Notes under the pieces: generated by a model | Seen by the model: only the letters and a program-made list of their open reading frames with translations | Told to the model about the DNA's origin: nothing | Database searches by the model: none | Position numbers and translations under genes: made by a program | Shown here: positions 1 to 64,000 of the stretch, piece by piece | How positions within the stretch are numbered: position 1 is the first letter of the stretch | Layout of the letters: the number at the start of each line of letters is the position of its first letter | Assembly: GCA_964017235.1 (NCBI GenBank) | Contig: OZ024936.1 | Coordinates: 87,952,537 to 88,016,536 of the forward strand | Length of the DNA stretch: 64,000 bases | Direction of reading: 5' to 3' | Origin: Sabellastarte sp. h YS-2021 | Taxonomy: Eukaryota; Annelida; Polychaeta; Sabellida; Sabellidae

Positions 1-158
1 CGAAATTAAGGTAACAGCAATCGAGCCCATTTTATTGTCAAACTGAAATAATATCAAAAGAGTAGAATCTTGTTCGTTCTGGATGCCAAATTACCTCTCA
101 TATTCAAACAAACTGATGGTCTAATAATAATCTAATTTAATGTAAACTTTAATAGCCC

Positions 159-617
159 TTAATCTCCATCATTTGGAAGGATATTGGACAGTCTAAGGAA
201 TGAGAAGAAACATGTTACATACAATGCTTTGAAGATTGTGGAATGTGGAACTGTATCACAATACATCAGCAGTGACTGTAATTTTTGAATATCTAGAATA
301 GGACGAATGGTCGGATCAAGGGGGGCACTAATTTTGAGTGCTTTTAGGTATAACTGAATCCTTTGGTCTCTAAAGGGGTGTGTTGAAAGACCATATAGAA
401 TGTGGAGGGTTCTGATAGCAGCCATGTAATTTGCTATGTTAGCCCTAGAATGACCATTCTGACATAGAAACTCCATGTTTTTGAAGCTAGCCCATTTTCT
501 GTACCAATGGAAAGCTATATTTTTGTGGATCTGACTTTCTAACTTAGCAGTTGGATTATTGGAATGAAAGATAAATCTGTGACAATAACTGTGGGTACTC
601 TGAGGTTGAGCACCCAA
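159..617 (-). pseudogene. Tyrosine recombinase fragment (Ngaro-like)
   Basis: 152-codon ORF whose second half matches the N-terminal and first catalytic segment of the recombinase at 58541-59515: SRANIANYMAAIRTL against SNIANYLAAIRAL, and FLRLSNILP against FLRLSNIVP. The Arg of FLRLSN is the first catalytic Arg of the family. The C-terminal HxxR, H/W and nucleophilic Tyr are absent because the frame stops just after this motif; nothing like them appears down to base 1. It begins three bases after the Gag stop, so the RT region was deleted. Non-functional. Confidence 0.8.
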
Positions 618-619
618 AG

Positions 620-1782
620 TTATTCATTTTTTGAAAGTTTTCTCAATTTGTTTTTGCATTCTACTTCACTATGATTGAAAGCCTTGCATTGGTGAAATGC
701 AACAGCACATATGTGTCTGTATAAAATCCCTTTTGTTTCATGGGTTTTGGGCTGGTTGCATGTGCCCTTGTTGTAGAAAATGCAGGGCATGGACTTGACG
801 TTTTTCTGACCTATTTTGTTCACATTTTGATGGTTTTGAGATGAATAACTATGTCTTTGAGCATGTGCCCTTCTAATTCTATCTATCTTATGTAACTCAG
901 TGTAGTCTTTTATCTCCCCCTGTTCCATTCTACATAATAGAACGGCATGGCTGGCCTTGGCCGCATCCCAAGAGAAGTCATTCGCATCATCAAGCAATGA
1001 GACCAAATAATCTAGCATGGAATCTTTAATATCAGAATTTTGTTCCTCTTTCATGATGCGACCAAAGCCAGCCATCCATTGTGTAAATGACAATATGATG
1101 ATACAATATTCTTTCTTTTGAATTGCCAGAAAGAACGTACTCATGGGGCCATTTTACACGATTTGGTACTAATACTTCAACTGCCCCCCCCCTTCAAGGA
1201 TTTAACTTTGGTACCTGTTTTGTTGAGGGAAGCCAGTTCCTGGAGACGTCTTTCGACTTCCATTTGTAGGTTAGCATCTTGCCTCAAAGAATGTAAGTCA
1301 GGTACGCTAGTATCTTGGTGAACAGGGGAGGGTGTGACCGCTGGTTGAGGTTGGACCTTTGATTTGTAACTTTTGTTCTTGATTTTTGTAGTGTCAGTCC
1401 TCTTTTTACAAGATTTTTTTTCAATATCATGTAACCATTTGCCAAGTGATTGTAATTGTGCAAGGATTTGGATATTAATGGCTTCTTGTGAGGTACTTTG
1501 ACAATCCGAACCTGTGGGATCCGATTTTTTGACAGATTTATGTCGATTTACAACTGGTTGCTGAGAATCATTATCATCATCAGAACTAGCAATTAACGCT
1601 TCACAATCTGATTCATTTATGGAAGAATCATTGTCCGACACTTGCCCGGTGGTTGATTCTTGCTGTGAAACCAGAAGTTCCTTCATGAAGGTGTTGTCCT
1701 CTGACATGTGAAGCTCCACAGGTACCTCTACAATGCCTTGACCATCCGATCGTAAGTTGTACTGACGAGTGGATGCTGCCAT
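620..1782 (-). pseudogene. Gag-like nucleocapsid protein, Ngaro-like element, frameshifted
   Basis: Starts at a Met (1780-1782) equivalent to the Met of the 54934 Gag. The first frame runs to 1177 and the second from about 1144 to 620. They join at a C9 homopolymer (G9 on the coding strand) near 1183-1191, so a slip in that run is the likely break. N-terminal motifs YNLR and VPVEL are shared with the 54.9-kb copy. The middle contains an acidic/Ser-rich linker. The C-terminal half has MAGFGRIM, DYLVSLLDD and ASHAVLLCRMEQGE, nearly identical to the other copy, then a Cys-x7-Cys-x5-His...His-x-Cys finger, presumably for nucleic-acid binding. An upstream Met at 1923 is unlikely to be the start, because similarity begins at 1782. 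Confidence 0.8.
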
Positions 1783-2017
1783 GTCGTCAGAATACTTTAA
1801 AATAGTAAAACTAAAAACCCTAAAATAACTTGTAAAACTGATTGTAAATAGTTTCTGATGATTTGCAATGTCACCCCTGTCACCTCCAAGTTTCAAATGA
1901 CCGAATGTCTGGTCAAGCCCCAAGGTGACCAGTCACTGACCACTCAGAAACTAGGGCAAGCTATGTGCTAATACCTGTAGAAACCGAAATTTTTTGGGAC
2001 CCCTAAGGGCTGAACTA

Positions 2018-2037
2018 CCCGGCACCCAGATGCCGGG
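2018..2037. other. Terminal hairpin of Ngaro-like element
   Basis: Perfect 7-bp stem (CCCGGCA / TGCCGGG) with a 6-base loop at the 5' end of the minus-strand element. The core GGCAT-T-GGTGCC is shared with the hairpin at 54654-54675, but the outer stem bases differ and still pair. Confidence 0.6.
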
Positions 2038-2067
2038 ATGTAAAAGGCACAAGACAAATCACACCCT

Positions 2068-3477
2068 TATGGAAGAGTAGAAGGGCCAACATGACATTTT
2101 TTTATCTTGATTTATCGAGTTGGTAAGTTGATAAATCGACTTAACTATCTCAATTTATTGGCTTAGTAACTTGATTAATTGACTTAGGTGTCTCTATTTA
2201 TTGACTTAGTAACTCGATAAATCGACTTAACTTTCTCGATTTATTGACTTAGTAACTGGATAAATTGACTTAACTATCTTGATTTGTCGAGTTAATAAGT
2301 CAATAAATTGACTTAAGTATCTCGATTTATTGACTTACTCATTCGATAAATCAACTTAGGTATTTGCTTTATCCAGATACTACGTCAATAAATCAAGATA
2401 CCCTAAGTTAATTTATTTATGTATTTCAATGTTACATAGACGTTTCATTTTGAATCTCTTCACTCAAGGTCAGTTTGCTTAACCAAATAAGCCCCGCTAA
2501 ATTGGCTGGTGAACAGAAGCCATGACTTTGACCTAAAATGTAATCTAATAAAATCTTCATTGCACCTAATCTCTAACAAGGCAATTGCCTTTTTAGGCAG
2601 GTTTTTTATGCAGGTTATAGGACTTCTTAACAATATTCAAATATCTTTGATATGTATCAGTCACACTTTGTCACCCTTTTAACACCAACAAAACATGATC
2701 ATAAGGAATCATTCACCATTATTTGCAAATCAGAGGAGCAACATTACAATTAAGGGATGCTAACCTGGAACAGGCTTACTCCATGTACTTTTCAAAAGTA
2801 AATGCTAGCCCTAGATTCTGACATCTGATGGAGATAAAGTACTTAAACAGTATTTTTACTGCATCACTTTTTCTTGATTTTACTTTGGGGAGATTTTGCA
2901 GGTGCCAAGTTTTAAGTCGGCCAAATTGGCAAGGGCTGATTTGGCAAAGGGACAATTAGTCCCGATCCCTGTTGATGCGTTCTTATAATGCCCTGTATTT
3001 CGTTGGTAATCATGCAGCCAGAATTGTTTAATGGGTTCACATTTGACCTTGGTCCCCTCCTTAAAGTCATATTATGGTCCTTAATACTTATAATGCCTAT
3101 GGCACCTTAAAATTGGTATTTCGGGTTTTTGATGTGAAAACAGCTAATATTAAACCACATTGTATCAATGTTTTAGTGGGGTGATGTTTGACCTTGAACC
3201 CTACTTTCAAGGTCTAATGTGGTCCTTCATACTTTTAATGGCCTGTATCTCCTTTTTAATATTGGTTCTAGAGCTAAGTTGATTGATCAAGTTAGTAAGT
3301 CGATAAATCGAGATAACTAAGTTGAATTATCAACTTGCTAAAACTCAATAAATTGAAATACATAAGTAGATTTATCAAGTGACTAAGTCAATAAATCGAG
3401 ATAGCTAAGTTGATTTATTGAGATACTAAGTCAAAAATAGATAAAATATTACCATGTTGGTCATTCTACTCTTCCGT
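2068..3477. mobile_element. Fold-back, TIR-bearing non-autonomous DNA transposon
   Basis: The ends are inverted repeats: left 2069-2110 (GGAAGAGTAGAAGGGCCAAC) and right 3440-3477, reading GGAAGAGTAGAATGACCAAC on the other strand. Both are flanked by TA, which fits a TA-target (Tc1/mariner-like) MITE; the family assignment is inference. Inside each TIR lies a block of short quasi-palindromic repeats built from TCGATTTATTGACTTAG and its complement (about 2098-2410 and 3275-3440), in opposite orientation. The 860-bp core shows no coding potential. Confidence 0.7.
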
Positions 3478-3483
3478 ACACAC

Positions 3484-3960
3484 TGTAGACATTTCTACTT
3501 TTTGTATGAAAGTTGTACTGTTGAAATTTAGTACGAGGGGTCACAGATTTTATTTTTAGTTTTCTTCTCATGTAATGACTATCTAGGATGAATGAATGGT
3601 TGGCTAGCTATCAAGATAGCCCTTTTGCACTCAGTCATTATATTTGTCTTATTTCAAAGATATGTTTCGAAAAAGTAAACTCGACTTGTGTTCAAACAGG
3701 ACGTTCATAAATATATGGAGAAAAATGAGCAATGATGCAATGCTTGGTGACCATGACACAATTTCAGGTATTATAATTAAATATATCAATATCTTGAATG
3801 ACGAAAACAGTCGAAACTACTTTCCTGTCATCATTATGCACAGAAATAATATAATTTAACCTTGTACATCTGTCTTGGCTGTTGGATTCCTCTAAATATC
3901 TTACACATCTTGTTACTTTTCTCCCCATTCCCCATTCTCCCCATCCCCATCCTTTAAGTA
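3484..3960. repeat. Dispersed repeat, copy 1
   Basis: Similar to 62917-63650: both contain GTAGACATTT-TACTTTTTG, a diverged GGATGAATGGTT...AGGTAG stretch, GTGACCATGA-like and ACCTTGTAC-TCTGTCTTGG segments in the same order. A short piece also occurs at 49771-49840. No ORF is conserved between copies, so the 71-codon frame here is treated as chance. Confidence 0.6.
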
Positions 3961-6394
3961 TGGCATGGCATGGGCTGCATACATTTATTATGCATACTAT
4001 TCAATTACTTACACAGACACAAACAAACACTTGTAGGTATTTACAACTTACACAGGTATTATTTAGAAATTCGTTACGGCTTCAAATGGAATTATTGGAT
4101 ATGACATGCACAATATGTAACTATACATAATTTGAAACAGAATTTACAAAATATGAATCACTTTTTTCAACAACAACCGTCCAAATTCATGAAAAAACTC
4201 ATGAAAGCAAGATCTACACGTTAACATTGTAACGTTATAACTTCTGTATTACTGATATTATTGAAGAATTGCATTTAAAGAGGATGTACAATTTACAAAG
4301 GTAGTTAAGGTAGGAAAAAATACTTAAATAGAATTTACCTATGCTTGGAGCACCAATCCAAACCAATATGTAAATTTAGGATAAAATTGTAACGAAATAT
4401 ATATATATTTTTTAATTTCTTTGTAGGGTATAAGGTATTGTAATCAGCTCCGCTTGTTTATTTGTTTGTGTGCATAACTCAAAATCTATATGTCAGAACA
4501 GGGTCCTAGTTTCTCATAGTGGGGTCTGCTTCAGGTATAGTTCTCCTCAAAGATGATCCTCATCAAGAGGTCAATCATTGCGTATATAATTGGTTTTGTG
4601 ATTTTAGGCAATATCCACAAGAATAATCCATTCAACAGATCAGGGGCCTGTTAATCGAAACATTCGCAAAATGGCAACCTAACCAATACTTAACGACAAA
4701 AATGACATATTAACTAAAGAATTTAGTGGATAAATAGAAAGCACTCTTTCTGTTGTTGTTACGATATGTTTTTGTTTGGTAATAAGAGTAAATGTGTGGC
4801 TGTGTTTGGTTACTTGTGCGTTTGAGTGTAACAATGCCCTATGCCATAGTACCTTATTTAGTAGACACACAAGAGTGGGGTTTACATATGTTATTCACCA
4901 ACATTGATTTTGATCTAAAATACTATTTACATACTGGTATAATGAGAGATTAAGGCCACCTTAATAAAAGTATATAGTTAAACATTTTATATACTCTATA
5001 TTGAACATACATGAGATATATTTGCAATAAACTTACAATGCAACATAGATTAGGTTAACCTGGCCACGGCATAGCTTGGCCCCATAAGTTGTTAAAGCTT
5101 TGTGACTAGTGGAGGAGATGACATTAAGGTTGAAACATAAAGTGAAAATTTTTGAGGAATTTTACTTTAACAACATAGATTTTGGGCCAAGCTAAGGTTA
5201 TGTATAACTTTAAGCATTGGCTAATAATGATAATTTAGATTTTCTGGTTAAGTAGAGTGAGCTAAGGTGTAAATACAGTGAAGAAAGACTTAATAAGTAC
5301 CCCCATTGACATGTTGTTTACAAAAGAGGCAGACTAAAATTTAAAATTGATGAGTATTTATAAATATGTATAAAGGTAAATGAACTAGTAAGATGTGTAA
5401 ACATAAAAGATGAGGTAAATTGTAAGATCTGCAGTTAAAACAAAGATAGTCAAAACTTACAAAAAGAATTAGATAATCATTAAAAATGTCTTAGCATCTC
5501 AGACTATCTGGGAAAGTTGACCAAATATTAGATATTTATCTAAAATTGATTTGGAATCTCAATGATATGTTAGTACAGATCAAATTCAATTCATAAATGT
5601 TCATTAAAATGTATCAGTCACTCGACTAAATCCAATGTAATTTGTCATTTATATCCACATTACCTTTATGTACAATATTCAGTAACTTTGTTTTATACAA
5701 CAATGGTATTGGAAGTAAAGAACAAAGATTTTAATGCAACTAACAGTTAAGAACAGGTCCTGAGTTATCGTTAAATTTGAGGGTTTTTTACAAAAAAATT
5801 AACCAAGAGTAAACTAAGGTTTTGATCTACCCAAGAGCTTGCTGACTTAGGGTTTAAGTTAGAGCTAACCAATTCGTTAGCTGAACAAAATCTTTGATTT
5901 ACAGGCCCCTTGGTCATATTTTTACACAAGGTGGAATCTATCAGTGGCTTGTCACTCTTCAAAGAGAATCCAGATTTTCTTTTCAAACACTACCTACTGG
6001 AAAGGGTTTGTGTATTGTCAGGCACTATTTTCATATTTGGTTCCTGCTTGAGATCTTTTTAAAAGCATTGTCTGGGGTTGTCTGGTCATATACATGTGCT
6101 GTATGATAAGATATGCTGTCCCCCCCACCATAACTTGGCACTCATCTTAACTTGGCACAAAACGTAATTTAGAGACAATTGTCATTGTAAACACTCATGT
6201 ATTTCCCATAATGTACCATATTTTATAAGGTGAAAAACATCATGGTCACATCATAGTCACCATGCGGCAGAGGTCATAATGTCCACTAGAGTTCATGTGA
6301 GAGACCTTAATGGAATTCGTCCCCTTCTAGACCTTACCACATCAGTTCTGTTATCTCTTATCACTCACTGATTTTGAGTTTCATGTAAGAAACA
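3961..6394. other. No gene recognised
   Basis: AT-rich DNA with only short unrelated frames. A possible 1.27-kb element at 4642-5909 is bounded by near-matching ends (AGGGGCCTGT-AATC) in inverted orientation, but the evidence is weak. The rest shows nothing I can support. Confidence 0.5.
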
Positions 6395-6572
6395 GTCCCT
6401 CTGTCCCAACTTAGTTTTCTTCCCTCCTGGTCACACCCACAATTCTGGATTACTGACCCTGAACGCCCTCGACTCCCCCTATGATAATGATTTTGTTTAA
6501 CTAGCGCACCGAGTTCCTCTTTGTGGGGAAGATATTGCAACGACAAAGCAGTAGATTAGATTAGATTAGATC
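6395..6572 (+). mobile_element. 5'-truncated LINE 3' end
   Basis: Matches, in opposite orientation, the 3' terminal segment of the LINE at 27600-28900: CTCCTGGT-ACACCCACAAT, TACTGACC, CCCTATGATAATGATTTTGT and GCAGTAGATTAG are shared in order. It ends in a (TTAGA)n tail at 6551-6572, typical of a target-primed, severely 5'-truncated insertion. It codes only for a C-terminal scrap. Confidence 0.7.
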
Positions 6573-7208
6573 ATAGTCAATTTGACAACATATATGTGTC
6601 ACATATGAAATACATGAGGGGGAATTTTCTTGTATAGTAAATGATATTATCACCCTTTAAAACACTGTAGAAGTTAGGTTGATTTTTATGAAATACATGT
6701 AGAGCCTGTGTCAGTGCATACTTTAATTAAGAGAATTCATAGTTAAAACACTTATTCAAGAAAAAAACACGACCTAAGATTTTAATTCCAAATTTTTCCA
6801 AAAAATGCAAGAGCAGCAAAGATAAAAGATAAAATTTTGACAATGTTAGAATGGCTTGGGATGACTTTTAGTTAGAATTAAGTAATACACATACTGCACT
6901 ATTATATCTTGGCAAATGTTATCCTGTAATATTATATTTATGGTCAAAAATTTTAAAATATTATTACATAGCACCAAAACTACCATAACTACCATTTCAT
7001 TATCTCTGCCATTGTTTCACCGGCATGTGTATGTCTGTTTGTTTGTTTGTTTATATGTTAACATCATAGATTAAGGAGGAATTTGAAAGGTTATGGAATA
7101 ATTTTTAAAGGAATATATGTCATTAGCAATAATGGAGGCGTTGGGACTTGGTTGAGACATGTACTTCTGAATACACTTGTTGGAGATGGAACTAATCAAG
7201 TTTAACTG

Positions 7209-8306
7209 TTATTGTTTGTGTTTATCTACAAGAACAAATATAAATGGCAATATTGTCACGCTAAATGTGATTATTGCTATACCAATCAACTCTGTCACAT
7301 TAGCATGCCCAGGATGAAACTCACTGAGAAATGTCCTCTGGCTGGCATACAAAGTCACAGTCAAAATGACATTTGAGAGTGCAACACTTGAAATATGCCA
7401 ATATTTATAAACCAAAATACTCAAAGTCCGCGCTGCACCTGAAAATGCAACAAAACAGAACAAAAATATCACGCAGTATCTCCCAGATGGAATTGTATAC
7501 ACACTTTCATGCTTTATTCCTGTCCATATCAAGTTCATAACAAATGACAACCAGCCTTCACACAGTGCGAGCCAAAGCATGACAACAGGCAATGGGTATT
7601 CATTGAGCAGTAACCGATCTGTGTTACCCTCTATGGTCATTGCTATGAAAGCAATAATGATTAAAACATATCCATACCATAAGTTATGTCCTCCATGATT
7701 TTCTAAGTTATCCACATCTGTGCTGTTATTGCCTGATGTTTGAAACTGTAAACTACCATTTATTTTGTTCAATCCACTATCAAGAACCTGGCATGGTGAA
7801 AGAGGAATAGTGTTTTGTTCCACTTGGGAATGCCAGGGTTGCACCACAAGTAATATCCCTACAATAACTAAGAAAGATATAACAACTGACCTCTTTGTGA
7901 TAGATTTTCTATAATAGTCATAGCTTGTAGAAAACAATATGTAAAAGGCTACACCCAAGCCATCAAGATTACCAATAGGCATAAAGGATGCAGCCAAATA
8001 AAATGTTGAGCTATAAATTACATTGGTTAAGGCAGATACAGCAAGCAGATGAATATCTTTTTGGTGCAGCTTCCAAGAATAGTTGCCATGAAAAACAGCA
8101 GGTGTAATCCCAAGGCACTGCAATATGAATCTCAAGCTGATCACCTGAAATATATTCGATTGGATTCCAGACACTTGCGCTGAAATTGTTGACAAAATGT
8201 ATGACATCTGCATAACCACCATAATAACTATGGCAAATATGGTCTTGCATACCAATGCTGACTTTGTAAGAAGTGGCTGTGTCTCATCTTCATATGTTTC
8301 ATCCAT
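7209..8306 (-). CDS. SLC35G-like DMT/EamA-superfamily membrane transporter
   Basis: 365-residue single-exon ORF with about ten hydrophobic segments (roughly residues 18-40, 50-70, 85-108, 113-131, 140-160, 212-232, 240-262, 277-300, 303-325, 338-360). This is the usual two-times-five plan of drug/metabolite transporters. The loop between TM5 and TM6 (about 165-205) holds several N-x-S/T sites. The first-half motif ending in GVAFYILFSTSYDYY and the second-half AARTLSILVYKYW fit SLC35G/acyl-malonyl-condensing-enzyme-like family members. Substrate is unknown. The start codon lies just before a cytosolic DETQPLL stretch that resembles an acidic dileucine-type signal. No break is seen. It is probably a real host gene; the lack of introns is common for SLC35G genes. 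The Polinton lies about 720 bp upstream of its ATG. Confidence 0.75.
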   Translation of the reverse strand: MDETYEDETQPLLTKSALVCKTIFAIVIMVVMQMSYILSTISAQVSGIQSNIFQVISLRFILQCLGITPAVFHGNYSWKLHQKDIHLLAVSALTNVIYSSTFYLAASFMPIGNLDGLGVAFYILFSTSYDYYRKSITKRSVVISFLVIVGILLVVQPWHSQVEQNTIPLSPCQVLDSGLNKINGSLQFQTSGNNSTDVDNLENHGGHNLWYGYVLIIIAFIAMTIEGNTDRLLLNEYPLPVVMLWLALCEGWLSFVMNLIWTGIKHESVYTIPSGRYCVIFLFCFVAFSGAARTLSILVYKYWHISSVALSNVILTVTLYASQRTFLSEFHPGHANVTELIGIAIITFSVTILPFIFVLVDKHKQ

Positions 8307-9024
8307 TTTAGGCTGGTTATGTTATTTTAGACCAGGTTATAAGATTACCTATGCTGGGAACTGTCTTGATTTTTATTTTGATCTTGCTTTATATTTTAGT
8401 TTTCATTGTTCCTGTAAAATAAAACAAAAAGTATGTAACAAATACAATATATTACATTCTTTTCACAACAAATATGACAGTGGCTCCTATTATGAATCAA
8501 TCAGGATCAAAGGAGTATAAGTTGATCCGGTCCAGAATGAATTTGAGCTATGTGGATGTAGGACAGTACCAACTACTAACACTACAATATTCATTTTGCA
8601 AGTTGTGTCTTAGTTTCAAAAGAAAAGAGAAAATCTCAGCAAATGAGGGACAAGCACAGGCAACTTAAGCTCAAAATATTTAAAGACAATTATCCATTAT
8701 TGTCCCTATTCTCCAGGGCTCACATTCATTAACATTCTTATTACACATTTTTTGAGTAAACAACCATTCACTTAGAAAATATACTCAGTACAATGGGGAA
8801 AAGAATACTAAGAGTTTTTAAATTACTGAGACTTTTTAAATTTGTTACAGTGATATAAGAGCAAAGGGCTGAGTAACGCATTTCGTATAGTATTACTTAT
8901 AGATTTGCTATGTTATATGTCACTATTATAAATAAAAATCTTATCATATCTTACCAACAATTAATTAACCAATGGGGTATAAAATTCCCGCAAATAGAGA
9001 ACCCTAAAACTAAATATATAAGTC
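8307..9024. other. 5' flank of the transporter gene up to the Polinton
   Basis: AT-rich, with no convincing exon. It should contain the promoter and 5' UTR of the minus-strand transporter gene. Small frames at 8197-8668 overlap the gene or lack codon signal. Confidence 0.5.
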
Positions 9025-9030
9025 AATGTG
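9025..9030. repeat. Polinton target-site duplication, left (AATGTG)
   Basis: Six bases identical to 27114-27119, directly outside the TIRs. Six-base duplications are the signature of Polinton integrases. Confidence 0.95.
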
Positions 9031-9140
9031 AGTAGTAATAGACGTAGTGAAATCGCTCCACGGATGTGATAGGGAATTGATCTTTAATGTAGTCTCCCAA
9101 CTAAGGTCAATGGAGATTCCAATCACTTCCATATGGAAGC
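9031..9140 (+). repeat. Polinton left terminal inverted repeat
   Basis: 110 bp, the reverse complement of 27004-27113 with a single C/T difference near base 13. It begins with AG, as Polinton TIRs do. The inner end carries the palindrome TCCATATGGA. Confidence 0.95.
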
Positions 9141-9722
9141 CTTCACCTTACAATAGCTATGTATATGTGTGTCTACAGTTTACAATAAAATACTAGTTCT
9201 GCCATATGGAAAGTATGTGTATGGAGATATAAGATACCACGTGGAAGCCTATAGGAAATATTTTTACCCCATATATGACATGTATATATACATACATCTG
9301 TATATTCATATAAGCATATGTATACATTTTGGTGACAACAACAGATGTAAATATGGAAAGAGTTAACATATATGATATATATCTCCATGTGAAGAAAATG
9401 AATTTAAAATCACCAGATGTTTTCCTCACTCTTGTTTTAAAGGAATTTGAAATTATAAATTGTGGACGATTTTTTATGTGTGTATTTTATGTAACCTGTT
9501 TTCTATGGCATTATCCATCACATAGTTTCTCAATACTGAAGGCGGTTTGTAATGTTATTTATTTTAAAATAAGAAATATCTTCAACAGATGGATGGAATC
9601 ATGGCACACATATTCACCATATGCCGAAAGATTGAGAAATCAAATTCACTCAGATATAGATCAAAATTGAACCTAAAAATCTATAAAATGGATGTCACAT
9701 CAGGATTCTACCAATTTTCAAA
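9141..9722. promoter_or_regulatory. Polinton left leader, with TATA box for PolB
   Basis: Subterminal non-coding DNA rich in CATATG and TATATG palindromes. A TATAAAA box at 9682-9688 lies about 35 bp upstream of the PolB ATG, so the 5' UTR would be very short. The small frames at 9169-9670 on both strands lack similarity to anything I recognise and are treated as chance. Confidence 0.45.
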
Positions 9723-12700
9723 ATGAATTATAAATGTTCTTACTGTAATTTTTCTATGCTTAAACCTAGTAACTTGGTTAAGCATGAGAAAATATGTACC
9801 TTTAATTCTAAAAATAAGAAGAAATGTGTCAGATGTGATAAAGTGTTTTATTCATATGATGACTTATTTAAACATTCCAGGACATGTGGAAAGTATATGT
9901 GTTTTCAATGTGATGTTCCATTTTTATCTACAAAGGCACTAGATTATCATATTTTAACAAGACATAGAAATTCAGAAGATAAGAAGAAAACTTACAAATG
10001 TGCAATATGTAAAAAAATTTGTAAAGATCGAAAGGAATTGTATTCTCATAGACTAAACCAACATGGTGGAAATGGTAATAATAATCAGGATCTACCTCCA
10101 TTTATTCGTGATCCTGGAAATGATGAATTATCAGAGGTTTATAATACTAACAGGAAATATATTTTTGCAGAAGATGAAACTGGAGAACTTAAGAAAATGT
10201 ATAACTTTACTACCAATGACCTTCATAGAGGATACAGGGAAATTAGAGAACATCTTACAGAAATATACAACAAGCAAACAAATGCCTATAGAATCAATTT
10301 TTCGTTTGGAATGATACTGCAGAACACTAATACCCAGGAATATAGATACTATATACCTTATTATAATAACAAAGTGTTATATTTTTCATTTACAATATCT
10401 AATAGAAAAAGTATAAATTTTTTGATGCATAAATTAGCTAGAATTGATGTAATTCAACAAGCAAGAGCAGTGAGACCTTCTACTAACTGGATTCTAGTTG
10501 CCATAACCAATGTACAATATACAATATTTTTAACGGATTTCCCGCTTGGAATTGCAGAGGAACTTCCCTCCTACCTGAAGACTAATAAACATTTGAAGAC
10601 TTTATATATTAATAAAAGGATAAATGAACCCTATAAAGATAATTTATGTTTTTTTAGATGTTTAAAATATCATTTTAAGAATATTAATAATGTACTTTAT
10701 TATCTGAATGGATGGAGAACGTATAATTGTTTACCCGTATTTTCAAATAATAATGTTAAATTTAATGGTGTAACATTGGATGATATCTCTCAACTTGAAG
10801 ACTGTTTCAATGTTAAAATTAAGATATTTAATATGAATCCTAATGGTGCTGTAAATCTCATTTTTGATTCTATCAATGAAAATAAAGATGTAATGTATCT
10901 TAATATTTCTGATAGTCATTTAAGTTACATAACAGATTTAAAGAAATTTATTAAGAAATATGAATGTGAAAAATGTAGTAAAATGTTTAGAAATGAATGG
11001 AATCTGAAAAGACATTATGGATCATGTTATGAAAGGACGAAATATATATTTCCTGGTGGTTTTCATAAAAATGACCAGACTATTTTCGAAAAATTAGAGT
11101 ATCTAGATATTTTTGTACCTTCGAATCAAAGATTTTATCAGAAATTTTCTGTATGGGATATGGAAGCAATATTACTTAAATTAGATCAAAGTGTGACTGA
11201 AAAACTTCATTGGATCTCAAGACATGAACCGATAAGCGTGAGTATTGCCTCAAATGTAGACGGTTATAATAACCCAAAATGTTTTGTTGATTCATCTTCT
11301 AAAAATTTAATTACAAAAATGATGGAATACCTGAATCAAATAAGTGAAGTAAATGCCAACAATCAAAAATATGAATATAAATATGTTTTTGATGTGCTGG
11401 ATCAATTGATCGAAAGGTATTCTGATACCAATGAAATCGAACAAGATCAAGAAACTAATGAAATGGATATGTCCGAAAATATTCATCCTAAAATTACTTC
11501 TCATTTCATTTTAACTATTAATGATATCAAAACGAAATTCGAGAATTATTTATGTCAATTACCTGTTGTAGGGTTTAATTCAGGGAAGTATGATATAAAT
11601 TTAATAAAACGGGAAATTATGCTCTTTATTTCCGAAAAATATAAAGATAATGAAATATTCACTATTAAAAAAAATAATTCCTACATATCTATATCAACAC
11701 CTCACCTGAAATTTTTAGATATATCTAATTTTCTAGCACCTGGATGTTCTTATACTCAATTTTTGAAGGCCTATGGATCTGATATCAGTAAAGGTGTTTT
11801 CCCATATGAATAGTTCGATTCTCATGAAAAATTATCTTACCCCTCTCTACCCCCACCTCAAGATTTTTATTCAAAAGTTTCTAACTCAAACCCTATCAAA
11901 TCTGATGAGGACTACTCAAAGCTTTTGCAAATATGGGAAAAAGAAGGCATGCAAACATTTAAGGACTACTTAATTTATTATAATAACCTAGATACAGGTC
12001 CTTTCTGCATTGCCCTTAAAAATTTTATTGACATATATTCATCTCAGGAGGTAGACATTTTTAAAGACTTCGTCACTCTACCAGGAGTGGCTAGGAAAAT
12101 GTTATTTAATTCCTCAGATAGTAAATTTTTGCTAATTAATTCAGATAATGCTGATCTTTATTATACTCTGAGAAAAAATATTGTGGGTGGTCCTAGTATT
12201 ATTTTTTCAAGATACCACGAAAAAAATGTAACGAATATTAAAGGTATTGAAGGTAATAAATGTAAAGCTACTGTAGGTTATGATTGTAATCGTCTATATT
12301 CATACGCAATTAAACAGGAAATGCCTACGGGCGTATATGTCAGAAGATTATCCTCCACAAACTTCAAACCAGAGGTAAGTGAAAAATACATAGAATCTTA
12401 TGTTTGGATGGATTTCCTAATGAAAAAGGAAAAAATTAAAATTTTGCATAAACTAAATAATCAAAGAGAAATTAGAATAGGAAACTATTTATTGGATGGA
12501 TTTTGTATTCAAAATAACTGTATATGAATATCATGGATGTTATTATCATTACTGTTCTGAAGATTGTCCAACCGTGAAGAAAATTAAATCTCTTAAATGG
12601 CTTGAAAAAATTAAGAAAGTGCAAAGGAAAGACCTGTTATAAATATGTATCCATACAAGAATGTATTTTTAAACGTGATATTAAAGAAAAATGTGATCAC

Positions 12701-13950
12701 TTATATGATTTATATTTGCCATCATATTTTAAAAAGAACCGATCAACTTTGTCCACTGAAAAAATTATCAAAGATATTTAAAATGGAAGCCTCTTTGGAG
12801 CTGTTGAGGTCGACATTAAGGTTAAGTCAGAATACATTCAAAAATTTAAAGAATTCCCTGCTTTCTTTTGTACCTGCAACGTTCCAATGGATGCTATTGG
12901 TGAACATATGTTGGAATACTGTAATCAAAATGGCATTTCCTTTGACTATAAAAGACTCCTAATTAGTACCAATCAAGCTGAAAGAATTTTAATTGCAACA
13001 CCATTATTGAGATGGTATTTAAAGAATAATTCAGAGATCAGCAAAATATATCAAATAATTGAATATCAACCTAAAAAATGTTTTAAAAATTTCATTGATA
13101 AGGTTACTGAATTTAGAATTGAAGGAGATAAGAATCCTGATAAAGCCATCATTGGTGATACTACGGATCAGTATTAATGGATGAAACGAAACACACTAAT
13201 GTTAAATATTGACAAGTAAATCTAAAATGTCTAAAATTATAAATTCCTCAACATTCAAGGCTATGGAAGAATTGAATAGTAATATTTTTGAAGTAGAATC
13301 TTATAAAACTCGCTTAACCCTAGATACCCCAGTTCAAATCGGATTTTTCATCTTACAATATGCCAAATAAAGGATGTTGGAGTTCTATCATGACTGCATA
13401 GTTAAATATTTCAATCCTAACTCTTTCGAATTAACTGAAACCGACACTGACAGTATATACATGGCAATTAATAAAGAAAATATAGATGAATGCATAAAGG
13501 TAAAATATAAAAAAATATTCGAAAATGAAATTTTTCACTCTTTTCACGATCTTAGCTATACCCAATGGTTTCCAAGGAGATGCTGTGCTACTCATATTGC
13601 ATCAGGAAGGCGTGAGGTTGGAAGATTCAAATTAGAATTCGAGGGTACAAAAATGATATCATTGTGTTCAAAATCTTATATAATCGAAAATGAGGAAGGA
13701 AAACAAAAAATTTCATGTAAGGGTGTCGCAAAAAAACCCCTTACCAATACAATGGAAAAATTTGAGCAAACTTTAACTAGTAAAAATGTCACCAAATCTA
13801 AGAATATTGGTTTCAGGATTAACAAATCCATTATACATACATATTCACAGGAAAAGATAGGTTTGAATTATTTTTATTGCAAAACAAAAGTCCTCGAGGA
13901 TGGGGTAACTACAGAACCTCTAGATATAACAGTGTCACCATGGGAGGAAA
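9723..13950 (+). pseudogene. Protein-primed family B DNA polymerase (pPolB), broken
   Basis: The N-terminus has four C2H2-like fingers (residues 4-25, 35-55, 60-81, 93-114), then an OTU-like stretch with DNLCFFRCL (about 306-314) and a later SHLSYITDL His (about 398), then a fifth finger (413-436). The exonuclease follows: ExoI VWDMEA (477), ExoII GFNSGKYD (617), ExoIII YYNNLDTGPF (near 11975). Polymerase motif A is YDCNRLYSYAI (near 12280), followed by GAVEVDI (12800). Motif C is TDTDSIY (near 13444), followed by a KISCKG segment near 13710. Motif B, expected near 13165-13200, is missing. Lesions: in-frame TAG 11811-11813, frameshifts near 12515 and 12605-12640, TAA 13175-13177 with scrambled sequence, TAA 13368-13370. 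The role in the family is element/virion DNA replication with a protein primer. Confidence 0.92.
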
Positions 13951-14431
13951 AGATTGTACTGGTAGATGATATTCATAACCCTCTTTCAAATTTATATCAA
14001 TGCAAACTGTCATACGATGGCTTTTGTTTTTATTTCTCCGAACACCTTTATTTTTTTTAGTATCTAAAGATGCAGAGCAATATGAATTGACTAATCAGGT
14101 TTTAGATGAAACAGATCCCTTTGAGTTAGAAATTCTTATGAAAGATTTTAATAAAAGCTATCAAAAAGCAGATGATAGAGAGAGAATTATGAGATTTGCT
14201 ATTCTTCAGAAATTTACTCAAAATCAAAAATTCAGAAAAAAACTGAGGGAATGTTCCAATGGCTACATAGCCTATAAACAGAGCTCATTAAGTAAAGAAG
14301 ATATTTTCTTTTGGGGTATAACCACATCCTCAAGTCTTGTTCCTGTACTAAAACCATCATCTTTATCAGGAAATAATCTGCTGGGAAAAATTTTGATGGA
14401 TTATTCCAAAAAAATAGACTCCCTAATGTAA
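13951..14431 (+). pseudogene. NADAR domain fused to the PolB C-terminus
   Basis: After the usual PolB end (VLEDGVTTEPLDI) the same frame continues for about 45 residues and enters a NADAR (DUF1768/YbiA-like) domain: PLSNLYQCKLSYDGF and SEHLY, corresponding to the family LSNF...EhaYQ segment. The frame then slips by one base in a T8 run near 14050. The second frame supplies the rest: DRERIMRFAILQKFTQN, EDIFFWGI and NNLLGKILM, all family hallmarks in the right order and spacing. NADAR enzymes are known to cleave ADP-ribose N-glycosidic links, including on guanine in DNA and RNA, and relatives act on a riboflavin intermediate. A role in reversing ADP-ribosylation of element DNA or evading an NAD-based defence is my inference. 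There is no start codon of its own at the boundary, so a fusion is favoured over a separate gene. Confidence 0.85.
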
Positions 14432-14614
14432 TTTTTCATTCCTATTGTATATAAAACATTGAAATATGGAATACATTCAAAATTTTATTCTATACTCTCT
14501 GCATACAATTATATTGTTAGAACTATACATTCATTTAATATGATGTTAAATTATCATGGTTTAAAAAAAAAATGTTAGAAAATAAAAAGAAGGATTATTT
14601 TGTTTATTTTTTCA
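14432..14614. other. Convergent 3' intergenic region in Polinton
   Basis: AT-rich stretch between the rightward PolB-NADAR and the leftward protease. It carries AATAAAAAG at 14580 and AAATAAAC-like signals on the other strand, plausible polyadenylation signals for the two convergent transcription units. Confidence 0.35.
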
Positions 14615-15079
14615 CTACTGCAATTTCGAATTTTTTTTTAAATAGTCAGTATAAAATTTTATTACAATAAATTCATTTTCTTTGTATGTGTCACCGAAAC
14701 GGTCAAGTACGGTAATCATGTCCTCATTACGTGCACTGTAGTAACTATAAAACCATCAGAATAATCCACAGGTATTAGTATACAATGACTGTAATCTTTT
14801 ATTGTTATATTTATATGTTATTTTTTTCTTGAATAAAATGCTAATTATATGTTCATCAGGTTTTCTTCCTATCGAGTCAAAATGTTCAACAATATGATTT
14901 GAAATAAAATGCAAGACAACCCAATGACTTCCTTTCTTTTCAGAACTATCTAGATTAACTACTATAAGGGATGGATAATCTAAATTTTCTGGAATTAAAT
15001 CAATTGGATATACTCCTTTAAAATTTTTTTTTATTTTTTAATCTTTCATCATAAGATCCATTATTTCACTAGTATCCAT
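14615..15079 (-). pseudogene. Adenain-like maturation cysteine protease (PRO), two nonsense codons
   Basis: One continuous frame from ATG 15077-15079 to TAG 14615-14617 is interrupted by a TAA after 13 codons and a TGA three codons after the catalytic Cys. Motifs in order are MDTSEIMDLM, LIVVNLDSS, GSHWVVLHF (catalytic His), VEHFDSIGRKP (acidic partner) and NTCGLF (catalytic Cys). This is the Ulp1/adenovirus-protease fold, which processes capsid precursors. Length is about 154 codons, close to other Polinton proteases. It starts 5 bp after the capsid stop. It is non-functional unless both stops are read through. Confidence 0.88.
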
Positions 15080-15083
15080 TGTC

Positions 15084-16390
15084 TTACTGAATATTGACGT
15101 TTCTTGTATGATCTATTGTTAATATCTCAGGAAATTTTCCATATACTAAAACATTTATAGTTTCTGCTAAAGCTTTTGAAAATGTCATGCCTACCTTAAG
15201 GTGACCTTTCATAGATTTACTCATAATCTTGCCACTTAGATAACTCTGCACATCAAAGAGAAATAATGTATAACCCTTGTCATATTCCAGTAGATTAATT
15301 ACCAAACCTTTCTTTTTATTGTACTCATTATCTAATAAGCTAAGATAAGATGAAACAAAATCACCAGCCTCAAAATTTGGACTTAAGGCTCTATTTGGGA
15401 CTGACTGACCATCTACTGTAACCTCTAAATAATTTAAATTCATATGATTGAAGAAAAAAGGATTTTTGTCATAACTACCAGAATATGCTGAATTTGAAAC
15501 TAATGCTATTATTAATTTGCTAGGTATTTTACCGTGATATATATTGTCTGTCATGAAGCTTAATGAACCTGCAGCCACAGTGAAACTTTTGATGTCACTT
15601 CTCCAGAAGGGATACAGTGCAGTACTGATTTTTAATGCCTCGTTATGAGCAACTATCATTTTTGGGTCTAAAGAAATATGACATATTTTTAGAATCGCAT
15701 CTGTAATTTTTAAATTATAAGCTTTTGTTCCATTTCTCAATAACCTGAAAGGATCTGTAGATTGAAAAAATTTGAAATTAATTGATACTCCATTTAAAAT
15801 AGCCCTATTCTGCCCATTTGAAAAATCTGAAAAAAGAACGCCCTCAATATGCGCCTCCTCTTCATCTTTTGTGGGTCTAGATCTTTCAGAAAATCCAGTA
15901 TTCCCCCTAGATATGTGGCAACATTAAAATAACCTGGTAAATCCTTAAAATAGAATGCAGCCTGTGCCTGAGAATTTAGCATATCACTACTAGATTGTAA
16001 TAATAAATCTATCATAGCCTTATATGGGTAGTTTACTCCAACATCCGCAGAAACTATTTTTTGATTTAAGGATAAATCAATCTGTCAAAAAATTGAATGC
16101 AAAGTAAAATTTACAGGTCCTACTTGGTCACTATTTGCAGTTGGATGTCCATTTAGATCTCTTTCATCTTTAATTTTTTCTCCATTTGGTCCTGTAATTA
16201 CATATGTAACATGAAGTTTACTTTTTGCTAAATTTATGTAATCCATAGAGGTACCTGGTATATTAAATTCAATTATTCCATTTTCCGAAATCGCAGCTAC
16301 AGGATTGTACTCAACCCAGTATTCCTTAGTTATGGAACTATCAATTGGAGGAGGACTAAAAATAGATACAGAAGTTTGAACTACATCCAT
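15084..16390 (-). pseudogene. Major capsid protein (double jelly-roll, hexon-like), broken
   Basis: The N-terminal frame opens with the typical Polinton capsid start (YWVEYNPVAAIS...NGIIEFNIPGT) and reaches GPVNFTLHSIF, where an in-frame TGA (16085-16087) occurs. The same frame continues with QIDLSLN and NYPYKAMIDLLL. A frameshift near 15905 moves to the frame that carries AILNGVSINFKF, the middle domain and the C-terminal signature FSKALAETINVLVYGKFPEILTID. Total about 435 residues, slightly short for the family but covering both jelly rolls. Forms the pseudo-hexameric capsomers in related adintoviruses. It overlaps the upstream basic-protein gene by 10 bp. Confidence 0.93.
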
Positions 16391-16773
16391 ATTGTTTTGT
16401 AGGTACTTGAAACTTTAGGTTTCCTCCTTTCCTTTGCTTTTATTGCAGCTTTTTTCCCTATTTCTTTTTTAATTTTTTTATTTCCCTTTCGTTTTTCCTT
16501 CTTCTTATATTTCCTCTTTTTATTGTTATTCACATCTCCCCTACCTCCGGTTTGATCAAATTTCCTTTTTTTAGCTCTATTTATATTTGTTTCGTGTTTA
16601 ACCTCATTTTTAGCTTGCTCTACAGCCTGTTGAGTGGAAGTTACAACAGTTACATCTAAATTCTTATCCCCGCTATCATTCGAAGTATCATATCTCTTAT
16701 CTAACACATAAAATTTCTTCTGATAAGGTATTACTCCTCGTATACATTTTTTACAAAAATTAAGGTAGTTCAT
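16381..16773 (-). CDS. Small Lys/Arg-rich basic protein
   Basis: 130 residues, uninterrupted. Residues 60-122 are extremely basic (runs such as KKRKYKKKEKRKGNKK), resembling nuclear-localising, DNA-condensing core proteins of adenovirus type. I do not recognise a specific family. Its ATG overlaps the minor-capsid stop (TAATG) and its end overlaps the major-capsid start, so it belongs to the morphogenesis block. Likely a virion core or packaging protein; this is inference from position and composition. Confidence 0.7.
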   Translation of the reverse strand: MNYLNFCKKCIRGVIPYQKKFYVLDKRYDTSNDSGDKNLDVTVVTSTQQAVEQAKNEVKHETNINRAKKRKFDQTGGRGDVNNNKKRKYKKKEKRKGNKKIKKEIGKKAAIKAKERRKPKVSSTYKTIWM

Positions 16774-17186
16774 TATGCTCGTTTCCTGAAATGAAGTGTA
16801 ACGGACACTGTGGCAGTAAGAGTGGATAATAACTTTAATTGGTTATCCTTTATATATATTCTTATTCGACTTAAGCTGTTAATCTTTATTGGAAAATAAA
16901 ATATTTTAGGAAAAATATAGGTAGATGAGGCGTTTGATGGCATGAGGCTACGTAATAATGGTTCTAAAGAGTTTCTAACATAACTGTAATCAACTATATC
17001 AGAAAATATATAACATTTTTCTGATATAGTTTCCGAGCAGAAAAAGTCACATATTCCAACCTCCCATTCACCAATTAATTGGACTCTTTCTTTAAGTTCT
17101 ACAATAAAATTAAAGGGTGCATTGTCTTGATGATAAGATAAAGAATCCTCGGAAGATAAGAAAATGAAGAAATCCTTTTGTTCCAT
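16773..17186 (-). CDS. Minor capsid protein (penton-like single jelly-roll)
   Basis: 137 residues, intact. Begins FFIFLSSEDSLSYHQDN and has VQLIGEWEVGICDF, then FSDIVDYSYVRNSLEPLLR, then IRIYIKDNQ and ends in TVSVTLHFRKR. These are the conserved blocks of the Polinton minor capsid (PY), predicted to form capsid vertices. Starts inside the integrase chromodomain tail in another frame (88-bp overlap). Shorter than many homologues, but both end motifs are present, so probably complete. Confidence 0.88.
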   Translation of the reverse strand: MEQKDFFIFLSSEDSLSYHQDNAPFNFIVELKERVQLIGEWEVGICDFFCSETISEKCYIFSDIVDYSYVRNSLEPLLRSLMPSNASSTYIFPKIFYFPIKINSLSRIRIYIKDNQLKLLSTLTATVSVTLHFRKRA

Positions 17187-18445
17187 TTTTCCCTTAAAAG
17201 ATTTATATCCAGTTTATTTTTTATAGATTCTACAGTATCTTCTAAAATCCACGAATTGAACTTCTTCGGCCAACCTTTCCACTTCACTAAAATTTCCTTT
17301 TTCTTATTTCTTGTCCTTTTTTAAAGGATTTTTTCTATCTTATATACTATATCATTATCAAGATACACTATTTGAAGTTCAGGTTCATAGAAATAACCCT
17401 CTATGATATCGTTATTGTAATCCTTTAGTTGGTACATAGGTTGATTTTGGTTAATTTTACGATCAGTAATAGTAAAAATTTCTCCACTCCATTTTTCTGA
17501 GTATTCACGGTCAAAAGTTTTCTTTATATATGGAATTTTAACTCTATCTGATATATTATATTTAAATTTCTTTTTTCCTCGGACACCACTGATTAAGTTT
17601 TTTTTAATTTTTTGTGCTGAGAAGTAAGATTTTGGATAACTTATAATGGCATATTGATTTCTCCAGAGCTTATAAGGATCTGATTTTTGTGCTTCCTCAG
17701 GTGTCATCTGAATACTTCTATGTGTTGATTTATTATATCCATCTGTTAGATCTGATAATATATCAATCCATCAAAAAGTTTCCCTGTTTGTGAAATACTT
17801 AAATATTTTTAATTTAATTGTCTTTATAACACGTTCTGCATAATTTGCCTTGGTTTCGTAATAGGTGAAGATATGAACAATATTTTCTTCCTCAAGTAAC
17901 CTCTCAAAATCTTTATTTTTATACTCACTTCCTTCATCAGACCTCAGTTTCTTTGGTTTAACCCCTTTCTCATCTATTAATCTTTGGAAATTTTTCGTCA
18001 TCTCATATCCCGAAAGGGTTTTTAACGGAAAACTATATAAAAATCTGGAAAAAATATCAATGAAAACTGCAAAGTAACTGTATCCATCATTGTAATCTTT
18101 ATATTTAACCATATTAGCCGTATCACTATCCCACTGGTAGTTCAATGAAAATGCCAGTACTCTAGGTCGCTTAAAATCTCTGATAACTGGATGGTGTGAT
18201 GTATACGATTCCTGCATACTTAACCATTTCTTTAAGTATTTCGGAGACACTTTAAACAGTCCATCCCTTTTTATTTTATAATATATTTTATAGAAACCAC
18301 TGAATGATACTGGACTTGTAAGATTGTAATAAAGATTATGAAGGTAGCTATTCACATCCCCATTTTTAGAATTTTCTTTGCCATTCTTATAACCAAACGG
18401 GTTTTCTTCCTTTTCTTCTACCCCCTTCTCCTCTCTGCTGTCCAT
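17099..18445 (-). pseudogene. Retroviral-type integrase with C-terminal chromodomain, two nonsense codons
   Basis: ATG 18443-18445 has a good AAAATGG context. N-terminal LYYNLTSPVSFSG and WLSMQESYTSHHPVIRDF are typical of Polinton integrases. DDE core: QWDSDTANMV (D1), LRSDEGSEY (D2), YYETKANYAERVIKT (E). In-frame TGA 17771-17773 follows RETF, after which the same frame continues into YNKSTHRSI...MTPEEA. After TAA 17321-17323 the frame enters the chromodomain motif ILVKWKGWPKKFNSW. All three segments are in one frame, so only substitutions are needed to explain the breaks. The chromodomain presumably guides integration to marked chromatin. The conserved catalytic triad is visible but the protein is interrupted. 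Confidence 0.93.
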
Positions 18446-18734
18446 TTTGAATTTTTTGGATTACTTTGCTCTCTGGTAAACCTGGAGGTGGAAGAATCTT
18501 GCTATTTTTTTCATTTATAAAAGATTTTTCATCAGAAAAATCTCTTTTATAATCTTTATCAGATGCAACTTGCTCAATGAAATCGTCAGGTTCTTTCACA
18601 GACATTAACTGCGAAGGATTTGTCAAATCACTTTTAACTTTATTTTCCAGTGACTTAGCATTTTCTTTATTGGACCTCATGAATGCTTTGTACCTCTCAT
18701 ATTGCTCGGCAGGAATCATAACGTACTTATTCAT
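18387..18734 (-). CDS. Conserved small Polinton protein next to integrase, function unknown
   Basis: 115 residues starting NKYVMIPAEQYERY, a pattern I associate with a small protein beside the integrase in other Polintons/adintoviruses. A charged helical middle follows, then PPPGLP, then a basic tail that overlaps the integrase start by 59 bp in a different frame. Its ATG overlaps the previous gene's stop (ATGA). No enzymatic motif is visible. Intact. Confidence 0.6.
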   Translation of the reverse strand: MNKYVMIPAEQYERYKAFMRSNKENAKSLENKVKSDLTNPSQLMSVKEPDDFIEQVASDKDYKRDFSDEKSFINEKNSKILPPPGLPESKVIQKIQNGQQRGEGGRRKGRKPVWL

Positions 18735-19038
18735 TTCAAAATTTTATCTAGGTATTTTCTGAGAGTAAATAATAGTTCACCTATTTCTCTATGATGTAAT
18801 CTCGCTAATCTTCTTCTTTTTTCCTCGAATTTGATGAATTTCTTTAGAAATTTTAACCTCTGAAGAAATAGTCCTTTTCTTTTCTTACCTAAGGGTAAGC
18901 GAAATACGTTGTAAAAATTTCTGCTATTGCTTTTAAAGTTTGATCACTGGCATAGGACAGTAATTGCTTGTTTAAAGATTGATTTTTTTCTAACAATGAA
19001 TTAATGTAATTTTTAGATTTCAAAAGATTTCTAGACAT
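18731..19038 (-). pseudogene. Small basic conserved Polinton protein, frameshifted
   Basis: ATG at 19036-19038. The first frame reads a helical segment (LLEKNQSLNKQLLSYA...LKAIAEIFT) and terminates near 18895. One base away, the sequence continues with LPLGKKRKGLFLQRLKFL, RRRLARLHHREIGELL and stops at 18731-18733. The combined protein of about 100 residues has the helix, basic, helix layout of a recurrent small protein in Polintons of unknown function, possibly a capsid or DNA-associated component. Lesion: single-base shift near 18900-18915. Confidence 0.6.
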
Positions 19039-19087
19039 AATGCCTCCTCGTCAAAATATATATTTTGAAAATTTTCAACTCAGAATC

Positions 19088-19863
19088 TTATTTATATATT
19101 ACCGTATCTTCAAATGGAAATATATGGGATCTTAACATGAAACTGCTGTCACCCTTTGGAGACAAATCAATCAAGAGATAAGAAAAGGGCAATAATGTTG
19201 CATCTTCATACGCAGACCTAAGTTTATTCCTAATTCCTAATTGTGTTCCTAGGTATCTTATTTGTTGGCAATCTCTAGGATTCTTAAAAAGAATGAAGTA
19301 ATGACTATTCAGAGAAATATCCCTTGCATACTTTCCTTGGTGAAATAAATTTTGTAATATTAAATATATTGAGAGATTTTTATGATGAGATTCGCGAGAA
19401 AAAAGATTAGCAATAAATGGATCATTGAGTGCTGTTATCTGCATGTCGTCTATAATAATTAAATTGTGATCACCATTACTTTTATTCTTTCTTCTGTAGG
19501 TAATTCCTGTAGGTAAACTCTTTGTTCTCCCATAAACTCTTCAAAAGAACTCTGCCAAACTGCATAAAAGTAATATATTTTGTTTATACTTTCAGTAAAC
19601 ATCTCATCTAAATGTTTCAATAAATTAAGTGTGAAATAAGTCTTTCCAGATCCAGTAGGTCCTGAAATTATGGCTGTACATGGTGCATTAAAACGTAAAC
19701 CATCCATATGAAGTGGAAGGAGATTTACAACACCTTTGATGACTACAATATCTTTACTACCCTGTTTCCAAAATAAACAGACTGCACTCCAATGGTTGCC
19801 AGTATTTATACCTATTGACCAGGCTAATCTATTAGTTGCTGGCAAGGTAGTTTTCACACACAT
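19088..19863 (-). pseudogene. A32/FtsK-like DNA-packaging ATPase, frameshifted
   Basis: Walker A GPTGSGKT follows CTAIIS. After one frameshift near 19465 comes Walker B NLIIIDDM, then the sensor-like NLSIYLILQNLFHQGK and NSHYFILFKNPRD, the usual Polinton packaging-ATPase order. Would pump element DNA into the capsid. The longest frame starts at 19863, but a TATAAA sits directly before that ATG. The Met at 19705-19707, 10 residues before CTAIIS, is a more likely start. The divergent membrane-protein gene begins 89 bp away, so the region may be a two-way promoter. Confidence 0.9.
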
Positions 19864-19951
19864 TTATACGCTTTGTACAACAGGCTGTGAAAGATACTTA
19901 AGTTATTTTACCAAAAATTAGATGAAAAAGGGATTGAAAGATATATGAAAT
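19864..19951. promoter_or_regulatory. Candidate bidirectional promoter in Polinton
   Basis: An 88-bp gap separates the leftward ATPase and the rightward membrane-protein gene. It contains TATAAA on the minus strand at 19862-19868 and an AT-rich stretch on the plus strand. Transcription start sites are not known. Confidence 0.35.
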
Positions 19952-21029
19952 ATGGCAATGATATTCATTTTTATTCTGAGCATTACATTTATTGGAACTG
20001 TTAAAGGTTACAGCTGTGACCAGGGACAATGTTACTGTTTTGACAATCGGATAACCTGTATAGATATGACAGGACCAAAATTCAGATACAGACTGAATAT
20101 CAATATTTTATACATGGAGCAGGTTCAAATTTTGGATTTTGAATCAATTATTAAGAATCTTCCTAATCTAGAATATCTTACAATGATGAACATGAGATTC
20201 TTCAGATGTGAATGGTTAAAAGTCATACCATCAGGGATTAATTTATATACAAATATGTGTGTCTCATCCTACGTCTGAGGCTACTAGTGCTACTGAATCT
20301 ACTACTGATGCATCTTATTGGACTAGCAGTGGTGAGTATTTTCATGATGATTTATTTAGTCAAAATTTTTGAGATTTATTAGGTTTTGAATGACTCCTAT
20401 TGGTTCCAAAATGTCCTATGTGTAATTTTTTTATTATTATTATTATAGAGAGAGAATTTATCACTAAAACGACTTCTGCAAACACAAAGGATGATTACTC
20501 TTCTACCTTAACCACTAGAAAAGAAATTAGTGAGACTAGAGATGAATTTTCAACTACGACTTTCAGGTTCAAGAAACGCACAGATCCAGTCTTATCTTCA
20601 AAATCGAATATCTCAATAGATCCTACTTTTACTGTAATGATTAAAACGAGTTCTTCAAAATCAAATGATGGTCATTACTCCACCTTAATCTCTACGAAAG
20701 AACCTAGTGAGGCTGGTGATGAATTTTTAAGCAGTGATCCCACCTTATCCTCAAAATCGGATATCACAATAGATCCGGTTCTTACTACAATGTCGGATCA
20801 TAATCCTCAATCCAAAGAACCTAATTTCTTTTGGATCTTTATTCTGATCCCCTCAATCTGTCTGATATTAATTCTAATGGCAGTAATTGCATGGATATTT
20901 TTCAAATGCATTATGAAAGGGACATGTTCAACAGAAAGTCAAGTGAATAACAGCTCTAATGAAGATATTGAAATGACAAGCGTTTTTAATGAGCATTTTC
21001 AGGAAACTTCCTTTGATGGAGCGAGGTAA
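19952..21029 (+). pseudogene. Spliced type I membrane protein with LRR-like ectodomain and Ser/Thr stalk
   Basis: Exon 1 is 19952-20331. It has a signal peptide (about residues 1-19), a Cys cluster C-x4-C-x-C-x6-C like an LRR N-cap, then LRR-like ILDFESIIKNLPNLEYL. A one-base frameshift in a TG run near 20257 breaks it. The next frame gives an S/T-rich stretch up to the donor (G|GTGAGT). The intron 20332-20448 ends in a (TTA)n tract plus AG. Exon 2 (20449-21029) joins in phase and contains two diverged copies of a stalk repeat (DY/HYSTL...DEF...SSKS-I-IDP), one TM helix (FFWIFILIPSICLILILMA) and a 40-residue acidic tail. Not a known Polinton core gene. A cell-surface receptor-like or envelope-like role is only inference. 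Confidence 0.65.
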
Positions 21030-21482
21030 GATTTAAAAAGAAATTTATAACTGATTTACTTCTGTTTATTCAAACTTAGTCTACTTTTTATATCTCCCTC
21101 AGAAAGATATATTTTCCTTCTTAAGGAAAATATAAGCGACTTCCGATTATTGTCTCAAACGTTCATTTTTGAAGATTTTTTTTTTAGCAATTACATGGTA
21201 CCACAATGTTGTCTACATAGAGAGGAATTCCGAAATACATCAGAAATATCATCATTTCTAGGTAATTCTATCGAATTTTTTCCTCGTAGATTATTAAACA
21301 TGAGGGGGTTAATGACATTCATTTTCATTGATCAATATCGATTCTACGCATACAAGGTCAGATAGTTCATTATAGTACTAGAAGACAAGTATTTATTTGA
21401 GGATATTTTCTTGACATCACAGCATTGAATAATATCAAATCTCTCGCTATATTTTTTTGCAAATATAAGAACTCTGCTAAAT
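21030..21482 (+). other. Gap with possible exon remnant
   Basis: A 71-codon frame at 21150-21365 has Cys pairs and a leucine/phenylalanine pattern (FLGNSIEFFPRRLLNMRGL) faintly like an LRR segment of the neighbouring membrane genes. It lacks a signal peptide and partner exon. It may be a decayed third paralogue. Confidence 0.25.
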
Positions 21483-22927
21483 ATGGGAAAAAATATTGTA
21501 TTATTCACAACTTTGATATTGTTCTTGAGTGACTGCTTTCTGAGAAGGGAATGTAGCAATGTAGAATGTCAGAAAGATGGAACATATGGAATTGCAATAA
21601 AAAATTTCCAGGGAGCAATGGCTCTCAAGGAAAATTTCCGATTTTGTTCCAATAACCAGGCTGTGGTATTAACTTTTAAATATTGTAAGGTAGAGCAATT
21701 TCTCATCTCAAGGCAAGAGTTAAGGATATTCTATCCAAAAGTTAGAACAATTTCATGGCAATGTCTTGGAAAGTGCTTAATAGAAGAGAATGAGGATATT
21801 GTTAACATTTATGGATGTCAAAAAGGTAAAATAATTATTTATATCCTTCTTATATTTTCATCTATATATACAAGGATCCAGTTTCGATGATCAGAACCTA
21901 TATGAGGACTTTATCATATTACCATCGGACCAGATCTTTAGGAAAAACAAGATAGTATGTATTCATTAATATTGAACTCAGATTACCCAAAAAATATGAA
22001 AATGAAAACTGATTCTCGCCTTATAGTTTTTCTATTTTAATGTCAATAATATATGTCAATGATATGTAACTCAATGTTATAACATTCTTTAAATTTTCAG
22101 TCCAGAAGATGGAGCCAGTGACTGAGGGAATCAGTAATGACCATACTATCAGTGTAGATACGACAGATAATGTATCATATTCTTCAAAATACCAGTATAA
22201 ATTATTCAGTCTCTTTGTCATACCAATATTTGGTATTTTCCTCGCTGTTATAATTGCTCTATTGAGAAAATATGGATGTGGAATAATGACAAATTTAGTG
22301 AGGAGAATTTCAAATTATATTATGGATATAAATCACCAGAATTTTGCTGACCAATCGATTCGCACATCCACCTCTGTGAATGAAATGTTAGATGGAATAA
22401 GTACAGAGCCTTATGAAGATACTACTACCTCAAGCCTAAACTGGGATCCTCATTTTCCTATAGATGCTGAAATTGTGACTCAAAATATTAATGAGATAGC
22501 TGCTGATTTATCAATTTCATCTCAGAATGGAATATTCATGAATGATCAGATGACTCAAACCTCTGACCATTCATTCTCAATTGACAATGTCTTCAATGAC
22601 AGTATCATTGGGATTAACCTCAAAACTGATTTATCCCTGATTGAATTGTACCCATCATTTACAGCTGGAATACAGTTAGATTCATCAGATTACGATGAGG
22701 ACCTTACTGAGCCAAAAACATTAGCAAAAATACTGGAAAATGATATGAGTAACATTGCAGATAACCAAAGTGATATGAGTAACATAGGAGATAACCAAGA
22801 TGAAGGTGTTGATAGCAGTCCAAATGCAGAGAGCAAAAATGGTACAGTGATTTCAGATGAAGATATGAACGAGGTCATTGTAGAAGGACATAGTTGTACA
22901 AGATCGGAGCTGATCTATAAATACTAA
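21483..22927 (+). CDS. Spliced type I membrane protein, second copy, intact
   Basis: Exon 1 is 21483-21825 (donor AAAAG|GTAAAA) and exon 2 is 22101-22927 (acceptor TTTTCAG). They join in phase 1 to give 389 codons with no stop. Residues 1-20 form a signal peptide. The ectodomain (to about 147) has spaced Cys residues and short hydrophobic strands resembling the LRR-like cap of the 19952 gene. The TM helix is about 148-169 (LFSLFVIPIFGIFLAVIIALL). A long, acidic, Ser-rich cytosolic tail of 220 residues follows, with a tandem DMSNI-DNQ repeat. I do not recognise a family. The general design matches the preceding gene, so the two are probably diverged duplicates or partners. Intactness amid decayed core genes is notable. 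Confidence 0.65.
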
Positions 22928-23694
22928 AAAATATCTTTGTAATACGGCATTATAACAGATGAGGAGTATAGACGACTTTGAAAAAAAGACAAAACTTGAA
23001 AATAAAAGTAGTTTATTAGAATACCAGAATTTTTCATATTATTATCATTATTATTATTATCACAAACATGTATTTATCCGTGTCTATATGAAGTGTTTAT
23101 TTCTTTTGACATTCAGATATGTTTTAAATTTATGATAAAGTAAAGAAATGTTACTAAATATACAGAATTTTTTACAGAATTAAACTTACATCATGTTATA
23201 ACATTCTTTCTTTGTTTATCAGTATCTACAGGTTAAATTAAATGCATGTAACCTCCTAGATATATATAATATTACTCTGAAAAGAAACATGTGATGCTAC
23301 ATTTAGAATTTCATGTTAATTAATACTCCAATTCACTCTAAGGAATTCCAATCAAATGCAAAATCAATGAAAAAATGGAGGTGAAATATTTTAAAGTTTA
23401 TGTACAATCTCACATTTACACTTTCATGTTAATTAATAATCCGATTCACTCTAAGGAGGAGACAAAGATTGCATTACAGCATTTCAATCAAAAAATCGAG
23501 GTGAAATATTTCAAAGTTTATGTACAATATCATAATGCACTCCTTCAAAGTAATGATTCTTATAATCATTGCGGTCTCATGAATATTAGTTCATTAATTC
23601 CTGTTTCTATTATATCATTACATTCGACACACCTCATGGGTGAGTTTCTCAGTTTATTCAGGAGGAAGGATGAGCAGATAGTGCAAGAAAAATG
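22928..23694. repeat. Polinton spacer with 113-bp tandem duplication
   Basis: Non-coding. About 23311-23420 and 23424-23530 are diverged direct copies (TCATGTTAATTAATA, ATTCACTCTAAGG and AGGTGAAATATTT-AAAGTTT recur with a spacing of about 113 bp). The 114-codon frame across them is a by-product of the duplication. Confidence 0.55.
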
Positions 23695-24658
23695 TCAACA
23701 TGAGGCCATAAACAGCTGATCATTCGGAAAATGGGCCTTACAGGAGCAACATCTCAGACTCCCAATTTTATTGTTATAATATTCCTTCCATTCAGCACAA
23801 AGTAAGCTTTGGGCATCTGTAGGAGGGGAATTTAACATAAAAGCACATTTAAATGCTTCTGCAAGGTCATCATTAGATAAGGCTGAAAGAAGGTCATTTT
23901 CATAATCTTTTTTAAGATAAACAATGATAGGTACCCAAACGAATAATGATGTTTTTGAATGTGAGGACATGTTGACAATATAAGGCTTGGTAAATAAATT
24001 TTGAAGAAGTAGGACCCTACAACAAGGACATTTTTTCTTCTCTTTTCCCTCATCCTTCTACAACCTATATAACTTTCCTGAACATTGTGAACATAAGAAA
24101 TGTGAACAAGGGTTTGTGAGAACTATTTCCTCCTTTTCTAGTCCTTCTTTACAGACACAACAGCTTGCAGATGACAGTTCTTCAACCATGTAGCTCACAA
24201 ACTGGGGAAATTTGGTCCTATAAAAATATGGGGAGGTGTTTTAGTCTTCCTATTGCAATAAAAAATCATTGTTACAATGAGTAATATTACAGTTTTCAAA
24301 CAAAATTAAAATTCTGCTGGATTAGACATGAGACTGAGTTCAGAAATGAATGTATTGATTTTGAAAAAAATTACTTTCTTTTTTATTTTGAAAAAAAAAA
24401 TTACTTTCTTTAACTAGTCAATCCAATGAAAACATGAGAGCTGATATCTTATGACATATAAAATAAAAAATTTTGTACTCACATTATGTAGCTTGGAATC
24501 GTATCGTTGAGAAAAAGAATCACTGTCATCCCTTCACGAAACGAACCCTCCTCAATCAAGGAGACTAAGTTCAACAAGGTGGCTGCTGTCGAAACTATGA
24601 GGCTGGGATAGTAAGCCGCAAATTTTTTGCCAAGGAAAGCATTGATAAAGGCCTCCAT
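23695..24658 (-). pseudogene. Spliced RING-finger protein with one in-frame stop
   Basis: Exon 1 is 24483-24658 (Met at 24656-24658, 58 codons, hydrophobic helices). The donor is GTGAGT at 24477-24482, the intron is 265 bp, and the acceptor TATAG ends at 24218. Exon 2 (23695-24217) joins in phase. It gives a C3HC4 RING at about residues 78-125: CCVC, then PCSHFLCSQC, then CPCC. An in-frame TAG (24058-24060) lies between the second and last Cys pairs. The frame then continues through the last CxxC and a 110-residue tail ending with more Cys pairs (CCSC). RING proteins are E3 ubiquitin ligases. It lies beside a BIR gene on the same strand, which recalls the BIR+RING layout of inhibitor-of-apoptosis proteins split into two genes. 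Confidence 0.7.
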
Positions 24659-24994
24659 TGTGTTATACTCCTATTTTTTTTTCCGGTATCCTAATGCACT
24701 TCTTAACTTTGTTTTAAACTAATATTTTTTCTTTCCTTCACCCAGACATTAGATTATGGCTACAGAGTTTGCATTTATAGCATATTTTAAGAATTAGATG
24801 TAAGTCAAAAGTGTGCAGTATGTTATCATTATTCTGTTACAATAGGTGATCTAGTTTATATTAAACTACCTCACAACTACCTCACATATTTTCATTAATT
24901 GTTCGACTTAATGGTACAATAAGATTTTGAGGTTAAAGTGGGATTATAAAAATCTACCTCACCTAATGGTGGCATTTCTAAACTAATGCATTCC
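24659..24994. other. Spacer between RING and PC4-like genes
   Basis: AT-rich and non-coding. It should contain the promoter of the leftward RING gene and the 3' end of the PC4-like unit. Nothing specific seen. Confidence 0.4.
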
Positions 24995-25174
24995 TCACAT
25001 GTCTTATCAAAGTCAAAGTTGGGGTTTAACGTCCCGTTCAACAGCCAGGGTCATATTGGGACAGGTCCTCAGCATTGCCACTTGTGGGACTCGAACCCAC
25101 AGAGGTGACAGCCTATGATTAGATGCCAAACTTGCTAACCATTAGGCCACCGAGGACCTTCACATGTCTTATCA
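24995..25174 (-). mobile_element. tRNA-derived SINE nested in Polinton
   Basis: Body 25010-25159, flanked by a perfect 15-bp target duplication (TCACATGTCTTATCA at 24995-25009 and 25160-25174). On the minus strand it has a tRNA-like head with A box TGGCCTAATGG and B box GGTTCGAGTCC. The shared tail (ACGTTAAACCCC on the minus strand) also occurs in diverged form in the other two SINEs of this window. Inserted in the 3' end of the PC4-like gene. Confidence 0.88.
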
Positions 25175-25557
25175 TGTCCCTCTATATTCTTATCTATAAG
25201 GCAAGATGTAGCGGTGTAAACCTCTTGATGAGACAGAAAAATTTCGTCAAAAACTCTCAAGAGTTCAGACCATTCAGGGAATTTTAAAGATATACCTTTT
25301 TGAGTGGGAAAAATTTTCCCACTCAGGGATTTTTCCCAAAGTCTTATCCCTACATTCTTATAAGGACTGTTACAAGATATATGATAACCTGCACCAATGT
25401 GGTATTTGACATTAATGTCTTTCTCACCATTATTAATCCTACTTATTGGTTCCTTGATGAAATCTACATAACTTAGTATAACTATCATTTTTGAAATATT
25501 TAAATGTACACCCTCATTTATGACCTTTCCATTTGTCATTGTTATATTATAGGTCAT
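25135..25557 (-). CDS. PC4/p15-like ssDNA-binding protein, C-terminus altered by SINE
   Basis: 140-codon frame. Residues about 50-105 match the PC4 (transcriptional coactivator p15) fold: YHIGAGYHIS, VGIRLWEK, PTQKGISLKFPEWSELL and FDEI, the last parallel to the KGISL...W..L signature of PC4. PC4 proteins dimerise and bind single-stranded DNA in transcription or replication. The last nine codons come from the SINE (ending CEGPRWPNG), so the original C-terminus is displaced but the fold is intact. Starts 4 bp after the BIR stop, on the same strand, so possibly co-transcribed. Assignment from pattern only. Confidence 0.65.
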   Translation of the reverse strand: MTYNITMTNGKVINEGVHLNISKMIVILSYVDFIKEPISRINNGEKDINVKYHIGAGYHISCNSPYKNVGIRLWEKSLSGKIFPTQKGISLKFPEWSELLRVFDEIFLSHQEVYTATSCLIDKNIEGHDKTCEGPRWPNG

Positions 25558-25561
25558 TCTA

Positions 25562-26041
25562 TTACTGAAGCATTGGAAAAAGCATTAAAATAAAGTCACA
25601 ATATGGAGAATGCCTCTTGTGTTCTTCTATTGCTAAATCAAAGGCTTCCCATTCATTCAAACATATATTACACCAAGGACATATGACCTTGTCTCCTTCT
25701 CCTGTGTAAAAAAAACCTGCCCTGGCTAGTTGATCCCTTCTGACAGGATGAGCTTTTGGCCATAATTTAAAGGTTGCATATCTATCATCATATTTCCTGA
25801 GTGAATTAACATCCATCGACTTATGTAGAGGTCTTTGCAGATTAGACCTTTGTGAGGATTGCTGAGGCTTATCTGTAGATAAGGCGAAACCAGTATGATA
25901 ATGATGAGTATTGGTATCCTTTGCTCTCGAGAATCCGTTTAATGAGAGCCCACTGCTCGGTTTTGAGGCAGCAGTACATGTTGCTTCATTAGAATCTGTA
26001 GATTCCTTATTATCAGAACAATTCCTTGTGTTAGCAAACAT
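25562..26041 (-). CDS. BIR-domain (inhibitor-of-apoptosis-like) protein
   Basis: 159 residues, intact. Residues 1-80 are a low-complexity Ser/Thr/Asn-rich leader. Residues 85-152 form one BIR: RYATFKLWP, LARAGFFYTGEGDKV, CPWC (C121, C124), W131, EEHKRHSPYC (H141, C148). All four zinc ligands are present. BIR proteins bind caspases or IAP antagonists. A single-BIR protein without its own RING resembles baculoviral or survivin-like reduced forms, although a RING protein is encoded 0.9 kb downstream. Probably captured from a host IAP gene; molluscs have large IAP families. Whether it inhibits apoptosis is inference. Confidence 0.88.
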   Translation of the reverse strand: MFANTRNCSDNKESTDSNEATCTAASKPSSGLSLNGFSRAKDTNTHHYHTGFALSTDKPQQSSQRSNLQRPLHKSMDVNSLRKYDDRYATFKLWPKAHPVRRDQLARAGFFYTGEGDKVICPWCNICLNEWEAFDLAIEEHKRHSPYCDFILMLFPMLQ

Positions 26042-27003
26042 TGTCGGTATATATTTGAATGAATACTATGAGAGAGGATTTTCTTACGATTTTTATAGCG
26101 ATTTGATGGTTAATTTTTTGCTGATACATTCATTCCTTTTCCAGGTGATTAGTTCTACATGTTAGGACATGTTTATGAGATATTCATTGATAGGAAAAAT
26201 TCTTTGGGTTGATATACATGCCTAGACTTGTTTCAGAAAATAACATTAAAATCAGAGTTTACAAAAATAAAATTATGATTAAAAACTGTTTCAATATGTT
26301 AGAGAAGGATATGAGTTCAGAGAGTACAAAAAAGGTAATACCTTTTGAAAAGGTAGGATACACGTGGAGGTGGACATATGATTCTGTTAATTTTAAATGC
26401 CCTTCATGAGAGGAGAGGTAAACATATGTAGCCTTCATGTGTAAATTGGATTAGATTAAATATACAATATTCTATGCTACTTCATAAAGATACAAATAAT
26501 TTATTCATATATTTATTACATTATCTCAGTAAGTAGATATAGCATTACCATATATATATGTATGTGACAAGGATTTCATATGCAGGAGAAAGAAATAGAT
26601 GAGTTCAGACAGTACAAATAAGTATAGGTTTTGAAAACATATGAGCAACATATGGAAGAAAGAGACACGTGGAGTTGATTTATCATATGCGGGCTATAGG
26701 TCCTCATGTGGGGTGAGGTAGGTGAGGAGATATTCATCCATATGTGGTCATACAGTTATTATTCTCGTCTTTAGCAATTAAAATGTTGACTAAGAATGTG
26801 GACTAACTTACTTATACATGTAAATGTTCAGGCTCTTCAGCAATTAAAATGTTGACTAAGAACTAATTTACTTATACATGTAATTCTTCAGTCATATATG
26901 GTGACAATGCATTATAAATATTAAATAAATAACTGTATGTACATATGTCATTTTCTCCACGTAATAAGATTCTAATGGATAAAAATCTGGGTGTAAGTTC
27001 CCT
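26042..27003. repeat. Polinton right subterminal region with direct repeats
   Basis: Two pairs of diverged direct repeats. About 26305-26390 and 26595-26690 share ATGAGTTCAGA-AGTACAAA, TTTTGAAAA and ACACGTGGAG. About 26770-26830 and 26835-26895 share AGCAATTAAAATGTTGACTA and TTACTTATACATGTAA. CATATG palindromes are frequent, as at the left end. No gene seen; the 66-84-codon frames are chance. Confidence 0.5.
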
Positions 27004-27113
27004 GCTTCCATATGGAAGTGATTGGAATCTCCATTGACCTTAGTTGGGAGACTACATTAAAGATCAATTCCCTATCACATCCGTGGAGCGATTTCACTAC
27101 ATCTATTACTACT
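27004..27113 (-). repeat. Polinton right terminal inverted repeat
   Basis: Inverted partner of 9031-9140 with 109 of 110 bases matching. Ends in ...ACTACT before the target duplication. Confidence 0.95.
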
Positions 27114-27119
27114 AATGTG
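27114..27119. repeat. Polinton target-site duplication, right (AATGTG)
   Basis: Identical to 9025-9030. Marks the exact right edge of the insertion. Confidence 0.95.
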
Positions 27120-27599
27120 GACCAGGATCTCAGTCTAATCCACGATAACTAGTTAGAACTATCGGATAGCTAGAAATGACTGAGAGAGCACAAACCTCTA
27201 CCATGGAGTGTTTTTTGATCCAATATATGATCCTGATCTTTCATAAAATGTAATCACTTCTTCCATTGGACAGGACACAATCACTAAGAAATTTTATGAT
27301 GATCCGCTCATTGAGTATATTCATCCAGAAAGCTAAAGTCATTGAAAATACATCGAAAATGGAGCTCTGTTACTCCTGTTTATCTTAAAGGCAGGCAGAG
27401 CCTGCACGTTTGTCAAAATGAACTATCGGACAATCTTAGTAGCTAATCATAGGAAAGGTGTTCCACAGAAGCTCAAAGCTCTGGAGCTGGGCACACTCTC
27501 AATCACACTTTACTCTTGGTCTTCCGTTAATTGTAACTTCAAAATTCTGAATTTAATGGAACTTAGGGGCAGATATTGGACTTGTTACTTTCTAATATA
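27120..27599. other. Flank between Polinton and LINE, nothing recognised
   Basis: No gene or repeat that I can support. The 60-codon frame at 27418 ends inside the LINE tail. Confidence 0.4.
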
Positions 27600-28900
27600 A
27601 TCTAACTAATCTACTGCTTTCAACAAAATCATTATCATAGGGAGAGTAGACTGGTGCTCAAGGTCAGTAAGCCAGGATTGTGGGTGTCACCAGGAGGAAA
27701 TAAAACTAGGTTGGCAAACTAGAGCTGAAGAGGTGGGTTTTGAGTGCTTCCTAAAAGACACAACAGAGGGACTGTTTCTTACAGGAAAGGGGAAAGAGTT
27801 CCAAAAGACTGGGGCATAGTGACTGAAGGAATTAGAAAAGTCAAAAGTGGAGGTTTGAAGGAACTTGAGTTTGGGGGTACTACGCCTTGTATTTCTGGAA
27901 GAGGTGTAGGGGTGGATTAATTCTCTTAGGTAAACTGGTTGACCTTGACTGAGAATTTTGTATGTTATAAGGCCAATTTTAAAATGTACCCTGTATCTGA
28001 AAGGTAGCTAATTGAGTTTTTTTAGTTGAGGGGTAATGTGAGAGAATTTAGAAGAATGAGTGACAACCCTGCAGAGTGAGTTTAGGACTAGCTGCAGTCT
28101 CCTTAACTCAAAATTAGTGAGTGATAAGAAGAGTGAATTGCAATAATCCAAACTACTGCTCACCAAAGCTTTGCTAACAGCACTGATGTATTAAGGTCTA
28201 GATGGGGACAAATTCTGTAGAGGTATCTTGCATGTACTCTAGTGGACTTCATGACCTATGACATGTGGTTCGAGAAATTGAAATTGCAGTCGAACACCAC
28301 TCCGAGGTTCTGGACACTTTGTGCTGGCGAGACCTGATTTCCCAGAGCATTGTTAGGGAAGTGAGGGAGGAGTGGTTTACAACTTTTTGGTGGCCTATGA
28401 GAATAAACTCGATTTTGTCTGGGTTAATTTATTTGTAAACATGAAATTTTAAATTTTCTTTAGTTTTTGCATAGAGTGAGAGAAATTTACTGGTAAGAGT
28501 GTTATGTATAACTGGATGTCATTGTTGTAAAAGTGGTAGTTGATACTACTGTGGGAATGAATGATTGAGCTGATTGGGTTAGGGTAGAGAGAGAACAGAA
28601 TTGATCCAAGGACAGAGCCCTGGGGAATTCCATACTGGAGCGCAGCAGGATGCGAGAGTATACTACCTACCTTGATCAAGCGTGTCCATCCCGACAGGTA
28701 TGATTTGAACCAGCCAAGTGCTAGCTCACTGATTCCATAATAAACATTAAGTCTGTCCAGGAGAATGGTGTGGTCAATGGTATTGAAAGTGGTGGATAGG
28801 TCCAGAAGGGTAAGGGCAGTAACAGACCCTTCAGCCACATTAAGAAGAATATCGTTATGAATATTAAGCATGTCACGAAGTTAAGTTAATAAAGAAAGAA
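27600..28900 (-). mobile_element. 5'-truncated CR1/Jockey-type LINE, degraded
   Basis: On the minus strand, 28449-28871 encodes RT palm pieces: TALTLLDLSTTFNTIDH, YGIPQGSVLG, and a degraded YNND in place of the usual YADD-type box. Downstream, through stops, come SSLDYCNSLF, LRRLQLVLNSL, HITPQLKKLNWLPF, YRVHFKIGLITYK and an AP..WN.FP-like C-terminal segment, the standard tail of CR1/Rex-like LINE ORF2. The 3' end is a short (TTAGA)-type repeat near 27600, as at 6551. The endonuclease is missing. Inactive. Confidence 0.82.
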
Positions 28901-29536
28901 CCTAATATTCTGCCTCTTACTCTACAGATTAACACCCTCTATCCCTTGGGGGTAAAGCATGGCGGTGATGGAAAAATTAAAATTTGTTGGAAAGTGAAAT
29001 TCACAAGGAATAAACTTTGAAAATTTATGAAACACTGTAGCAATTTTAATATAATCCAGGACCTCAAAATTTCAAGAAGAGCCATTAACGGGATATTTAT
29101 CAGATCAAATATACACACTTTTGATACTGGAAGCTGACACACTAATTAAGATTTCTTAAGACTAATTAAAGACTTCTTTCAAAAAAATTTAGGTATATCA
29201 GTAAACGCAGAGGGAAAATATCAAGGGAAATCTGTTGATGCACCAGTTACACCCTCCAGCCCTTTGGTACAAAGCATCTAGCCCTTTGGTGTAAAGCAAT
29301 ATAATGGGATCTGGCTCGTTTACTACATTTCATTAGTTTTTGCTTGGTTCACACCCTACCCACATAAAGTATTTTCCAGACATCTATTCAATAATTTAGA
29401 AGTTATCATAAACTCACAAATAAGCAGACAGATAAATGAAGCACCTGAAAACATTCAATACCATTGGATATATTTTGTAAAACGGGAACTGAAAGATATA
29501 TGGCTTAAATAGTATGAGACAACGGTCCAGCAGTGT
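28901..29536. other. No gene recognised
   Basis: AT-rich. Three nearby short duplicates of CCTTTGGT-AAAGCA-like text (28945-29300) are visible but define no element. Confidence 0.4.
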
Positions 29537-31523
29537 ACAAAAGCTTGCTAAGGACAATAATAACTATGTCAATAATTGTCACAAATATGTTTGTATCTAT
29601 GCCATCTAGATAGGATTTGTAAAATTAATGCCCCAGTTTCTTCTTTGAAGAATTATCATAAAATTGACAAAACATATGATCTGTCCTGAGAAAAAAAAAA
29701 TTTATAACCATACATTTATCAGTAGGCTGCTCACACTGAGCCTACTGAAGAAACTGCAAAAATGACAAAACATATGATAAGTCCCAAGTACTCATTTTTT
29801 TATCATAAAGATAACTCTTTTGAAGTTCATCGAGCTGTTAAAATGTATAAAAAGAATTCTTCACGCTAAACCCTGATAGCTGCTGGAAACCAGATTAACT
29901 TGCAAAATAGTGCAACTAATTTTCTTATAAGATAAGCTTACGCAGTTCATGAAAGCAGTCTCAGCACCAAGAAGTTTTTATGTCTTAAATGATGCACTAC
30001 AGAAAGATTGATTGTGACCACACAATCCAGAAAAACTCACTTGCAAAGGATTTTACCCATTGAGATCTGGCTGCCAACCAAACAAATTATGATAGCCACA
30101 ATTTGGCTCCTGAGCACAAACTCTGGCCAGTCAATGTGAGAGAGATTTTCTTGCAGGGGTATCCTCTTTGCCCTACAACGAGTAAACCAATTATCCTATA
30201 TGTTGTAATGTCATAAAACTTCAAATTAACTAATGTCCTGATCACACAGTGTTGGCAGTTTTGAGAAATCTTAGCCGACTTTGACACGCCATATCACATG
30301 TCATTAGAGGCTTGACCTTGCAATGTTAATTAACTATTATTTGAACAGCCTTAGATACTATTATTTGGTGCGGATGTCAGGTGCTATAAATTTCATATTT
30401 GATTAAATCAGTTTAGTACCAGTTGTGTATGTAGGCATCAAATTCGTATATACCGCCAGTGTACACTTTGACACTGTACAGTGAGTACGGAATGCCACAG
30501 TAATCAAGGTTTACTCACACTACATGGAGGAATGATACAAAATGCCTATAATCATAGGCATGAAAGCCTCTAGTGCGATAACGGCATAAGTGTTCAGGAA
30601 GAAAACATGCATCATTTGATGTAAAACTTTAAAACTAAATGATATACCTTTTAAAATAAATTTAAATGTATACAGTACAGTGACTAGTATTCCAGTTTGT
30701 CTCTTTCATATCTGAAGCACATTTTTAAATGTCATACATATAAAACATCTACTAGTTAAATTTAATTTGTAAATAATGTCACAAGTTTTTGCAGCCAACA
30801 CAACTCTATTAAATTTGTCAAAATTTAACTGACTTAAAGCGAGGTGAAGTGGCATACTGACTTGGCTGAAAGAGCTTTCAAGAATATCTTGAAGTAAAAA
30901 TATGTAAACGTGATTTCTTCCATGTATTAGAAGTCTCTCTTTGTTAAAGTGAGGTGTACCATTTTATTTTGTAATGTGTCAAACCAGTACAAATCTATGG
31001 CCTATAAAATCACAAATTGCAAGTACTAAACAAGTACATCAAAGTAAAACCCAGTCATGTGAAGTGAGACTACAAAATAATTTTTCTATTATTATCTCTA
31101 TTATCTCAAGATTATGTTTTCGGTTGCATTTATTTGTGTGTTACTTTGCAGAATTTTTGAGAAAAGTATATTACTGATTCTTTTTGCCTGTTTGTCAGTT
31201 TTCTTTTTATTTACTGCATTACTCAAAAACTACTACAGGGAGTGCTTTAAAATTTCCAGGGATAGTCAGAACTGTTACAAGAAAGAACTGATTCAAATTT
31301 GGGCATGATCGGGTCAATATCCTTGATTCAAGAGCAATGTTTAGGTTACATTACCATAGAAATCAATATGACCATTTATTTAGTGCCCTGTCCGCAGATC
31401 GGTGGTTTAAAAACAGATGAGTAATATACTTTTGCTAAAGGTTTGCAAACGGCCTGCAAATGCCCTTGTTTGTCCAAAAGTCAAATTTTCAATCTACTTT
31501 CAAGACTTTAGCTTTATCATTGA

Positions 31524-31740
31524 TTTTATTGGTTGTTTTGCATCGCATTCAACAGCCAGGGTCATATTGCGATGGGTAGTTTACAGGTGGAGGAAACCAG
31601 TGCATACTGCACTGCAAACCACCGGGCATCGGCAGGTAACTACCAACTTTCCAACATGAAGCGCCCAGCCTGAGATTCGAACTGGCAGCCTCAGAGGTTG
31701 GAGGCGAAGACTCCAACCGCTACACCACCGAGCCCCCTAC
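31524..31740 (-). mobile_element. tRNA-derived SINE, copy 2
   Basis: Flanked by a 12-bp duplication with one mismatch (CTTTATCATTGA at 31512-31523, CTTTATCGTTGA at 31741-31752). The minus-strand head has A box TGGTGTAGCGG and B box AGTTCGAATCT. It shares the TTCAACAGCCAGGGTCATAT tail region with the SINE at 25010. Confidence 0.8.
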
Positions 31741-33170
31741 CTTTATCGTTGACATGACATCAAAAACTCATGAGCTGATATACATAATGACTTTATATGG
31801 GTAGTACCTGATAAAAGGAATAAGTGATTAGATTTGTGAAAGATATGGATCATATACTGGACACAGAAAAAATAAAATTTTTTGAACAATTTACCCTGAC
31901 AGACATCTGCATTCTACAAGTGTTTTCAAGTGTTTATCATAATTTTAATGACATCCATATACCAGTATCCAGATTATATTTCAGGAGGACCAAGCCATTC
32001 TTCAGCCCAATCCAGTCAAAACATATGACTCTGATCCGAAGTATATTAATTGAGTTATGCGCCTGGACATACAAACATCCAGTGAAGTGATCATAATACC
32101 TTCAGGGGTGACAGCAACAAAGTTTAATATTAAATTCTATATTGCCTTGGTTGCCCAATAAATTTTCCATAATAATTAACTTTATACCAGCAAAGTTATC
32201 ATCTGATTATATTTGAATTGTCTTAATTACAACAGGAAAATTACCCAAATGCTGCATTGATTTAAATATAACTACTGTAGAGGACAAACTGTAAAAAAAC
32301 CTCCTGTTAAATTTACTTAGTGTCAATAATTATACATAAATGGAAATACATTCTGATTTTTATGCAGAAACAAATAAATTAAAATATTTCTCTTTACTTT
32401 TATTGTTTTAATTTAACCCTGTCCAGTCCTGCCCTGAAGTGGCTATTGCAATTGTGTCCTTTTGCCTTATTTTCTGTCTGCACAACTAAAAATCATACAT
32501 CAGACTTGAATGCAGGTGGTATCTACTGGTGACTTGGTGCTTCTCAAAGTTGGTCTGTAATTGGCAAATTCAGAATTGGGTATGCGATTCTTGGTAATAT
32601 CCTCATGTGTTGTCTACCATTTGTTTTGGCCTTCATGAGGATCTCTTGAATTAAGGATCCTGATCCAGTTATTGTTCAAGAATCCAGAATTTATTGTGTT
32701 GCTTTACTACTATCAATGGACGAGGGTTTGTGCATCATACACTGATTGTGATATATGGTATAGGTTATATAATTTGTTAAATATATCATATGTCCAATTA
32801 TCAGCCGTAGCCAGATTCTGTTGTGCCAGGTGCCAAGACACTTTTTTCATGCATTTTTTACTGATTTCATGGTGAATGTGTTTCTTCTTACTCTTGGCAC
32901 ATTCTAATATATTAATTGTTTCTTGATGTATTTAATCCATAAAATGTTTACTGATTATGATTCAAAGTATAATTGTAAAAATACAGTGGTAAATATAAAA
33001 CTTGCTATGGACAATATTAACTGTGCATAGCTGTTACAAAATCTATTGGTATTTTGTAAAATAAATGCCCCAATTCTACCTTCAAGAGTTTATGTAAGAC
33101 TTCCTCAATTTACAACTCAGAATGAATGATAAAAATATATTATCTGTCCTGTGTAAATACACACAATCCA

Positions 33171-33871
33171 CGACCAGGATTAACGAAAGGTCTTAAGTTT
33201 AGGCAATTCTTTTGCTTAGACAAATCTTAAAGTTATGACTTTTGTGTTAGCTAAGATTTCTCTTAAATTGGGATTCACAAAAAGTGCTTAGCAAAATCTT
33301 AGCTCAGACAAAATTTGTGCAAAAATTCTTAAGTACTTTGAATTCAAATTAACAAATTTTAGTAAAACAAAAACATTTTTAATCAATAAATACTCCAAAC
33401 ATGCTCTTCAAAATTATAAAACAGATTTGTTACTTGTTTTGTAAAATTATGTAAAAATAGTAGTCTTTATGTTTTATTGTGAGTCAGCCATTTTTATGAC
33501 ATTATTTTTACCACAAGAAGATAAAATGTGGAAATTTATAGGTAATTAAATAATGTAAATTTTTATTACAATCCACAAAAATTACTTTTATAGGAAGTAT
33601 AGATCCCCATAGTATATATGTTGTTGGCATAACAAAGGGTAAAATGTAAATACATGCAATGGAATATTTTAAAATTGTGTTAAGTCTGCCCTGCAGTGGT
33701 CTTAAATTTATGACAAAATCTAAGACAAATTTTTGTCTAAGACCTTTTGTGAATCTCATTTTGTCTAAGCAAAAAAAGACTTAACTTTATCACAAAATTC
33801 TTGCAGAGTTAAGACTTTTCTCTTAAAGTTATGACAATTTTTTGCTTAAGACCCTTTTGTGAATCCCAGCT
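33171..33871. mobile_element. MITE with long inverted repeats inside tandem unit 2
   Basis: Ends are inverted: left GGATTAACGAAAGGTCTTAAG, right reading GGATTCACAAAAGGGTCTTA on the other strand. Further inverted TTAAGAC / GTCTTAA blocks occur inside. The other tandem units have the uninterrupted site (ACACAGTCCAGAAATACTCA at 39119), so the insertion edges are fixed to within a few bases. No ORF. Family not assigned. Confidence 0.75.
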
Positions 33872-36800
33872 CAGAAATACTCACTTGCAAAGGTTTTTAA
33901 ATTTGTTTACTCATTGAGATCTGGCTCCAAACCAGAAAAAAATTATATCCAAAAATTTGCTCCTCAACACAAACTCCAGCCAGACAAACTTTGCAACTAA
34001 ATTGTATATTTCTTAAAAGAAAACTAAATGTACAGTGAAAATACAGTGACATCTACTCCAGTTTGTCTCTTTCTTCTCTTAAACACATTTTAAAACTTCA
34101 CATATAAATCATCTGCATGTTTGATTAAGTCTCTTCATAATCTCACAAATATTTGCAGCCAGCACTGCTAGATTAAATTGACCAAAATGTATATTATTTT
34201 ATTAAGTGAGGTTAGGTGAAACACATACTTGGTATAAAGAGTTCAAGAATATCTTGAAGCAAAAATGTGTGAACTTGTGTTATTTGTTAAAGTGAGATGT
34301 ACCGTTTAAACTTGTAAAATGTCAAACCAGAAAAAAATTCTATGCAAGACAACACTTAACTATATATAAGTCATGGCTCACGAATGGCAAGCACTCAAAA
34401 ATAAAAACCTAGTCACCTGTAGTCTTCTGAAGTGTAATTACAAAACCATTTTTGTTTTATTACTTCCACCTCAAGATAATATTTAGATTACATTCTTTTT
34501 TCTGTCTGTCTGTGTTGCTGATAACTCCAAAAGTCAAATTTTCAGTGTATTTTCCATGAATTTGGCCTAATGGTTGATATTACATTATAAATAATGCGAT
34601 AATCTGCATAAAGAGATGATGTGTTAGGGCCTGACCTAGGGAATAAGTAAATTTAGTTTGGGAATGATCGGGATAATATTTAGGACACAGAAAAAAGTAA
34701 TTAAATTTCAGAAATATACCCTGGTGAAGATCAATATTTTACTAGTACCTTCTAAGGTTAATCACAATTTTTAAATGACACTCATATATATTGATAAAAT
34801 ATCCTATGATCCTATTTATTTATTGTTCAGTTTTAAATTAGTCTTCTTTCCTTTCCTCTGTTCATCTTAGTAATCTCTGATAGTATTTATCTCATAGTTG
34901 TCAATAGACATGTATTTAAAACAATTTATCCACTAAGCTAAGATAGTGGAAAGAAATAAGAATGTCTTACAGAATTTTAAATTTGTATCAATCACTGAAT
35001 CAGATCCTATACCTTGAAGGATATCACTTCTTGTGAATTTCTCAGAACATACAACATTGCTACTGTCAAAGAATTGCCTAAGAACACACTATCCCCATGG
35101 CTTGTGCTGAAAAGCAATTCTAGATTCATTGACCAGATCAATATTCAGACCATATTTGAGGTATACACCCAGACAGACAGATAAACAAAGTACCAGAAAC
35201 AGAGTTGAATATCGAATTTCACCCTGCCTTGATTGGTCAATACATTTTCCATTATATTTAATTATTATCCACAAAGTTGTCATCTTATATTAGAATTGTC
35301 TTAATTAAAACAGGAAAATTACCCAAATGCTGCATATTTTTAAATTTAGTTACCAAAAAGGACAAACTGTAAGGAAGTCCCCTGTTAAATTTACTTAGTT
35401 TCAATAATTACACATAGATGGAAATACATTCTTATGCAATTTCATGCAGAAACAAATAAATTAAAATATTTCTCTTTACTGTTATTCTTTTAAATTAACG
35501 TTGTCCAGGCCTGCCCTGAAGTGGAGGAACGAGGCTATTGCAATTGTGTCCTTTTGCCTTTTTTCTGTCTGCATAACTAAAAATCATACATCAGACTTGA
35601 ATGCAGGTGGTATCTACTGGTGACTCAGTACTTCTCAAAGTTGTTCTGTAATTGACAATTTCAGAATTAGTCTGCAATTTTTGACAATATCCACATGTGG
35701 GTTCTACCATTTGTTTTGGCCTTCATGAAGACCTCTTCAATTAAGGATCCTAATTCAGTTCTTGATTAAGAATCCGGAATTTATTGTGTTGCTTTAGTAT
35801 TATCAATGGACGAGGGCTTGTGGATCATACACTGACTGTGATAAATACGATAGGTTATATAATTTGATAAATATATCATATATATGTCCAATTATCAGCC
35901 ATAGCCAGAATCTGTTGTGCCTGTTGCCAAGACACTTTTTCATGCATTTTTACTGATTTCATGGTGAATGTGTTTCTCCTTACTTTTGGCACCTTCTCAT
36001 ACATTGATTGTTTCTTGATGTATTTCATTCATCAAATGTTTACTGATTGTGATTCAAAATATAAATGGCCTGTAAAAAGACAGTGGTAAATGTAAAACAT
36101 ATGGCTAAAAATGGTACTGGCCAGCGGTCAAGTAAAATACAAAAGCTTGCTAAGGATAATATTAGCTATGTGCATAGCTGTTACAAAACCCATTGGTATT
36201 TTGTAAAATAAATGCCCCAATTCTACTTCCAAGAGTTCATGTAAGATTTCCTCAATTTACAATTCAGAAAAAAATGACAAAACATATGATAAGTTTTATA
36301 AGCATAAAGAGAAGTCTTTTGACCAAAATCCAATTGTTAAGATGTAGAAAAACATTTCGCAACACTAGACTATTGAAAACCAGAGAAGATTAATTGGTAA
36401 AATCGTGTAAGTAATCTTCTCATAAGACAAGAATACTCGGATCCTATCCCCTAGAAGAGGTGTTGTCATGTCTGAAATGATGCACAACAGTAAAAAATTG
36501 ATTGTGACCACACAGTCCAGGGATACTCACTTGCAAAGATCTTTAAATTAGTTTACTCCTTGAGATCTGGCTCCAGAAAAGAAAAAAAAATAAATCCAAA
36601 ATTTGCTCCTCAGCACAAACTCCAGCCAGACAAACCTTACAACTAAATTGTATATTTCTTAAAAAGAAATCTAAATGTAAAATACAGTGACATCTACTCC
36701 AGTTTGTCTATTTCTTCTCTTAAACACATTGTAAAATTTCACATATAAATCGTCTGCATGTTAGATTAAGTCTGTTCATAATCTCACAAATATTTGCAGC

Positions 36801-37946
36801 CAGCACTGCTAGATTAAATTGACCAAAATGTATATCATTTTATTAAGTGAGGTTAGGTGAAACACTTACTTGGTACAAAGAGTTCAAGAATATCTTGAAG
36901 CAAAAATGTGTGAACTTGTTTTATTTCTTAAAGTGAGATGCACCATTTAAACTTGTAAAATGTCAAACCATTAAACACTTCTGTGCAAGACAACACTTAA
37001 CTAAATATAAGTCATGGCCCACGAGTGGCAAGCATGTGGAAATAAAAACCCAGTCACCTGTAGTCACCTGAAGTGTAACCATGAAACATTTTTTTGTTTT
37101 ATTACTTCCACCTCAAGATTATATTTGGATTGCATTCATTTTTTTCTCTGTCTGTGTTGCTGATAACTCTAAAAGTCCAATTTTCAGTCTATTTTCAATG
37201 AATTTGGCTTCCTGGTTGACATTACATTAACAATAATGAGCTGATCTTCATAAAGAGGTTATGTGGGTAGGGCCTGACCTAGGGACTTGGTAATTTAAGT
37301 TTGTGGTAGATGGGGGGTCTGACCTACGGACTTACTAATTTAAGTTTTTGGTAGATGAGGGCCTGACCTAGGGAATAAGTTATTTAAGTTTGTGGTAGAT
37401 GGGGACATTATTCAGGGTACAGAAAAAAATAATGAATTTTCAGAAACGTGCCCTGGTGGAGATCTGCATTCTACGAGTGCTTTCTAATGTTTATCACAAT
37501 TTTTAAATGACACCAATTTACATTGATAAAAATATCCTATGATCTTATTCGTTTATTAGTCATTTTTAAATTAGGCATCTTTCCTTTCCTCTTTTCATCT
37601 TGGCCATCTCTAATCTATTTAGCTGATAACTGTCAATAGATATGGGTTTTAAGCAATCCATAGCTTAGTGGTATATACCTGGCACTACAGCAGTCAAAAG
37701 CAGACGCTCTAAGTAAGTTTGACTAAATGCCACTACAGCCAGCCAGCTGTACAAGATCCCCAGGTACCATCTATAGTTAAAATCAAAATGCCCAATCCTA
37801 AATGAAAGGCCACAACATTGTAATAAATACACAACTAAAATTCCTAGTAGATATGTATATATCGTTGTTGAAGTGCATCCTTGGCTGTAACCACCAAAGG
37901 CTAAAAAGACAAGGTGATAAATTAGAGAAGAAAGGCCTCCACATGA

Positions 37947-38202
37947 CCACCATAAAACCATCATTAGAAAGATATGTAACAGAGAGTTTATGTTGTACCA
38001 CCATAAAACCGTCATTTGAAAGATATGTAATAGAGAATTTGTGTTGTACCACCATAAAACCGCCATTAGAAAGATATATAACAGAGAATTTATGTTGTAC
38101 CACCATAAAATCATCATTAGAAAGACATGTAACAGAGAATTTGTGTTGTACCACCATAAAACCGTCATTAGAAAGATATGTAACAGAGAATTTGTGTTGT
38201 AC
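37947..38202. repeat. 51-bp minisatellite, five copies
   Basis: Unit ACCACCATAAAACC-TCATT-GAAAGATAT-TAA-AGAG-TTTATGTTGT is repeated five times with a 51-bp period. Because 51 is a multiple of three, it holds open frames on both strands (166-196 codons). These are artefacts of the repeat. Confidence 0.9.
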
Positions 38203-40503
38203 CCATAATATGATCTGGCTCTTTCCCAAAATTTCATCACTTCTTCCGCACACACAAAAAATATTTAACAGACAGCTATTAGTACTTTTAAAGCTATCAT
38301 GAACACAGAAGAACAAACTGGCAGGTAAACAAATGCATCCTAAAACATAACCTTCTAGTGGGGATGATAGCCATTCCCATTGGATGTGTTTTATAAAATG
38401 AAATTGGAGACATGTGGCTAAATTAACTATTGGACAGCAGTCAAGTAAAATACAAAAGCTTGCCAGGGAATGACAATATAAACTGTCTTACAAAACAGCT
38501 GTTACAAAATTTGTTGGTACTTAAAATTAATGCCCCGATTCTACTTCCAAGAGTTATTGTAAGACTTTCTCAATTTACAATTCAGTACATTGCTCAGACG
38601 GACACCAACTGAAAAAAAATGGGGAAAAAGACAAAAGATACATGATCTGTCTTGAGTGAAAATTAAGTTTTGTAATCAATGAAGCTGAAAGGGGTTAAGG
38701 TCTACTAGTACAAGCAATAAGACACATGCATAGTGCACTGAGGCGGTCATCCATCCAAGTCCTAACTTAACTCATTGCTGCTTAACTTCAGTCATAAGAC
38801 TGATAGTGATCCTGCTATGCCGCAATTTATTAAAGTCTGGAGACAAAAAAAAAAGAAAAAAAGGTGATCTCTGGAAGTGCAAGCCCTTAAAAAGATATGT
38901 CATTTGATCTTCATATAAGAGTTGAACATGTTGAAAAAGAATAATTAACATTAAGTCCTGATTACTTTTAGAAACCAGAGAAAATTAATTGGCAAAATCG
39001 TGCAACTAATCTTCTCATAGGAGAAGACTGTTCAGCTACATTTTCAAAAAAGTAGTCCTGGCAACTAGATAAGTTGATATGCCTTGAGTGAAACACAACA
39101 AAAACTTGGTTCTAACCACACAGTCCAGAAATACTCACTTGCAAAGGTTTTTAAACTTGTTTACCCATTGAGATCTGGCTCTCAACCAGAAACAAAATTA
39201 CGATATCCACAATTTGGCTCCCGAGCACCAACTCCACCCAAGCCATGTGAGAGAGATTTGCTTGGAGAGGCAGACTATTTTTATCTCTTCACTGAATGCA
39301 AGGTTAAAACATTGATATCTTTATAGAATATAGAAACATTGGAACATTTATAGAGTATAAGCTTTATGATGTGTTAATACCTAGGCCTTGGTTTTACTAT
39401 TGTTCTGTGCTTTGTTTTTCTGTCTTGCATCTTAAATTTAATCGAAGTCGGGCCCCTTGGGCACTGGTTTTTATCGCTTTGTCTTGAAGTGCGAAAGAGG
39501 TCTTGGTGAACTAGTGTTCAACACATTTGCTATTGATTACTTAACTCTTACCCTTGTGGATTTGACTTTTAATCCAGCTGATAGGAAGATGTGAGGTTCA
39601 CTAAACCAGTCCTGGTAAACCTTTAGCCAATGGAACTGACATAGCATACCGACTTTGACCTTTGGCAAGAGGTAAATTTGACGTTGGAAACAACCTTCAG
39701 TTATTTTAGTAAAATATGGAATATCCTGAGGTACAGCCAGTAATCCAATTATCCTGTATGCTGTAATGATGTCATTTCGAAATATAGGAAGCATACAAAA
39801 TATTCTAGTGGTTAAGACAACTAATGTCCTTCTCACATACTCCAGCCAGCAAGCAAAAGCTTATCCACCTTAGCCACACTACCTCCCATGTGTTTAATGG
39901 CAAGACCTTGAAATGTTTTTGGAATAACTCTCAGTGAACAGGGAATAACTTTTCAAGGTTAGAAAACGTACATAATATGTTGCTAAAGGTTGATAAATAC
40001 AATGTATGTTTCTTACAAAAATCTAAATGTTGCAAATACAGAGACAAGTATTCCAGTATGTCTCTTATACGATTTCACCCAAATATAGTAAGTATCTATT
40101 TGTCAAAGTGGTAGGGTGTACTGTATAAGTTTGTAAAATGTCAAACCAGAAAAAAAATTCTGTGTGCATGAAGACAAACAAATATTTATGTCATGGCCCA
40201 TAAAATCACAAATGCCACACAAAACAAGCACATGAAAATAAAAACCCAGTCACGTGTAGTGTAGCTACACAATAATTTTCCTATTATTTACTCTACCTCA
40301 AGATTATGTTTTCAGTTGAATTTGTCTGTCTTTCTGTCTGTGGGTTTTAGATATAACTCCAGCAGTCAAATTTTTAATTCTTTATTCAGTGACTATGGCT
40401 GTCTGGTTGACATAACATGAATAAAGTGATGAAGTAACTAGCTTTTTGCCTAAAAAGTGTCTATGTTAAATAGTAAATAAATTTTGTGAACGATGTGGAT
40501 CAT

Positions 40504-40719
40504 TTATTTATTTGGGGTTTTACATCGTTTTCAACACTATACAGGTCATATCATGACCGGTAGTTGGAAGGGCAGAGGAAACCAGTACATACAGTTCGTC
40601 AGGGTTCTGTACTGTAAACTGCCGACCAACGGCAAGCAACTACCAGCTTTCCCACTTGAGGCCGTGCCAGGACCTTGGCCTCAGAGGCGAGAGTGTTACC
40701 ACTCTGCCACCCTGGCCCC
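40504..40719 (-). mobile_element. tRNA-derived SINE, copy 3
   Basis: Perfect 15-bp target duplication (AACGATGTGGATCAT at 40489-40503 and 40720-40734). Minus-strand A box TGGCAGAGTGG. The tail is similar to the 31524 copy (GGGGTTTTACATCGTTTTCA on plus). Confidence 0.85.
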
Positions 40720-41439
40720 AACGATGTGGATCATATTCTGGATATAGAAAAAAACAACAAATCTTCAGAAATATGCCCTGGTGGAGATTTGCATTCTTCA
40801 GGTGCTTTCTAGTGATTATCATAATTATTAAATGATATCCATATATATTGATAAAATATCCTATGATCTTACTAGTTTATTTTTCCTTTTTAAATTAGTC
40901 ATCTTTCCTATCGTCTGTTCATCATGGAAATCATACAACCATACAACTTATGTAAACTGTCAATAGACACTGACTTTAAACAAATTAACCAATGAACTAA
41001 GACAGTTGAAATAAATAAAGCGTATTTTGATATTATAAATCGTTATTATTCACAGAAGCAGAAACTAAACCTTGGAGGTTGTAAATTCTTTTGAGTTTCT
41101 GAGAAGACAAAAATATTGCTACTTTCAAATCTACAACAAGCAGTGTTTAAGAGTGCATAAACCCAATAGGTAGTGCTAAAACAGTTCTGGATGCATAATC
41201 CAGATCTGTATCGAGACCATATATGAGGAGGATCAATCTATGTTCAGGCCTTACTCCTGTACAAAAATATAGGACTCTTATTGTATATATATTGATTGAG
41301 TTATATGTGCCTGGACAGACAGACAGACAAACGCGGCTGAGTGGTAACTCTGAAATCTTGCTGCAATCTACTGATAACTTGCTGCATTACAAGATTGCAT
41401 CTGTACATCTTTTGCATTAATATTGGGTTAAAATTTGGC

Positions 41440-43300
41440 CAACTCAAAGTAGCTATGGAATGAGCTACAGGTCTGTAATTTTACAATGTTACAGCCTTCC
41501 CAAAAGTCGGTGAATAATGTTTTTCAACACAATACTGTAAATGCCATAGTTTTCAAATTACTACTGATTTACTTAACAAGGAGAACCTCATAGTAGCTAA
41601 TGCTCAGCTATGCAGTGACCTACAGGTCTATAATTTGACAATGTTACAGCTGACCCCAAAGTGGACGAATAACATATTTTAAGAAAATACACTTAATGAA
41701 ATAGTTGTCAAGTTACAAGTGATTTACACAACAGTGAATACCTCAAAGTAGCTATTGCTCAAACATGGAATGAGCTACAAGACTCCAATTTTATTATGTT
41801 ACACCCAACCTAAAAGTAGGTGAATAACATATTTTAACAAAATACTCTAAATGCAATAGTTTTAAAGTTACAAGCGATTTACTCAACAGTGAAAACCTCA
41901 AAGTAGCTATTGCTCAGCTATGGAATGAGCTACAGGTCTGACATTTTACTATGGTACACCTGACGTAAAAGTAGTTGAATAACATCTTTCAAAAATTGTC
42001 TAAATGCAACAGTTTTAAAGGTACATGCGATTTACTCAACAGTGAGAACCTCAAAGTAACTACAGGGTTGCAATTTCTTTTCGTTATAGCTGATACAAAA
42101 GTAAGTGAATAACATCTTTCAACAAAATACTCTAAATGTAATAGTTTTAAAGATATAAAGGATTTACTCAACAGTGAGATCCTGAAAGTACCTATTGCTC
42201 AGCTATGGAATGAGCTACAGGTCTGCAACTTCATTATGTCATAACTTACCTTACATAGTAAATTATGTATTCAAAGAAAGTCACTATGTGTGATACTTCC
42301 GAAGAAATTTGACACATTTTCATTTTAAAATTGTGCTACAAATCAGAAAATAGCTATTACTCACTTAGCTAATGCAACAGAGCTCCAAACTATGCACCAT
42401 CTTATAGCTAAATATAAAGTAATCGGAACTGTAGCTAAAATGGTCATAGGTTTGAGAAAAATTTCTCTATTCTGACATCTGACAATATCATAGGAAAAAA
42501 TGATAATCCTAGCTTTGTGGCCTAGAATGTGCTAACAAACATACAAATGAACAATGCTGTAAATGCCATAGTTTTCCATTTACAAGTGATTTACTCAACA
42601 ATGAGAACCTCATAGTAGCTAATGCTCAGCTATGCAATGATCTACAGGTCTATAATTTGACAATGTTACAGCTAACCCAAAATTATTTGAATAATATATT
42701 TTGACAAAATACTCTTAATGCAATATTTTCAAGTTACAAGTGATTTACTCAACAGAGAGAACCTTAAAGTAGCTATTGCTCATCTACGGAGTGAGCTACA
42801 AGTCTGCATTTTACTATGTTATAGCTGACCTATAAGTAGGTGAACAACATATTTCAACAAAATACTCTAAATGCAATAGTTTCAAGCGATTTACTCAATA
42901 GTGAGAATCTCAAAGTAGCTATTGCACAGCTATGGAATGAGCTACAGCTCTGAAACTTCATTATGTCATAACTTAACCCAACATAAATAATGTACTAGAA
43001 GAAAGTGCCTATGTGCAATAATTTCAAAGAAATTTGGCATGTTCTAATTTTACTACAAATCAGAAAGTAGGTATTACTCTCTTAGCTAATGCAGCAGAGC
43101 TCCAAACTATGTACCATGTTACAGGAAAAGGTAAAGTACCGGAAACAACATATTTAACAGAAACACTCTAAATGCAATAGTTTCAGAGCTAAGTCATTTA
43201 CTCAGAGTAGATAAAATGGTCATAACTATGTGAAAATGATATTGATTTTTGTCAAAATTCGTTCCTTCTCTATTCTGACCAATTACAAAGTTACAGAAAA
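41440..43300. repeat. Satellite-like array of about 150-bp units
   Basis: About eleven units recur with AGCTATTGCTCAGCTATG, GAGCTACAGGTCTG, GTAGGTGAATAACAT, AAAATACTCTAAATGCAATAG and GATTTACTCAACAGTGAGAA-CTC. A variant unit (TCATAACTTA...AGAAAGT, GAAATTTG) appears at about 42240-42500 and 42965-43250, suggesting a higher-order period near 725 bp. Non-coding. Confidence 0.85.
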
Positions 43301-43307
43301 AAATGAG

Positions 43308-43552
43308 CAGTCGTTCTTGGAACCACGTGAGACATGGAAGGAAAATGACAGATCTCGTTGGTGCTAGAGATCTGGTGTGGCAATATGTGATAACCAAGTC
43401 TCATATAATGGGAATCTCGTGGTGCTATGTGACTACCATAAGTAAGACGAGAATTGGGAAATCTAGTTTATTAATTCTAACAGGTTAATATATAAAATAC
43501 TAAAATAGTAAGTACAGTTAAAATAACGGTAAACCATAATTATAAATGCCCC
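43308..43552 (-). repeat. Element 2 repeat B2
   Basis: Nearly identical to 43822-44065 (for example CTCGTTGG against CTCATTGG). Forms the 3' end of the element. Confidence 0.9.
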
Positions 43553-43600
43553 CAACATACATACACAACACACAATGTTACTGGGGTTTGGGTGGGAGGG

Positions 43601-43821
43601 AAATTGTTTATACATGTGTATTTCTCTAGCACATTCAACCAACAACGTGGAACTCAGACGTGCGGCTGGTTTTATATGACTTTGGAAGTGGATGGAGGCA
43701 CACGATTGGCTACTGATGTAAGGGCGCATATCATTGGACAAGAGGGCGAGGTGAGTCCAATTGCGTGGATTAGTCCAAAATGACTGACACGCATACCCCA
43801 TCAAGGGGGGGGTTGCTTTAA
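43601..43821 (-). repeat. Element 2 repeat A2
   Basis: Copy of 48739-48958 with a handful of differences, directly abutting B1. The end carries a small ACCCC...GGGGT stem. Confidence 0.9.
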
Positions 43822-44065
43822 CAGTCGTTCTTGGAACCACGTGAGACATGGAAGGAAAATGACAGATCTCATTGGTGCTAGAGATCTGGTGTGGCAATAT
43901 GTGATAACCAAGTCTCATATAATGGGAATCTCGTGATGCTATGTGACTACCATAAGTAAGACGAGAATTGGGAAATCTAGTTTATTAATTCTAACAGGTT
44001 AATATATAAAATACTAAAATAGTAAGTACAGTTAAAATAATGGTAAACCATAATTATAAATGCCC
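43822..44065 (-). repeat. Element 2 repeat B1
   Basis: Copy of 43308-43552. It follows the recombinase stop at 44082 (on the minus strand) after 16 bp. Confidence 0.9.
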
Positions 44066-44081
44066 AAAGCCCAACCCACAT

Positions 44082-45085
44082 TTATGGTAGAGAGTTGTGG
44101 ATCAAGTTCTGGAAGGCAAGTGGGACTTGGAGGGATTGGGCCGTGTTGTCGGAGATGTACGCCCAAATGGCATCACTCCTCCAATGGCCATGATGTTGTA
44201 AGGTAGTTAAAGGGATGTTAGCATCAAAAGCAATTGAGGCAGCAGAGCGTCAGAACGTGTGAAACCCATAGGACAATGGGGGCAACTGCATGATATGTAA
44301 AATACTGGACAAGCGTTTACGAATCAATGACTGAGTTAGGATAGAGGTTGGCGAGACAGAAAAGAGGAATGAGGAGGGGGAGGACCCATTGGCTTGGAGT
44401 AGTTCCTTAAGAGTGTTGACCGGGCACAAATATCTGTCACTGACTTCCGGAAGTTTCACCCAGTGGACCCTTTCTGGTGTCTGCAAGTTCTTGGCCCATT
44501 TAAGCTTAATGTGTAGACCCGGGTATTAAAATCTGACATTCTGGCAAGTCAGGTGCCTCATGGGATCAAATGCCCCCAGTGCAGTTCCAATGGTCCAATG
44601 TTAGACATTCTGAAGAATGCATAAAAGGCGACTAGGAAGACTGCCCTGTATGCCAGGGGATGGAGAAAGAGATCACATAACTGTGAGATTTCACGGACCT
44701 GATAAATTGAAAACACGTGCTTGGGTGAAGGGGAAGCATAAGTAGTCATACGGATGCCTCTCAACATGCGTTGTATCAATGGGTTAGACAAAACCTCCAC
44801 CCACCATGTATAACGTGAAAAGAAGTATTTCAGTGCTGACATATAGTTACAGATCACTCTATATGAGATACATTGGGCAGCTAGAAACTCAAGGAATAAC
44901 AGGACAGCGGCCTGTGTATCCAGAATCATCAGTCCTCCGGAGATGGCAAATGCCAGGAAGAGTTTGAATTGTCTAATGTATTGGGCCCTAGTATGCGGCC
45001 GGAGGGCTGACTCTGCTCTGTTCAACGCTTGTATCACCTGGCCTCTCATTCCCAGTGGGGCCCCTACAAAACAAATCAAGGTCAC
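44082..45085 (-). pseudogene. Tyrosine recombinase, element 2
   Basis: Frames 45085-44558 and 44486-44082 are joined by a frameshift near 44490-44560. Core-binding part: RPHTRAQYIRQFK, ISYRVICNYMSALKYF. Catalytic part: FFRMSNIGP (first Arg), CPVNTLKELL, then GFHTF followed by an in-frame TGA at the position of the HxxR Arg, then HHGHWRSDAIWAYI with the H/W and nucleophilic Tyr, ending TAA 44082-44084. Would circularise and integrate the cDNA. Inactive. Confidence 0.85.
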
Positions 45086-47096
45086 TATCAGTTACATGCT
45101 CCCAACTGTATTCCCCCGGGCCTATTTCTTTTTCCCGCGAGAGTGCATCTGCTAAAATGTTATCCTTACCCGGTATGTGCATTACTCTCAACTGAATATT
45201 AAACCGTGCTGCTGTAAGCCACAAAGCATGTAAGCATGCATTAAGAAAAGTGTCCCTAGTTTTCCCCGTTTGGGCTACTGTGACCGCCCCTAAGTTGTCA
45301 CAAAATATACAGACTACCTTATTCTGCCACCTGCGTGCCCATACCTTTAGGGCTACTGTGATATTATACATCTCATAATGCGTTATCGAATAATAACCAA
45401 TCAATTCTCGTGGTATGGGTGCTGAGTATACTGCCTTGCCGGAGGCCCCCCCAGGCGCACCAAGGTGGCATCCACGTACGCATGAACAGATACTGGGTCG
45501 TGTCGAAACTTCACCACCCCATTAAACGTATACAAAAAGGAAACAAACCAGGCCAGGTCTCTGAAGAAATTTTCACCGAGACTGATGTAATTAGCGTCCT
45601 TCATATCTCGCAGCGACTGAAGCATCCTATTCATGAATATTCTAGAGCCTTGGATGCAACGGGATATATACAATAGCTTCCCCAGTAATGACTGGAGTGC
45701 TTTCTTAGCCAACTGGCTTTTCAACATCGTCCTGGCACATTCCTCATAGATCTCGTTCAACTTCTATGCTAAAGGTGCATTTCTCAATATCCACCAAGAT
45801 GCCCATTATTGACATGCTCTTGGCAGGGGGAAGAACCTTTTTCTCGTTCAGCGGGAGACCTAGATTTACGATGATCTCTTGTAATAATTCAAATGCCTGT
45901 TGTGCCTTATCCTCATGTATACACGCGTACATGTCATCTATATAGTTGTACACGGTAAAACCATGCTGAGCCATCAGGAAGCGAATAAAATCCGTGATTC
46001 GCTGGAATATCGCCGTGCCATGAACTGCCCCAAAGGGGAGATTTCGGTCTAAGTAATACCTATCCTGCCAGCATATGCCCAAATGTAGAGAATCAGCTGG
46101 GTCGATCCTGACGTTACGGAAGGCTCTGGAAATGTCTACTTTGAATAATCGCGCGTGTGACCCCAGTCTCTCCAAGTGTGGTATCAACACGTCTAAATTC
46201 GGGAGTTTAAGTTGAAATTGAACGTTCTCAAAGTGATCACGATTAGTGGCCTTATTAACCGAGTTGTCTCCATACGACAGGTCAAGTATGACCCTACGCC
46301 CCTTTTCTTTAGGACGGGTCATAAGAGGGGACCAAGTGAAGGTCTCATGTGGGGGGTGATCGAACGGGCCAATTAATGTACCGTGTTTCAGTTCTGTATC
46401 AATATATTCAGAAACCGCGTCAGGGAATTTATTGGCTGAGGCGTGATTAGCCATTGCATTTGTAGATATGCAGTTGCTCGGATCAATATTTAAGGGAAAC
46501 CCAAACCTAATATAATCCATTAGCTGTTTGTCATGGTACTGCTCCATATTATGTTTTAGGAACGTCCAGTTAAAACCTGATGTCAGTGGAATCCTGAGAC
46601 CTTCGTAGTTGTGACGTCCAGACCTGACTATTGCCTCTGCAGTTTTTAAGTAAGTATTTGCGTTATCCATGTCAATGGCAAGATTTTCAGGTAAGTCAAG
46701 TAATTCAGTGTTTTTAGACACAAAACCCAAATTCCTGTCAAATAAACAACTATCTTTATTACATTGACTTTTACTCCTACCGGAAGACCAGCTTTCCTGG
46801 TGGGGCTGATTTGACTCCCTAGTGAGCTCTGACAGTTGGCCCCTACCCCTAAGCGTAGGCTTACACAAACAAGTAAACTTAATTAGAGGTACACCAATAA
46901 ATTGTAATACCTTTCTATCTCTGAGATTCAAAAAAGGGCCATTACGGTGAGCCTTTGACACAACATTTATGCAAGTATGTAGTTTAAACAAACAGATCTT
47001 ATAATAACAACAAAATGGGGGGGGGGGGGGCAGCAAACCCAACACCATTTTTACTGTCATTAATGTTTTGTCTTTTATGCAAACACTCAAAGTCAC
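44988..47096 (-). pseudogene. Reverse transcriptase-RNase H, element 2
   Basis: RT (45744-47096): NYEGLRIPLTSG, ILDLSYGDNSVNKA, LFKVDISRAFRNV, NLPFGAVHGTAIFQ, YNYIDDMYA catalytic box. Frameshifts near 45750 and 45405 separate the thumb (LLGKLLYISRC) and the RNase H. The RNase H has YVDAT, YEMYN with the catalytic Glu, CDNLGAV, and HIPGKDNILADALSR, so all four acidic residues are visible. The extended N-terminus of the first frame (before about residue 130) has no similarity and may be non-coding. Confidence 0.88.
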
Positions 47097-47145
47097 AAAT
47101 TAAAGCATTCTGTTCACTATTTACAACGGGGCGGTGACCCCTTCC

Positions 47146-48709
47146 CTATTCGCCCTGTTTCTTTTTGTTCATGCATTCACTTTCGGGATGTCCGTTGTTC
47201 CTTTTCAACGTTTTGTAGCAAAACATGCACACATGCCGGAATAGTGTTGCTCCGGAAGTATCCCCATGATCTTGAGTATGGGGACAAGTTCCCTCATTAT
47301 ACCACCTACAAACGATGCGCTTTGGTGCCACTGCCGGTTGTGTTTGAGATGTACGTGGTGACATTGTAATGGATCCGTTGAACACTGCCGTTTGCGAAAA
47401 TGTCAACCGGTTCTCAGCTAGCAGCCTTGTATCAGTCCACGATGCCGTTTCATCTTCAATTCGATGCATCGCGACGGCAAAGGCACCCCGTGCGATTTGC
47501 CATGAGAGGTTTTCACTAAGTTTCACTCTTTCGGCTAACTCTGTCAGCATTGCTCTGGCTACCTGTGGATTAGCAGTGTCTAACACGTTATTGATAAATC
47601 CGACCACGAATTGGCCCAATGTAAGGTCGTCATACGCCGTCCTCTTCCTTGTGGCCCCTGTTAGACAGGACTCGTTGGGCCAACGTAAATGCACTGGGGC
47701 ACATGAGGTTTCTGAGGTATTGTACCTGCCACTCTTCTTACGTGAACTATTATTGCCTTGAGCCATTTCGCTTTTCATGCGTGCCTCCAGAACTGAGACT
47801 CTCTCTTCTACCATCCTCTGTATATATGGATTGGCCCTCAAGAAGTCTATGGTTTGTGTCGGTGTTTCCTCTTGAGGTTGTGTAAAAAGTGGTTCAGCCT
47901 GGCGCGTCACGGTGAGAGGCTGAGTATTATACACTGTTGGTCCAATACCTTTTATCTGGACTGGATTCCCGAACTGATCCGTAAGGTTGTAATTCATGTC
48001 CATGTTAGTGGGTTTATCCGTAGCCGTAGTGGTAGCCACAGACACATCATTCGCCCATGCCCATGGAAGTGATGCCTGGTGGTTTACTTACTGTCGCCGT
48101 GACTCTAGGTAGTGAAACCCGCGTGACTGTTGTCTGGTCACGACCCGGATGTGGTGTCCCACTCTGTAACGGTGCGACCCCGAAGTCCATGTCTGCCTTC
48201 TGTTTTTTCGCTCTCGCGGGAGTTTGTTTAACTATGACAGCCATGTCAGCAAATGTCTGTGTATACGTTGCATTCTCATTCCCGTCAGTTCCGGGAATTG
48301 GGGGTGAGAACAACGTCGTCTCACTCTCATCAGCCTGGAAGAGTCCTGATCGTTTCACTTTCTTGCGAGAACGAGATTGCCTTGTACCACCTGCATTATC
48401 CGTTGTTTTAGCACAGCCTGACGTTAATCCCGTGATCTTCGCCTCCATAGCTGACAACTTGTCAGAGAACCCCGTCATTGTTTGCATGACCAATTCTAAC
48501 ATTTTATCCTGATTAGCAGGTTCTGTGTGTGTTTTAACGCGCGGAGTTTTCTTGCCCGTGTTTTCATGGCTAGTATCCCTTTTCTCATCCTTTAACTTAG
48601 CCCGGTCACATTTGCTGTTAATGGGCTTTTCGTGGAATTCACCACACTTCTTGCAGGATAACAAAGTCTTTTCTGTTGAAGCCATATTATGGCGCACAAA
48701 ATCAAGCAA
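47146..48709 (-). pseudogene. Gag-like protein, element 2, frameshifted
   Basis: The N-terminal frame 48709-48047 has a CKKC/H-C zinc-like start and a basic KKVKR patch. It stops at 48047 while the next frame opens at 48045, so a single shift is likely. The second frame holds a coiled-coil-like stretch, the conserved central region (LTLGQFVVGFINN, LSWQIARGAFAVAMHRIEDE) and the C-x7-C-x5-H...H-x-C finger (CRWYNEGTCPH...FRHVC). The same finger is found in the other two elements. Confidence 0.78.
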
Positions 48710-48738
48710 AGTAAAATAGAAATAAAACTAAAATAATA

Positions 48739-48958
48739 AAATTGTTTATACATGTGTATTTCTCTAGCACATTCAACCAACAACGTGGAACTCAGACGTG
48801 CGGCTGGTTTTATATGACTTTGGAAGTGGATGGAGGCACACAATTGGCTACTGATGTAAGGGCGCATATCATTGGACAAGAGGGCGAGGTGAGTCCAATT
48901 GCGTGGATTAGTCCAAAACGACTGACACGCATACCCCATCAAGGGGGGGTTGCTTTAA
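48739..48958 (-). repeat. Element 2 repeat A1
   Basis: 5' terminal repeat of the minus-strand element, a copy of 43601-43821. Confidence 0.9.
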
Positions 48959-49840
48959 AATTCCAGCTACAAAATTATAACCTAGAAGGTGATAATAACC
49001 AACCATACAAACATATAAACAAACAAACAAATACACAAACTGACTGACTAACATATTTTGAAATCGATTTTTGATTTCAAAGTAACAATCCGATCTTATC
49101 CCAGTTCCCTCAACCCTCACTTTCCGGGGTGACAACGGCATTGTTTAAATATTGAATTTTCATACTGCCTTGACTCTTCAATGAATGTTCTACAACAGTT
49201 ATTTTATATCCACGAAATTGTCATCTGTTATATTGAAAATGTCTTAACTACAATAGCTGAATTACCCGAATGGTGCACATTGTAAAATTTAATTATTTGA
49301 GAGGACAAGCACTGTTCCTTGTTTTCTCAAGCGATAAAACTCAAAAATATGCAAAAATATTCTTACTTTCATTACCTATTAGGTATATATGCAAAAGTTT
49401 CAATTTTTAACTTGAGATTTTTGCATTTCTGTTATTTCTGCACTGATATCAATGAAATAAAAGTAATTCAAGATTTGTTAAAGTACTTTTATGATTATGT
49501 ATACATCATTGTTGTAAGGATGGTGTAAAAGAAGTCACCCTGTTAAATATGTTGTTCAGTTTCAATACTTACACTCAGCTGCATTTTCATGTTTTTACAG
49601 AAACAACTGTTATTTCTGTTTATATTATTGTTTGGAATTATTTCTTTCAACCCGCCACCTGCCCAGAAGTGGATTTGGGTATTTAAGAAATTCCATTCTT
49701 TTGTCAGAGTACATATTCACTAAGCCTTCTCCATTATACCCATGTTCCATTGGTGGACTGTCCCAATGGAATAAGTTGAAAAAATGGTTTGGTAGGTCCC
49801 AAGGTAGCTTATTTTCCACTCAGTAATTATACATGCACCA
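48959..49840. repeat. Fifth remnant of the 3-kb tandem unit
   Basis: Shares with 32098-32400 and 35210-35480 the series GGGTGACA-C, TTGCCTTG, ATTTTCCAT-like text, AATTACCC-AATG-TGCA, GAGGACAA, CCTGTTAAAT-T and GCAGAAACAA. The last 70 bp resemble the dispersed repeat at 63030. Frames here are chance. Confidence 0.6.
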
Positions 49841-50394
49841 TTTCAGTGACTCCAAACAGGACCACTTGCAACCAGTCTTTTCTTCAAGTTTTCTTAACTC
49901 CATTTCCATTGTATCGATCAAAAGTATGAATTTTATAACTGCTTCTTGTGTTTATCTTTTGGGTATAAAATATAATATCTAAAGATTTGGGAAAAATTTT
50001 ATTTCCTTTCTTTCATTATAGTAATTGCTTTAAAATAAATTGTTTTTTTTTTCTTGAAGGTGTATTTTTTATTGTCAACACATGTCATAAACTGATAGCA
50101 ATTGGTATTAAAATGACATCTTAATAGAATTTAACTTCACTTTTGTAGACTCTGAGTCTATCAGAGCTATTTAATTTTATATCAATACAGTGCTGTCTTT
50201 TTTTCTTTTTCTTTTAACGTCCTCCATTCTGCCTTAGTTAAAATGTGTTTATGTTATTTTGTTATTTTTTTTTTTGGTTTTTTAAGTTTTTCATGAAGAT
50301 GAAAAACCAACCAGGTATTTTTGTAATTTAGAAAACAAAAGTCTTAATTATATAATTAAAGTCTTAATTATATATTATTATTATTATTTTGTCG
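49841..50394. other. No gene recognised
   Basis: T-rich DNA ending in an (AAT)n-type microsatellite that is the 3' tail of the adjacent LINE. Confidence 0.4.
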
Positions 50395-52150
50395 CCCGCA
50401 GGCGAGCAGTCATATGGTTTCTCCAGACAGTCCTGTCTCCCATCACTGTATGCAGCTCTGTTGTTGTAAGATTTCATGCATCCTTCCTTAACACTTCTAC
50501 AAAGTCCACTTTAGGTCTTCCTCTCCTTCTCTGATTTTGGTTGGGCTGTCACAGAACTAGGTCACTAGCAGCTAGTTCAAGATGTCAGTGGCAGTGACCA
50601 GCAAGTTTCATTCTTCTTGCTGCTATTTTATTTCCAAGAAGTGGGAGTTCTTCCTACACCTCACAATTTTTTTCCTGCGTTCCCACCATTTGACATTAAT
50701 GGCTTTCCTGAGCATTCAACTTACATTCTATCTTTGGAGTTACTGTCCAACTCTCACAGCATATAGAAGTATAGATTCAATGGCTGCTACAAAGAATTTA
50801 ACTTTGATTTCTTTCCTCATATTCGAATTCAACATGCAGTTCATCTTGTTCAGTGCTTGCCAAGCTTGTGCTTTCCTAATTTTTATGTCTTTATTAGTGC
50901 TGTCAACCCATGATCCCAGGTATTTGAAATCCTCTACTTTTTCTATTTCAGTACCATCATTTGTTTTTAGAGCAGACCCCTCTGTATCTATGTTGTATGT
51001 TCTGTATTTGGTTTTCTTGGCATTAAGAGCAAGGCCAACTTTTTGGCACTCCCTCTGAACTCTTAACAGTATGCTTTGTGCTTGTTCTATTTTGTCCAAT
51101 AACAGTGCAATGTCATCCGCAAAGTCTAGGTCAGTTGATGTAACTGTCTCTTTGATCTTCTGGGTGATATGTTGAACCCCAGTTGGTTTTCATATCCATT
51201 CATCTTTTTCTAAACCCTCGTACCATGCTGGTATTGTCTTATCTGGCTCTTCTACTTCTGGTGTATTGCCCAAGAACTTTCTAAAGTGTGTAAACCAGGT
51301 GTTATTAACCCTCTCCACTGGACTCTCTCCTGCTACTTGACCATCTCTTGCATTCTTTCTTCCAGAACTAGACAGCTCATTCACTCCCTTCCATGCCTCC
51401 CTGAACCTTTGTTCATCCATTGCATTTCAATCTGTTTGATTTTCTGCATTGCTTCCTCTTCCCTTATTCTTTCATAGGTATCATAGAGTTCCTGCAGAGC
51501 TGTTTTCCAGTTTTTTTGTTATCATTGTTCATACTTTCAGTGTACTCCTTGTGAGCTATGTCCACCATTTCCCTGATGGGTATTATTTCTGGGTGTTTTG
51601 AAATACTACTTTTTGGCATATCTGGCATAATTTTCATCATTACTTCTTTCTTCTAGTATCTGAAAACTGACAGCTATCTGATGCCACTCAAATTTGTGTT
51701 TTGGTTTTACAAGGCTTATAAAACCTGAGGCCGCCACTCCACACAGGAATACCCTAGGACGGTGGACAAAACAAGTCATCTCATACGACCTCAATTAGAC
51801 GTGGGTCAAGTCTTAGCTTCTTCCTGAGGAGGAGCACTGGGAAGCACCAGTGCTATTTACCCATAGCCGGGGACTTGATTCATGGGTACCAGGGCATACC
51901 CACACGTTGACAGGCCTGCATACCACATGCCTAGGGGCCAAGTCTCCTCTGAGTCCTCTGTAGTTTAGCTGGGACTGTATAGTACCCAGTTACCATGTGT
52001 GACCATGCGGAGGTACTACCAAAGAGTTGTTGTTGGAGAGGCTATGTACTGGCAGGAGAGACTTACACACTTGACTCCCCTTTTCACTTTGAAAGCTAGC
52101 CAGCGGTGTGGATGCAAATGAGAAGAGTTAGCTTAAAAAGTTAGCTTGAC
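50395..52150 (-). mobile_element. RTE-like LINE with internal deletion
   Basis: Minus strand. The 3' end abuts an (AAT)n tail at 50375-50394. 50740-51099 encodes the post-palm RT segment (LALNAKKTK, VEDFKYLGSWVDST, IRKAQAWQALNKM), preceded by LDFADDIALLL. 51190-51420 encodes the linker before the RT. The fingers and most of the palm between them are missing, so the junction near 51185 is a deletion. Beyond 51790 is degraded 5' sequence. Inactive. Confidence 0.75.
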
Positions 52151-52239
52151 TGGTCTACACCCCCCACACACACCCATCACAACAACCGTAACACACACAG
52201 AAGTTAATTAACAACAGTTTTTACATAACATTAAAATAA

Positions 52240-54646
52240 ACAAATTTTCCAATTCATCTTTAGAGAATACCATAGATGTAGATGAGTAGGGTAAAGTTGT
52301 AAAATCCATGAAGAACAACAAATTATCAGGTATTGATGATATTACAGACAGTTAAAAATCTTTATTTGTAAAGCATTAAATTCTTGTTTCACCAAAGGTC
52401 AATTGTCAACCTCATTGAGCCAGGGTATATTAATATGTATACCAAAATGTAAAAAAGAAAGAAGCTTAATGAAAAATTGGAGGTCTATCACCTTACTAAA
52501 CATAATCAATAAACTGACATCAGGGGTTATTGCTCAAAGATTGAAAGAAACTCTCCCAATAATCATTTGAAAAACACAAACTTGCTTTCTTAGCAGAAGA
52601 ATGATCAGCGACAATACTAGACTTATATATGATATAATGCATATTACAGAATCAAAAAAATTACTGCCCTCCTTATGTATGTCAATTTTGTTAAAAAATC
52701 TCATGGAAATTTATCTATAAAACACTTCAGTTTTTATGGATACAGTAGTAATTTTATTCGCTGGATACAACTTTTCAACACAGATGTTAAATCATATGTC
52801 TTCCAATGTGTATACTTATAATAGTGTATTCCTTTTTGCAGAGGATGCCGGCAAGGGGATCCTCTTTCTCCATATTTTTTCTCCATATTTCTTCTTGCTG
52901 CAGAAATTCTTGCCTTACTAATAAAAATAAATTCAGAAATAATAGGAATAACAATTAAAGGAAAAGAACTCAAACTAACACAGTTTGCATATGACACCAC
53001 CTTACTTTTAGATGGGAGTGAACGCTCCTTGCTGTCAGCCTTAAATATATTAGAAATATTTGGTAGCTTCTCAGGTTTAAAAATTAATAAGGAGAAAACA
53101 AAAATTGCTTGATTAGGCCAAAAAGGAAATTCCAAAATTAAGCTGTCCATTGCACAAAATCTTGACTTGGATACTTCAGAATTCCTTTTTTTAGGAATCA
53201 ACTTCTCAGCAAATCTAAATCTCATTCCAAAGATAAATTATTCAAAAAGCTATAACAAAGATAAAATCATTTTTTAAAACAATGACAGTATAGAAACCTT
53301 ACACCCATTGGAAAAATATCATTGATAAAGTCAACTATTTTGTCAAAATTTGTTCATTTATTCACAACTATACCAATTAAAAACTGTATTTGGATCAAAT
53401 CAATGAAGTTGTCTACGACTTTCTGTGGGATAAAAAGCCGGACAAAATTAAAAGAAAAGTTATATGTGCCAATTACATGCAGGGAGGTTAAAAAATGATT
53501 AATAGCTACAACTTTGTAAAAGGCTTAAAGGTCAGTTGGATTAAAAGGCTAATCGACAGTATGAATGACAACTCACAGTGGAGTGAACTTTTCAATGGGT
53601 TTTATGGTAAATCAGATAATTTTACAAAACTGGGTGGTGAATGAGGTGAATGGTTTTTCAAACAGATTACTAATGAATTCTGGTTAGAGGTATATACTTC
53701 TTGGAAACAACTATGCAGAGTGTAAGAATCTAAGTCAAACATAGAAATAAACTCCTCATGCCTCTGGTACAATTATCAATTCTCAGATAACCCTTTTTAT
53801 TTTGGTAATGGTCAAGACAAGGAATTAGACAAATTGGGGATATTCTTGATGCCAGTGGAGCAGTAATGGCTTTAGAAATGCTGGGCTTAAAGTATAACCT
53901 GAATATTAATTTTGGAATACCACAGAATTAAACTACTGGCTGAAACTTTGTTTCAAAATACAAGCAAGTAGACTACTTTTTATTCCCTTGACCTAGTTTA
54001 CCTCTACACCTGAAGAGATCAAAAAGGTTGTAAAGATTTTATGAATAAAATTTATGAATAAAGAGCAATATACACCTAACTGTGTAGTAAAATGACCCAA
54101 TCTCATACAGAATCAAGATGAGGACTGGAAAAAGGTATTTGCTGCATGTTTTAAATATATCCAGGAAAACAAATATAGTTGGTTACAGTGTAGAATCATT
54201 TTTAGTATTTTGGGAACAAAAGAGTATCTATCCTAAATTAAATCAACTGATTGTGACAATTGTTTTATTTTTGCAAAACAGAATCTGAGAGTATATCTCA
54301 CATATTTTGTAACTGACCTCATGTTCAGCAACTATGGTATAACTGAAAAGAGTGAGTTTCTAATATCTAATATTCATACTGATTTTAATAAAACTATAAT
54401 GATATTGGGCTACACAGAATCAAATGACAACTTTTGACTATTTCTCCACAGAAAAATTTGGCATACCTGGAAAATCCTATTTGCTGATATTTAGAGAATT
54501 AATATTCTGTGTGATACATAAATGTGAAAAGCAGTGGTTTTAGAAAAACTATTAATAAAAAATATAAAATCAGTGAATGTTAACAGTATACCAAGCAGTT
54601 AATATAACAATTAATAATAATAATGTATATTGATGTGTTTTGTAAC
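52240..54646 (+). mobile_element. L1/Tx1-like LINE ORF2 remnant
   Basis: Through many stops the plus strand reads LMKNWRSITLLN, DNTRLIYDI, a GCRQGDPL-like PLSPY segment near 52840, QFAYDTTLLLDGSE (degraded catalytic box) and SGLKIN-KEKTKIA, then KPYTHWKN and WDKKPDKIKRK, the standard order of an L1/Tx1-type RT and C-terminal region. 5'-truncated. Its 3' part seems to be split by the Ngaro element that begins at 54647, with the A-rich tail at 62430-62630. Confidence 0.78.
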
Positions 54647-54868
54647 TGTTGCGGGTTGGCATTTAGGTGCCAACCTTAATCATTCCTTCACCCCTATTTT
54701 TGTATCACCCCCGTCATTTAGTGGGTTATTTAAATGACACATGGCCGTTTCTGATTGGCCAGTGTTTTGTCCTTTGCTTTGGTCAAGGGGATAATGGCCA
54801 GATTTGAACTGGCAGCCGACAAGACAAGTTTACATTTTACAAAAGCAATTTAAAAAAAATTTTTTTTT
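54647..54868 (+). repeat. Element 1 repeat A1
   Basis: Starts TGTTGCGGG followed by an 8-bp perfect hairpin (54654-54675). Repeated at 60510-60727. Confidence 0.92.
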
Positions 54869-54933
54869 CTTTTACATCTATTTTAGTATACTATTGTCTT
54901 GTCTCTACCCTCACATATTTTGAGCTCATTGGT

Positions 54934-56116
54934 ATGGCAGCACAAAAGAAGCAAAAGCAGGCAAGTAACCCTTACAATTTGCGGAAAAAGGTTGAGATAC
55001 CGGTTGAACTTCAAATTGAAAATGATCACACATTCATAAATGAATTCTCTTGTTCGGGTTCAGTTTCTAGGTCGGATACTGAATCTGATATTGAATCGCT
55101 TCTTGATACTTTTGCTTCTCGTCCTAGTACTGATTCTGACGATACTTCCCCTGTTCATAAACATTCAAATGATTTCAAAACTTCCAGGAAAGCTATGCGT
55201 GGCAAGGGAAAAGTAAAACCGGATCCGAGATCAGAAGTTCAACCGGATCAGACTTTGATTAATCAAAGAATACTATCTCAGCTAGATGCAATTGGTAAGC
55301 GGTTGTCTGTAATTGAAAACTCTGCTTCTGTTGCCAGTTCTAAAACAAAAAATTCTGATTCTGTGTGTGGTAGCACTACTGCGAGTTCAAGTCTCCCCAG
55401 TTCCTCACAGGAGGACACCATGCATGCAAAACTACCCGATTTACACAGTATTAGACATAACAAAATGATTCAAGAGCAAGTTGAGGAGCGTATCAGACAA
55501 TTGTCGAATTCTGATAAAAAAGGTACGGATCCGAGAGTAAAATCTCAGCGTGGTGGTTCTGTTGATATTTTTGTGAAAGAAAAAATTAAATGGCCACATG
55601 AATACGTTCTTGCTGGCACCACAAAAGATAGGGTTACCTACAACCAACTCAATATCACAAAATTCATGGCAGGCTTTTGTCGGATCATGAGAGAGGAATC
55701 ATGTCACATAACGAAAGATCATATGCTTGATTATCTTATTTCCCTTCTCGATGATTCAAATGACTTCTCATGGCAGGCAGCCAAGGCCAGCCATGCTGTT
55801 TTATTGTGTCGGATGGAGCAAGGCGAGTTAACTAGTTGGTCGCAGACAGAAAAAATTGATCGGATTCGCAGAGCTAATGCTCAGAAACATCTTCCTCCAT
55901 CCCAGGCAGGTTATAGCAATCAGAAATTCAAGAAAAATACTACAGGCCAAAAATTTTAAAAATCCATGCCATGTGTCTTTTTCAGTGATAATTCATGCAA
56001 TTATTCAAAGCACCATGAGACCAAAGGTTTTTTTTACAGGCACATTTGTAGTTCTGGCTTTGGCCAGGATGGGAAGATTAGTACACATAGTGCTCTTGAT
56101 TGCAAACAAAAATAAA
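54934..56116 (+). pseudogene. Gag-like protein, element 1, one nonsense codon
   Basis: 341 codons to TAA 55957-55959, then the same frame continues to TAA near 56116. N-terminus YNLR and IPVELQIENDHTF; acidic/Ser-rich linker; IKWPHEYVLAG; MAGFCRIMREE; LLDDSNDFSWQAAKASHAV. After the stop comes the finger C-x7-C-x5-H...H-x-C (CVFFSDNSCNYSKHHETKG). The other elements confirm that the finger belongs to Gag, so the TAA is a real lesion, or is read through. Confidence 0.82.
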
Positions 56117-56135
56117 AAAATGAGTAACCCTGAGC

Positions 56136-56831
56136 ATGGTCAAGAAGGTTACTTCACAACCTGGCTGTGCTCAGGAAGTTTCTGGAAAAGTTGAAAATAA
56201 AAAAACTTATTCTAGTAGACATGTATATAACAGTAGACTTGATGTCTTAGGTACACAACAAGCTTATAAAGCTCCATTTGCATTGTGGAAACAGTGGTTA
56301 ACTGACAGTAACACTTGTAAACCTGTGATACCTGGTAGGACTTTTGCTGATGTAGTTAAGCAAAATGCTTACTCATGCAATATTAGTGCTAAGAAATCCG
56401 TGCCTCTGGAAGCGACTCAGATGTACAAGCCGAAGGGCATACCTCCTGGGTCAGTCAAGGAGGAGAACATACAATGCACTGCTAGTCCCCAGGTGCCACT
56501 CACTCCTGCTAATATACGCAAAAGACATACTCAGGAGGTAAACTCAGCCAATGATACTGTTGTTAATGACATATCCCTATCTAATAGATTTGCCATCTTA
56601 CAATCTGAGGATGACCAGGAGTTAACCACAGATACTGATTCTCAGTATGAATTTTTAGATAGGGACGTCCAGTGTACTTCTCCCTGTTCCGGCAAAGCAT
56701 TACCGGATACGGAAAATATGGCCTGGGATATTTTTGACAAAATGTTACTTAAAAAGAAGGTCGATCAAGATATCATTATTCAGGCCAAATCATGTGACGA
56801 TTATGTAAGATGCAAAGCACAAATGGATTAA
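56136..56831 (+). CDS. Accessory ORF of element 1, function unknown
   Basis: 231 codons between Gag and RT. Polar, Ser/Thr-rich, with RTFADVVKQ and NRFAILQSEDD, phrases reminiscent of linker regions in retroelement polyproteins. No domain recognised. It may be the N-terminal part of Pol that lost its link to the RT frame, since 56832-56947 contains stops in all usable frames. Confidence 0.4.
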   Translation: MVKKVTSQPGCAQEVSGKVENKKTYSSRHVYNSRLDVLGTQQAYKAPFALWKQWLTDSNTCKPVIPGRTFADVVKQNAYSCNISAKKSVPLEATQMYKPKGIPPGSVKEENIQCTASPQVPLTPANIRKRHTQEVNSANDTVVNDISLSNRFAILQSEDDQELTTDTDSQYEFLDRDVQCTSPCSGKALPDTENMAWDIFDKMLLKKKVDQDIIIQAKSCDDYVRCKAQMD

Positions 56832-56947
56832 CCTTTTTGGTGTTATCCCACTCTCCCCTTTAAAAATTTATACTGGTGCTTCAACAAATAATCAAAAATT
56901 CCCTGATCCATTGCTAATCAGTTCGTGCGTCAAGATGTCATAATTTC

Positions 56948-58501
56948 ATGGGCTTGCGAATTCCTATTCATTCAAATCTTAATATACCTGCATGGAGATC
57001 TCATCTTGAAAATTGTTGGGATCAACAGTTGGTGGACTTGTTGGAATTCGGTTTTCCACTTGACTTTGACAGAAATTCGGATCTGGTTTCTTCAGAAGTT
57101 AACCATGCATCACCTACTAAATTCTTGGACCATGTTGATGAATACAACAAAGAAGAATTGTCACATGGGGCTATGCTAGGTCCTTTTCATCAAAAACCGT
57201 TACAATTACATGTCTCCCCATTTATGACAAGGGAAAAAGCAGACTTTGATCTGAGGCAAACTATTGTTGACCTTAGCTGGCCAATAGGTCAATCTGTTAA
57301 CTCAGGCATTGCTAAGGATATGTATCTGGGTGCAAAATTTTTGCTGAATTACCCTTCTGTTGATAACATCATTGACAGGCTCATACAGTTAGGCCCTGGT
57401 TCCATGTTATTTAAAATTGATATTAGTCGAGCTTTTCGTCAGCTCAAAGTCGACCCTGGGGACATTGACCTTCTGGGCTTAAAACAAACTTCCTATTTCA
57501 TTGATCAATCGGTCCCATTTGGGTACAGGCATGGCTCAATTTTCTTTGAAAAAGTGACTGATAGGATCAGATTCATCATGAAAAATCATGGATTTCCGGA
57601 TATGTACAATTATGTGGATGATTTAATCTATTGTGGGACTCCATCCACAATTTTTCAAGCTTATGAAATGCTTTCATCCCTCCTTCATGAACTGGGACTC
57701 CAGATTAGTGCTAAAAAATTGGTTCCCCCATCTACTTCCGTCACATGTCTAGGTATTTTTATTGATACAGAAACTAGGACCATGTCTGTTCCCTCTGACA
57801 AATTACAACATATTTTTAAACTATGTCAGCAGTGGGAAAATAAAATAACATGTGCAAAACAACAGCTACAGTCATTATTGGGTTCCCTCTTATATATCTC
57901 TAAGTGTGTTAAGCCAGCTAGGGCTTTTTTGAATCGCATGCTTCAATTTTTAAGAGATATGGGGGAGAGAAGGGCAGTCAAATTATCACAGGAATTTTTT
58001 AAAGATCTTGCCTGGTTCAAAAATTTCTTGACTCACTTCAATGGCATAGTGTATTATGACACCAGACCTGTCCAGGCTGAACTGCATCTAGATGCCTCCC
58101 TTACTGGCTTAGGAGGTATTTTTCACAACCAATGCTATGCTCTTCCTATTCCAAGAGGTTTCAATAATTACTCCATTGTCCACTTGAAAATGTTAAATAT
58201 TGTAGTGGCCCTAAAAATTTGGGCTCACCAGTGGGCTAACAAAAAGATTTGTGTAAAGTGTGATAACATGGCTGTAGTTGAGGTCTTGCTGTCCGGTAAA
58301 ACTAAGGACACCACGTTAGCTACCTGTGCCAGGAATGTTTGGATGTTGACTGCCTTATTTAACATTTCCATTCACACTGAACACATACCTGGCAAATGTA
58401 ATGTCATTACAGATCTATTATCTAGATTTAAATTTGATCAAACCTCCCGGGACGTGCTAAAAATTATGTTCCGGATCCGGTCTGGATCCCCACTCATGTA
58501 G
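56948..58501 (+). CDS. Reverse transcriptase-RNase H, element 1
   Basis: 517 codons, uninterrupted. RT: IVDLSWPIGQSVNSG, LFKIDISRAFRQL, SVPFGYRHGSIFFE, YNYVDDLIY catalytic box, AKKLVPPS, LGIFID. Thumb LLGSLLYISKC. RNase H: LHLDASLTGLGG, CDNMAVVE, HIPGKCNVITDLLSR. The catalytic Glu position, held by YEMYN in element 2, reads HLKMLN here (codon AAA), so RNase H may be impaired. The first Met at 56948 begins the NFMGLRIP block that aligns with element 2. Confidence 0.93.
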   Translation: MGLRIPIHSNLNIPAWRSHLENCWDQQLVDLLEFGFPLDFDRNSDLVSSEVNHASPTKFLDHVDEYNKEELSHGAMLGPFHQKPLQLHVSPFMTREKADFDLRQTIVDLSWPIGQSVNSGIAKDMYLGAKFLLNYPSVDNIIDRLIQLGPGSMLFKIDISRAFRQLKVDPGDIDLLGLKQTSYFIDQSVPFGYRHGSIFFEKVTDRIRFIMKNHGFPDMYNYVDDLIYCGTPSTIFQAYEMLSSLLHELGLQISAKKLVPPSTSVTCLGIFIDTETRTMSVPSDKLQHIFKLCQQWENKITCAKQQLQSLLGSLLYISKCVKPARAFLNRMLQFLRDMGERRAVKLSQEFFKDLAWFKNFLTHFNGIVYYDTRPVQAELHLDASLTGLGGIFHNQCYALPIPRGFNNYSIVHLKMLNIVVALKIWAHQWANKKICVKCDNMAVVEVLLSGKTKDTTLATCARNVWMLTALFNISIHTEHIPGKCNVITDLLSRFKFDQTSRDVLKIMFRIRSGSPLM

Positions 58502-58540
58502 ACTTAACCTGTTTGAATCATAACATTTAGTTTTTCAGCC

Positions 58541-59515
58541 ATGCCAGCAGGAGCAGCCCAGCTGACCACCCAGGCGTTCAACCGACTGTTCCAAGCTTAC
58601 AGACCCTCCACTCAGAGGACCTACCCCAGAATGTTTTCTGACTATATGGCCTTTCTGGTGGTCTCTGGGCTGCCTCCTGCTCAGGTAGATGTTCACATCT
58701 TATTGGCATTTTTAGAATACTTATACCAGAACAACTGTACTGTTTCTAATATTGCTAATTATCTAGCTGCAATCAGAGCCTTATCTATCATATATGACCT
58801 TCCCACAGAGTGTTTCAAACATCAGAAGATTCAGTTTTTTATCAGGTCCTTAAAATTAAATCGACCTTTGACCCTTAAATCCCACTCTGCTCTTGATGAA
58901 CACATGTTGCACCAGGTCATTATGGCCTGTCATCAGCTCCAAAATCCTTTAGTATTTTCTGCCATCTACCTTCTGGCCTTCTTCTCATTCTTGAGATTAT
59001 CTAACATTGTCCCCCACTCCACTTCAAAATTTGATGTTTCAAGGCACTTGGCTCGTGGTGACATCATTTTTGGCCAAGACTTGGCAATCATTTTAGTCAA
59101 ATGGTCAAAAACCAACCAATTCAGGGACAAAGTAGCCAAAATTTCAATTCCTGTCCTTTCTAACTCGTCATTATGCCCTGTTGCTTCACTTAAAACCCTC
59201 CTCCAAGCCGTACCTGGTACTCAAAATGACCCCTTGTTTACCATCTTCAAGCAAGATTCATTTGTTCCTTTGACAGACAGTATGGTTAGGAAACACTTCA
59301 AAAGGATTATCAACATCTTGCATTGGCAACACTTTAAGTTCACTTTCCACTCCTTCAGGAGGTCTGGTGCCTCCTGGGCTTATCAGCATGGGGTTCCCAT
59401 TCATGCCATCAAACAACAAGGCACTTGGGCCTCTGATTGTGTGTGGCGTTATATTTCCACACAAACTAACCACTCTCCACTCCTTCATGCTTTTCACCAA
59501 CACCTACTTTCTTGA
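58541..59515 (+). CDS. Tyrosine recombinase, element 1
   Basis: 324 codons, complete. N-terminal SAM-like part: RPSTQRTYPRMFSDY, VSNIANYLAAIRAL. Catalytic residues: Arg in FLRLSN, HSFRRSG (HxxR), GTW (H/W), VWRYI with the nucleophilic Tyr. Expected to catalyse integration of a circular cDNA without target duplication. Starts 40 bp after the RT-RH stop and ends 6 bp before repeat B1. Confidence 0.94.
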   Translation: MPAGAAQLTTQAFNRLFQAYRPSTQRTYPRMFSDYMAFLVVSGLPPAQVDVHILLAFLEYLYQNNCTVSNIANYLAAIRALSIIYDLPTECFKHQKIQFFIRSLKLNRPLTLKSHSALDEHMLHQVIMACHQLQNPLVFSAIYLLAFFSFLRLSNIVPHSTSKFDVSRHLARGDIIFGQDLAIILVKWSKTNQFRDKVAKISIPVLSNSSLCPVASLKTLLQAVPGTQNDPLFTIFKQDSFVPLTDSMVRKHFKRIINILHWQHFKFTFHSFRRSGASWAYQHGVPIHAIKQQGTWASDCVWRYISTQTNHSPLLHAFHQHLLS

Positions 59516-59520
59516 TGGGT

Positions 59521-60511
59521 GTTTGGGTGTCTTTTTCAAAATTTTCTAAGTTTTTCAACTCTATTATATCATTCATTGTTTGGCTTATATCTTAAATTGG
59601 GTATTTTGCTTGTGTGGTTTTGGCTTATGTTATAGTTTGCACACAACTTTACAAATTCATAAATTCTCCAAATTCTATGGCTATACTGTACTAGGGCATT
59701 ATTCCAGTTATATGGCACTCCTTAATAACATTTAAATATTATATCTATTTGTATGTATCAGTGTATCCTTATTCTACAAAAAGCTTTTAGTGTATTAGTG
59801 TATGTCATTTAAATAAATATTATATTATTAATAAATATTAAACCCAATTATGGGCTTTCTTACCTTTTCTAACATAACGACTATGGGTTTCGCAGTAAGC
59901 TTGACCTTGGCTGTGACCTTGCCTAAGCCTTATCTCTGACCTACCCCTGGTGGGGCCCTAGCTGGATTTGAGTTATCTGGCTCTGAGCCTGCTCCAGTGG
60001 CTCTTGTGGAGACATCTGGGATTTCATGGACACTGACTTGGGAACGGTGACCCTTCCATGACCTTTGTGAGGTCTCATGTCCCACCTCTTGTCAAGGTTT
60101 GGAAGGATAACCACTGTCTGCACATGCTTGCAGCATGTTTTTAAGGTATTGGGTGTCACTGTCACTCTTACATTATGAACCAATTGTTTCACCTTCATGT
60201 GACCTCCTGGTTTGTGACCTCGAGGTCGCCCCATATTGGAAATGGATGACCTTTGTGAGGTCATGGTTACACCCCTTCTTAGTGAGGCTGGAAGGATAAC
60301 CAAATAATTTACTTGTTGGTCGTATCAACCCACGGGGTATTGTTTTCCCATTTGCTTTCACCTTTTGGGTCAATCATATGACCTCTTTTTTGACCTTCTG
60401 CATCTTAACCTTTAGGTCATCCTCAACTGGGCTCTGGGTCAGGCCCAAGTGTTGTACGCTTACTTCTATTTTGCAGGAGCTGTGTTATTTTGATCTTGGG
60501 ATGGGGGAATG
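59521..60511 (+). repeat. Element 1 repeat B1
   Basis: About 990 bp, repeated at 61439-62430. Contains many TGACCT/AGGTCA half-sites. The 120-codon minus-strand frame found in both copies is probably chance. Confidence 0.92.
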
Positions 60512-60727
60512 TTGCGGGTTGGCATTTAGGTGCCAACCATAATCATTCCTTCACCCCTATTTTTGTATCACCCCCGTCATTTAGTGGGTCGTTTAAATGA
60601 CACATGGCCGTTTCTGATTGGCCAGTGTTTTGTCCTTTGCTTTGGTCAAGGGGATAATGGCCAGATTTGAACTGGCAGCCGACAAGACAAGTTTACATTT
60701 TGCAAAAGCAATTTTTAAAAAAATTTT
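60510..60727 (+). repeat. Element 1 repeat A2
   Basis: Copy of A1 abutting B1, with the terminal hairpin intact. Confidence 0.92.
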
Positions 60728-61438
60728 CCCTACCCTTGTTAATCCCCCCAAGTTGTTGGGGTTCCCTGTTTTCTTCTGTAGTTGTAGGTATGACACTCAA
60801 GGGTTGGATGTGACCCTTCACTTTCTCCGCTGGTGGGAGATCCCTCCTCCTGGTGCTGGAGTTGGGAGTGGGATTGGACCCCAGGGGTGTTTACTCTTCA
60901 TCGATTATGACTCTGAGCACTGAGGGCTTTACGGGACTCTGTTAGTTCTCACTCCAGTGTGTTCTGAACAGTAAAAATCTTGTGTATGGGTGGAGGCTGG
61001 CCTTCAATTATGCTGCCAGTCATTTCTATTATTGTAGTATGTTTTATTGTAACTTGTGTCAACTTTGCTATTATTATTTTAATTAATATTTATGTTATTA
61101 TGTTATGCATATCTATTGCTATTACTTTCTAAACTCTGCATATACTTGTACTATGCATATCGTGATATAACAAGGTGCCATTCATTCAACTATTTTTAGC
61201 ATTATTGTTTTCTTGTTCTTCTGTTGAGAATTCAGTAAGAACATTCTTGAAACATTGCTATGCTTCAAGAGTGTCCATAATGTTTCAAAAATTAATTTTT
61301 AACTTTTTATTTTAATTATCATAGTTGAATGATCTCATGTTACATTTGCCCTATAAAGCCTTTCCTATTTCATAAATTCATACTATTGTTAAATTTGTCC
61401 AAATTTAGCAATATATCTACTATTCGGCTTGCATGCAA
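60728..61438 (+). other. Spacer between A2 and B2 of element 1
   Basis: About 710 bp unique within the window, non-coding. In the simplest Ngaro plan A2 and B2 are closer, so this is either an extended 3' part or a later insertion. Confidence 0.5.
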
Positions 61439-62430
61439 GTTTGGGGTGTCTTTTTCAAAATTTTCTAAATTTTTCAACTCTATTATATCATTCATTGTTT
61501 GGCTTATATCTTAAATTGGGTATTTTGCTTGTGTGGTTTTGGCTTATGTTATAGTTTGCACACAACTTTACAAATTCATAAATTCTCCAAATTCTATGGC
61601 TATACTGTACTAGGGCATTATTCCAGTTATATGGCACTCCTTAATAACATTTAAATATTATATCTATTTGTATGTATCAGTGTATCATTATTCTACAAAA
61701 AGCTTTTAGTGTATTAGTGTATGTCATTTAAATAAATATTATATTATTAATAAATATTAAACCCAATTATGGGCTTTCTTACCTTTTCTAACATAACGAC
61801 TATGGGTTTCGCAGTAAGCTTGACCTTGGCTGTGACCTTGCCTAAGCCTTATCTCTGACCTACCCCTGGTAGGGCCCTAGCTGGATTTGAGTTATCTGGC
61901 TCTGAGCCTGCTCCAGTGGCTCTTGTGGAGACATCTGGGATTTCATGGACACTGACTTGGGAACGGTGACCCTTCCATGACCTTTGTGAGGTCTCATGTC
62001 CCACCTCTTGTCGAGGTTTGGAAGGATAACCACTGTCTGCACATGCTTGCAACATGTTTTTAAGGTATTGGGTGTCACTGTCACTCTTACATTATGAACC
62101 AATTGTTTCACCTTCATGTGACCCCCTGGTTTGTGACCTCGAGGTCGCCCCATATTGGAAATGGATGACCTTTGTGAGGTCATGGTTACACCCCTTCTTA
62201 GTGAGGCTGGAAGGATAACCAAATAATTTACTTGTTGGTCGTATCAACCCACGGGGTATTGTTTTCCCATTTGCTTTCACCTTTTGGGTCAATTATATGA
62301 CCTCTTATTTGACCTTCTGCATCTTAACCTTTAGGTCATCCTCAACTGGGCTCTGGGTCAGGCCCTAGTGTTGTACGCTTGCTTCTATTTTGCAGGAGCT
62401 GTGTTATTTTGATCTTGGGGTGGGGGAATG
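61439..62430 (+). repeat. Element 1 repeat B2
   Basis: Copy of B1; ends in GTGGGGGAATG. Marks the 3' edge of the element. Confidence 0.92.
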
Positions 62431-62630
62431 TATGTTAAAATGTAAAAATTGTTATCAAAATAATATCAGAATAGTGAATGTTAATAATATATTAAGCATT
62501 TGTTCAAATTTTTGTCTAAAAGTTATGTGCTTAACTTTCACTTGAAATTAATCATTGTACACGTGCACTTCTTGTGTAAAGATTGTTAATTGTACAAAAG
62601 TAAAAAAAATAAATAAAAAATGAAAAAAGG
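62431..62630 (+). mobile_element. Probable 3' tail of the L1/Tx1-like LINE
   Basis: AT-rich text resembling the sequence just left of the Ngaro insertion (AGTGAATGTTAA-A-TATA), ending in an A-rich tract (62600-62627) suitable as a LINE tail. Confidence 0.4.
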
Positions 62631-62916
62631 TTTTCTTAACTCAAGACTTGCCAACCCACACTGGCGAATGATTAAATTTTTGTACCTCTATTCTGGTTAC
62701 CTTGAAAGAAAGTACACAAAAATTGACATTTAGAGTTTTTCTTTCATTCTGGCCTTTCTGTTTGTTAGGAGTCATATAAAAAGTGATACAATTGTTATGA
62801 TCTATATATTCTGACATATTTGTCAGAAAAGTGCATCTGGGTTAATTTAAAACATGTTCAAAATACCATTAAAATATTCAAATGTTCAAATGTTATGTGT
62901 ACAATGTAAAAGAATA

Positions 62917-63650
62917 CTGTAGACATTTATACTTTTTGCAAGAAACTGACACTGTTGAAATTCGGTACAAGATGTCACAAACTGTATGTGCAATATCTTC
63001 TCAGGCAATGATTTTTAGGTTGGATGAATGGTTAGGTAGGTCTCAAGGTAGCTCCTTTGCACTCAATAATTATACATGTATAATTTCAAAAATGTGTTAT
63101 ATATGAATAAACCTGACTTGTCTCCAAATACAAAGTTGTGAAAAATAAGAAAAAAGTAAGTGATGTTGCAATGGTTAATGACCATGATCATGTCAAAGTA
63201 TTGAAGGAAGAAAACCGATGACAATTTGTTCTGGATGAGCAGCAATGTATTGGAATTGTATCTATTTGTGTGCTTCTCTGATTGTTCTTCCACATGCATA
63301 ATTAAAAATATGTACATGAGAACGGGGCCATATCTTCACACTAGAAAAGGTCTACTATTGGCTTGTTATTCTCCTAAAATGATTTGTATCTGCATTGGGA
63401 CTTCAGAATATTTGTAGGGAGTTTTTACCACGATCTGCTTCTGGATCCCCCAAAAGAACATTTGTACTTTCCCAAGCACTGCCTCATTGTGTACATGATT
63501 AATTCAACTTAACCTTGTACTTTTGCCTTGGATGAAGTGTTCATTCATTTATTTTTACATCTTGTTATTTTGATTATGCATTTGTAAATTAATTGATTTA
63601 ATTTGACCTTCTACTTCTGTCTTGGATAATGAGTTCAACCAATTATCTTG
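62917..63650. repeat. Dispersed repeat, copy 2
   Basis: Diverged copy of the 3484-3960 repeat, in the same orientation. Short frames within it are not conserved. Confidence 0.6.
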
Positions 63651-64000
63651 TACATTTTGTTTTATTTACACCACAGTCCTATCCATCTTATTGACAGTTA
63701 AATTTGTCAACAGTATCCAGCAATCTATCGTGAGATCCATTCTGTATCCACTAACACACAATGTCTGTTTCTTGTTATCCGTTCTGCATCCAAAACACAG
63801 AATATCTATATCTAGATGTTCAGAGTGTCAGGAAACCCTGAAGGCAATAGTCAGTTAACAGAGACTGGCTAACTGGTCCAAACCGACTTACCCCTACCTC
63901 TTTTTACAGACCTGCTCTGAGGTAGGGGAAGAGAGGGATGAGTTCAATCCCATGAGAAGTAGAAACAAACCTCCCAAAGGAAGCACGTCTGAGTTTTTTT
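63651..64000. other. No gene recognised
   Basis: Right edge of the window. A CTTACCCCTACCTC / GAGGTAGGGGAAG inverted pair near 63888-63930 could be the end of another element cut by the window. Confidence 0.3.

What the first reader, a model, noticed from the sequence alone, without database searches (positions are those of the whole stretch)
13374..14431. NADAR domain fused to the C-terminus of a Polinton DNA polymerase
The PolB frame runs past its normal end into PLSNLYQCKLSYDGF and SEHLY. After a one-base slip in a T8 run it continues with DRERIMRF, KFTQN, WGI and NNLLGKILM, the ordered hallmarks of NADAR. Known family: NADAR enzymes hydrolyse ADP-ribose N-glycosidic bonds, including on guanine in nucleic acids. 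Inference: a polymerase that carries an eraser of ADP-ribosylated DNA, or an NAD-linked counter-defence. I do not know of a description of this coupling in animal Polintons.
Basis: partly seen in the sequence, partly recalled or inferred. Interest (0 to 1): 0.78.

Follow-up and report, generated by a model that had tools for sequence, protein, structure and literature searches.

The report
NADAR-derived tail on Polinton polymerase
The DNA-copying enzyme of a virus-like jumping element in this genome ends in a domain descended from enzymes that remove ADP-ribose, but the known active-site residues are gone while the domain is still preserved by selection, so it was probably reused for something else.

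The parts
9687..11810 (+). PolB, N-terminal piece (C2H2 zinc fingers); in-frame stop follows
   Evidence: ORF; zf-C2H2 E 2.2e-10; 95.7% identical to L041 residues 1-955 over 9660-12524
11814..12524 (+). PolB, second piece, same frame as the first
   Evidence: ORF; tblastn
12517..12636 (+). PolB, third piece, another frame
   Evidence: tblastn (97.5%)
12638..13162 (+). PolB, fourth piece, another frame
   Evidence: tblastn (98.3%)
13209..14057 (+). PolB C-terminal piece (with the DTDS motif) running in frame into the NADAR N-terminus; the open frame listed is 13371-14057
   Evidence: 95.1%
13938..14057 (+). Last PolB residues and N-terminal part of the NADAR-derived domain, including the E43-equivalent (SEH), in the PolB frame
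   Evidence: Polinton-NADAR profile positions 1-40; alignment
14051..14058 (+). T8 run at which the frame changes in this copy
   Evidence: the same place in 8 of the 20 loci L021-L040, the window's own locus included
14051..14428 (+). Rest of the NADAR-derived domain, in another frame (open frame 13979-14428)
   Evidence: PF08719 E 2.5e-11; Polinton-NADAR profile E 6.9e-57 and tblastn 92.9%
17771..18457 (-). Retrovirus-type integrase of the same element
   Evidence: PF00665 rve E 3e-12
17099..17317 (-). Chromodomain piece beside the integrase
   Evidence: PF00385 E 2.1e-6, above the cut-off
19088..19860 (-). Packaging-ATPase-like (Pox_A32) in two frames
   Evidence: PF04665 E 2e-4 and 0.0098, both below the curated cut-off

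Best explanation
The polymerase of this Polinton clade is a multidomain protein-primed PolB whose last 140-160 residues are a NADAR-fold domain acquired before the families of this genome diverged. In the window's clade it has lost two of the three residues tied to hydrolysis and others that hold ADP-ribose, but it keeps the fold and a set of invariant polar residues and stays under purifying selection. It most likely works as a non-catalytic C-terminal module of the polymerase: it packs next to the polymerase core and contacts DNA, the priming protein or another replication factor, much as the inactivated vOTU domain of adenovirid PolB has been proposed to have been repurposed (PMC11071308, passages seen). 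Shown: fusion, fold, loss of known catalytic residues, purifying selection. Inferred: the structural or interaction role.
Against: In 19 unique rows of the window's clade N25, E43 and a YKQ triplet that begins at the E125 column are invariant; they could form a rebuilt pocket rather than a structural patch. Some other clades keep K50 (8 of 21), W89 (17 of 21) and D130 (17 of 21), so ligand binding may persist there. dN/dS of the domain is about two to three times that of PolB in most pairs (equal in one), and 0.35-0.66 in the three pairs with dS of 0.06 or less; four of the nine other pairs have a dS above 1 in one or both parts and are near saturation. Where the domain sits on the polymerase was not measured, as no coordinates were available.
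Confidence: 0.58

Rival explanations
1. The domain is a working eraser that removes ADP-ribose from guanine in DNA ahead of or behind the polymerase.
For: NADAR profile and fold; NADARs tested from eukaryotes act on guanine-ADP-ribose in DNA, and shellfish have a guanine-modifying enzyme, CARP-1 (PMC11543638, passages). E43 is kept in 18 of 18 own loci.
Against: K50 and E125 are replaced in 18 of 18 own loci, and no PolB-linked row of 38 has all three residues. PMC11543638 reports that K95 and D171 of E. coli C7 NADAR, their equivalents, are needed for efficient hydrolysis.
Confidence: 0.06
2. The domain has changed chemistry or is a binder: a rebuilt pocket (N25, E43, YKQ) recognises some nucleotide, adduct or ADP-ribose derivative without the classical reaction.
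For: Invariant polar residues around the old active site in 19 unique rows; K50, W89 and D130 kept in part of the other clades.
Against: Residues that hold ADP-ribose in 8bau (K50, R79 with G78 and V81, W89; PMC11543638) are mostly replaced in the window's clade; no ligand is known.
Confidence: 0.24
3. The domain is a relic with no function, carried along with PolB.
For: Faster change than PolB: domain identity is 32-47% between families whose PolB is 55-65% identical.
Against: dN/dS 0.09-0.34 in 9 of 12 pairs, open frames in 18 of 18 selected loci, presence in several deep PolB clades.
Confidence: 0.08
4. The NADAR is a separate insertion, for example from a NADAR-bearing retrotransposon of the same genome, and the fusion is an accident of this copy.
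For: Other NADAR-bearing frames are very numerous in this genome.
Against: Fusion shared by 18 of 18 fetched long-frame loci with PolB identities down to 55%, and by more distant PolBs; the other NADARs differ in sequence and keep the active-site residues.
Confidence: 0.02
5. The change of frame at the T run is a switch (recoding or phase variation) that makes PolB with or without the domain.
For: 8 of 20 loci change frame at the same T run; the T8 form has a U-UUU-UUU run in phase followed by a stop.
Against: The open frames listed for these eight are 229-758 aa in seven, so they are broken elsewhere too; L028 (1466 aa) is the exception. Run-length slippage, common descent or assembly error explain it more simply.
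Confidence: 0.02

Closest known systems
NADAR / YbiA family (PF08719; 8bau, 2b3w)
   Same: Homologous sequence and fold
   Different: K50 and E125 absent in the window's clade and the E43/K50/E125 set incomplete in all 38 PolB-linked rows; fused to a DNA polymerase
Polinton / adintovirus protein-primed PolB (TP-vOTU-EXO-PALM; PMC11071308, abstract and passages seen)
   Same: phi29-like polymerase core; zinc fingers at the N-terminus; integrase and chromodomain in the element
   Different: Extra C-terminal NADAR-derived domain; the word NADAR does not occur in the main text of that paper or of PMC11071296
Retrotransposon NADARs: Tx1 LINE ORF1 of Crassostrea gigas and Gypsy Pol of Ectocarpus (PMC12477816, passages seen)
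   Same: Mobile element protein with a NADAR domain; ORF1-like frames of about 450 aa with NADAR occur in this genome
   Different: Retrotransposon proteins, not a DNA polymerase; those of this genome keep the active-site residues
Inactivated vOTU domain of adenovirid pPolB (PMC11071308, passages)
   Same: Enzyme domain kept on a protein-primed polymerase after loss of the catalytic residues, proposed to be repurposed
   Different: Other fold, N-terminal instead of C-terminal
Helicase SF1-pPolB of Oxyrrhis PLV (PMC12721341, abstract and section 20 read)
   Same: Extra domain fused to a polinton-like PolB
   Different: Helicase at the N-terminal side

Membership tests
NADAR domain (homology) | Pfam PF08719 above the curated cut-off | tested here: met
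   Window piece 44.6 bits against 35.1. Of five intact relatives L041, L050 and L053 pass; L052 (29.7) and L056 (30.7) match with E below 1e-6 but fall under the cut-off
NADAR domain (homology) | NADAR/YbiA fold | tested here: met
   [not shown]
NADAR ADP-ribosyl hydrolases | Residues E43, K50 and E125 (P. nicotianae numbering) | tested here: not met
   0 of 38 PolB-linked rows have all three; 19 of 20 other NADAR loci of the genome do. Phage NADARs have His and the BC4488 family Asp at 125 (PMC11543638); allowing D or H there, own rows are still 0 of 12 at 125 and 0 of 12 at K50, other clades 3 of 21 at 125
NADAR ADP-ribosyl hydrolases | Hydrolysis of ADP-ribosyl guanine in DNA | not testable with these tools
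   needs protein
Polinton PolB | Protein-primed family B polymerase core | tested here: met
   [not shown]
Polinton element | Retrovirus-type integrase in the same element | tested here: met
   PF00665 E 3e-12 at 17771-18457 (-)
Polinton element | A32-like packaging ATPase | tested here: inconclusive
   PF04665 E 2e-4, 21.3 bits against a cut-off of 22.8
Polinton element | Terminal inverted repeats | tested here: inconclusive
   Only three short, imperfect inverted pairs in 8300-27000, none placed as element ends
Polinton element | Double jelly-roll capsid gene | not tested
   278-aa frame at 15084-15920 (-) has no Pfam match; not pursued

The most novel reading that the evidence does not exclude
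The NADAR-derived domain has a rebuilt pocket (invariant N25, E43 and YKQ) and senses a modified nucleotide, an ADP-ribose derivative or the protein-linked DNA end, tying initiation or progress of Polinton replication to a chemical signal of the host; a new use of the NADAR fold inside a replicative polymerase.
Probability: 0.15. Interest if true: 0.8.

Novelty: new variant of a known kind. Interest (0 to 1): 0.6.

Why it matters
A NADAR-fold C-terminal domain is a kept part of many Polinton polymerases, in several deep PolB clades, and the published domain plan that I could read (TP-vOTU-EXO-PALM) does not include it. It shows an ADP-ribose hydrolase fold turned into a polymerase module, next to other NADAR genes of the same genome, some of them retrotransposon-like, that keep the active-site residues. 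That gives a natural pair for asking what NADAR domains do for mobile elements.

Tried and rejected
Viral contigs (IMG/VR): four scans, with three pieces of the window and with the 50-row alignment A1, confirmed no relative; the tool says that near records may be left out.

Search of solved structures with the two window pieces alone gave no meaningful match.

Eraser reading: rejected as the main reading on residue grounds. Insertion of a retrotransposon NADAR: rejected. Recoding or phase switch at the T run: kept as a minor rival.

A shorter tail of about 133 aa in 16 of the 128 database proteins looked like a further decayed NADAR in a local profile search, but the profile includes the PolB end and most hits lie at both ends only. 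An AlphaFold2 model of one of them (P0112, pLDDT 87.2) gave no NADAR among the 50 rows listed by either structure comparison, which is inconclusive. They were not counted as NADAR. Tails of five further PolB loci of the own genome (L059-L063) are weakly NADAR-like: the Polinton profile reaches E 9.6e-7 in one and finds no match in two (L060, L061), the wider profile reaches 8e-20 but includes the PolB end. They were not counted either.

Rows left out and choices that lean: the residue table uses 12 of 18 own loci (near-copies dropped), 26 of 128 database proteins (those with a C-terminal profile hit) and 9 canonical domains. Those nine had been picked with a motif that demands E43, so their 9 of 9 at E43 was built in; one search repeats the count on all 20 loci L001-L020 without the motif (E43 20, K50 20, E125 19 of 20; 10 unique, 9 with all three) and on all 18 own PolB loci. 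L001-L020 are themselves high-scoring NADAR matches, so they lean towards canonical domains. P0004 ends before position 125. The invariants leave out P0003 and P0004. The 18 loci were picked from the 150 rows for open frames of 1583 aa or longer, so they say that intact copies exist, not how common they are. One search scored 150 of 1348 candidates and one search scored 150 of 2705, so copy numbers are lower bounds. At the W89 column the own PolB loci have K, D, N or S and gaps: W89 is absent either way, but the alignment there is unsure.

Full report
What is there. The PolB frame 13371-14057 (+) ends in the first part of a NADAR domain, and frame 13979-14428 (+) carries the rest. The second frame passes Pfam's cut-off for NADAR (E 2.5e-11). 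The frame changes at a T8 run, 14051-14058. Mapping an intact relative on the window shows PolB in five pieces and three frames, so the window copy looks dead. An integrase (E 3e-12), a chromodomain and a weak packaging-ATPase match lie on the other strand, as in a Polinton. Terminal repeats were not found.

The fusion is not an accident of this copy. The PolB end with the first part of NADAR matched at 150 places, which is all that were scored of 1348 candidates; 147 of the 150 matches reach at least query residue 225, inside NADAR, and three stop at 178-196. Of the 20 best, the window included, 20 have the NADAR signal after PolB and 11 have it in the same open frame. I fetched 18 of the 150 places for their long frames: 18 of 18 read PolB and NADAR as one frame of 1583-1700 aa. 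They fall into families with PolB identities down to 55% and domain identities down to 32%. Pfam finds NADAR in five of five tested, three above the cut-off.

It reaches beyond this genome. In the protein database 668 proteins matched the PolB core and 120 were listed, 21 of these with NADAR precomputed. A local profile search of the 128 proteins fetched finds NADAR at the C-terminus of 26. A host among or near the bivalves is my inference. On a FastTree of 139 PolB cores the window's clade (21 rows, support 100) holds 16 NADAR rows and 5 rows without a clear PolB end; other NADAR rows lie in several further clades. The label needs at least 5 changes when rows without a clear end are left out, and 11 when they count as lacking it. 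The deep order is poorly resolved, so one old gain with losses and several gains are both open.

The active site. In PMC11543638 (section 12 read) E43 and E125 of P. nicotianae NADAR hold the distal ribose and K50 the phosphates; substitutions of the equivalents E88, K95 and D171 of E. [quoted passage not shown] The alignment places these residues through the chain 8bau (file numbering is the paper's plus 2). Of 20 stand-alone or ORF1 NADAR loci of the same genome, E43, K50 and E125 are kept in 20, 20 and 19; of 18 own PolB loci in 18, 0 and 0. In the table, five own-like database rows keep them in 5, 0 and 0 (one does not reach E125) and 21 rows of other clades in 1, 8 and 1. No PolB-linked row of 38 has all three. 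P0010 has K50 and E125 without E43. The structural G-x-N motif stays in 12 of 12 own rows. Against a plain relic, 19 unique rows of the window's clade share invariant N25, E43 and a YKQ triplet that begins where E125 was.

Selection. Over 12 pairs of intact copies, dN/dS of the domain is 0.09-0.34 in the nine pairs with dS above 0.15, and 0.35-0.66 in three pairs with dS 0.06 or less; the 600 residues of PolB before it give 0.05-0.15 (Nei-Gojobori, some pairs near saturation). The domain is therefore kept, though less strictly than the polymerase.

Mechanism. I take it as an inactivated NADAR reused as a non-catalytic C-terminal module of a protein-primed polymerase (0.58). A changed or binding-only pocket is the main rival (0.24). 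The eraser reading is unlikely (0.06). The pattern has a precedent in the vOTU domain of adenovirid PolB, inactive and proposed to be repurposed (PMC11071308, passages). The mended counts did not change these odds.

What is in print. No held paper has NADAR with Polinton or NADAR with adintovirus; NADAR with Maverick gives two papers on other subjects (listing). Related searches: NADAR domain with retrotransposon, DUF1768, YbiA with transpos, Polinton with DNA polymerase, fused and adintovirus, Polinton with mollusc and DNA polymerase B (none). PMC12477816 (passages) reports NADAR in Tx1 LINE ORF1 of the Pacific oyster and in Gypsy Pol of Ectocarpus, so NADAR in retroelements is known. PMC9503650 (section 19 and passages) lists NADAR in giant viruses, nidoviruses and annelid/bivalve picornaviruses and does not mention Polinton. 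PMC11125620 (passages) reports NADARs in molluscs. Only this library was searched; Repbase and most subscription journals were not.

Noticed in passing
L001-L008, L009-L020 (own genome): NADAR is hugely repeated in this genome (2705 candidates, 150 scored, all 150 above the cut-off): stand-alone frames of 167-179 aa and frames of about 450 aa that by eye look like LINE ORF1 with a C-terminal NADAR. 19 of 20 loci keep E43, K50 and E125.
   Followed up: partly
[not shown]
   Followed up: no
window 14051-14058 and L021-L040: The run of T is a recurrent place of frame change: 8 of 20 loci, the window's own included.
   Followed up: partly
P0015: Another PolB has a different C-terminal domain, PF14216 (precomputed; tail; the name DUF4326 is recalled), so the polymerase end may be a place where domains are swapped.
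   Followed up: no
16 database PolBs (P0051, P0061, P0084 and others): A conserved tail of about 133 aa of unknown fold, near NADAR rows on the tree, perhaps a further decayed NADAR.
   Followed up: partly
window 25562-26062 (-): BIR (inhibitor of apoptosis) domain, PF00653 E 9.4e-22, close to the element.
   Followed up: no
window 44558-48727 (-) and 54808-59515 (+): Frames that look like DIRS-type retroelements, by eye, not searched.
   Followed up: no
window 59941-60324 (-) and 61860-62243 (-): Two nearly identical 127-aa frames about 1.9 kb apart.
   Followed up: no
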